NCBI GenBank assembly: GCA_020426345.1
Contig: JAGQQE010000015.1
Coordinates: 1 to 37,457 of the forward strand
Direction of reading: 5' to 3'
From: Planctomycetaceae bacterium
GTDB lineage: Bacteria; Planctomycetota; Planctomycetia; Planctomycetales; Planctomycetaceae
Length of the DNA: 37,457 bases
Under the pieces are notes generated by a model, which saw only the letters and a list, made by a program, of their open reading frames with translations, was not told the DNA's origin and ran no database searches. The position numbers and the translations under genes were made by a program. Of this stretch, positions 1 to 37,457 are shown one piece after another (positions within the stretch are counted from its first letter, which is position 1; every line of letters begins with the position of its first letter).

Positions 1-132
1 GACTCTTCGGCCTCCGTCAGGCGAGCGGGGAAGTCTAACGTTATCGGTTCCGCTGTCAACGCCCTTCTGTTTGTTTTCTCTCAGAAACCAACCTCAGGAA
101 TTAGCGGACGCTGACTTCTTCCATGCCGGCTT
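1..132. other. Window edge, no feature seen
   Basis: The 132 bases after the permease stop contain no frame I would call a gene and no clear terminator hairpin. Confidence 0.3.
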
Positions 133-1449
133 TCAGGGACGGCGTTTCAGACGATCAACAAGCACCGCGCCAAGCAGCACGGCTCCGAGGGCGATTTTCT
201 GGTTGAAAGGATCAACATCGGTCAGGTTCATTCCATTCTTGATCGTTGCAATGATAAATGCCCCGATCAGCGTACCAAAAATTCGGCCCTCACCACCCAT
301 CAGTGACGTTCCACCCACGACGACCGCGGCTATGACATCCAGTTCGTACATGTCTCCAAACTTTGGGTCTCCGGCTGCCAGTTTTGACGAAAGTATGATG
401 CCGCCCGCTCCCGCAAGTGCACCGCTGAGCACATAAACCGCCAGCAGAACAGGCCCGACAGGTACGCCTGACAATCGAGATGCCTCCGGATTGCCACCAA
501 TTGCGTAGACGTATCGACCGAAAACTGTGCGAGACATCACCCAGTGTGCCACCAGGTAGATGATCCCCATCATCCAGACCGGGCTGGGAACCCCCATGAT
601 ATTGGAACCACCAATCCACAGGAACGACTGCGAAACCTCAGGAACGGAACGGCCCTCGGAAATTCGAAAGGCGATGCCACTGGCCATCATCATTACGCTC
701 AGTGATACGATAAATGGAGGCACCCCAAATCGCGTCACCATCAGCCCTGTGAACAGCCCGGAAAGTGAGCAAACGACGATTCCTGCGAAGCATGCGGCGA
801 TCATCGCAGGCAAGCCACACTCAACTCCGCCCGCCTTTCGGATCAGGACCGCTGCTGTCACGGAAGATAAAGCAACCAGGGAACCAACACTCAAATCGAT
901 CCCGGCGGTCATGATGACCATTGTCATTCCCACGGCAATGATCGCGTAAATGGCGGTCTGATTCGCCACTCCCAGCAGGTTGGAACGCTTCAGGAAATCC
1001 GGCCATCGATAAGGCTGGGGAGTCACGCACTTTTCACGTCCCACATCGACGTACCGATCAAAGATGGTCCATTTTGCGGATACGTCATTAGCAGCAACGG
1101 CGTCGATTCTTCCTCCCTCTGAAAGTATCTTGTCGATTGCGACTCGCACGTCGCCCGGTCCGCCCCTTACGGTGCTGAGGACATCGATGTCTCTCTCCGC
1201 AAGTCGCATTTCCACGGCATCGGCAAACTCTCCGTCTTCCACGGTGTCGCGAACGACGATTAACACATTGGTAAAGTGACCATTTGCGATGAAGTCGGCC
1301 ACCTGAATGCCCGCGTCGGCACCGCTCGGGTGTTGCTCATTAAACGTGCAGACACTAAAGAATGCTGCCAGCAACAACAGCACCAGCAGCATTCCATAAT
1401 CGTCTATCGCCCGAAACGGCGATCGTCTGTCCGGAACAGCAATTTTCAT
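133..1449 (-). CDS. Sugar-type ABC transporter permease (RbsC-like) with inserted domain
   Basis: 438 residues. The C-terminal two thirds (about 155-437) match the membrane permease of ribose/monosaccharide ABC importers (BPD_transp_2 family): several hydrophobic helices and the signature GIDLSVGS at 183-190, followed by family-typical segments such as GGNPEASRLSG and VVVGGTSLMGGEGRIFGT. It would form the inner-membrane channel of an importer whose ATPase and binding protein are not in the window. TM1 is at about 20-35. Between TM1 and the conserved NLLGVANQTAIYAI segment, where this family normally has a short loop, there is an extra stretch of about 110 residues (36-150) with an alternating beta/alpha pattern (NVLIVV at 61-66, IDAVAAND at 115-122) resembling part of a periplasmic sugar-binding protein. 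The ATG at 1447-1449 is the natural start. Family assignment is firm; the substrate is unknown. Confidence 0.9.
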   Translation of the reverse strand: MKIAVPDRRSPFRAIDDYGMLLVLLLLAAFFSVCTFNEQHPSGADAGIQVADFIANGHFTNVLIVVRDTVEDGEFADAVEMRLAERDIDVLSTVRGGPGDVRVAIDKILSEGGRIDAVAANDVSAKWTIFDRYVDVGREKCVTPQPYRWPDFLKRSNLLGVANQTAIYAIIAVGMTMVIMTAGIDLSVGSLVALSSVTAAVLIRKAGGVECGLPAMIAACFAGIVVCSLSGLFTGLMVTRFGVPPFIVSLSVMMMASGIAFRISEGRSVPEVSQSFLWIGGSNIMGVPSPVWMMGIIYLVAHWVMSRTVFGRYVYAIGGNPEASRLSGVPVGPVLLAVYVLSGALAGAGGIILSSKLAAGDPKFGDMYELDVIAAVVVGGTSLMGGEGRIFGTLIGAFIIATIKNGMNLTDVDPFNQKIALGAVLLGAVLVDRLKRRP

Positions 1450-1514
1450 GCGGCCACTGTAGCAAACAGTCTCGCACGAGTAGAGTGACTGAGCTCGGAT
1501 TCAGGCAGCCACGA

Positions 1515-1937
1515 TTATTTGGTTTTTCGAGACTTTGAGGATGATTTCTTCGCTGTACCCGAGCTCTTCTTTTCTGTCGAATCGCCTTCTTCAGGCTTTT
1601 CGTTCGCTGCCAGCGATTTCTTCTGATCTGTCGTCAGGATCGCCTCGGTCTCCTTGTTCATCTTTTCTCGAAGTGTTTTGATTTGTTCCTGAAGGTCATC
1701 GATTTGCGCACCGTACTCCTGCCGGATGCTGTAAACTTTCTCCTTTTGAGTTTCTGACAGCTCCAGACTTCCGTAGCCCGGCGGCAGCCGCCGCCACGGT
1801 GACGCCTGCTTCTCCTTCTCTTTCGAAGAGGCAGAAGATTTGCTTTTCGATTTTTCCTGAGCGGTCGCTCCGAACGGAGCAGATCCTGCAAGACCAAGAA
1901 TCAGAAAGACAACGACAGCTGAACTTGCAAAACGCAT
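1515..1937 (-). CDS. Small secreted Lys-rich protein, possible Spy/CpxP-like fold
   Basis: 140 residues. Residues 1-26 form a clear signal peptide (hydrophobic AVVVFLILGLAG, likely cut after ATA before QEK). The mature protein starts with a Lys/Ser-rich linker, then LPPGYGSLELSETQKEKVYS and a helical, coiled-coil-like stretch (about 60-100, repeated KE/EQ pattern) ending in ILTTDQKKSL, then a strongly charged Ser/Lys tail. The LSETQKEKVYSIR and LTTDQK pattern resembles the LTxxQ repeats of Spy/CpxP-type periplasmic helical proteins, but the similarity is weak and is my inference. Transcribed in the same direction as the permease with a gap of about 65 bases. Function unknown. Confidence 0.75.
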   Translation of the reverse strand: MRFASSAVVVFLILGLAGSAPFGATAQEKSKSKSSASSKEKEKQASPWRRLPPGYGSLELSETQKEKVYSIRQEYGAQIDDLQEQIKTLREKMNKETEAILTTDQKKSLAANEKPEEGDSTEKKSSGTAKKSSSKSRKTK

Positions 1938-2166
1938 TTCTTTCTCCTGTTAAAATCTCAGTGCCAATCTTTTTGCCCAACCGTTACGAGGCAGGGGGCA
2001 ACCACCCTTGAGGACAACGTATATGACACCACATGTTAATGGATGCGTCAAGTGTTGTGGTGGAGATCATGTGATACACCCCAGCGAGTAGGTGCAGAGT
2101 TATGACTATGTACGCACGTGCGTGGCGTACTGCCGTTGCGTGAGATTTGCTGCACATCAGTTGACC
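1938..2166. other. Intergenic region between divergent genes, with an inverted repeat
   Basis: This 229-base gap separates the small secreted protein (-) from the small membrane protein (+), so it should hold both promoters. The only structure I see is the pair CACCACA (2027-2033) and TGTGGTG (2056-2062), a 7-base inverted repeat with a 22-base spacer. It could be an operator or chance. No clear sigma-70 hexamer pair can be defended. Confidence 0.3.
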
Positions 2167-2577
2167 ATGCCGTTCCACAGGATTCCAGTTGTGTCAGAAA
2201 GAAACACGGAAACAGCGAGCCAGCCGCCAATCGTCGTCGACCAGGGATCAACAAATACCGTGGCTATTGCCGGTTTTGCGTTTGGTCTCTTATCGATCGG
2301 TCTGTATGCCCTGCTGTTTTACTGGGCGTCACGGCTTCCCGGATCTCCTGCGGAACTTCATCAGCTTCAGAACGATCCTTCGACGCTCGTTCAATTGGTG
2401 GCCCTGGGTGGAAGCGGTGCATTGCTGAATGTGGTCGCTCTGATTCTTTGCGTATACGGTCTTCTGATCCCGCATCGCTCTCGCATTCTGGCGCTTGTTG
2501 GCACGGTCCTTTTCGGAGTGGCTTTCCTCGGCAGCGCAAGCGTTGTGATTCTTGGCATGCTGGCACCAGGAACCTGA
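2167..2577 (+). CDS. Small three-helix membrane protein, function unknown
   Basis: 136 residues from the ATG at 2167; the frame also extends upstream to a GTG at 2092, but those 25 residues are Cys/Arg-rich and look non-coding, so I chose the later ATG. After a polar N-terminal segment (1-30) there are three hydrophobic stretches: about 32-53 (VAIAGFAFGLLSIGLYALLF), about 75-97 (LVALGGSGALLNVVALILC), and about 104-131 (ILALVGTVLFGVAFLGSASVV). It resembles small uncharacterised planctomycete inner-membrane proteins. It converges on the next gene: only two bases separate its stop from that of the large minus-strand gene. Confidence 0.7.
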   Translation: MPFHRIPVVSERNTETASQPPIVVDQGSTNTVAIAGFAFGLLSIGLYALLFYWASRLPGSPAELHQLQNDPSTLVQLVALGGSGALLNVVALILCVYGLLIPHRSRILALVGTVLFGVAFLGSASVVILGMLAPGT

Positions 2578-2579
2578 CG

Positions 2580-5500
2580 TTACGGCAATAGATGGTTCGC
2601 TTTGTCTCGAACTTCAAGCTCCTGATGTTCCCGGAGCCTCTCTATGCGGTGCGTCCCCAGATCTGATGCGTTTACATCACCATTTTCAACGGCGGTCAGG
2701 AGCCGGTGAATTCGAGCAGTTGTTCGCATCAGGGCATCGAGTGCAAACTCTTTGTTCCTGGCTGTCAAATGTGGCAAATGAATCAGCAACTGGCGTCCTG
2801 CTTCGGCGGCAGGCATATCAGAAAGCCCGCTGACTGCACCTTGCTGTAATTCGGCATCCACATCCCTGCCAAGATACTTCACCAGTTGTTCGCCAGCCTC
2901 ATCCCAGGTCTGTAACGCGATCATTCGAAGGGCGTCGTACCGTGTTCCTTTCCGAACAGCATCGTTATCAGCCATGATGCCTGCCTGCTGGATGGCCAGA
3001 TTCCATCGGATGCTCAAATTCGTGTTGCCAGCAATCAGACGCTGGATGCGATCGAGTGGCCAGCCCCCTTCAAGACTGATGCCGTTAATGATTCCGCCAC
3101 CGATAACAACGGCCTGCCAGTCACGCAGAGGTTGATTTTGTTGCGGCAAAGACGCGTCAAGGATCGCCAGAATCTCACCTGACTGATTACGACGACCCGC
3201 TGCAATTGCAACACGCCAGATCCACGGAATCCGCCGATACTCTTCTGTGGGATCTTCCGGAAGGTCCTCAGTCATTGCCCGTATAACAGCGGCGGAATGC
3301 TGTGAATTGTCCGCAATGACCTTTTCCCGGTCTGCTCCTGAGATCGTGTCGTCCAGAATGGTTCTGGCAATCATGACGGGAGACACCGTACCGAAATCCT
3401 TGTTTTCGGAAGTCGAGTCCATGGCCAGCAACGGAGTGGCACCTGCAGGAACAAGGATCAGGCTTCGCAGGTCCAGCAGTGCGGTGCCTCGCAGTGCAGC
3501 GGCCGCTTTTAATGAAAGCTGATTTCTTCCGGACGACAGGTGGATCCTCCCGATCAATTTTTGTCGGTAGCTGGCCCATCCTCCGGTACCAGCAACGACG
3601 GTGGTCAATGTGGGTTCACCACCATCGATTCGCAGATGATTGCCGGCTGTTGCGTCATCGCATGAGTAGTCCATCCACACATCGAAGTCGCCGGATTCCG
3701 TCACCAGTAAACCCCAGACAACGCGATCTTCTGCGGAATGCCAATAACCTATATTCCGGAAGGGCGAATTTGTTTCGTAGGCAATTTCGTCTCCGTAGAT
3801 AGAACCTGTTGAAGCCAGCAAATTCAGTTGTCCGTTTTCGATGGCTTTCACCAGGGAAGGATGATTTCCTTCAAATGATTTTGGTTCGGGGCCCAGCTCC
3901 TGCAGATACGCGAGAATGTCTGCAAGCTCCTGCCTCGTCAGGTCTTTCTCAAGGCCTTCCGGCATGACTGACTTTCCGGTGGCCTTGATTTCCTCCAGTT
4001 CATTTCGCAGGAATACGATTTCCTTTCCCTCCTGCTGACGCAAAGTGATGCTGGTTGACGTTTCACTGACCATCAGTCCGCTAAACGATTGTCCCTGATC
4101 GTTGACCACAACGTATGACTGATAACGAGCATCGACATCCCGATTGGGGTCGAGAATGGCATTCAAGAGAAAGCTGGTCGAACGTGCCGTAAGGGCCGCA
4201 AGATCAGGTCCCACGACATGGCCGACGTTTTCGAGCCGGTGGCACACACTACAACGTTTCGCGAATGCCGCCCTGCCTGCCGATAAATCTCCGGTCATTG
4301 TGGCGACGTCCGACCATTCGGCAACCAGAGCCTGACGATCCGAATGCGTCGATTCCAGAACCTTGCTCGCCCGTTTTTTCAAATCGCCGGACAGCCTCGC
4401 TGTAAGTTGTTCACGTGCGGCGGCATCAAGATCGAAAGCAGTCAGGTTTCCATCTTCCAGCGCAGTTACGGTTGCCGAGTCCCAATTTCGCTGACTGAGC
4501 AATGCCTTCACGATCTCCTGTCGAACGGCAGGAGTCGCGGCAGATATTCGGCTCAGCAGCAATGCTCCGCCATCCTCCTCTGCCCGATTCGTCATTGCTC
4601 TCACTGCTGATAGCTGTCGATCAGACGAAAACTGCGGGCTAACGAATGAGACGATTTCGGCACTGTCAGGCAAGTCACCCGGCTGAAACAGTTTCGATGA
4701 AACGGGTCCCAAACGACGTCCCGGCAAACCCAGCATCGCTGACAGGGCTTCATCCGAGGTTTCCGAGTTCATCAGTGCTTTGCGAATGTCGCTGGCCAGA
4801 TTACCCGCCGCCGCCTCTAATTCCGGCGTCACGCATCCGACCGGTGCTGGTTTGCGTCGATCAAGTCCATCCAGCAACCGAGCCAGACTTTGGAGCTGCC
4901 AGGAGTGCCACCGGAGCCCATTGGCATTGTCTTCAGAAGTCAGCAGCACGCTCAGAACATCGCGGACGGCATCTTCATTGCCCATTCCTGCCACGGATGC
5001 AAGCACATCGTCGCCCAATCGCGAACGCAAACCGGGGTTCTGCAAAACGATCTCGGTGAACGGAGCGATATTGGTTGTGTTCAGGGAGCTCAGCACGGCG
5101 CCGGACATGAAGGGATCGCTGGACGACTGAGCGAGTTCCGCGAGCACCGCCGGTGCCCGGGCAGACCTGACATTACCCAGAGACAATGCCAGCTGCTGTC
5201 GAACTTCAAATGCCGGGTCGTCTTTCATCGCCAGCACTTGTTCCAGCAGGACACCTGTTTTTCCTGTCTCCGCCCCGGAATTTGCCAGCAGAGCCTCTGA
5301 TAAACGAATGGCGTTTCGCCGCACTTCAGGATGTTTATCCTGCAGTGCGACCAGCAATACGTCTTGTGAAAGCTGATCCAGTCCGTCCAGGATGGATAAC
5401 GCCTGCAAACGTGAGGCGGGACGGCTTCCGGCCGTTGCCACGTGGTTCAGGGCATCTGTCACGTCGGCCGCCTCTCGCCAAATCAGGGATTGATGAACCA

Positions 5501-8189
5501 TGTCGCGCACAGTTCCATTCGGATGATTGACGAGTTCAACAAGTTCCGGGTTACTTTTCGCCCGCAGATCGCCAACCGATTGGCGTCCGGCGCCAGCCGT
5601 GGTCACCCGATAGATCCTCCCCAGTCCCTGGCCTGCAAAGACATTCAGCTCAGCCAGAGTTTCCTCCGGTATCCACTTGGGATGTTCAATAACGTACCGA
5701 TACATGTCGACAACCCAGATCGCTCCATCCGGGCCTGTACGAGCCTGCACCGGCCGAAACCATTGGTCTGTCGAGGTCAGGAAGTCCACGGACTGTTCGT
5801 TGGGCGCTCGTCTGCCGCGAATCGTCGCTCCCTGACGGAACAGTTGTTGACGGTAGACCAGTTGGTTTACGGGCTCGCAACTGAATGAGTTTCCAGAGTA
5901 GCTCTCGCCCAGTAAGTCGTCTCGATAAACTCCAACGCCGCAGGCTGCCGTTGCACGCCCCGCGGCGCCGGAAAGTTTAAATAACACAAGATCGCTGGAA
6001 GGAAACAGTCGTCCGGCATCCTGTCCGGTGGGAACAAAGACCGCGGTTGGGGAAGGCGGTACGAAAGGATTCCGGCGGGCGTAATCCTCAGAAACCGGGT
6101 AATGTCGAATCAGCGTTCCGTTATCGCATCCGAACCAGTTTCCCCAGTCATCACGGACACGACTTTGCTGCGTTCGTCCTGTCACAGGCTCCATCTCGCC
6201 AGTGTCAGGCCGTATTCGAAAATCTCGCCCTGTCACGTCCACTACAACACCGGATTCGTTGGTGATCCTGCCGCCGAACAAGCCACAGGATCCATAGACC
6301 CAACCATCCAGGCCCCACTGCAAACTATTGACTCGCGCCTGTCCGTTGTGCGTTGCAAATCCGGTAAACAGCACTTTCCGCAGGTCTGCGACGCCATCAC
6401 CATTGGTGTCTTCGGCATACAGAATATCCGGCGCATCACAGACCAAAGCTCCATCGCGCCAGATCTTGACGTCGGTGGGGTACCGGAGCCCGTCCAGAAA
6501 AACCGTGGAGGATTCAAACAGCCCATCGGCATTCAGGTCCTTCAATACCCGGACCTGTCCCCTCGGAGTGAATTCTTCTTCGATGCCGTGTCCATAGTCG
6601 ACCATCTGGCAAACCCAGACGTCACCGTTCAGGCCGAAGTCAATGGCAACAGGATCACTGATCTGCGGCTCACAGGCGACGAGTTCGACCTTCAGCGTCG
6701 GATGCGTTTTCAGTGCTCTTAACGATTCCTCGGGTGACCTGGGTGAGATGCCATTCGTGCCACCTGCGAGATTCTGCCGGAAGGCCGGTGGCACCTGGCG
6801 GTGAACTTCAGCCACGATTTGTTCTTCCAGTCCCGTCATCAGCTTCGCAGGAAGTGCGAAATACGGGATCTCAGCACCGGCTCCGTACCCGCCTTCAGCC
6901 AGCAATCGCTCTGACGGGATGTATGCTCCAAAATCATTACTGTATCCGTGCATCCAGATGCGATTCGGCGCGAGCTCCTTCCTGAGTCGAATGGCGTAGT
7001 CGACGCAAACTTCACCACTGAGGAACACCATGCAAAGCTCATCACCGAAACTGACCGTCTGAATCGGATATTCCAGCGATACCGGAAGCTTCTTTCCCTG
7101 ATTCAGTTTTTGCAGCTGGGTCTGGGCGTTGTATCCCGGTGCACCGCCGGCTTCGACCATTTTTTCGTATTCGTCACGTGTCGGAAGAGTCTGAAATGCC
7201 AGCTGAAGGTGATTCAGCGTGGTGTGAACACGCCCACCCAGCGGTGTGAGTCTTCGTTGTTCGATCAGTCGAGAGATCTCATCACCAATCTGCATCCCCT
7301 GCATCTGGCACACGTCGATCTTGTCACCAGTCACACCGCTGACGGGATTCTGATCTGAACCACAACCGATGGAGACCAGGCCCATGGCATCGGGGAAGTG
7401 TCTTTCAATCGCTTCGACGGCATAACCCGCCCAGTCACCGCTGATCAGATTATGCGACAGTGTGACACAGTGGCAGGCGTAGCTTGTGTAGATCGCGCGC
7501 ACCGTTCCTGCAGCATCGACATTTCGAACCACCAGAATTGGCAATGAATGATCCGTTGGCCCTCCAGGAGTGCGTCGATTCTTTGCAAAACCGACTTCAC
7601 CGACTCCCCATTCCAGAGTCGCAGGCTTCCGGCTGGCCAAAGCTTCCAGCACGACCCCTTCGATGGCATTCACAAGCTCAACGGTGTACTGATCCAGGTG
7701 GTCCTGATGCTCCGGTGGGATGGCTTCTGCGAAGATGTTGTCAGCAGCACCGTTGACTTTCGGAGCGCAATGGGTGTGCGTAAAGGTGATGGCCAGCCGA
7801 TCGCGCTGCAGCCCGGTTTTCTTCGCCAGCCGGGATGCGATTTCATTGACCTGTTCCAGCCGGACACCAAGACTGTCGAGCGTGACAATCACCACTGGCC
7901 CGCTGGTTGTCTCGCCGGCATCGTTTGACGACGCGTCCGCTCCGATGGCCAGAGCCCTTGCCCAGATTTTCTGGGAGATCCCCTCTGATTCCGTCTTGCG
8001 AAACGCGAAGCCGCTTAATCGAACGGGATAATCCGGCGTGACATCCTTTTTTGCGACACCGACCTGGTAGATGTGGTTTGAACCAGATTCCGCGAAGGTT
8101 GTCGCGAACAACGTTGGATCGAACACAGAAACAGCCAGCAGAATCTGGCAGACAATCACACAGCGACGGACAGTGTTCCGAATGGGCAT
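2580..8189 (-). CDS. Giant secreted ceramidase-like / dehydrogenase-like / HEAT / CxxCH cytochrome fusion protein
   Basis: 1869 residues from the ATG at 8187-8189, preceded by an AAGGGGG ribosome site; a longer frame reaches 8282 but the signal peptide (MPIRNTVRRCVIV...) starts at this ATG. Order of modules: signal peptide about 1-33; neutral/alkaline ceramidase-type N-terminal domain about 40-446 with FTHTHCAP (H138, H140) and YACHCVTL (H240) as likely zinc-binding histidines; a PVC-type membrane-bound dehydrogenase (sugar-dehydrogenase-like beta-propeller) about 484-867 with Ca-loop-like DLNADGLFE and DTNGDGVADL; alpha-helical HEAT-like repeats about 870-1165; cytochrome c-type heme domain with CSVCH at 1313-1317 and a likely axial Met at 1409 (VMPEG); a beta-sandwich carbohydrate-binding-like region about 1437-1590; and a helical C-terminus. 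Such fusions are typical of planctomycetes; the reaction is unknown. Lies 104 bases downstream of fabF on the same strand. Confidence 0.9.
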   Translation of the reverse strand: MPIRNTVRRCVIVCQILLAVSVFDPTLFATTFAESGSNHIYQVGVAKKDVTPDYPVRLSGFAFRKTESEGISQKIWARALAIGADASSNDAGETTSGPVVIVTLDSLGVRLEQVNEIASRLAKKTGLQRDRLAITFTHTHCAPKVNGAADNIFAEAIPPEHQDHLDQYTVELVNAIEGVVLEALASRKPATLEWGVGEVGFAKNRRTPGGPTDHSLPILVVRNVDAAGTVRAIYTSYACHCVTLSHNLISGDWAGYAVEAIERHFPDAMGLVSIGCGSDQNPVSGVTGDKIDVCQMQGMQIGDEISRLIEQRRLTPLGGRVHTTLNHLQLAFQTLPTRDEYEKMVEAGGAPGYNAQTQLQKLNQGKKLPVSLEYPIQTVSFGDELCMVFLSGEVCVDYAIRLRKELAPNRIWMHGYSNDFGAYIPSERLLAEGGYGAGAEIPYFALPAKLMTGLEEQIVAEVHRQVPPAFRQNLAGGTNGISPRSPEESLRALKTHPTLKVELVACEPQISDPVAIDFGLNGDVWVCQMVDYGHGIEEEFTPRGQVRVLKDLNADGLFESSTVFLDGLRYPTDVKIWRDGALVCDAPDILYAEDTNGDGVADLRKVLFTGFATHNGQARVNSLQWGLDGWVYGSCGLFGGRITNESGVVVDVTGRDFRIRPDTGEMEPVTGRTQQSRVRDDWGNWFGCDNGTLIRHYPVSEDYARRNPFVPPSPTAVFVPTGQDAGRLFPSSDLVLFKLSGAAGRATAACGVGVYRDDLLGESYSGNSFSCEPVNQLVYRQQLFRQGATIRGRRAPNEQSVDFLTSTDQWFRPVQARTGPDGAIWVVDMYRYVIEHPKWIPEETLAELNVFAGQGLGRIYRVTTAGAGRQSVGDLRAKSNPELVELVNHPNGTVRDMVHQSLIWREAADVTDALNHVATAGSRPASRLQALSILDGLDQLSQDVLLVALQDKHPEVRRNAIRLSEALLANSGAETGKTGVLLEQVLAMKDDPAFEVRQQLALSLGNVRSARAPAVLAELAQSSSDPFMSGAVLSSLNTTNIAPFTEIVLQNPGLRSRLGDDVLASVAGMGNEDAVRDVLSVLLTSEDNANGLRWHSWQLQSLARLLDGLDRRKPAPVGCVTPELEAAAGNLASDIRKALMNSETSDEALSAMLGLPGRRLGPVSSKLFQPGDLPDSAEIVSFVSPQFSSDRQLSAVRAMTNRAEEDGGALLLSRISAATPAVRQEIVKALLSQRNWDSATVTALEDGNLTAFDLDAAAREQLTARLSGDLKKRASKVLESTHSDRQALVAEWSDVATMTGDLSAGRAAFAKRCSVCHRLENVGHVVGPDLAALTARSTSFLLNAILDPNRDVDARYQSYVVVNDQGQSFSGLMVSETSTSITLRQQEGKEIVFLRNELEEIKATGKSVMPEGLEKDLTRQELADILAYLQELGPEPKSFEGNHPSLVKAIENGQLNLLASTGSIYGDEIAYETNSPFRNIGYWHSAEDRVVWGLLVTESGDFDVWMDYSCDDATAGNHLRIDGGEPTLTTVVAGTGGWASYRQKLIGRIHLSSGRNQLSLKAAAALRGTALLDLRSLILVPAGATPLLAMDSTSENKDFGTVSPVMIARTILDDTISGADREKVIADNSQHSAAVIRAMTEDLPEDPTEEYRRIPWIWRVAIAAGRRNQSGEILAILDASLPQQNQPLRDWQAVVIGGGIINGISLEGGWPLDRIQRLIAGNTNLSIRWNLAIQQAGIMADNDAVRKGTRYDALRMIALQTWDEAGEQLVKYLGRDVDAELQQGAVSGLSDMPAAEAGRQLLIHLPHLTARNKEFALDALMRTTARIHRLLTAVENGDVNASDLGTHRIERLREHQELEVRDKANHLLP

Positions 8190-8293
8190 GGCGCACCCCC
8201 TTGATGCCTCACTTGGCCGGACCGCGCCGTTTGCGCGGGTTGAGGCAGCATCATGAACGATGCGGGGGGTTCTGCCAATCAAACGCAGAGCAA

Positions 8294-9583
8294 TCAGACG
8301 TCACATTCAATCGCGGGACGTTTGAGGTCTTCGTCATCAACGCGGCCGATTACCAGGGAGACGTTGTGTCCCCCAAAGCCAAAGCTATTGTTGATGGCGT
8401 ATTTCATCTGCTGGCGAATCGCTTTGTTCGGAATGTAATCCAGGTCACAAGCGGGATCGGGCGTGGTGTAGTTGATGGTTGGCGGAAGCACTCCGGAATT
8501 CAGGGCCATTGCGCAAGCCGACATCTCAATTGCACATGCTGCTCCGATCATATGACCGAGCATGCTTTTTGTTGAGCTGACTTTCAACTGCGCGGCAGCG
8601 TCTCCGAAGATTGTCTTCAGGGCCACCGTTTCCATCGCATCGTTGTAATTTGTGCTCGTACCGTGAGCATTGACGTAAGTTTGCCCGACCATCTCTTCCG
8701 GAGTCAGGCCCGCCGCACTGATCGCCGCCTTGATGGCTTTCACTGCGAGTTTGCCTTCCGGGTCAGGCTGGACCAGATGAAAAGCATCACTGGTTGACCG
8801 GCCGGAAAGAACTTCCGCCCAGGCTTTGCCGCCGCGTTTCCGGAGGTGCTCTTCGGTTTCGAAGATCAGCACAGAAGATCCTTCCGCCATGATAAAGCCG
8901 CCGCGATCCGCGTCGAACGGTCGCATGGATTCACGGGGACGATCATTCATCGACTTGTTCATGGCCTTCATGTTGACGAAGGACGAAATACCAAGACGCG
9001 TCAGCGAAGCTTCGGTTCCGCCCGTGATGATAAAATCTGCTTCCCCACGGCGGAGATATTCCATGGCATCAATCATGGCGTGGCCGGAAGAAGAGCATGC
9101 GCTGCTGGTCGTGTAGCAGGTTCCCCGGACACCAAAAGCCAGACTGATGTTTCCCGGTGGAGCGTTTGGCATCAGCATAGGAATGGTGAACGGACTCACA
9201 CGGGACGGACCCTTCGTAAGTAGCCGCTCCATCTGGAATTCGTATGTCTCCAGTCCGGCGAGTCCGGCACCGATAATGACAGCCGCATTTTCGCCGATAT
9301 CCTTTACCGGCAGTCCCGCATCTTCCAGAGCTTCATGCGCTGCATGGACGGCGAACTGACTGGCTCGGTCCATTTTTCGAGTGGATACCAGATCATTAAC
9401 GTTAATTCGGTCAGCGTTCAGGTTGCGGACTTCGCCTCCGATATCAACCTCCAAATCGGTGACGTCATGCTCGGTCAGCTTGTCGATCCCGCATTGTCCG
9501 GCAATCAGGTTGTTCCAAACCGTCGAACGATCGTTTCCCAGACAACTGACGACGCCAATACCGGAGATAAAAATACGATTCAT
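8294..9583 (-). CDS. fabF: Beta-ketoacyl-ACP synthase II (FabF/KAS II family)
   Basis: 429 residues from the ATG at 9581-9583 (MNRIFISGIGVVSCLGND), the typical start and length for this family; the frame runs on to 9694 but the extra residues are not family-like. The thiolase-fold active site is complete: nucleophile Cys163 in SSACSSSG, His307 in NAHGTST, Lys339 and His344 in STKSMLGH. The enzyme condenses malonyl-ACP with acyl-ACP in fatty acid elongation, in the cytoplasm. One small difference is NAHGTSTNYND where many FabF have a Pro after TST. No acpP or other fab gene is adjacent, so this could also be a KAS serving another acyl pathway. Transcribed with the large ceramidase/cytochrome gene downstream. 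Confidence 0.92.
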   Translation of the reverse strand: MNRIFISGIGVVSCLGNDRSTVWNNLIAGQCGIDKLTEHDVTDLEVDIGGEVRNLNADRINVNDLVSTRKMDRASQFAVHAAHEALEDAGLPVKDIGENAAVIIGAGLAGLETYEFQMERLLTKGPSRVSPFTIPMLMPNAPPGNISLAFGVRGTCYTTSSACSSSGHAMIDAMEYLRRGEADFIITGGTEASLTRLGISSFVNMKAMNKSMNDRPRESMRPFDADRGGFIMAEGSSVLIFETEEHLRKRGGKAWAEVLSGRSTSDAFHLVQPDPEGKLAVKAIKAAISAAGLTPEEMVGQTYVNAHGTSTNYNDAMETVALKTIFGDAAAQLKVSSTKSMLGHMIGAACAIEMSACAMALNSGVLPPTINYTTPDPACDLDYIPNKAIRQQMKYAINNSFGFGGHNVSLVIGRVDDEDLKRPAIECDV

Positions 9584-9964
9584 GAAAACAGTTCCGAAAG
9601 TCCGTCTTCTGCCGCAGTCACGACGCCTGCAGATAGGGGCTGAGAGAAAAATCGAGGAAATCCGTTGGTTAACAGCGCGTAATACAGCAAACATTTACCC
9701 GACTGCAACTCACTGAGGGCGGAAACGAAAGAATCCCGACGGATCGAAATTTGCCGCAGGGTGGCTGACTTTGCCGCAGCCTGCCGGAATCTGGTGCAGC
9801 CGGGGGTGATCGTCTTTTCAGAATGCCCTGTTTCCGTGTAAGTTTCGGCCTTACGCACCGTCCGGCAACTATTGACCACACGATGCTGCATTCGATGTCC
9901 ACTTCCGGAACAGGCTTCTTCGTCGCGTTGAAGAATCTGCCCCGCACCGATCGAGAACAGAGCT
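9584..9964. promoter_or_regulatory. Divergent intergenic region between fabF and dsbD with a 20-bp spaced direct repeat
   Basis: 381 bases with no convincing gene. It must carry the promoters of fabF (-) and the dsbD locus (+). The 10-base word TTTGCCGCAG occurs twice, at 9750-9759 and 9770-9779, exactly 20 bases apart (about two helical turns), which fits side-by-side binding of a regulator on one DNA face. I cannot identify the regulator. Confidence 0.35.
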
Positions 9965-10180
9965 ATGTCCATCAGACATTCCATCGCTCAGATGATCCAG
10001 TCCTTGTTCACGGTGGCCTTTCTCGCCACGATTTCCGCCCACTGTGGCGATCGAGCCATCGCGCAGGGGACCTTCCCACTCGATTCGTTCGATAACGGAC
10101 TCACCTTTGGCACGACGCGGATATTGATGTCTCTGCAAAGCTGGTGCCTCACGATTCGGAAAACGTCGAGCTGCAGGTGA
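9965..10180 (+). pseudogene. dsbD: Signal-peptide fragment of dsbD in a different frame (apparent frameshift)
   Basis: A 71-codon frame starting at ATG 9965, with GAG-rich bases just upstream. It encodes a good signal peptide (SLFTVAFLATISA, likely cut AIA before QG) followed by FPLDSFDNGLTFGT, then turns into a non-family tail. The next frame back, open after a TAA at 10093-10095, reads DADIDVSAKLVPHDSEN and runs straight into the DsbD N-terminal domain. The simplest reading is that one base is missing somewhere in about 10093-10125 (mutation or sequencing error), so that this fragment is the true N-terminus of the DsbD protein. No classical slippery heptamer is visible. Confidence 0.6.
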
Positions 10181-12639
10181 CGGTCGTCCTTCCGGACGGC
10201 TTCTACATCTACTCAATGGATGAAAGCTTTTCCGGCCGGACCTCGATTAGGCTCAAAAGCCAGCAGGGAATTCTGGAGTCGTCTGACGCGTGGCGGCCTG
10301 ACCATACACCCAAAGCCGTCGATGATCCCGGACTTGGGCAACGTGTTGAGAAATTCTTCGACAAAGTCACCTGGTCCCGGATTCTCCCGCTCGACAAGAC
10401 AAAGACGGCCCAGGTCGAAGTCGCAGGAGAACTTACTGGCCAGTTCTGCAGTTCCGGTACCGACGGAGCTGGCGGCGTTTGCAAGCCGATTCGACCCCCT
10501 CGCCAGTTCAAAGCGACTCTCACCGTTAGCGATACGTTGCAAGTGCCCCCAAAAAATCCGGAGCAAGTGCCAGAGGCCCCGCAGAAAGGATCCTCCGCTG
10601 GGACAGCTGCGCAGGAAACCAAAAGCAGGACCATCCAGCTGGTACCCCAATTCAAAGGCCAAACGGACCCTATCCGTTTCGATATTTCGCTGACTCCAGC
10701 CAATGCGAAGTCTGGCGATGATGTGATTCTTGAGGTCAAGGCGACCGTTCAGAAGCCATGGCACACGTTTGCTCTGGACCAGGACCCGGCCATGATCGGG
10801 AATCCAACGGAAATCAACCTGACGGATCTGAATTCGCTGGAAACGCTGGACTCCGAATTCCAGCCGTCGCACGTTCCGGAATTGGAATATCCAATGGAGG
10901 GCGTTGTTCAGCGTGTTCACTTTGGTGAAATCACCTGGACTCGCAAACTGAAGTGCACAGGTGCAAATCCGTCTGTCGCTGGAACCATCTTTTTCCAGCT
11001 GTGCAATGCGGGCTCCTGCCTCAGGCCTACAGAAGTGGAATTTGCATTCGATTCGGCAGATGATGTCAATCCCGCTCCCGCACCAACAGAGGGCGTGTCG
11101 GCTGTGGACACGGGAACAGATGGCAATGGCCCATCGCCCAGTGAGTCTTCCGAGGCTACCCCGGAGCAGTCGGAGAATGTGACAGAAGCCAGTCAGCTGA
11201 CGGAACGCGGGCTCTTCGCATTCATTCTGGGAGCGTTCGGGGCCGGACTGGTCGCTTTGCTGACACCGTGCGTGTTTCCCATGATTCCCGTGACGGTTGC
11301 CTTTTTTCTGAAACAGTCGGAAAAGAACCACAAGAGCCCGATTGGACTGGCGGTGATCTACTGTCTTGGGATTATCGGGACATTCACAGTTCTCGGTTTG
11401 CTGGTCGCCGTAACCTTCCGACCAACCAAACTGACGGAACTCGCGAACAGTCCGGGTTTGAATCTTTTCTTTGCCGGGTTGTTCATGGTCTTTGGCCTGA
11501 TGCTGATGGGAATGTTTGAACTGCGATTGCCCAGCTGGCTCTTGACATGGTCGTCAAAGCGAGAATCCACAGGGGGCGTGGTCGGTGCACTATTTATGGC
11601 ATTCACCTTTACGCTGGTTTCCTTCACCTGCACATTTGCATTTGTGGGCGGCCTTCTGGTGATCGCCGCAACCGGCAGCTGGTACTGGCCTATTATCGGG
11701 ATGCTGTCATTCTCGGCCGCGTTCGCATCGCCGTTCTTCTTCCTGGCCCTGTTTCCTTCGATGCTCAGGAAGTTGCCGAAAAGCGGCGGCTGGATGAATA
11801 CTGTCAAAGTGACGATGGGGCTGGTTGAACTCGCGTTCGTGCTGAAATTTCTGAGCGTGGCGGATATCGGACTCAGCCCTGACGGCCTGCCCCGATTCCT
11901 GGACCGTGCATCATTTCAGATCGGCTGGGCGGTGATCGCTGCCGTCACAGGCTGTTACCTTCTGGACATCTTCCGAACAGATCACGATTCGCCGTCAACA
12001 GGGGTCAGCCCCCTCAGAGTGCTTTTTGCCATAGGGTTCCTGTTTCTTGGGGGATACATATCGGTTGGTGTGTTTGCTGCAAAGGCCCCGGATGGCATGC
12101 TTTGGCAACAGATCGCCGCGTTTTCACCCCCGGATAAATCGATGATCACCGGCGGTGGTGCTTTCGGCAGTGCTGTCGCCAGTCACGACAGCGATTCCCA
12201 CTTCCTTGATTTTCGGGAAGCGGTCAAAGCCGCGACCGAAAAACAACAGCTCCTGTTCATCGATTTTACAGGGATCAACTGTACGAATTGTCGATTGATG
12301 GAATCCTCAGTCCTGGCCCGCAATGATGTCCGTGACGCTCTTCATGACCTCGTGCAGGTTCAGATTTATACAGACAAAGTCCCGGGCAACATGACAACCG
12401 AAGAACGCGAGGAACAATTGGTCTACAACCAAACGCTGCAGGAGAATTGGTACAAAGACGTCACTCTCCCCGGCTACGCGATTGCTTCACCTGATGGAAC
12501 GATCATCCTTTCCCGATTCATCGGACTTGATAGTTCCGGGGGCCAGCAGTTCCTTCAGTTTATCAATGCGGGTAAGTCTGCCTGGGATCGCCGCGCCGCG
12601 CAAGTGGCTGGAAACACGAATAAGGCGATCAGAGAGTAA
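10144..12639 (+). CDS. dsbD: DsbD-type thiol:disulfide interchange protein (membrane electron carrier)
   Basis: 831 residues counted from the GTG at 10144, the first usual start in this frame; the real N-terminus is probably the frame-shifted signal peptide upstream. Two periplasmic DsbD-alpha-like beta domains come first (about 1-140 and 160-310, the second with QLCNAGSCLRP), then a low-complexity linker, then a CcdA/DsbD membrane domain of about eight helices (about 355-630) with the redox cysteines Cys376 (LLTPCVFPMIP) and Cys496 (SFTCTFAFVG), and a C-terminal thioredoxin-like domain with C713-T-N-C716. The protein passes electrons from cytoplasmic thioredoxin across the membrane to periplasmic or extracytoplasmic thiol proteins and can support cytochrome c maturation, which fits the neighbouring CxxCH gene. 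The duplicated N-terminal domain differs from the single alpha domain in E. coli. It converges on the GHKL ATPase gene with a 48-base gap. Confidence 0.9.
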   Translation: MPHDSENVELQVTVVLPDGFYIYSMDESFSGRTSIRLKSQQGILESSDAWRPDHTPKAVDDPGLGQRVEKFFDKVTWSRILPLDKTKTAQVEVAGELTGQFCSSGTDGAGGVCKPIRPPRQFKATLTVSDTLQVPPKNPEQVPEAPQKGSSAGTAAQETKSRTIQLVPQFKGQTDPIRFDISLTPANAKSGDDVILEVKATVQKPWHTFALDQDPAMIGNPTEINLTDLNSLETLDSEFQPSHVPELEYPMEGVVQRVHFGEITWTRKLKCTGANPSVAGTIFFQLCNAGSCLRPTEVEFAFDSADDVNPAPAPTEGVSAVDTGTDGNGPSPSESSEATPEQSENVTEASQLTERGLFAFILGAFGAGLVALLTPCVFPMIPVTVAFFLKQSEKNHKSPIGLAVIYCLGIIGTFTVLGLLVAVTFRPTKLTELANSPGLNLFFAGLFMVFGLMLMGMFELRLPSWLLTWSSKRESTGGVVGALFMAFTFTLVSFTCTFAFVGGLLVIAATGSWYWPIIGMLSFSAAFASPFFFLALFPSMLRKLPKSGGWMNTVKVTMGLVELAFVLKFLSVADIGLSPDGLPRFLDRASFQIGWAVIAAVTGCYLLDIFRTDHDSPSTGVSPLRVLFAIGFLFLGGYISVGVFAAKAPDGMLWQQIAAFSPPDKSMITGGGAFGSAVASHDSDSHFLDFREAVKAATEKQQLLFIDFTGINCTNCRLMESSVLARNDVRDALHDLVQVQIYTDKVPGNMTTEEREEQLVYNQTLQENWYKDVTLPGYAIASPDGTIILSRFIGLDSSGGQQFLQFINAGKSAWDRRAAQVAGNTNKAIRE

Positions 12640-12687
12640 CGTTTCGCGGAAGAAGCTTCGGCTGATGGCCAAAGATTGTCGCTGTGC

Positions 12688-14652
12688 TCAGTCTTTGAGA
12701 ACCTGAGCCTTCAAATACAGGTCGCGATTCACATCGAAACCAGCGACTACCACTTCGAAGAACGGCCCGTTGGCTGTCACCCGCAGCACATTGGCTGAAG
12801 TGATGACCCATGAGGCATTTGTTGATTGAATGACAATCGGTGAATGGTCGAGCTGAAAGTCGGTGGGATCAAAATTTCGCAGGGCGCTTCCGCTGCGACG
12901 GTCGTAAGCGACGCAAACTTCAATGACCAGTGGTGCGGCAAATGGCATCGGGTCGGCGGTTTCATTCGACGCGTCTTCTCTGGCAGCACGAGCTGTGAGC
13001 CCGGCGATTCGAAACCCTCCCTTGCGACGAACAATCCGAAACGGTCGTCGTGTCCGCCTGGCAACGGTAGGTTCATTCAGGGGAGAAGCAAACTTTCGGC
13101 GCCGGGAAGTGTGGGTTTCGAAGCCGACGGGAAAACTACTCCTCCTGCCGTTCGGTACAGCTCCAATCGAAAACACATCCAGCAGCAATTCCGAATCCTG
13201 TTCATCCGTCGGTTCAGTAAGCAGCTGGCATAAGTCCGGGACGGTGTTTCTAACAAAACGCAGCACCGAAGCTCCCTGAACATACTTTCCTTTGAAGTGG
13301 GAGATTTCTTCCTGCCACTCGGTATGAGCCGGGTTTTCAGCGTCGCCCAGAAATGCAGCCAGGGGCGCGTCGTCAACCATCACAAGAGCGCTGATATCCC
13401 GGATTAGTCGAGACCGCACGTTGGAGATGACAATGCCTTCACGAACAAAAACCGGTCGACGCTGTGCCGTGGATTCGCTCTTCTGAAGAAAGACGTCAAA
13501 ATGGGTGGCCTTTGGTTCCTGTCCTCGCTGCTGTACCGTCAATGGTATCCGTACTGCTAATCGTCCGTCGGCGGCGAAGGTGGTGCGCACGCGACGAAAC
13601 TGCTGTTCATCGACGTCTTTGGCTGACCACCGCAGGTTACCCCGTGAATGTGGTCGACTGGACAGATTTCTGTCGAGTCGCTGCATTGAACCGTTCTGTC
13701 TCTGGTTACAGGCCCACTGTGCGAGCTCCAGAAGTGGTTGCATCTGAGTCCGTATGTCATCGTCGCAATCCTGCAACACGTCAATGATCGAATGAGCGTT
13801 GATTACGATTTGAGTGTCTGCACTTTCGACCGTCACAATCAGCTCTTCGTTCAGGATCGCGCTGAAGTAATCCTGCACAACACTGTTGACGACCCCGCGC
13901 GCGTCCCACGACGCATCACAAAAAGGTATCACCACCGACAACCCCGGTTCGGAGGTTCGTTCCAGTGCAAAATCCCGGCAGAAGCGATCTATGAACTCAG
14001 AGGACTCGATGGGCGACGGTGCTTCTTTCCTGCCCGGCTTTTCGCCAAACCAGCCATCCGGAGTGTAGCTTTTGTCTTCAACGCGATGACTGCGAAGGAT
14101 CGATTGTCCGACCAGCAATCGTCTGCCATCGTCGTGCCGGATGGTGAGGCCGAAGAAACTGCGGATACGACTGCTGCGAGGAAAAACAAACTTGCCCAGC
14201 CCCCAGCGCCCTCGCCCCGTTTCCAGTTTGTTTGACTGACCTTCTGCGCGGAAGAAGTAGTAGAACGGATTTCTTTGTCCGGGCACTTCATGGAATTGAT
14301 CAACAGGGCCCGTCAATCCTGTTGTGCCGCTGTCTTCGTACACCACAAATCGACACGGTTCATTCCTGTCCGCCGCGTCGCGAAGCCCACACCCGTCCGC
14401 GTGGAAATGTTCCCATCCGCCTTTGAAATACCGCCTTGATCGACTGGGCTCCAGGGCCTGATCTTCCCCGGACAGGTAAATACGCACCGCAACAGGATTT
14501 GCACTGTCCGGGATTCGGGCGTCCAGCGAATTCTGGACGGCCTCACGAACAAATCCGCGCAGCTCCGTATCACTGGCGAAGAATTCGCCCTGCGTAGCCT
14601 CCCGGTTCTTGAACCGAGGGTTGACCTTACTGAAATGCCAGGAAAATTTCAC
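12688..14652 (-). CDS. Stand-alone GHKL (HSP90/MutL-type) ATPase, function unknown
   Basis: 654 residues from a GTG at 14650-14652 (KFSWHFSKVNPRFKNREATQ). A TTG at 14692-14694 with GGAG upstream would add 14 hydrophobic residues (FVVAFGFLLAVIPV); I prefer the GTG because the sequence before it does not look like this kind of ATPase, but the choice is open. GHKL motifs are clear: N-box VREAVQNSLDAR with Glu37 and Asn41, DSG at 107-109 (G1 box), and GRGRWGLGK at 146-154 (ATP lid/G2). Residues from about 200 to 654 match no domain I know; they contain mixed beta segments and an Arg-rich stretch near 520-560. No kinase, receiver or mismatch-repair partner is adjacent. Orphan GHKL ATPases of this sort sometimes occur in defence islands; nothing else here indicates defence. 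Confidence 0.8.
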   Translation of the reverse strand: MKFSWHFSKVNPRFKNREATQGEFFASDTELRGFVREAVQNSLDARIPDSANPVAVRIYLSGEDQALEPSRSRRYFKGGWEHFHADGCGLRDAADRNEPCRFVVYEDSGTTGLTGPVDQFHEVPGQRNPFYYFFRAEGQSNKLETGRGRWGLGKFVFPRSSRIRSFFGLTIRHDDGRRLLVGQSILRSHRVEDKSYTPDGWFGEKPGRKEAPSPIESSEFIDRFCRDFALERTSEPGLSVVIPFCDASWDARGVVNSVVQDYFSAILNEELIVTVESADTQIVINAHSIIDVLQDCDDDIRTQMQPLLELAQWACNQRQNGSMQRLDRNLSSRPHSRGNLRWSAKDVDEQQFRRVRTTFAADGRLAVRIPLTVQQRGQEPKATHFDVFLQKSESTAQRRPVFVREGIVISNVRSRLIRDISALVMVDDAPLAAFLGDAENPAHTEWQEEISHFKGKYVQGASVLRFVRNTVPDLCQLLTEPTDEQDSELLLDVFSIGAVPNGRRSSFPVGFETHTSRRRKFASPLNEPTVARRTRRPFRIVRRKGGFRIAGLTARAAREDASNETADPMPFAAPLVIEVCVAYDRRSGSALRNFDPTDFQLDHSPIVIQSTNASWVITSANVLRVTANGPFFEVVVAGFDVNRDLYLKAQVLKD

Positions 14653-15223
14653 GGGGATGACTGCGAGCAGAAAACCGAAAGCCACTACGAACAAACGCTC
14701 GCTCCACGTGATTTTGAGCGGAACGTGCGCGAGAAGGACAAACTAACAACAGATTGCGCCCATTCAATTCACAACGGCCATTGGTTCTCCTGCAGTCCCG
14801 AAAACCCACCCGAAGAATCGACAAATACAGATCCACGAACGAAGGCCGGAAAAGCGCGTTCGAATCGAAGAACTTAACTGGTTGTTGAAAACCAAAGGAA
14901 GGGCAACCCAACGCTTTAGCGAGAGGCATTTTCCCGGGCCGGCAGGGGCCAGCAATCCCTCGCTGAGACGTCGGGTTACTTTTTCAGTCGGCTGATAGAC
15001 CAGGTTTGCTGTCTTTTGGATGCGGAAAGGGCGACCCAAATTGCCTCTCCCGAAGAGCAGGTTTGCGGAAGATTCCGTTCGCGCAAGCGAAGTTAACGAA
15101 AAAACCGGGTCCTGAAGGGCGAGCCGATTGTTAAAGTTGTGAGGCCCGTAGCGAGAATGCGATAACATATCGACCGCTGTACCTGCACTTGAAAACACTT
15201 CTGAGAGTTTCGGACGAACTGCC
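14653..15223. promoter_or_regulatory. Divergent intergenic region between the GHKL ATPase and the BON protein
   Basis: About 570 bases without a convincing gene (about 530 if the TTG start of the ATPase is used). It should contain both promoters. A small perfect hairpin lies at 15078-15091: stem TTCGC/GCGAA closed by a GCAA (GNRA-type) tetraloop, about 130 bases before the BON start, in what may be its 5' leader. An AT-richer stretch TTGTTAAAG / GCGATAACAT at about 15129-15170 could be a promoter, but I cannot defend exact hexamers. Confidence 0.3.
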
Positions 15224-15931
15224 ATGAGCAATCCCGCGCAACAGACCGTTCGGCCCCTTTGGTCGGCCTCATCTCTCCGATTTCTGTTTGGGGCGACTTT
15301 TGCCTTTGCGGTCCTCCAGTTTCAAACGAACTCTGCCCATGCGCAGCAGGTGAACCTTGGAGGAACCGGATCCACGAACGGTTCTTCAACAGGTTCAACG
15401 GGTACGGGAACCAGTGGAACATCCTCCGGGGCCACCGGTTTTACTCTGAACACAACAAACGTCGATAACGCACCGCAGGGATTTGTCGGAGGAGCTCAAC
15501 AGGACGGATTTGTCGGTGCTATTCGGGAATCGACCCTGAATACAAACAGTGGAAATCGACAGTTCCGGGCCATCACGGACCAGCAAACGAACCGTAACCT
15601 GCAGACACAGCAGACCGGAACTCCACGAACCGTGCCCGTGTCCATTCGCCTTGGTTTTGCGACGCCTTCGGCAGGAGCAACAAGCAACAGTTTTCCTGAG
15701 ATCAACAGCGCTTCACTGGACCTGTTCTCCATCGCGAACCCTGCGTTCAGCAGTATTCGGGTTTCGATGACTGATGCAGGAGTCGCCACTTTGTCCGGCA
15801 CCGCATCCAGTCCCGATGTCCGTCGGCTCGCCGGAAATCTGATTCGTCTGCAGCCCGGTGTCCGAAAAGTTAACAATCAAGTCGCGGTAGCAGCCGACGA
15901 ATCAACTCAAGCTATTCAGCCGATTCAGTAG
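15224..15931 (+). CDS. Secreted BON-domain protein with Gly/Ser/Thr-rich linker
   Basis: 235 residues. Signal peptide 1-41 (hydrophobic FLFGATFAFAVLQF, cut after AHA before QQV). The mature N-terminus is a low-complexity Gly/Ser/Thr tract (about 45-70, repeated GSTG and GTSG), followed by a Gln/Asn-rich region and a C-terminal BON domain (about 170-227: IRVSMTDAGVATLSGTASS, then RRLAGNLIRLQPGVRKVNNQV), the alpha/beta fold found in OsmY and secretins and thought to bind membranes or phospholipids. It probably acts in the periplasm or at the cell surface. Its 3' end overlaps that of the convergent PP2C gene by 20 bases. Confidence 0.8.
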   Translation: MSNPAQQTVRPLWSASSLRFLFGATFAFAVLQFQTNSAHAQQVNLGGTGSTNGSSTGSTGTGTSGTSSGATGFTLNTTNVDNAPQGFVGGAQQDGFVGAIRESTLNTNSGNRQFRAITDQQTNRNLQTQQTGTPRTVPVSIRLGFATPSAGATSNSFPEINSASLDLFSIANPAFSSIRVSMTDAGVATLSGTASSPDVRRLAGNLIRLQPGVRKVNNQVAVAADESTQAIQPIQ

Positions 15932-16904
15932 CCGACGGCCTGAATTCAGATGGCGTGGCCACCACGTCGCCGGAGATCTGGCTTTGCTCGAAACCGGATT
16001 CTGATTCACTATCGGGTGTCTCTACGCGGCTGACGGGGTTGTCGGGCATAACGGTCTTCTTCTGTCGAGCTCTTCTTCCGGGTTTCTGAGCCCTTCGGAA
16101 GGCAACGATTGTCAGATCATCCGGCTTTGACGGAATTGAGCCGTCACCGATGCCCTGCTTCATTCGTTGTGTTGCAAGGTCGACCAGTTGCTGAACAGAC
16201 ATCGCAAGATCGCCACACCGAATGATCGAAACGATTTCGTCGGTGGAAAGATTATCACTCAGCCCGTCGCTGCAGATCAGAAGCGTATCGCGAACGCTCA
16301 TTTTCAGCTGCGGACCCATCTCGATTCGCATTTCGGGGCAACCAACCAGATTGGAAACATAGTGTCGATCCGGGTGTGACATCGCATCGGCTTCATCGAT
16401 CACTCCGGCTTCGACGGCGTAACCCACCGGCGAGTGGGCGATCGACTGCCATCGCAACCGGCCCCGTTGACCACACAGAAGAATCATTGAATCGCCGACA
16501 TGGTAAGGGCGCACAGTGTCAGACTGGATTTCGAGTGCAGCGAATGTTGTTGCGGCGTTGGCACCCATGGCACAGATGCGATCATTCGCGCTTTCGATAG
16601 CGTCCAGAACGGCGGCTCTCAGGTTGGAACTGTCGGGCAGATTCAGGAGTCGTTCGGCCATGGACTTAACAGCCTGAGAGGATGCCGCGTTTCCGGACTG
16701 CATCCCCCCCGCACCATCGGCAACGACAAGTACACCGGTCGAATCACTGACAGCGAATACAGCCGCCGCATCTTCGTTGACGCTGCTCTTGCCCGGACAT
16801 CGCCGACTGAACAGGGCAGCGTGACCACCCGCAACCGACAAGACTTGCGGTGATTCCAATTCGCTTTCACAGAACTCGTGAGACGCCAGAACTTGCTTTG
16901 ACAT
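15912..16904 (-). CDS. PP2C-family Ser/Thr protein phosphatase (Stp1-like)
   Basis: 330 residues from the ATG at 16902-16904; the frame continues upstream to 17135 into the lipid kinase gene, but those residues are that gene's antisense frame and not family-like. Metal-binding acidic residues are in place: SVNEDAAAV (Glu44, Asp45), VVADGAGGM (Asp63), CSDGLSDN (Asp213), PDDLTIV (Asp262/Asp263). This is the short bacterial PP2C type, which removes phosphate from Ser/Thr with Mn or Mg, usually opposing Hanks-type kinases; no kinase is adjacent. Residues 272-330 form a polar, probably disordered tail. It lies 102 bases downstream of the lipid kinase on the same strand and converges on the BON gene. 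Confidence 0.88.
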   Translation of the reverse strand: MSKQVLASHEFCESELESPQVLSVAGGHAALFSRRCPGKSSVNEDAAAVFAVSDSTGVLVVADGAGGMQSGNAASSQAVKSMAERLLNLPDSSNLRAAVLDAIESANDRICAMGANAATTFAALEIQSDTVRPYHVGDSMILLCGQRGRLRWQSIAHSPVGYAVEAGVIDEADAMSHPDRHYVSNLVGCPEMRIEMGPQLKMSVRDTLLICSDGLSDNLSTDEIVSIIRCGDLAMSVQQLVDLATQRMKQGIGDGSIPSKPDDLTIVAFRRAQKPGRRARQKKTVMPDNPVSRVETPDSESESGFEQSQISGDVVATPSEFRPSATESAE

Positions 16905-17005
16905 AGTGATGGGAAGTGTAGTTCCATCCGGTGAATTGCCAATCCCAGAGCATTCTGGCCACCCTGACCATCGCGCGAGCACACGATTGGCGGTTGGCGG
17001 CCGAA

Positions 17006-18061
17006 TCAGTCCTGCTGGACACACCGACGATATGTTGATGGCACCAGCATTCGGAGTGAGCCGGGATCGACACGTACAATCATCTCGCCATAGACACCGC
17101 GAATCGCACTGTCCGCTGCTGCGGAACCGGCACAATCCAGGCGACCAAATGGATCACCGTCAGTTTGAGCCGGCACTGACGAGCGGCCTGCATCTGCGAC
17201 TCCTGATGGAGTATCCGCGGGAGTCCCGGCGGGCCCGGTTGCATTCAGTCGGATGCAGGAGCTCTGAAATCGTTTCACCATGACATTCTTCCATGGCAGG
17301 CGAAGCCAGAGACTCAGGCCATGGATGAACATCGCGAATCGCGACGTCCCGGTAAAGACCCGCACATCCAGCAATCCATCATGGGGAGTGGCATCGGGAC
17401 AAAACTGAAAATGAAACCCATAGGCCGACGTGTTTGCAACGATGACGTGGCCACCAGCCAAAGGCAACGTTTCGGCTATTTGTTCTGCGGAATCAGCGCA
17501 TGACGTGGCCCAAACGCGTTGACTGCGAAATCGCCGGAAAGCGTTCCAGATGGGGCGTAAGTATGACATGTGCCGTATGTTGCCCGTTCGCTCATGATGA
17601 AGTCGATGGACAACGTCAGCATCGACCCCAAGGCTTACCATCAGCAGAAATCGATGGTCGTTGACAAGGCCCGTATCGAACATCAAGGTTTGATTTGCAT
17701 CCACCATGTCTGCAAACAGAGCAGGCGTTCGGCCGATGCCGAGATGGCGGGCCATCAGGTTTTCTGTGCCCAGCGGAAATGGCACCAAAGGGCGCGACGG
17801 GTGGCGATTCAGCAGGTCAGCCAGTGTGCCGTCTCCCCCGGCCGCAACGAGACATCGCAGTTGCCGACTCACCTGATCTTGTCTGACCCAGATATCCAGT
17901 TGCTCTCGTGATTTGAACATTCTGACGCGATATCCACGCTGCCGGAGTTCATGAACAAGGGCCAGCAATTCCGATCGACCTCGCCCACTCCCCGATTGAG
18001 GGTTGCGCTGGATTGCGATCGCAGGAGCGTCTGGTTTCAGGTCTGGTAGTGCTTTCGACAT
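17006..18061 (-). CDS. Diacylglycerol kinase-family lipid kinase
   Basis: 351 residues from the ATG at 18059-18061 (MSKALPDLKPD). The DAGK catalytic fold is clear: NPQSGSGRGR at about 20-29, the nucleotide-binding GGDGTLADLLN at 75-85, and PFPLGTENLMARHLGI at about 95-109, followed by a beta-sandwich C-domain with SLGVDADVVHR, GGHVIVANTSAYG and DGLLDVRVF. Such proteins phosphorylate diacylglycerol or sphingoid lipids with ATP, or make lipid backbones of other kinds. The C-terminal conserved DGDPFG box is preceded by an unusual Ala/Thr/Gly-rich loop (about 275-300) and followed by another Ala-rich insert. Substrate not determinable. Same strand as SUFU upstream and PP2C downstream. Confidence 0.87.
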   Translation of the reverse strand: MSKALPDLKPDAPAIAIQRNPQSGSGRGRSELLALVHELRQRGYRVRMFKSREQLDIWVRQDQVSRQLRCLVAAGGDGTLADLLNRHPSRPLVPFPLGTENLMARHLGIGRTPALFADMVDANQTLMFDTGLVNDHRFLLMVSLGVDADVVHRLHHERTGNIRHMSYLRPIWNAFRRFRSQRVWATSCADSAEQIAETLPLAGGHVIVANTSAYGFHFQFCPDATPHDGLLDVRVFTGTSRFAMFIHGLSLWLRLPWKNVMVKRFQSSCIRLNATGPAGTPADTPSGVADAGRSSVPAQTDGDPFGRLDCAGSAAADSAIRGVYGEMIVRVDPGSLRMLVPSTYRRCVQQD

Positions 18062-18206
18062 GAACCGGTGGGCCAATCGCTTCAGAGTAGGTGGTCAATC
18101 GCTATGAATGGAGTGTATTTCGGCGTCAGCCAGCAATCATCAAGCAATCGTGAACCACTCACGGTCGACTGCAGTTGTGGAAAGGGGAATCACGCTGAAT
18201 GCATTC

Positions 18207-19052
18207 TCAGAACAACCCAAACCACTTCTTGCGCCGACAACTGTTGGCTCGATTCACATCCACAACATCATTGGCGCCGACGGCTTCCAGTTTCTCCATG
18301 AGCGCATCCAGGCCTTTGGTCAGCTTGAAATTCGTTTCTTCGTCGTACAACGGAACAATGGTGTAGAAGTGAATATCCCGCTCGTCATCCAGCGACAGCG
18401 AATGAAATTCCTCCGGAACATTCAGGGGCGGCATAACCAGTGCGCATGAGAATCGGGTATTGTCGGCGTACGGTTCGGCTGGATCGCCGTTCGGTATCGT
18501 GTGTCCTGTGCCAAGCCAGGTTTCGTATTCGTGAGGTAGCCTGGCCAGCAGCTTCAGCAATCTGACCGGCCAGTAGTTCCCCTCATCTTCAAAGGCTTTC
18601 TGCGAGATCTTCCATGAACGGGGCAGACAAATCATGAGCTCCGCATACTGAAGATTCAGACATTCGTCAGGAACGGTCATTGGGCGATCGCTCATGCCGC
18701 TGGTAACAAGCGTATGAAACGGACGCTTCTTTGTGGGCTTTACCCAATGGATGTCGATGTGCACCATGTCGCTGATCAGCTCATGGAACACCATATCCAC
18801 CGGTCCCAGAAAACGTTCGATGTGGCCGGAAATGGCTTCGATATTCTGTTCATCTCCGGACACCAGATCCAGGTCCCGGCTCCTTGGTTCGTGCCGAAAA
18901 ATGCGGGTGCCATCGGGAGACGTCACCGGGTCATCCAGCGGAGGAACCTGGAGTATCATCCCGCATTTCTTACACTTCACCCGCTTTCCCGCTCGATCAT
19001 CCGGCACGCGATATCGAGCTTCACATTCATCACACCGCAGAATAATGGTCAT
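18207..19052 (-). CDS. Zinc-ribbon plus Suppressor of fused (SUFU) domain protein
   Basis: 281 residues. N-terminal zinc ribbon with Cys7, Cys10, Cys27 and Cys30 (CDEC ... CKKC). From about 70 to 260 it matches the bacterial SUFU family: VFHELISDMVHIDIHWV, RPFHTLVTSGMSDRPM, LMICLP, GHTIPNGDP and FYTIVPLYDEE. Eukaryotic SUFU is a negative regulator in Hedgehog signalling; in bacteria the role is mostly unknown and some copies serve as immunity proteins next to toxins. Its ATG overlaps the end of the upstream small gene by four bases, so the two are probably translated together. The C-terminus is Lys/Arg-rich (RRKKWFGLF). Confidence 0.88.
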   Translation of the reverse strand: MTIILRCDECEARYRVPDDRAGKRVKCKKCGMILQVPPLDDPVTSPDGTRIFRHEPRSRDLDLVSGDEQNIEAISGHIERFLGPVDMVFHELISDMVHIDIHWVKPTKKRPFHTLVTSGMSDRPMTVPDECLNLQYAELMICLPRSWKISQKAFEDEGNYWPVRLLKLLARLPHEYETWLGTGHTIPNGDPAEPYADNTRFSCALVMPPLNVPEEFHSLSLDDERDIHFYTIVPLYDEETNFKLTKGLDALMEKLEAVGANDVVDVNRANSCRRKKWFGLF

Positions 19053-19504
19053 GATTTCGCTTCCCGTGAGTCAGCGTCAGCAAACAAGCGATCAAATAAT
19101 TCCTGATCCCACTGTTTACCCCATGGCCCGTCTTTGAGTAACAGTCGCGTATATCCCGACTTCGAATCAGCTGAGAGCCAGGCCATTGCCTGACCATCCC
19201 GTAATAAAGCAACAGATTCTCCATCTTCGGACCACTGGAAGAGCCACGAGTCGCCCTCCCCAGGCGTCTGAATGGCAGCATCTGTGACGAAACCTGTCGG
19301 AGCTGGAGGTGGAGATCCACGATAAGACTGCACTTGTTTCGCAGCCGGAGCGTTGATTCGGTTGTACAGCCAAACATCCGCAACAGGTTTCCGGCCGGCC
19401 GTTTCTGTGAGATACAACCAGCCGACGATACCATTGTCTTCGACGACGGCCAGTCTGCCTGATACTGAATTGCACGCATTCAACATGAAGCCATGATCCG
19501 CCAT
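19049..19504 (-). CDS. Small protein of unknown function, translationally coupled to SUFU
   Basis: 151 residues, ATG at 19502-19504. No signal peptide or membrane helix. It contains beta-rich segments with several Trp (GIVGWLYL, DVWLYNR, GDSWLFQWSEDG, AMAWLSADSKSGYTRLLLKDGPWGKQW), suggesting a compact soluble fold. I do not recognise a family. The last four bases overlap the ATG of the SUFU gene, so co-translation and a shared role are likely. Confidence 0.75.
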   Translation of the reverse strand: MADHGFMLNACNSVSGRLAVVEDNGIVGWLYLTETAGRKPVADVWLYNRINAPAAKQVQSYRGSPPPAPTGFVTDAAIQTPGEGDSWLFQWSEDGESVALLRDGQAMAWLSADSKSGYTRLLLKDGPWGKQWDQELFDRLFADADSREAKS

Positions 19505-19700
19505 CGAAGAGCTACCCGCATCACCTGAGTTTGATACCTGAATCGGGCGACTTTATCTGTCGAATTCGCCAAAAAATCAAACGGGCCACCCTTCCTGATC
19601 CGCCAAATGACGGATTCATCGATAACCGGTGCTGGCGAACCAGTCAGACTTGAAGAACGTCTGCAGTATCAAAGCGGTACGGATGTACCGGCGAGCATTG

Positions 19701-20891
19701 TTAATACTGGATGACTTTGCGAAGCATGAAGGTGCCCGCAACTGTCAGGATGAGATTCGGTACCCACATTGACCAGGTTGGATCCAGCGTTCCCGTCTTG
19801 CACAGATTGAGCATGAGAAACATGACGGGGTAATAGACCAGCAGAATTGGAAGGAAGCACATGATAAAGCTGGTGATAAACTGACGGCGGGCCTGAAGCA
19901 TCGAGAATGGTCCACCGACAAGCGCAAAGAACAAACAACTGCCGGACATCGCCATTCGACTGTGAATTTCGGAGCGAAATCGATGCGTGTTTTGTACCGC
20001 CTGACGTTCGGCAGCCTGGTACGATACCTGATCTTCACCCGCGAGCTGACTGAAATCACCGACCAACAGGGCCATGGCTGTCTGGTTGACCTGCTGTTGC
20101 CTGGCATAGTCCAGATCTGCACCTGATTTTTCAATACCTGCCGCTAGTTCCGTCACCGTCAGGTGTCTGGCTTTGATGTTGCCGATGGTCTGAGGCAATG
20201 GCAGGGAAAATTCATGAAAATCCACGTCGCCGCTGGAATCTGATCCCGGTCGACTGAATGTGGCATTCTTCAGCATCAGCTTGATTTCCTGCCCTTCCAG
20301 ATCGAAGTGTATTTTTGCCTGCTCTGCCCGCACCGTGATCTGATCGTGGTTGCGAGTTCGATATCGAAACGTGGCGTCCATCAGTATTCGATTTCGTACC
20401 TCCAGCACCGTAATGGAATAACCTCGTTGAGGATCATTGATCAGATTCTGTGATGACAACACATCCAGAAAGATGTCCTCCATTGCCTGTGTAACAATGT
20501 TGTTGATGTTGGTAACAGCCCACGGTATGGCGAAGTTGGTCAGCCCGAACGACGCAATCGCCAGCAGAAAGCCCAGCAGAAACGCTGGAGACAGCAGTTG
20601 CAGTGCGCTGACTCCGGCGGCTTTGGCAGCCGTGACTTCCAGATCTCCCGAAATCCGACCGTACACAACGCACACGGAAAGCAGCAAGGTTGCCGGAATC
20701 GTGAAAGGCAACATGCTCGGAACGACATACGGCATGATCTGGAGTATTTGAACCGGCCCAAGACCTCGGTCTGTGGCTTCACGAAACACACCGACAAACA
20801 CAAGCATCACCGTCAACACGATGACCAGCAACGTGAAGACGCGAACCAGTTCGCCAAAGATATATCGTTGCAACAGCTTCAATCGACGCAC
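19701..20891 (-). CDS. LptF/LptG-family permease (YjgP/YjgQ)
   Basis: 396 residues from a GTG at 20889-20891 (RRLKLLQRYIFGELVRVF), the usual N-terminus of this family; the frame extends to 20996 with polar residues that do not fit. TM1-3 at about 16-37, 55-78 and 99-125 with LQIMPYVVPSMLPFTIPATLLLSVCVVYGR, a periplasmic beta-jellyroll at about 130-290, and three C-terminal helices (about 305-395). LptF/LptG dimerise with the LptB ATPase to extract lipopolysaccharide from the inner membrane and pass it to the Lpt bridge. Only one copy is here, so I do not choose between F and G. The gap to the shortened SecA upstream is about 320 bases. Confidence 0.88.
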   Translation of the reverse strand: MRRLKLLQRYIFGELVRVFTLLVIVLTVMLVFVGVFREATDRGLGPVQILQIMPYVVPSMLPFTIPATLLLSVCVVYGRISGDLEVTAAKAAGVSALQLLSPAFLLGFLLAIASFGLTNFAIPWAVTNINNIVTQAMEDIFLDVLSSQNLINDPQRGYSITVLEVRNRILMDATFRYRTRNHDQITVRAEQAKIHFDLEGQEIKLMLKNATFSRPGSDSSGDVDFHEFSLPLPQTIGNIKARHLTVTELAAGIEKSGADLDYARQQQVNQTAMALLVGDFSQLAGEDQVSYQAAERQAVQNTHRFRSEIHSRMAMSGSCLFFALVGGPFSMLQARRQFITSFIMCFLPILLVYYPVMFLMLNLCKTGTLDPTWSMWVPNLILTVAGTFMLRKVIQY

Positions 20892-21210
20892 TCCTGACAA
20901 ATCACGTCCGGAGCGAGGGTTTGATTCCCGATCAGTCGAAAACAATATGCGAAGCACATGATCGCAGCGTCCATGCGGCGAAAGTGAATGAACCAAAAGC
21001 CTCTATTCCAGGGCCATCAACCTGATGATGACGAAGGTTGCCAAACCTGACGCAGGAGTCACTGCAATTCCGCCCCAGAGTTGTGAAGGGTAAGCTTCCC
21101 GCGATTTTCTCACAATCCCGTTCCCAGAACCTGGCCAGCCCAGATTGCTCAGGCTTCCCGTTTTGGTGCCTCGCTGGATATCCTCCTGAATGGTGCATGC
21201 CGGGAAGGCA
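20892..21210. other. Gap between the SecA paralogue and the LptF/G gene
   Basis: About 319 bases; no convincing gene on either strand. A small hairpin (ATGCC, loop GGGAA, GGCAT; 21197-21211) sits exactly at the secA stop but has only a 5-base stem and no T-run, so it is a poor terminator candidate. Nothing else stands out. Confidence 0.3.
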
Positions 21211-23148
21211 TCAGCGAGCATGGCGGAACAGTTTGTCTCGATAGGAATCTCGCTGCAGCAGCTGCATGCGACCGACGTATTGCTGGCGTTCGGCTGCCTG
21301 TTGAACCCTTCGCAGCTGGGTGGCAAAATCAGCAAAGGTCTCGCCGGACGCGTCGGCTTCCCGCTGAATGGCCGCGGCAAGCCACGGGCCGTGATTTGTT
21401 AAGAGAGTGTCTTCTGCGCTGGCAAATACCTGGGCCGAACCAGGATCGCCCTGACGACCACATCGCCCGATCAGCTGACGATCCATTCGCCCGGCGTTTT
21501 GACATTCGGAGACAATGACATGAAGTCCCCCCTGTCGTTTGACATCGGGATGAAGGCTGATGTCGGTTCCGCGCCCGGCGAGATTGGTCGCAATGGTGAC
21601 AGAGCCGGGCTGACCGGCGTGCGAAACGATGTCTGCTTCGTCTGCAGTTTGCAAACCATTCAGGACCTGGTGTGGTACACGAAGCTCAGCTAACAGCCGG
21701 GAGATCACATCGGTATCGGCAATTGATCGGGTTCCAACCAGAACAGCACGTCCGGCTTTCTGCTTCCGGATGATCTCTTCTGCGATGGCATTCCATCTTG
21801 CCTTGCGGGTGGCGAAGTATCTTGTCGGCATGAGTTGTCTTGCAGATGGGACTCGCAGTGGGATCTCTTCAATCTTCAATCGATAGACTTCTTTTAATTC
21901 CTGCTCGCATCCAATTGCTGTCCCGGTCATCCCGCACAGATTGTTATAAATCCGAAAAAACCGCTGTCGTGTGATCTGAGCCAAAGGAGATTTCTCGGCC
22001 GTGATTTTCAGGCCCTCTTTCGCCTCGATCGCCTGATGCAGGCCATCCTGCCATGATCGATCCTCAAATATTCTTCCGGTTGTTTCGTCGACGATCCGCA
22101 CTTCATCGTCTTCCACCACGTAGTGCACATCGCGCCGAAACAGTAATCGGGCTCGCAGGGCCTGCTGCACGTATTCCGTCCACGGACGAATGAGCACCGG
22201 GACAGGAATCCTGACATCAGCGCTGTGGCACCGCTGAATGCCTTCACCGGTCAGCATCAGAAGTCCTGACGCTGCATCCATCTGGTAGTGCTTTTCGGGC
22301 TCCAGCTGACTCAGCAACTGCATCGCCATTTGATGAGCACTGGCATCCGGTGCGCCATCCTGAGCAGACATGCTGAGCACCAGGGGCGAACCGGCATCAT
22401 CAATCAGAACGCTGTCTGCTTCGTCAACAACGGCATATTCCAGCCCACGCTGCATAGTGAGCCGGCGGCCATCTGCTGGTTCCTGCAGTGCCTGCAGAAG
22501 TCGAGAGCCGGCCGGTCGTCGGCTCTCCTGACGAAGTGTCAGCTGGTCGCGGAGATAATCGAATCCAAATTCGTGGCCGGTTCCGTATGTCACGTCGCAG
22601 TCATAGGCCGGGAATTTCTGAATCGCTTCCACCCGCTCGGGCAGCAGTCCGGCTGTCATGCCAAGTTCTGCCAGGACCGGCGCTGCGAGAGACTGGTCGC
22701 GTTCGGCAAGGTATGTGTTTGGCGTTATCACATGTACGCCACGACCTGCCATGCCAAGATAACCAGACGCAGCGATACCCACAAAGGTCTTGCCCTCGCC
22801 CGTTTGCATCTGCGCTATTCGATTTCGGGATAACGCTGCTACAGCAAGCAGCTGGACGTCATACAGACGAATGTTCTTTGATCGACGCAGCGCTTCACTG
22901 ACCAGAGCGAGTCCGGCAACCAGCATCTCCGGTTCGCTTGTACTTCGCCCGCGAGCCAGTTCACGCCGAATGACCATCACCTCGTCGATTAGCTCATCGC
23001 GGTTCGCTGTCTTCAGCCGTTCGGCCAGGTCACGAATATGCGGGAGTAGCTGTTCGGATGGGATTTCCGTCGACAAAACAGGTGAAGCGTTTCGAAACGA
23101 CTGAGAGACGCTGGATGGACTTCTGGATGTCGAAGCTTCGTTCGGCAT
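21211..23148 (-). CDS. Shortened SecA paralogue (SecA-type DEAD motor ATPase)
   Basis: 645 residues from the ATG at 23146-23148; the frame extends to 23406, but that part overlaps the TolC-like gene and does not look like SecA. SecA motifs in order: Walker A QTGEGKT (115-121), TYGTGHEFGFDYLRD (about 187-201), Walker B VDEADS (241-246; housekeeping SecA usually has DEVDS), a PPXD-like region (about 255-400), GMTGTA, TNLAGRGTDISL, and GRCGRQGDPGS at about 560. Canonical SecA is about 850-950 residues. Here the protein ends about 70 residues after the last helicase motif, in a segment like the start of the helical scaffold, so most of the helical wing/scaffold and the zinc C-tail are absent. It follows the TolC-like gene by 50 bases. 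I infer a specialised accessory export motor. Confidence 0.88.
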   Translation of the reverse strand: MPNEASTSRSPSSVSQSFRNASPVLSTEIPSEQLLPHIRDLAERLKTANRDELIDEVMVIRRELARGRSTSEPEMLVAGLALVSEALRRSKNIRLYDVQLLAVAALSRNRIAQMQTGEGKTFVGIAASGYLGMAGRGVHVITPNTYLAERDQSLAAPVLAELGMTAGLLPERVEAIQKFPAYDCDVTYGTGHEFGFDYLRDQLTLRQESRRPAGSRLLQALQEPADGRRLTMQRGLEYAVVDEADSVLIDDAGSPLVLSMSAQDGAPDASAHQMAMQLLSQLEPEKHYQMDAASGLLMLTGEGIQRCHSADVRIPVPVLIRPWTEYVQQALRARLLFRRDVHYVVEDDEVRIVDETTGRIFEDRSWQDGLHQAIEAKEGLKITAEKSPLAQITRQRFFRIYNNLCGMTGTAIGCEQELKEVYRLKIEEIPLRVPSARQLMPTRYFATRKARWNAIAEEIIRKQKAGRAVLVGTRSIADTDVISRLLAELRVPHQVLNGLQTADEADIVSHAGQPGSVTIATNLAGRGTDISLHPDVKRQGGLHVIVSECQNAGRMDRQLIGRCGRQGDPGSAQVFASAEDTLLTNHGPWLAAAIQREADASGETFADFATQLRRVQQAAERQQYVGRMQLLQRDSYRDKLFRHAR

Positions 23149-23198
23149 AGGAATCAACAGCTCGGACAACAGCCCGCAAACAGACGGAAGACGGTTAG

Positions 23199-26100
23199 TT
23201 ATGGCCCGGTCAGCGAATGTCCGCCCGATGATTGCAACCTGCCGGATGAAGGAATCCGCTGGCCATTCATTACGGGAGGGCTGCTGGAAGGCTGAACCGC
23301 CGGTGAGTATCTGATGGCAGGTGATGGTGCGACAACAGAATTTGCATTGCCCGGGTGATTCACAGGCACTGAGCCTTGCCCCCCCGAACTGTTGACAGGA
23401 GCCCACGTCGTCTGCGAATAGGCAAGGCTTTGGTTTGATCGAGCATCCGTGGGCATCGTTGCAGGATCAGCAAAGGTCGTGGCAGTGATGGATGCTGGTA
23501 CGACATTGGTTCCACCGTCGACACGCCCATGCATTGTTTCTTCAATGCGCTGGGCCATCCACTCGGAATGCTGCGACAGAGTTTCCGGGCTGTCATGACG
23601 CGACCGAAGCAGGACGCCGGTGACCTGGCGAAGTTTGATAATTGACAATGCGTATTTGACCTGTGCGTCAACAAACGTCGATTCTTCGTCGGCCAGACGT
23701 TCGAAGCCATCCAGAAGGTCCTCCAGCAGCAGGATCGCGGAATCTTCGGCATCGGGGAGGACTTCGAATCGATCCTTCAGATAGTTGGTTTCATTCTGCG
23801 CTGCGACCATCGCCTGATAACGGCCCTGCATTTCGCGGTACGCAGTTTCCACTTCGCGATTGGCAACTTCGACTTCTGTCAAAGATGCTTCAACGGTTGC
23901 TCGAAAGACGTTAATCGAGCGTTGCAGTTCCCACTTTCGCTGTTCGTATCGAGCCCGCGCGGCGCGATTTCCCAACGGAACCTCGAATTCAAATCCAACC
24001 GTGTACCCCGGTTGCCCGCGGGTGAACTGATTGGCAATCGAAGTGTCGATACGATCCTTCGCCTCCAGCCCGGCAACGTAAGTTTTCACCAGGAAGTCGA
24101 GCTTCGGAAGCATCTCATTCCGACTTACGCCCAGGCGCACACCGGAAGCTCTCATTTGACGTATCGCGCGACTGATATCGGGCCGATTGATCAGGGCTGT
24201 GTTCAGCGAATCGTGAAGTACCGGAGCAACGGGAATCATCGCCGGCATCTCCGTCGGCATGAACTCAACCGGCCCCTGATTCAGCATGGCCGGGTCATTG
24301 ACCAGCAGCCGCAATTGCGATTCTGTATTTCTGATCGCGGTCACAGCCCGCTGCATGCGAGCTTCTGCTCTGGCTACTGCTGCGCGAGCACGCAGAATCT
24401 GTCGGGGAACAGTATCAACCTGATCTCGTCCCTCCAGTGTTTGAAGCACAGAGCGTGCGGATTCGACCAGTTTCTGACGCTGATAGAATTCCGCCCGGCT
24501 TCGGTAGAGCTGCCAGTATGCTTCCGTGACCTGGTACAGATGGTCCTGTAGTTCTGCCAGAACTTCGTCGCTGGATGAATTGGTGGTGATTCGAGCCAGA
24601 ACAATCTGGCTCTGGCTGTAAATGCTACCCGCACCATTCCAGACAGGTTGTCGAAAGCTAAGCTCCAGACGCGACGTCGACTGCGGATTCGGGACCAGAT
24701 ACGTCGAGTTGTTGTATTGGTGCCCGACTCGCTGACTGACTTCCAGTTCACCGCCGCTGGACGTCTTCTTCCGAAAGCCGCCAATGGTGCTGAATTTGTT
24801 ATCCTTGAACCGATCCGACAAATCTCCGGTGGTGAGCCGATTGCCGACAGGGTCGTTCAGATCGTCGTACGTTGTTTCGAGGAAAGTGCGCCAGTCGAAT
24901 TGGGCTTCTTCCTGCCAGACGATTCTTTGCTGCACTTCCGGTTCTGCCTGAAGTGCCAGAATCTGGGGAGAATACAGCATGGCCTGCCGGACCAGTCCGG
25001 CTGCATCTACTGTCATGGGTGTGGGCGCGATCCCCATGTGATTTCGAACCAGCGAATCCCACCACGGACGAAATTCGATGGGCATGTGCGAGCTGGACTG
25101 AGGTGTCAGGATCGTGGATTCCAGTCCCATTCGCGCCGCGCGATCCTGGTAAGAATGCAACCATCGCGGTGCATCGGATTCGACGGTGGCTCGAAAACCG
25201 GACTGACCGGGATAGTGTCCACTTCCCTGATAGCCTGGCGATGGAACGCCTGGCCGAGATTGCTGACTGAAGTTCGGGTCAATGGAATCAGGCTGTCCTG
25301 TCGGTGGCTGCCGGGAATACGATGGCCCGGGCGAATCACCAACGGGGCCTTTCCCGATGGGAACAGGGCCGTTCCGAACAGGATCGGATGTGCCTTCCGG
25401 AGTGGGATGGACCTGGTGAGGCAGCGGTATATCAGCCGTGTCAGATGATAAACCTCTCGGCAGTGAAGGCGGTTGAAAGACTGGAGCCGGTGGCACAACG
25501 GGCGGCGTTGGGTTGCCGGGGACTGACGTTTCAGGAATCGCCGAGGGTGGCTGAAGTGCACTGGTTCCAAAGACGGATTGAGCGATGCGGGATGCGTCCG
25601 AAAGGGGGGCACCGGTCACAGGATTCACCGAACCGGTCGTCTGAGGGTTCGAGGGAGACACAGTTTGCTGCAACTGTGGAAGTGCCTGTAGCCGTGGATC
25701 TGCCAGTTCTGACGACACTGAAGGAAAAGGCTGTTCCACGAAATGAGCGGGTTGCTGCTCAGGAAGGATACCGGCTGTGGGTGGTCCCGGATTGGCAGCA
25801 ATATCGGAGGACAACGATCCGTTTGCCAAAGTTTGTGACGCGCTGTTTGCCAGAGTTTGTGACGCCTCTCCCGCGGACTGAATAAGTTGCTCAGCAGAAT
25901 GTTCGGCCATCATACCGGGTTGAGAAACGATGAGCACACCCGAACGAGATGGAGCCCGACGGATGGCCGGGCTGCGGAGAGATACAGACGAAACAGGAGT
26001 ATTTGAAGTTCTGGTTGCTGGTCCTGCCGTTACTGATCCTGCCATTCTGCCGGCAGCAGGCTTGTCCGTGTACGGGTGAGCCGAACTCAAACCTGGAGCA

Positions 26101-26639
26101 TTTGTTGATTCTGCGGGATTGTTCTCTTTCGAAGACATCTCAGCCGCGATCTGACGAAACATGGCTGTCATTCGCTTTTCCAGGTCGGGATCCATTCCAC
26201 CGCCTTTGGAACTGCTCTGGGCACTTGTTTTCGATTCTGAGGGGTCTGTCATGGGAACGATCCGGGGGAACCCTCCTGGAGGGGCGACCCGGGGCGCTCT
26301 CAATGTGATGTTCGTGGGCTGACCTTCCCTGATCTGAACAGCGGCCAGATCTGACGACGGCAAGAACAGGGTTCCAGCAACCAGCACCGCACCCAGAGCG
26401 ATCGCGGTAGAACGCCTTCGTCGTGTGGAGGTAATTCTCTGAGTCGAGTCCTGTGATACAGCCGCTTGACAGAGTGAACCAGAAACCCGCCGTGGACCAA
26501 CCAGTTCGCGCAGCCAGACAGAGAGTCGTTGACGACCATCTGCTTGGACACCATGACCTTCAACCGAGTGCTGTGTCGCAGGTAAGCCCTGAGAACAGCC
26601 TTCCGTTGAGGATGATTTTGGCGAAGGAAAGTGGTTCAT
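23199..26639 (-). CDS. TolC-family outer-membrane efflux/secretion protein with long Pro/Ser-rich N-terminal arm
   Basis: 1146 residues, about twice the usual TolC length. An extended N-terminus (1-72) precedes RRRR and a hydrophobic core at about 78-96 (IALGAVLVAGTLFL), then SSDLAA before VQI, probably a signal peptide with a long n-region. Residues about 110-520 are Pro/Ser/Gly/Gln-rich and look disordered, with a short repeat SQTLANSASQTLANGS. From about 535 to 1010 comes the outer-membrane factor domain: paired long helices with LVRQAMLYSPQILALQAE, ITTNSSSDEVLAELQDHLYQ, INRPDISRAIRQMRASGVRLGVSRNEMLPKLDF, VGFEFEVPLGNRAARARYEQ, and VEASLTEVEVANREVETAYR. The C-terminal 130 residues are again low complexity. 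TolC proteins form the outer-membrane exit of tripartite pumps and type I secretion systems. No adaptor or ABC exporter is in the window. Divergent from the giant surface protein. Confidence 0.86.
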   Translation of the reverse strand: MNHFPSPKSSSTEGCSQGLPATQHSVEGHGVQADGRQRLSVWLRELVGPRRVSGSLCQAAVSQDSTQRITSTRRRRSTAIALGAVLVAGTLFLPSSDLAAVQIREGQPTNITLRAPRVAPPGGFPRIVPMTDPSESKTSAQSSSKGGGMDPDLEKRMTAMFRQIAAEMSSKENNPAESTNAPGLSSAHPYTDKPAAGRMAGSVTAGPATRTSNTPVSSVSLRSPAIRRAPSRSGVLIVSQPGMMAEHSAEQLIQSAGEASQTLANSASQTLANGSLSSDIAANPGPPTAGILPEQQPAHFVEQPFPSVSSELADPRLQALPQLQQTVSPSNPQTTGSVNPVTGAPLSDASRIAQSVFGTSALQPPSAIPETSVPGNPTPPVVPPAPVFQPPSLPRGLSSDTADIPLPHQVHPTPEGTSDPVRNGPVPIGKGPVGDSPGPSYSRQPPTGQPDSIDPNFSQQSRPGVPSPGYQGSGHYPGQSGFRATVESDAPRWLHSYQDRAARMGLESTILTPQSSSHMPIEFRPWWDSLVRNHMGIAPTPMTVDAAGLVRQAMLYSPQILALQAEPEVQQRIVWQEEAQFDWRTFLETTYDDLNDPVGNRLTTGDLSDRFKDNKFSTIGGFRKKTSSGGELEVSQRVGHQYNNSTYLVPNPQSTSRLELSFRQPVWNGAGSIYSQSQIVLARITTNSSSDEVLAELQDHLYQVTEAYWQLYRSRAEFYQRQKLVESARSVLQTLEGRDQVDTVPRQILRARAAVARAEARMQRAVTAIRNTESQLRLLVNDPAMLNQGPVEFMPTEMPAMIPVAPVLHDSLNTALINRPDISRAIRQMRASGVRLGVSRNEMLPKLDFLVKTYVAGLEAKDRIDTSIANQFTRGQPGYTVGFEFEVPLGNRAARARYEQRKWELQRSINVFRATVEASLTEVEVANREVETAYREMQGRYQAMVAAQNETNYLKDRFEVLPDAEDSAILLLEDLLDGFERLADEESTFVDAQVKYALSIIKLRQVTGVLLRSRHDSPETLSQHSEWMAQRIEETMHGRVDGGTNVVPASITATTFADPATMPTDARSNQSLAYSQTTWAPVNSSGGQGSVPVNHPGNANSVVAPSPAIRYSPAVQPSSSPPVMNGQRIPSSGRLQSSGGHSLTGP
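25804..25864 (-). repeat. Short in-frame tandem repeat inside the TolC-like gene
   Basis: The word TTTGCCAAAGTTTGTGACGC is followed 21-24 bases later by TTTGCCAGAGTTTGTGACGC, differing at one base. On the coding strand it encodes two copies of ASQTLAN in the disordered arm. It is a small coding duplication, not a CRISPR unit. Confidence 0.6.
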
Positions 26640-26913
26640 GAATATCTGTGGGGACTATTCCTGTATGGAGTTCGGCCATGCTCGCATCGCGAGGTGACGG
26701 ACCAAGGCGCGAACGGAACGTCCGCGTTGTCCTTACAAGTCGTCTGTTTTGGCCATGAGGCCTCAGTGAAATCCTGCGCCGAGACAATCGTTCCTTTCGG
26801 CATATTCGGTTCGACCGGCAAATATCGCTCAGTTTGCCAAATTGGAGCGATTAGTCCTTCCTCGCGGCAGGAAATGCCGGTCGTTCGCATCCTTCTGATC
26901 TGATCAGTCAGGC

Positions 26914-26926
26914 GTGAGTTTCTCAC
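26914..26926. repeat. Inverted repeat GTGAG-TTT-CTCAC
   Basis: Perfect 5-base arms around a 3-base loop in the divergent control region. Possible protein-binding site or small hairpin; no protein is assigned. Confidence 0.35.
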
Positions 26927-26990
26927 TTGGTGAACTGGGGATTCACAGCCGGGTTTTTCTGCACTGTCATTTCTGTGGACTAGTTTTTCA

Positions 26991-27004
26991 TCAACGTTCG
27001 TTGA
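26991..27004. repeat. Inverted repeat TCAACG-TT-CGTTGA
   Basis: Perfect 6-base arms around TT, about 75 bases before the giant gene start. The size and position fit an operator for a dimeric regulator; this is inference. Confidence 0.4.
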
Positions 27005-27078
27005 AATCCGTCCGGACCAGACGGTCTGAACGATGCGACGGGCGATCACTGGTGCTGCAAGACCAGTAGAAAGACAAA

Positions 27079-30000
27079 GTGCGAAACGTGGGGTTGGGAT
27101 CCCGTGACCTTCAAAAACACCTCAAGCTTCTGCTGTCAGAAGCGTCCCATCGATTGCGCGCAAACCAGCGTGCCGGGCTGTCTGAACCAGCACCCAGAAT
27201 CAGCCATCTTGAAGAACGATTGTTGATGAGCGTGACGCCTCTGGCGGTCGTTGCGGATGTCGCGTCGATTGAATCCACTGGCAACAGCCAATCCGTTGGG
27301 GTGGAAACGGCTTTTGGCTTCTCCGGAGACGATTTTTCGGTCAGTAATCACACCACAGCGGTTCAGGACGACGGCCTGGCGTCTGCCGCTGATGAACAGA
27401 TCAATGGCGGAGAGTTCCATCGCGAGCCCGGTGAGAACCTGCCACTGGATTCGATCCCGCACGATTCGATCCCACGGGGGCCCGAACTGATCGTCATTGA
27501 CTATCGCGTTCAGGATGCGGACGGCATTCTGGCGAACCTCCTGAACACGGATCGAGAATTTCGCCTGCTTCGACTGGAGAGTCATTCTGACGGTTTACGT
27601 CAAATTACGGAGAAGCTCCAGACGCTGGGGGATGTGTCAGCCATTCACTTGCTGACCCACGGAACTGACGCCGAGATCTCACTCGGAGCAACGGTGCTCA
27701 ACAGTCGCTCGCTGCCGCAGCATACCGCCGAATTGCTGGCATGGCAGCACAGCCTGACAAGCGGCGCAGACTTGCTGCTGTATGGCTGTGACGTTGCCGA
27801 ATCACCAGAGGGTCGTGACTTTATCGATCAGCTGCGATTGTTAACCGGGGCAGACATCGCTGCCAGTACCGATGATACCGGTCAACAGTCGCTTGGTGGC
27901 GATTGGCACCTCGAATATCAACAGGGTTATATCCAAACCGTCTCGCCATTTTCGGCAGGAATCGATGGGTGGTCAGAGCTGCTTGCATTCGCAACCTACC
28001 GTGACGAATTCAACGCCGTCACTTTTGACGGTTCAGACGGAAGTCAAACCTGGGCAGCCGATCCCTGGGTGGAAATTGGTGAATCGGACGGTGCTGGCGC
28101 AGGGCTCGTCCGAGTCACAAATTTTCTTGGCAGAGATGCCCTGAACGTCAAGAAGGATGGGAATGGGATTCAGCGGCAATTTGATCTGACCGGTGCCGAC
28201 TCCGCGATTCTGTCGTTCGATTATGCCCAGATAGGTATCCAGTCCGGGCAGAGCGTCGATTTGCAGGTTTCGGAAGACGGAACCAGCTGGACAACCCTGC
28301 GACAGTTCAACAGCATCACCGACGATTCGGCTTACGTATTCGCGAGCTTTGATATCGGTAGCTTCATCAGCGGTAGTACTCAAATTCGTTTCATCGGTGG
28401 TGGCGGTGGGACACCGGAACTGTACATCGACAATGTACAAATTGCCTACACGACGGCCACCGTGACAAATTTCGTGGAACTCGGCGTTACAACAACGCCG
28501 GGTATCGTCGAGGAGACAAGTGGACAGAATCGTGGTGGGGCACAGTCGATCGCCGTGGCTCCAGACGGCAGCTACATCGTGGTCTGGACGGAGGTGAAAC
28601 CGTCCGGCAATTTGTCGGATGTGTTTGCCCAGCGTTTCGATGCCACGGGGTTGAAGACGGGAGCGAAAATCCGGGTCAACGTGATGACAGCCGACGAGCA
28701 ACAGTGGGCATCAGCGGCCGTCGACGGCACGGGGCGTTTTGTCGTCACATGGACAAGCAATAATCAGGACGGAAGTGGCAGCGGAGTCTACCTGAGACGT
28801 TTCAACAGTGATGGGACTGCCATCGATACGGTTGATGTGCTGGTGAATTCAGGAGCAACGACCAGTGATCAGTCAAATTCGTCCATTGCGGTAAATTCGC
28901 AGGGCGATATCGTCGTTGCCTATCAGGAGACAAATGGTGGAAGCAGCACCGTCTTTGTTAAACAATTCAGTATGCAGGCCGCCGCGGGTATCAGCCAGCT
29001 GCCGTCAGCATCCATTGCCGTCGATTCCGGCACCAATCGCATCAATCCATCGGTCGACATCAACAGCAACGGTGATTTCGTTGTTGCGTGGCAGAAGGGC
29101 AACAGGCCCTATCTGCAGCGATTTTTTTCCGATGGAACGGTTCATGGCAGTGATTTGAACGTAAATCCGCTGAACCTGCTTGGAGCCCTTGAACAGTATC
29201 CTGTGGTTGCCCTTCACGATAGTGGCGAGGTTAGTCTCGCCTATCGTTCTGAAATCTCCGGCTTCAACGGAATCTGGAGCAAGCGTTACCACGCAGATGG
29301 ATCAGCCTATGGATTGGCAATCAAAGTAGGTGACGGTTCTGCCAACGATACAGAGCCTTCGATCAGCAAGGACGCTTCGGGAAACATCGTGATTGTCTGG
29401 CAGGGTGACGATGCCGACAGCAGCGGCATTTATGCCCGCCAGTACGACTCGAATCACAGTGCAGTTGGTGACGCCTTCCTGCTGAATACCGCATCAGAAA
29501 TCGGAATTCAGACAGGGGCATCTGTCGGCATGCAGGGTCTGAGCAGTTTCGTAGCGGTCTGGAGTGGTACGGGGGTCAGCGATGCGAATGGCATTTTCGC
29601 CAGTCAGTTTTCCGCCGCTCCGTTACAGCAATCTGCGACGTTGACGCCTGCCGGCGACACCTACATCGACAAGTCGAATGCGGCAGCCAATTATGGAGCT
29701 TCGACCAGTCTGATGGTCGATCATTCGGGCGGCAGCATTGGCGATACGAGGTCCCTCTTACAATTTGATCTCAGTGGCATTCCAACAGGTGCGACAATCA
29801 CGGGGGCCACGTTAAAGCTCAATGCAACGTCGATCACGGGTACATTCAATGTCGACGTATATGAACTAACTCAGGCCTGGTCTGAAGGCAACGGTATTGG
29901 TGCGACGGACGCAGCGAACTGGGATGACCGCCAGCCAGGGGTCGGTTGGGGAACGGCGGGTGGAAGCTTCAATCCAACTCCTGTCTCGACGCTTGGCGCT

Positions 30001-33000
30001 GGAACGACCGGGCTGCATTCGTGGGACATAACCTCACTTGTTCAGGCGTGGTATAACGGATCTTCAGTCAATAACGGTGTCATTATTGGCAGCACAAATA
30101 ACGGGGGTAACACGGTCACGTATGACAGTAGCGAAGGAACAACCCCACCAGAGCTGGAAATCCTTTACGCAGTGCCAAATGCCGTTCCAGTCGCAAACGC
30201 CGGTGGACCATACACGATCGACGAAGGACAGTCGTTGTCGCTGGATGCGAGTGGTTCCTCTGATCCCCATGGCGGCTCGCTCATCTATTCCTGGGATCTG
30301 GACGATGATGGTGTCTATGGTGAGTCTGGTGAACTTTCCGGTGTGAATCCAGTGGTTTCATGGGCGACTCTGCAATCACTGGGCGTCGGTACCGCTGGTT
30401 CCCATGTGATCCGCCTGAAGGTGGATAACGGGGTTGATGTCAGTTACGCCTCGACGCTGCTGACAATTCAATCTGAAGTTCCGACAGCGAACCCGGATTC
30501 TGTTTCCACAACCATGAGCGCGCCCGTGACCATCACGGCTCTGGCAAATGATATCGATCCCTGGAACGCCGGGCTGACGATTCTGGATTTCAGCGCTCCG
30601 GCCAATGGGACAGTCCTCAGCAATTCGGATGGCACCTTACAGTATTCTCCGGACACAGCGTTCAGCGGAACGGATACGTTCGATTACGTTGTTACCGACA
30701 AGAGAGACGGTCTCACCCATTTCTGGAATCTGGACGGAGGAGCTCTTGATGCCGTCGGGTCGGCAGACGGCGTCATCAATGGCGGGGCTCAATCGATTGA
30801 CGGTGCATTCGGGAGTGGATTGCTGTTCGATGAAATTGACGACTTCGTTGAGATTCCGGACATCACCTACAGCGATGAGTTTACTGTTTCATTCAAATTC
30901 CGGATTGATAACAACGACGGTGGTGATTACCTCTACCTGTACAGCCACGGCGATGCGGATTTCTCCAACAGTCTGAATGTGATGGTCGGCGAATCGGGTC
31001 GCCCCGGTTTTGCCGGCATCATGAAAACGGTGTTCGGCGATTCGGACGACCCCTATGAGCTCAATGCCTTAAACTTTGATGCCAGTGCGGTCATCGGCGA
31101 CGGTCAATGGCACACGTATGCTCTGACGGTCGACGCCATTCAGGGGGCATGGGTCTTTCTTGACGGTACTCTCCAAGCAGCTAACGCCTCCGCTGGCGGT
31201 GATGCATTCGATCCGACCGGATCGCTGTTCCTCGGTGCCCGCGAAGATCTTGAAGCGGCAAGATTCTTCGGTGGAGGCCTGGATTCAGTCGCCATATTCA
31301 ATCGATCATTGACGCCAACGGAAGTGGTCTCTCTGAATTCTGATGCGATAGCCACTCGTGCGACCTCAAGTGCAACGATTACCGTGTCGGTGGTCAATCA
31401 GGACCCGACCGCTGTGATCGCTCCTGTTTCCGCCATCAATGAAGGCCAGTCCGTTTTGCTGGATGGAACAGGTTCCAGCGATCCGGACGGAAGCCCGCTC
31501 ACTTATGAATGGGACATCAATTACAACGGGACATTCAATGCGGACGCGACGGGTTCTACGTCCACCATCGACTGGACTGCGTTGAACACTCTCGGTGTGA
31601 CGAACGATGGAACTTACCAGGTCGCTTTGCGAGTGTACGATGGCACCAGCTATTCGGCTGTCGTGCAGCGTTCAATGACAATCAACAATGTCGTTCCGTT
31701 AATGACTTCGACCGGCTCACTCTCCGTTTCGGAAGGTTCGACCACGGTCACTACAATCTCTGCCACCGACGTTAACGATACGATTTCGTATTCGATCTCC
31801 GGCGGTGCAGATGCTGCGCTGTTCTCGATCGATTCCGTTACCGGAGGATTGTCATTCAATCTCGCTCCGGACTTTGAAGGGCCGACGGACAACGGCCTGG
31901 ACAATGTCTACGATGTGCAGGTGCAGGCATCAGATGGGGACGGTGGCATCGCAACGCAGGATCTGAATGTCACTGTACTGGATGCAAATGACAATCCACC
32001 GGTCATTGCCCCCGGTCAGGTATTTACGGTTTCCGAGTCTGTTGCGCCGGGGACTGTTGTTGGGATTCCTACTGCATCGGATCCGGATACTGCAACGACG
32101 TTCAGCAGCTGGACCATTCTGAGCGGTAACACAGGCGGCGCGTTTGTCATCAATTCTGCCACCGGGGAACTCACGACTGCAACTGCCCTGGACTATGAAA
32201 CTCTGTCAGTCTATCAGCTGCAGATCGCAGTCAGTGACGGAACCAACACTTCCAGTCCTGAGACGATCACAATTCATCTGACCGACGCGGGGGAGAATGC
32301 ACCGGTCGCAGTGGACGACAGCTATACCGTTGATGAAGGCTCGTCCCTGACGATATTGGCCATCGGCGACTGGCACAACGTCAACTGGAACTACAGGCAA
32401 CGCCTTGCGTTCAGCGACTCGTTCCTGGCCAGCTCGCTCACCAGCCAGCCAGTGCTTGTAAAACTGCACGCGTCAGCGGCGGATGCGATCGGTATTGATT
32501 ACTCAAAGACCCAGTCTGCCGGAGAAGATCTGCGGTTCTACGATTCGGCTGGGAATCTCTTGAACCATGAAATCGATAAGTGGGACGAATCGGGTTACTC
32601 CTATGTTTGGGTGAACGTTCCGGCGATTGACCCGGCCAATCCCGGCGACTTTATCTGGATGTACTACGACAACCCTGATGCACCAGATGGCCAGAATGCA
32701 ACGGGGGTCTGGGGAAGTGAAGACAAAGCCATCCACCATCTACAGATCCTGCCATCAGACTCAACGGCAAACGGGAACAACCTCGCGCACTCTTCGATTT
32801 ATATCGCTCCCGGTATAGTTGCGGATGCAGCGGGATTCAACGGGTCAAGCAGTATCGGCGTCATCTCCGATGACGCTTCCCTGCAGAACATCTTTTCGGG
32901 GGGCGGTACTGTTTCTGCCTGGATCAACCCAGCGACCTGGGGAGATGCCGGAGAAGGTCGGATTCTTGACAAGGCGTCGTCGTTACTGAACCCGAATGGT

Positions 33001-36000
33001 AGTGGATGGAATCTGAAACTCGATCAGACCAACGGAAGTCTGCGGTTCAGCTATGGCTTCTCTGGTGGTGCCGGGGAGTGGAGAACTGCGACGAATTCCA
33101 TTCAACTGGGCCAGTGGCAGCAAGTAGCCGTTGTCTATGACAACACGAATGCCTCGAACACACCAGATATCTATATCAATGGTGTTCAACAAACGCTGAC
33201 TGCCATCCGAACTCCTTCAGGTACGCCAACGTCAGATGCCGGCCTGGATCTGTACGTCGGTGACCGATTTAATCAGACCGCAACCTATAGCGGAGTTGTC
33301 GACGAACTTCGAATCAGCAGGCAGGGGGCAACTGCCGAGCAAATCCTTGCCGACTATCGGACGGTGACAGGTGCGCTGGTTGTTTCGGCCGAAGAGTTGA
33401 GTGGTCCCGGTGGACTGATGCAGAATGACAGTGATGCGGATGGGGAAAACATGACAGTAACTGTCGTGAATGGCCCCGCCCACGCAGCGAATTTTCAGTG
33501 GCTGGCGAACGGATCCTTTCTTTACCAGCACGACGGAAGCGCGACAACTTCGGATTCGTTTACGTATTACGTGACTGACGCAGGTGGGGCAACTTCAGCG
33601 ATCACGACCGTCAACATCACCATCAATGGTATTAATGACGCGCCAACGGACATTTCCCTTTCAAATTCGACAGTCGTCGAAGGCACCGCTGGTGCGATTG
33701 TGGGCACACTGTCGACAACCGACCCCGATCCCTCAGATTCACATACATACTCGGTCGACGATACTCGCTTTGAGGTGGTCGGAGGTCAGTTGAAACTCAA
33801 AGCCGGGCAGGGACTGGACTTTGAAACAGAACCGTCTGTCCTGCTCAGCATTACATCGACGGATCCCGGAGGTCTGCAGATCTCGCGGAACTTCACTATT
33901 ACGGTCGACGACACGAACGACAACGCGCCGGTTATCACACCGGGTCAGTTGTTCGCGATCAGCGAGTCGGCGAGCAATGGGGCGATTGTTGGAACGGTTA
34001 CAGCCACAGACTCAGATGCGTCAACCACATTCAGTAACTGGACGATCGTTGGTGGAAATTCGGACGGAGTGTTTACAGTCAACAGTTCGACGGGACAGAT
34101 CACAATTGCTGATCGGACGAATTTGGATTTTGAAGCAACGACAAGCTACTTACTGACACTTACGGTCAGCGATGGCATAAGTACGTCGGCCAGTCAGTCA
34201 GTTATCGTCAATGTGACGAATGCAAACGACAATCTTCCGGTCGTTACTCCTGGTCAGACCTTCACGATTTCCGAATCGGCCATCGTCGGACAAACGATCG
34301 GCTTTGTCTCGGCGACGGATGCCGACGGGACGGCAACGTTTAGTAACTGGATGATAACCGGGGGAGATCCTGATGGAATCTTCGCGCTGAATGCCTCGAC
34401 AGGTAAGCTTGAGGTCGCTGATCCCTCAAGGCTGGACTATGAAGTGACCACCAGCTTTTCTCTGCTGATTACAGTATCAGATGGTACAAACACCTCCGCA
34501 GCACAAAGCGTTACGGTCAACGTCACCGACGTCAACGATGTCGCGCCGGTCATAGATTCCGGACAGAGTTTTTCTGTCAGCGAAGTCACTTCTGCAGGAG
34601 CCAGTGTGGGATTTGTCACGGCTTCTGATCCGGATAGCTCTACACTCATGGCATGGGCCATCACCGGAGGAAATAGTGGAAATGCGTTTGCAATAGATGC
34701 CTCTACTGGCGAGATTTCCGTAAATGATCCTGCCGCCTTCGACTACGAAACCAATACCAGTTTTTCGCTGCTAATTACGGTTTCCGACGGCACAAACACT
34801 TCTGCAGCACAAGACGTAACAGTCAGTCTCCTGAACGCGAACGACAATGCCCCAGTGATTTATGCTGCAACTTTCAATGTCAACGAAGCCGCCGGCTCAG
34901 GGACTCTTGTGGGCATTGGCACGGCAAGCGATGCGGATGGCCCGACAACATACACCAACTGGCAGATCGTTTCTGGCAACACGAGTGCCGTCTTTGACAT
35001 GAATTCATCGACCGGTGCAATCACGGTCAACAATTCAACGGCTCTGGATTTTGAGACAACGCCTGCCTACACCCTTGTGATTACCGTAAGCGACGGGGTG
35101 AATACGTCCCTGCAGCAATCCATCACGGTCAATGTCAGCAACGCGAACGAAGCTCCCACTGCGGTGGCCGGCCCGGATCAGACGATTTCTGAAGGACAGT
35201 CTGTTTCTCTCAGCGGAGTGGCCTCCAGTGATGTCGACGGCGACGCCCTGGTTTACAGTTGGGATCTCAACGCCGATGGCATCTTTACGGACGCCATCGG
35301 CGTTAATCCGACGCTCAGCTGGGCTCAGTTGTCTGCTCTGGGTATCAACGATGACGGGACTTACCTGATAACATTGAGGGTGACAGATCCGTCCGGGTCT
35401 TCGGCGGTTGATGACCTTGTGTTGCAAGTCAACAATACGGAACCGTCAATAACTCTCACGGCCAGCGCACAAGCGGCAACCGGATCTCCATGGACCCTGC
35501 ACGTCGCCTCTTTTGATCCGGGGTCTGATACTGTTTCTCAATGGTTGATTGACTGGGGTGATGGTCAAACTGCCAACGCTTCCGCCACGTCAGGCGGCCT
35601 GCTGCATACGTTTAGCAGCCCGGGCAACTTCCTCGTTACTGTGACACCCGTCGACGAAGACGGAACTCATACTGCGTCGGCCGCAACAATCTCTGTCGAA
35701 GTGCTGGCCACAGCAGTGCCGGCAAACGATACCTGGGTTGTGGATGCCACCACGGGATTGAGTTTGACAGATCCAGCATTGGGAGTGACGGCTAATGATT
35801 CGGGTGTGTCTGGCTCAGCATCGGTTCAGCTCATAGACGGGCCTTCTCACGCCAGCTCATTTCGGCTGAACGCTGACGGAACGTTCTCTTATCAGGTGGC
35901 AGCTGGTTACACCGGTGTTGATTCATTTCGCTATCGCATCATTGATGGAGTTGCTGTCAGCGAGCCCGCGGTGGTGACGCTGAGTATCAACCAACCGCCA

Positions 36001-37457
36001 GCTCTGTCTTTCTTGCAGGACGTTTCTTCCATTGACGAAGGGACTCTTCTTGCCGCTCCACTTCGCATTGGTCAGTTCATCGTTAATGACGACGGTACCG
36101 GAACAAATGTTGTCTCACTGACGGGCACTGACTCGGCCCTGTTTTCAATCGATTCGAGTCACGTGCTTTACCTGAATGCTGGAATTGTCCCCAGCTTCAA
36201 TCTCACGTCACAGTTGCTTGTGACTGGAAACGTTGATGACAGCTCGATTGCCGGATCACCGGATGCTCGTATCAGCGTCATGGTAAGTATTTCCAACATC
36301 AATCATCAGCCCATTGCCACGCCGATTAGTAACGTGACTGTCGACGAGGATTCCGGACGGCAGACTACGCAGACGTCAGGAGCTTTCTCCGACCCGGACA
36401 GAGAAGATACGCTTCAGTACGCGGTGCAGGTTGTTAGTAACCCGGACAATGCCATTCGAAGCGTGTCGATTGACTCTGCGACCGGAGAAGTTGGCTGGTT
36501 CACCAGTGACAATGCCAATGGCGATGCTGTGGTACGGGTGACAGCCATGGATCCTTCCGGGGCTGTGGCCAGCAGTCAGTTCACGATTCATGTGACACCG
36601 ATCGACGACGCGCCGATTGCGCGAAGCGTTGTTCGCAATGTGTGGTCGGGAGTGAGCGTGTTCGTGTCGCCGGTTCCAGCATTACATGCGGCCGTGGATG
36701 TGGACGGTCAGTTGGTTTCTTTGCAGATTTTGCAGGGCCCGGAACACGGCAGTCTGTCCATCGCGCCGGATGGGACACTGATTTATGTCTCAGCGTCGGA
36801 CTTTGTCGGTATTGATCAGGTACTGTTTGTTTCGACGGATGGAACACTCGACAGCGACGTCGCACAATTGAGATTCTGGGTTCGGGCATCGCCACTTCTG
36901 ATTCCGTCTAATTCCGGTTCATCTTTGTCCGAGTCCCTGTCGACCAATTCCACTCCGGGGGCAGAAACAGTCAATTCACCGGTTTCGGATTCCGCTTCGG
37001 CCACATCCGGAACGTCATCGAACACCGGTCTGGCGCAGACTCCATCCGGTACACAGATTCAACAATTGGGCAATGGCCGGGGCAACTCATCTGACGATGA
37101 CGATGCGGCACTGCCAGCATTTGCGATTCTTGTTCGACAGGCGGAAGACATTGAATTTGATTTATCGAGCGCGGCCGAGATTATCGCCAATCTGGATAAT
37201 GTGGTCGATGCGGGATCTCTGCGCGGGCTGGAATCCACGATTTCTGTCCGCGACATTCGATCAGACTGGACGGACAGCGTCGAATTCAATCGCGTTGAGG
37301 ATGGTGTTCACGTCGACTTCTTCAACCTGATGAAGCTGACGACACATTCGACGTCTGTTTCACAGCAGCTGGAGCAGGATCTTAGCAGCGATTCGGCATT
37401 TGTGGGGGCAATTTCGGGCACAGTCCAGGTAGTCGCCTCGGGGCTGTCTGTCGGCTA
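27079..37457 (+). CDS. Giant modular extracellular/surface protein (DUF4347, propeller-like, DNRLRE, PKD, LamG, cadherin modules), 3' end beyond window
   Basis: A single open frame of about 3459 codons with no stop before the window ends; it starts after a TAG at 27067-27069. Possible starts are GTG 27079 (used), GTG 27088 and ATG 27226; none has a clear ribosome site. Residues 44-54 read LEERLLMSVTP, the planctomycete extracellular N-terminal signature. Then in order: DUF4347 (about 135-290; IHLLTHGTDAE, LLLYGCDVAES), a jelly-roll-like domain (about 300-455), seven FVVxW repeats, DNRLRE, PKD, an Ig-like module holding a LamG, PKD, two cadherin repeats, an Ig-like module holding DUF2341 and LamG, five more cadherin-type repeats, two PKD-like, more Ig/cadherin-like modules, a Ser/Thr-rich linker, and a terminal region ending SGLSVGY. 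In related proteins I recall, this last motif begins a transmembrane helix. DxNDN-type cadherin loops imply Ca binding. Probable adhesin or matrix protein; function inferred. Confidence 0.88.
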   Translation, partial: MRNVGLGSRDLQKHLKLLLSEASHRLRANQRAGLSEPAPRISHLEERLLMSVTPLAVVADVASIESTGNSQSVGVETAFGFSGDDFSVSNHTTAVQDDGLASAADEQINGGEFHREPGENLPLDSIPHDSIPRGPELIVIDYRVQDADGILANLLNTDREFRLLRLESHSDGLRQITEKLQTLGDVSAIHLLTHGTDAEISLGATVLNSRSLPQHTAELLAWQHSLTSGADLLLYGCDVAESPEGRDFIDQLRLLTGADIAASTDDTGQQSLGGDWHLEYQQGYIQTVSPFSAGIDGWSELLAFATYRDEFNAVTFDGSDGSQTWAADPWVEIGESDGAGAGLVRVTNFLGRDALNVKKDGNGIQRQFDLTGADSAILSFDYAQIGIQSGQSVDLQVSEDGTSWTTLRQFNSITDDSAYVFASFDIGSFISGSTQIRFIGGGGGTPELYIDNVQIAYTTATVTNFVELGVTTTPGIVEETSGQNRGGAQSIAVAPDGSYIVVWTEVKPSGNLSDVFAQRFDATGLKTGAKIRVNVMTADEQQWASAAVDGTGRFVVTWTSNNQDGSGSGVYLRRFNSDGTAIDTVDVLVNSGATTSDQSNSSIAVNSQGDIVVAYQETNGGSSTVFVKQFSMQAAAGISQLPSASIAVDSGTNRINPSVDINSNGDFVVAWQKGNRPYLQRFFSDGTVHGSDLNVNPLNLLGALEQYPVVALHDSGEVSLAYRSEISGFNGIWSKRYHADGSAYGLAIKVGDGSANDTEPSISKDASGNIVIVWQGDDADSSGIYARQYDSNHSAVGDAFLLNTASEIGIQTGASVGMQGLSSFVAVWSGTGVSDANGIFASQFSAAPLQQSATLTPAGDTYIDKSNAAANYGASTSLMVDHSGGSIGDTRSLLQFDLSGIPTGATITGATLKLNATSITGTFNVDVYELTQAWSEGNGIGATDAANWDDRQPGVGWGTAGGSFNPTPVSTLGAGTTGLHSWDITSLVQAWYNGSSVNNGVIIGSTNNGGNTVTYDSSEGTTPPELEILYAVPNAVPVANAGGPYTIDEGQSLSLDASGSSDPHGGSLIYSWDLDDDGVYGESGELSGVNPVVSWATLQSLGVGTAGSHVIRLKVDNGVDVSYASTLLTIQSEVPTANPDSVSTTMSAPVTITALANDIDPWNAGLTILDFSAPANGTVLSNSDGTLQYSPDTAFSGTDTFDYVVTDKRDGLTHFWNLDGGALDAVGSADGVINGGAQSIDGAFGSGLLFDEIDDFVEIPDITYSDEFTVSFKFRIDNNDGGDYLYLYSHGDADFSNSLNVMVGESGRPGFAGIMKTVFGDSDDPYELNALNFDASAVIGDGQWHTYALTVDAIQGAWVFLDGTLQAANASAGGDAFDPTGSLFLGAREDLEAARFFGGGLDSVAIFNRSLTPTEVVSLNSDAIATRATSSATITVSVVNQDPTAVIAPVSAINEGQSVLLDGTGSSDPDGSPLTYEWDINYNGTFNADATGSTSTIDWTALNTLGVTNDGTYQVALRVYDGTSYSAVVQRSMTINNVVPLMTSTGSLSVSEGSTTVTTISATDVNDTISYSISGGADAALFSIDSVTGGLSFNLAPDFEGPTDNGLDNVYDVQVQASDGDGGIATQDLNVTVLDANDNPPVIAPGQVFTVSESVAPGTVVGIPTASDPDTATTFSSWTILSGNTGGAFVINSATGELTTATALDYETLSVYQLQIAVSDGTNTSSPETITIHLTDAGENAPVAVDDSYTVDEGSSLTILAIGDWHNVNWNYRQRLAFSDSFLASSLTSQPVLVKLHASAADAIGIDYSKTQSAGEDLRFYDSAGNLLNHEIDKWDESGYSYVWVNVPAIDPANPGDFIWMYYDNPDAPDGQNATGVWGSEDKAIHHLQILPSDSTANGNNLAHSSIYIAPGIVADAAGFNGSSSIGVISDDASLQNIFSGGGTVSAWINPATWGDAGEGRILDKASSLLNPNGSGWNLKLDQTNGSLRFSYGFSGGAGEWRTATNSIQLGQWQQVAVVYDNTNASNTPDIYINGVQQTLTAIRTPSGTPTSDAGLDLYVGDRFNQTATYSGVVDELRISRQGATAEQILADYRTVTGALVVSAEELSGPGGLMQNDSDADGENMTVTVVNGPAHAANFQWLANGSFLYQHDGSATTSDSFTYYVTDAGGATSAITTVNITINGINDAPTDISLSNSTVVEGTAGAIVGTLSTTDPDPSDSHTYSVDDTRFEVVGGQLKLKAGQGLDFETEPSVLLSITSTDPGGLQISRNFTITVDDTNDNAPVITPGQLFAISESASNGAIVGTVTATDSDASTTFSNWTIVGGNSDGVFTVNSSTGQITIADRTNLDFEATTSYLLTLTVSDGISTSASQSVIVNVTNANDNLPVVTPGQTFTISESAIVGQTIGFVSATDADGTATFSNWMITGGDPDGIFALNASTGKLEVADPSRLDYEVTTSFSLLITVSDGTNTSAAQSVTVNVTDVNDVAPVIDSGQSFSVSEVTSAGASVGFVTASDPDSSTLMAWAITGGNSGNAFAIDASTGEISVNDPAAFDYETNTSFSLLITVSDGTNTSAAQDVTVSLLNANDNAPVIYAATFNVNEAAGSGTLVGIGTASDADGPTTYTNWQIVSGNTSAVFDMNSSTGAITVNNSTALDFETTPAYTLVITVSDGVNTSLQQSITVNVSNANEAPTAVAGPDQTISEGQSVSLSGVASSDVDGDALVYSWDLNADGIFTDAIGVNPTLSWAQLSALGINDDGTYLITLRVTDPSGSSAVDDLVLQVNNTEPSITLTASAQAATGSPWTLHVASFDPGSDTVSQWLIDWGDGQTANASATSGGLLHTFSSPGNFLVTVTPVDEDGTHTASAATISVEVLATAVPANDTWVVDATTGLSLTDPALGVTANDSGVSGSASVQLIDGPSHASSFRLNADGTFSYQVAAGYTGVDSFRYRIIDGVAVSEPAVVTLSINQPPALSFLQDVSSIDEGTLLAAPLRIGQFIVNDDGTGTNVVSLTGTDSALFSIDSSHVLYLNAGIVPSFNLTSQLLVTGNVDDSSIAGSPDARISVMVSISNINHQPIATPISNVTVDEDSGRQTTQTSGAFSDPDREDTLQYAVQVVSNPDNAIRSVSIDSATGEVGWFTSDNANGDAVVRVTAMDPSGAVASSQFTIHVTPIDDAPIARSVVRNVWSGVSVFVSPVPALHAAVDVDGQLVSLQILQGPEHGSLSIAPDGTLIYVSASDFVGIDQVLFVSTDGTLDSDVAQLRFWVRASPLLIPSNSGSSLSESLSTNSTPGAETVNSPVSDSASATSGTSSNTGLAQTPSGTQIQQLGNGRGNSSDDDDAALPAFAILVRQAEDIEFDLSSAAEIIANLDNVVDAGSLRGLESTISVRDIRSDWTDSVEFNRVEDGVHVDFFNLMKLTTHSTSVSQQLEQDLSSDSAFVGAISGTVQVVASGLSVG
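28546..29613 (+). repeat. Seven FVVxW-type repeats in the giant protein (propeller-like)
   Basis: Seven successive units of about 45-60 residues share S-I/V-A-V-D-x-x-G-x-F/I-V-V-x-W ... G-V/I-Y-x-R-x-F-x-x-D-G. Examples are YIVVWTE/VFAQRFDATG, RFVVTWTSN/GVYLRRFNSDG, DFVVAWQKG/YLQRFFSDG and NIVIVWQGD/GIYARQYDSN. Seven blades would close a beta-propeller; the fold is inferred from count and spacing. Confidence 0.6.
29632..30174 (+). other. DNRLRE domain within the giant protein
   Basis: The encoded segment begins LTPAGDTYIDKSNAAANYGAS and continues RSLLQFDLSGIP, ATLKLNATS, YELTQAWSEGN, WDITSLVQAWYNG and GVIIGSTNNGG, which is the DNRLRE pattern found in bacterial surface and extracellular proteins. 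Confidence 0.75.
30700..31368 (+). other. LamG-like domain nested inside an Ig-like (Big_9) module
   Basis: An Ig-like module runs PTANPDSVST ... FSGTDTFDYVVTD up to 30699. A LamG/concanavalin-like domain then begins (HFWNLDGGALDAVGSADG, GSGLLFDEIDDFVEIPD, DGQWHTYALTVD, GLDSVAIFNRSLTPTEV). After about 31368 the Ig-like module finishes with SATITVSVVNQDPT. The join points are approximate. Confidence 0.65.
32362..33402 (+). other. DUF2341 plus LamG cassette nested inside a second Ig-like module
   Basis: The module opens APVAVDDSYTVDEGSSLTIL and is interrupted by a DUF2341-like part (WNYRQRLAFSDS, QPVLVKLHAS, DFIWMYYDNPDAPDG) and a LamG part (GGTVSAWINPATWGD, GQWQQVAVVYDN, VDELRISRQGATAEQI). 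From about 33403 it resumes with GGLMQNDSDADGENMTVTVV and ends ITTVNITINGINDAP. Confidence 0.65.
33931..35157 (+). repeat. Four tandem cadherin-type repeats of 101-103 residues
   Basis: Units start at 33931, 34240, 34549 and 34855 and are 309, 309, 306 and 303 bases long. Each has V-I-x-x-G-Q-x-F-x-I-S-E-S, a T-F-S-N-W core, N-A-S-T-G-x-I/L, L-D-Y/F-E and ITVSDGTNTS, ending NANDNxP. Units 2 and 3 share SFSLLITVSDGTNTSAAQ. A fifth similar unit lies earlier at 32002-32304. Confidence 0.85.

Follow-up and report, generated by a model that had tools for sequence, protein, structure and literature searches.

The window analysed here, a stretch of 37,457 bases, is the entire contig C66. Its right-hand part carries a gene for a giant surface protein, a TolC-family gene and a gene for a short SecA, with the following features:

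21211..23148, minus strand: short SecA with DEAD motor and preprotein domain, 645 aa
23199..26639, minus strand: outer-membrane channel of the TolC family (OEP), extended at its N-terminus by a long Pro/Ser-rich stretch, 1,146 aa
26640..27078, no strand: divergent intergenic region between the giant and TolC genes, 439 bases
27079..37457, plus strand: giant DUF4347/cadherin/Ig/LamG/PKD surface protein, the likely cargo; its 3' end (about 68 aa) is on contig C9
27208..27228, plus strand: LEERLLM motif near the giant's N-terminus, a divergent leader like LEPR-XLL (NF012209)
27487..27957, plus strand: DUF4347 domain, predicted caspase-like (clan CD) fold
27658-27660, plus strand: codon of the invariant DUF4347 His
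27787-27789, plus strand: codon of the invariant DUF4347 Cys
29656..36597, plus strand: repeat region of the giant (DNRLRE, Big_9/cadherin, LamG, DUF2341, PKD, He_PIG)
37399..37457, plus strand: start of the conserved C-terminal hydrophobic segment (SGTVQVVASGLSVG / YVIWALRGGMVLTGLLAQMPTWRLIDPL), continuing on C9

The original prediction described a protein of more than 3450 residues with an extracellular signature, divergent from a TolC-family protein that is followed 50 bases later by a SecA paralogue, and this arrangement was confirmed. The giant ORF (27079-37457, plus strand) is read away from the OEP ORF (26639-23199, minus strand), and while the mechanical ORF of the short SecA begins at 23406, its likeliest start is the first in-frame ATG past the TolC stop, at 23148, leaving a gap of exactly 50 bases. 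The giant has 3,459 codons in the window and is open at the contig end. It carries DUF4347, cadherin, Ig, LamG and PKD domains, and Pfam and NCBIfam scans of its window part gave no match to an RTX family. The window end overlaps contig C9 by 187 bases at 94.7% identity, and C9 supplies the last ~68 residues and the stop codon for a total of about 3,527 aa; because the overlap holds ten mismatches, C9 may be a strain variant or a close paralogue. Immediately after the short secA, in the same orientation, comes a single LptF/LptG-family permease gene (19701-20996).

This genome has three SecA genes. The copy on C52 is the housekeeping SecA, with 1,175 aa including SecA_SW (wing/scaffold) and SEC-C. 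The window SecA consists of SecA_DEAD, preprotein and P-loop domains with SecA_SW absent, and an unlinked short SecA on C68 likewise has only these three domains. When aligned to B. subtilis SecA the window protein covered residues 39-601 only and ended there. Ending near residue 601 takes away the wing domain, the two-helix finger and the C-terminal tail, and the short SecA was found without the wing, most of the scaffold, the two-helix finger and SEC-C. Walker A, the DEAD-like motif and the later ATPase motifs were conserved in ten short SecAs. In an unrooted tree of 90 SecA sequences, built by a quick method and without the sequences of Kamneva et al. 2015 among its rows, all 24 TolC-linked short SecAs fell into one supported group (99), which also held eight unlinked SecAs and included the window SecA. 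The SecA1 rows were set apart by a branch of support 100, with the window SecA away from them in a secondary clade, and the TolC-linked group was separate from most other short SecAs. Across wide sequence distance this clade has kept both its TolC linkage and its ATPase motifs.

The C68 copy (L006:1291-3408) belongs to a second group of short SecAs that is near-universal in the class and not linked to TolC. This sequence crosses a block of N and contains a duplicated stretch, which probably reflects an assembly artefact. A second type of M50-HlyD protein (up to 448 bits) is also near-universal in the class, and LE.R.LL proteins adjoin some loci of the second SecA clade or the second M50-HlyD type (L325, L326, L333). 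The short SecA was considered as a rare, system-specific gene and rejected as such, and because it is near-universal in the class the type of M50 protein was taken as the marker of the system instead.

The original prediction saw no adaptor or ABC exporter and proposed looking to the right for adaptor, M50 or ABC genes. As the window is the whole of C66, the DNA in that direction is not readable within the contig; the genome does have adaptors, with HlyD, GAF-HlyD and M50-HlyD genes together on contig C168, not adjacent to the TolC-SecA pair. The adaptor part of the claim therefore fell, and its ABC part stood for the TolC-HlyD-M50 loci examined, none of which held an ABC exporter. One divergent ABC gene on C168 was considered as an exporter and set aside as an MlaE lipid-type fusion that is not conserved there; this fusion (L258:7967-9583) is divergent from HlyD and apparently unrelated to the export genes. 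The same split between TolC-SecA and HlyD-GAF-M50 was found in two further genomes (G335 and G284).

TolC homologues were searched in 59 relatives and 20 neighbourhoods were read. The order in relatives was giant, then TolC-SecA-HlyD-GAF/HlyD-M50/HlyD, with the DUF4347 giant divergent from TolC in several. This full order was found in L261-L263, L266 and L267, and the giant beside TolC-SecA in L039 and L269, so that the giant, TolC and short SecA recur as a group in relatives, as the original prediction required of a dedicated system. Anchoring on the M50 gene instead gave 80 loci in named genomes, where TolC was present in 29, SecA in 17, GAF-HlyD in 67 and DUF4347 in 13, and TolC, SecA and DUF4347 all together in 4; these counts are lower bounds since many of the loci end at contig edges. 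The M50 motifs HExxH and NPLMxxDG were conserved, and the M50 part resembled daptide/epipeptide maturation metalloproteases (NF041824, NF058609). A moderately confident model of M50-HlyD (pLDDT 72.6) placed strands before helices at the N-terminus, an order that suggests an RRE-like domain; a Pfam search gave no match supporting PqqD/RRE homology there. Among the Desulfobulbaceae, a YdbH-like (AsmA-type) protein named by Pfam follows the M50-HlyD gene (L118:12145-14628), and a similar ORF occupies the same position in L135 (12148-14158).

The machinery itself is not new. Kamneva, Poudel and Ward described in 2015 a secondary SecA_DEAD, type I-related locus in planctomycetes and other phyla that comprises a SecA_DEAD protein without SecA_SW, HlyD, GAF-HlyD, M50-HlyD and sometimes OEP, with no ABC transporter (PMC4452313). 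They proposed the SecA as ATPase and the M50 protein as pore, and they noted unlinked cases (PMC4452313). The main text of that paper names no cargo; DUF4347, cadherin, giant and adhesin are all absent from it, as are the terminal motifs and the sensor described below (PMC4452313). The window has the same SecA_DEAD protein without SecA_SW, in a secondary clade apart from SecA1, and the HlyD, GAF-HlyD and M50-HlyD partners that share its neighbourhood in relatives are on C168 here.

Co-occurrence was assessed in 149 genomes of the class that were 90% complete or better, with system-type M50-HlyD defined as a match over 570 bits, the next best match being 448. System-type M50-HlyD was present in 13 of the 149. 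DUF4347 was detected in 12 of these 13 genomes as compared to 16 of the 136 others (Fisher p about 2e-9, uncorrected for relatedness). The pattern was repeated within a single genus of ten genomes (g53), where DUF4347 was found in 3/3 genomes with the system and 0/7 without it. M50-HlyD and DUF4347 lay within about 10 kb of each other in 8 of the 13 system genomes; one genome (G054) had the system with DUF4347 absent. DUF4347 giants thus co-occur with the system, and adjoin it, far beyond chance, the outcome the original prediction had proposed to look for. At the cut-offs applied, two nearly complete genomes, G004 and G006, matched SecA once each and M50-HlyD not at all, which makes them natural cargo-loss controls. 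These statistics make it very improbable that the giant, TolC and SecA are neighbours by chance and that the TolC-SecA pair serves another cargo, even with several such pairs (L042, L043, L050, L270, L276) found without an adjoining DUF4347.

Outside PVC, seven Proteobacteria and Bacteroidota genomes carried system-type M50 loci with full-length SecA only, although most of the seven are MAGs and a missing short SecA is not proof of absence in them. Among the loci read, none showed another clear motor ATPase next to its M50 gene. Either the system can do without the short SecA, or SecA1 can replace it.

The DUF4347 domain contains a His and a Cys that were invariant across 37 aligned sequences. 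Its AlphaFold2 model (pLDDT 92.8) had a caspase-like fold, with best structure matches to 9qpe, then legumain, Csx29 and caspases at modest TM-scores of about 0.4-0.56. The solved structure 9qpe is that of a T6SS effector presented as a putative cysteine protease (PMC13323088). From the predicted fold and the invariant His and Cys, DUF4347 probably belongs or is related to the clan CD peptidases, with putative activity. PDB profile matches to designed TIM barrels were limited to 28 residues and were taken as spurious.

Both ends of the giant carry conserved motifs. The pattern LE.R.[LMIV][LMF] occurred within the first 120 residues in 39 of 54 5'-complete DUF4347 ORF records, which include some overlapping copies of one gene, as compared to 16 of 1,113 background ORFs, and most of these giants have this N-terminal motif. 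It resembles the NCBIfam LEPR-XLL domain (NF012209, 17-bit cut-off). The motif of the window giant is weak and falls below the cut-off, which was passed by the L044 giant (20.7 bits) and by giants on C77 and C232 of this genome. No hydrophobic signal core was found ahead of LEERLLM in the window giant, and its N-terminus showed no n-region, h-region and cleavage layout; the residues that follow the motif are mildly hydrophobic (KD12 up to 2.2). LEPR-XLL was also considered as a clean profile partner of the short SecA. NF012209 is narrow, with 65 of the 149 genomes giving no match at E 0.1, and many of these 65 have a short SecA, so this partnership was rejected.

At the other end, system-linked giants share a hydrophobic segment with the consensus VVTTGxSxGYVIWxxRGGxLLxGVLxxxPxWxxxDPL. 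Strong matches to its profile (E below 1e-11) were found in 11 of the 13 system genomes and in 0 of the 136 others, a comparison that favours relatives of the system-linked giants since the model drew partly on them; four or five weaker matches were in other genomes. Directly behind the segment there is usually a sensor gene. For each of the first ten giants inspected, the following gene in the same orientation encoded a membrane sensor, often with the giant's stop and the sensor's start codon overlapping; the partner of the window giant is a hybrid kinase encoded on C9. The family has an N-terminal region and a PAS domain in common and varies in output (hybrid histidine kinase, GGDEF, GGDEF-HD). 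A match to the sensor N-terminal profile adjoined 18 of the 25 matches of the C-terminal search, weak ones included, with about half of these 18 places having also contributed to building the profile. Exchangeable outputs (hybrid HK-REC-Hpt, GGDEF, GGDEF-HD) on the common N-terminal region and PAS domain are found in the family of L313:14440-17034, and the same family stands directly behind C-terminal-segment giants in L314-L320, L323 and L324.

We consider it fairly probable that the T1SS-like SecA/HlyD/M50 system described by Kamneva and colleagues is present here as a split copy, with the window locus as one half, and that the giant is its likely cargo. Under this model the giant, which has no evident Sec signal, would be synthesised in the cytoplasm, and its N-terminal LEPR-XLL-like leader would take it to the M50-HlyD protein, which would act as an inner-membrane gate. 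The short SecA, a motor and preprotein clamp without the SecY-engaging parts, would drive the giant, and HlyD-type proteins would link to TolC so that the giant would exit N-terminus first. Its C-terminal hydrophobic segment would stay behind in the inner membrane, where it would either anchor the giant or be cut by the M50 protein, and the sensor encoded downstream, positioned beside that segment, could report the state of export or of the surface. The original prediction that a SecA motor and the channel serve the giant thus gains from the conserved group and the co-occurrence; its motor element does not: the short SecA is at most a candidate motor, since some genomes with system-type M50 loci show full-length SecA only. 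Another point against the model is that the M50 and HlyD genes are unlinked in the lineage of the window.

The locus might instead be a sensory or retention device, an explanation we regard as possible but unlikely. The C-terminal segment would then hold the giant at the inner membrane and the sensor would read the load, with transport as a prerequisite, loosely like the relation of LapD to large T1SS adhesins. The sensor abutting the giant in 18 of 25 cases, and its variable output on a common membrane N-terminus, would fit such a device. The argument for it is one of gene adjacency, however, and the hydropathy of the C-terminal segment (KD19 about 1.4-2.0) is borderline for a transmembrane helix. 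Somewhat less likely again is that the giant crosses the inner membrane through SecA1-SecYEG, with M50-HlyD, HlyD and TolC serving a periplasm-to-surface step only and the short SecA an accessory such as a chaperone or regulator. The system-type M50 loci in full-length-SecA genomes speak for this route, and the hydrophobic stretch behind the LEPR-XLL-like motif might be a cryptic signal. It is opposed by the missing signal-peptide layout of the giant's N-terminus and by the retention of ATPase motifs and linkage in the TolC-linked clade.

The dedicated export model has likenesses to several known systems. T1SSs for giant adhesins of the LapA and SiiE type likewise combine a giant repeat protein, an HlyD-type adaptor and TolC, with outputs of the c-di-GMP type nearby; here there is a SecA and an M50 protein, no ABC exporter in the loci examined and no RTX repeats, and the signal is apparently N-terminal. 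Accessory Sec systems also place a second SecA paralogue (SecA2) beside SecA1, but the window SecA ends at about residue 601 (B. subtilis SecA numbering) and scored below all SecA2 NCBIfam cut-offs. Daptide/epipeptide M50 proteases share the M50 core and the N-terminal region (NF041824, E 1e-45 to 1e-51), whereas the protein here is fused to a periplasmic HlyD-like domain and is below the equivalog cut-off. A literature search, with most subscription journals outside it, found no later work on the 2015 locus and no earlier description of the link to the cargo, of either terminal motif, of the coupled sensor or of the split arrangement.

More tentatively, an ABC-free machine may thread giants N-terminus first and leave a hydrophobic hairpin of their C-terminus in the inner membrane, next to the co-encoded sensor kinase or diguanylate cyclase. 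One protein would then run from there through TolC to a caspase-like tip outside, a doubtful candidate for a trans-envelope touch or ligand sensor. Together, the cargo family, the two candidate targeting or anchoring signals and the coupled sensor make the 2015 locus a system that can be tested directly. A motor-only SecA raises the question of what such a protein can drive once the SecY-engaging parts are gone, and the system might bear on how very large surface proteins are displayed without an ABC exporter in planctomycetes, verrucomicrobia and others.

Follow-up and report, generated by a model that had tools for sequence, protein, structure and literature searches.

In the RTX adhesins FrhA, AhLap and MpIBP an Ig-like unit of the rod is split by a binding domain, with the ends side by side, and this domain is projected from the rod; in the portions of these papers considered here, the chain leaves the split domain after its first strand, and the occupants include carbohydrate-binding modules, RTX beta-rolls and PA14 (PMC12077191, PMC10865825). 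The giant protein of a Planctomycetaceae bacterium described here resembles these adhesins, as far as those portions go, in having a split Ig-like rod unit that would display an occupant (PMC12077191, PMC10865825). Unlike in the RTX adhesins as described there, its exits lie in the F-G and B-C loops, its occupants are a LamG domain and a DUF2341 plus LamG pair, and its hosts are Big_9 modules. LamG domains nested in Ig-like modules were not found in the literature searched, judged by titles and the starts of abstracts among the matches listed. Split domains as a kind are already known; to judge from the literature searched, the novelty lies in the occupant, in the loops used as exits and in the recurrence.

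The DNA analyzed (the window, 37,457 nt) is the whole of contig JAGQQE010000015.1, contig C66 of its own genome. Its final 10.4 kb form a single open frame of 3459 codons (27079-37455, on the forward strand like all features below), which contains both interrupted modules and runs off the contig end, the last part of the protein being missing. The protein contains DUF4347 (in the N-terminal part according to Pfam), DNRLRE, PKD, cadherin, Big_9/tandem-95, DUF2341 and two Laminin_G_3 domains as seen with Pfam and NCBIfam, and is presumably a surface adhesin. The HemolysinCabind (RTX repeat) families gave no Pfam match in the part of the protein present (E up to 1) or in its homologs L073, L074 and L075 (E up to 0.01; L075 lacks its first part).

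Two interrupted Big_9 modules

According to the preliminary description, a Big_9 module is split by a LamG domain at two places of the giant protein and is completed afterwards. Both splits are real and lie within a few residues of where it had put them, and completion is borne out by contiguity in a host profile, by a model of module 1 and by two comparisons of filled and empty sites.

Host module 1 spans positions 30475-31395. Its left part (30475-30711) carries strands A-F as seen in the model and covers Big_9 positions 3-80 of 89, insert 1 (30712-31359) lies in the F-G loop with its Laminin_G_3 match at 30838-31326, and the short closing strand G (≈12 residues) follows at 31360-31395. Pfam scored Big_9 (PF17963) at 63.0 bits in two stretches (cut-off 23.6) and Laminin_G_3 (PF13385), located after the best Big_9 stretch, at 62.2 bits (cut-off 27.6). 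A PKD_4 match follows directly after the closing strand.

Host module 2 spans positions 32299-33624. Its left part of ≈19 residues (32299-32355) corresponds to strands A and B when mapped onto module 1, and its right part (33415-33624) holds the LxxND turn and strands C-G. Between them lies insert 2 (32356-33414), made up of DUF2341 (32521-32709) followed by Laminin_G_3 (32875-33345), which maps onto the module 1 strands in the B-C loop, immediately before the LxxND turn. Here Big_9 reached 45.5 bits in two stretches, the best of which covers positions 20-89 and is preceded by DUF2341 (PF10102; 45.8 bits, cut-off 23.4, positions 2-64 of 84) and Laminin_G_3 (69.2 bits), with the Big_9 and Laminin_G_3 cut-offs as above.

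The insertion points were located by comparison with uninterrupted modules, as the preliminary description had suggested. The host profile was grown from the intact Big_9 module at positions 35716-35997 of the same protein and was then restricted to rows of loci L098-L164, which include no protein with an insert. A first profile of 82 states was replaced by an extended one of 105 states based on 386 intact modules, and one long insertion was allowed in scoring. With the 105-state profile, module 1 scored 105.2 bits for the larger, left part and 125.7 bits for both parts (+20.5), with a junction at states 84|86, and module 2 scored 71.6 bits for the right part and 99.2 bits for both parts (+27.5), with a junction at states 25|27. 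In each case one state is skipped and the overlap is zero. When the 34-residue flank was shuffled, the minor part was reached in 1/1000 trials for module 1 and in 0/1000 for module 2, and when flank and insert were shuffled together it was reached in 0/300 for both. The earlier 82-state profile gave a weaker result for module 2, with 13/1000 whole-upstream shuffles and 0/1000 head-only shuffles. Since the halves meet with single-state precision in the host profile, both hosts are read as single modules cut in two. That the two insertions sit at different points of the host fold, as had been claimed, also holds, the F-G loop being used in module 1 and the B-C loop in module 2.

Structure prediction, which had been proposed for both modules, gave a confident model for the first only. 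AlphaFold2 modelled module 1 as one chain with a mean pLDDT of 89.8 and a pTM of 0.88, from an input of 14 rows (12 insert-bearing modules and 2 LamG-only sequences) from which intact hosts were excluded. Host strands are found at residues 8-13, 18-20, 35-39, 45-49, 55-59 and 65-74, the LamG domain comes next, and in this predicted structure a final strand at residues 297-307 completes the host strand set. The model of module 2 (pLDDT 55.7, pTM 0.49) was built from seven rows only, three full-length and four insert-only, and is not usable. The nesting is shown by profile and model for module 1, and by profile and a homologous empty site for module 2.

The best match of insert 1 among solved structures is domain 4 of AbnA, a GH43 arabinanase (5ho2; Z 22.3, rmsd 2.6 over 192 residues, 20% identity), a jelly-roll match. 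The related entry 5hon is titled as a complex with an arabino-oligosaccharide. Unlike insert 1, AbnA domain 4 is part of a secreted enzyme and lies outside any rod. The matches at Z ≈19 to 21 are jelly-rolls from clostridial toxins and from the proteins that partner with them, and therefore only the shared fold is informative for insert 1. The best 50 structural matches listed for module 1 were all taken up by the LamG domain, and the 19 matches of the module 1 profile to sequences of solved structures all lie over the LamG part as well. The module 2 profile had zero matches among sequences of solved structures.

Filled and empty sites in related proteins

Related modules were scored in the same way, with those split in the F-G loop referred to as type A and those split in the B-C loop as type B. 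For the 13 type-A modules the expected flank was the best place in all except L076_1, and the shuffled-flank rate was ≤2/1000 in 10 of them; the minor part was weak in L073_1 (54 per 1000 shuffles), L076_1 (153) and L096_1 (116). Among the type-B modules, five of six gave 0/1000 shuffles, and L081_2 failed, with 49/1000 shuffles and a better place elsewhere. The 82-state profile had misplaced the split in L076_1, L079_2, L079_3, L081_2 and L073_3, and with it between 149 and 1000 of 1000 whole-upstream shuffles were as good as the left parts of related type-B modules. L076_1 and L081_2 still fail with the 105-state profile, the minor piece being absent from the expected place. For L079_3 and L093_3, which are split between strands A and B, the exact junction is uncertain under both profiles.

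Two natural controls were found. A homologous module is intact in L091 and filled with DUF2341 and LamG in L087, and the flanks of the two proteins match, both the upstream module and the downstream cadherin being homologous. The empty module of L091 may be ancestral or may have lost its insert; the order of rows within the type-B clade of the LamG tree (see below) is compatible with a loss. In L094, a LamG domain lies in the last hairpin of one of ten related modules. The left part of the filled module is 53–70% identical to the nine other copies, intact copies at 3116-3218 and 3549-3654 flank it, and its closing piece has the same ending and linker as the intact neighbouring copies. In a tree of host modules (27 rows, 82 columns; used for the L094 cluster only) the L094 host clusters with its own repeat copies.

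If the LamG domains instead lay between modules, the flanking pieces would share no fold and would be linkers or else modules that are truncated or degenerate. The shortness of the minor pieces (≈12 and ≈19 residues), the unusable model of module 2 and the missing minor pieces of L076_1 and L081_2 would all fit such an arrangement. Yet the pieces are complementary to the precision of a single state in both modules, the model of module 1 places the closing strand, and intact counterparts with the same neighbours are known, so that we regard this as quite unlikely. For module 1 the closing strand might also be part of a LamG cassette or of the PKD module downstream and not of the Big_9 host, as it is only ≈12 residues long and adjoins the PKD_4 match. 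This appears very improbable, since free-standing LamG domains of the same subfamily (L095 and L097) have no such strand after them, by reading of the sequences, and the closing piece of L094 keeps the ending and linker of intact copies.

Very probably, then, each insert is a domain nested in a split Ig-like host, the halves of which complete one sandwich and leave the rod continuous.

Origin and distribution of the inserts

The preliminary description had concluded from the differing positions that the two insertions were independent events. A tree of 84 LamG domains upholds this on separate grounds. LamG 1 of the window falls in a clade of 15 rows (support 99/94) that consists of the type-A LamG domains and two free copies, while LamG 2 falls in a type-B clade of four rows (support 100/99). 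Free LamG domains are placed between these clades, where the deep branches are weak. In AU topology tests, for which the groups were picked after inspection of the tree, the union of types A and B in a single clade, free A copies included, was rejected (p 0.0205), and one clade of all 27 inserted-type rows, again with the free A copies, was not rejected (p 0.059). The 13 inserted type-A rows alone were rejected as one clade (p 0.006); they form no single clade, since free copies from proteobacteria fall within the group.

The two nested LamG domains could in principle be copies of one event, duplicated or moved within the protein. They belong to the same domain family and sit in the same protein, and the p value of 0.059 for all inserted-type LamG domains together with the weak deep branches leaves some room for a common insertion. 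Against this, the host loops differ, DUF2341 is present in one insert only, and the two LamG domains belong to separate supported clades whose union was rejected (the group being named post hoc), which makes a single event very improbable. Based on the separate clades, the non-monophyly of the inserted type-A rows and the clustering of the L094 host with its own repeats, there were at least two insertion events in the window protein, and within type A there was probably more than one.

Two congeneric genomes (L073/L091 in G001 and L074/L086 in G002) and one from a different genus of this family (L075/L085 in G008) encode homologous proteins that carry insert 1 in the same F-G position. A further protein encoded by the own genome (L076) also carries it there, with a weak closing strand. 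A profile search of genome contigs found the LamG subfamily of insert 1 in 13 of the 80 loci listed, in MAGs labelled as Planctomycetota, Nitrospirota and Pseudomonadota, although these labels may be wrong. As three homologs within the family share insert 1, which also occurs in other phyla, it is old and no recent gain here. L095 and L097 carry the subfamily free-standing, without a host by reading, and are close kin of LamG 1 outside Ig-like modules. L075, L087, L079 and L080 have counterparts of insert 2 at the same B-C place; reading of the sequences adds L081 and L077/L078, a pair separated by a contig break. Free-standing DUF2341 plus LamG pairs of the same families, such as L204 and L205, lie outside Ig-like modules, again by reading. 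Two further exit points were seen, one after the GVLAND turn (L073/L091, L087 and L088) and one between strands A and B (L079 and L093). On viral contigs, module 1 matched two loci on the host part, and module 2 matched one locus, L167, which is a free-standing DUF2341 plus LamG pair.

At E up to 1e-20, at least 5 of 392 genomes of the phylum contain close relatives of LamG 1, and at E up to 1e-15 at least 4 contain close relatives of insert 2, the own genome included in both counts. The five relatives of LamG 1 beyond the own genome in this survey, and the two DUF2341 matches of G314 and G383, are by reading outside any Big_9 split. The own genome has a single DUF2341 match, that of insert 2, and 25 LamG stretches over cut-off. 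Among its scorable LamG domains, only the two of the window passed a split-host rule of at least 60 bits in total and at least 12 bits for the minor part; a stretch on contig C169 reached 96.7 bits in total with just 9.4 bits for the closing part. In a wider LamG survey, whose sample was collected by searching with these modules and is thus non-random, 22 of 93 scored domains lie inside a split host, with junctions at states 20-27 (7 rows), 36-41 (3 rows) and 80-88 (12 rows); 17 further domains near an ORF end, duplicates and short matches were left out. The totals are bimodal (29 at ≥82 bits and 64 at ≤51 bits), and since 7 of the 29 high-total domains fail the 12-bit rule, the total alone is no criterion.

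A proposed rod with lateral occupants

In the architecture we propose, the chain would build part of a Big_9 sandwich, exit at a loop, fold the LamG domain (once preceded by DUF2341), re-enter the host and finish the sandwich. As the sandwich of each host is finished after the insert, the rod would be kept unbroken from end to end, with the occupant hanging sideways on two adjacent linkers. By analogy with the RTX adhesins the inserts may project from the rod, and their fold together with the RTX precedent suggests that the LamG domains could bind glycans or other surface ligands, in keeping with putative roles in surface display and adhesion. In Ig folds, successive strands alternate in direction. 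If this applies here, the B-C and F-G loops would lie at the same pole of the sandwich.

Comparison of the related protein sequences suggests repeated entry of such domains into the rod, at different loops. A few LamG lineages may even be roaming occupants that enter and leave the A-B, B-C and F-G loops of different hosts, mostly at one pole, in Planctomycetota, Nitrospirota and Pseudomonadota, with the rod as an all-purpose frame on which exchangeable binding heads dock; we hold this reading tentatively, as plausible and somewhat short of probable.

The finding extends split-domain display beyond the RTX adhesins, to giant proteins in which RTX repeats were not matched, to LamG occupants and to other phyla. 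With the natural pair of a filled and an empty site, and the array in which one copy is filled, the insertion of domains into a rod can be tested directly, and contiguous halves of a host profile around an occupant offer a sequence criterion for likely binding heads in huge, poorly annotated surface proteins.

Further LamG insertion points in relatives

A third kind of insertion was identified in relatives of the giant protein: here a different Big_9 module is interrupted by a LamG after its GVLAND turn (host-profile states 36–41). It is found in the same-genus homologue L073/L091 (aa 1598–1949) and in the loci L087 (aa 1578–1927) and L088 (aa 1602–1951), and these LamGs form their own separate clade in the LamG tree (support 100/100). 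In a fourth kind, strands A and B flank the LamG, with an uncertain exact junction (L079, aa 1857–2195; L093, aa 1834–2168). The hosts are one planctomycete and one Nitrospirales MAG, and the two LamGs share one clade (100/100).

LamG outside split modules

A further giant protein of the same genome (L084, contig C140) has seven LamG stretches, several of which alternate with PKD-like modules, as judged by reading. None of them passes the threshold for a split Big_9 host (host-profile total ≥60 bits, minor part ≥12 bits). A free-standing DUF2341 and LamG pair is encoded on a viral-collection contig (L167, 3932–4939).

Neighbouring genes and protein ends

An Hpt-containing hybrid histidine kinase is encoded after the giant gene in both same-genus relatives (L073, 9043–11664; L074, 2978–5710). 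A bacterial SUFU-domain protein (171 bits) is encoded at 18207–19052 (minus strand) of the window. The divergent neighbours of the giant gene, an OEP outer-membrane efflux protein and a SecA-like protein (21211–26639, minus strand), are candidates for exporting its product.

Near the N-terminus (27079–27300) the giant protein has the short motif LEERLLMS, and LEERLLMS or LEDRxLMS is found again ahead of DUF4347 in L073, L074, L078 and L079; it is a possible sorting element. The contig end cuts the frame at 37430–37455, where a hydrophobic segment (GLSVGYxxWxxRGGxLL...) is conserved close to the C-terminus of the homologues L073, L074, L075 (another genus of the family) and L080. This segment, which has no Pfam match in L073, might serve as an anchor.
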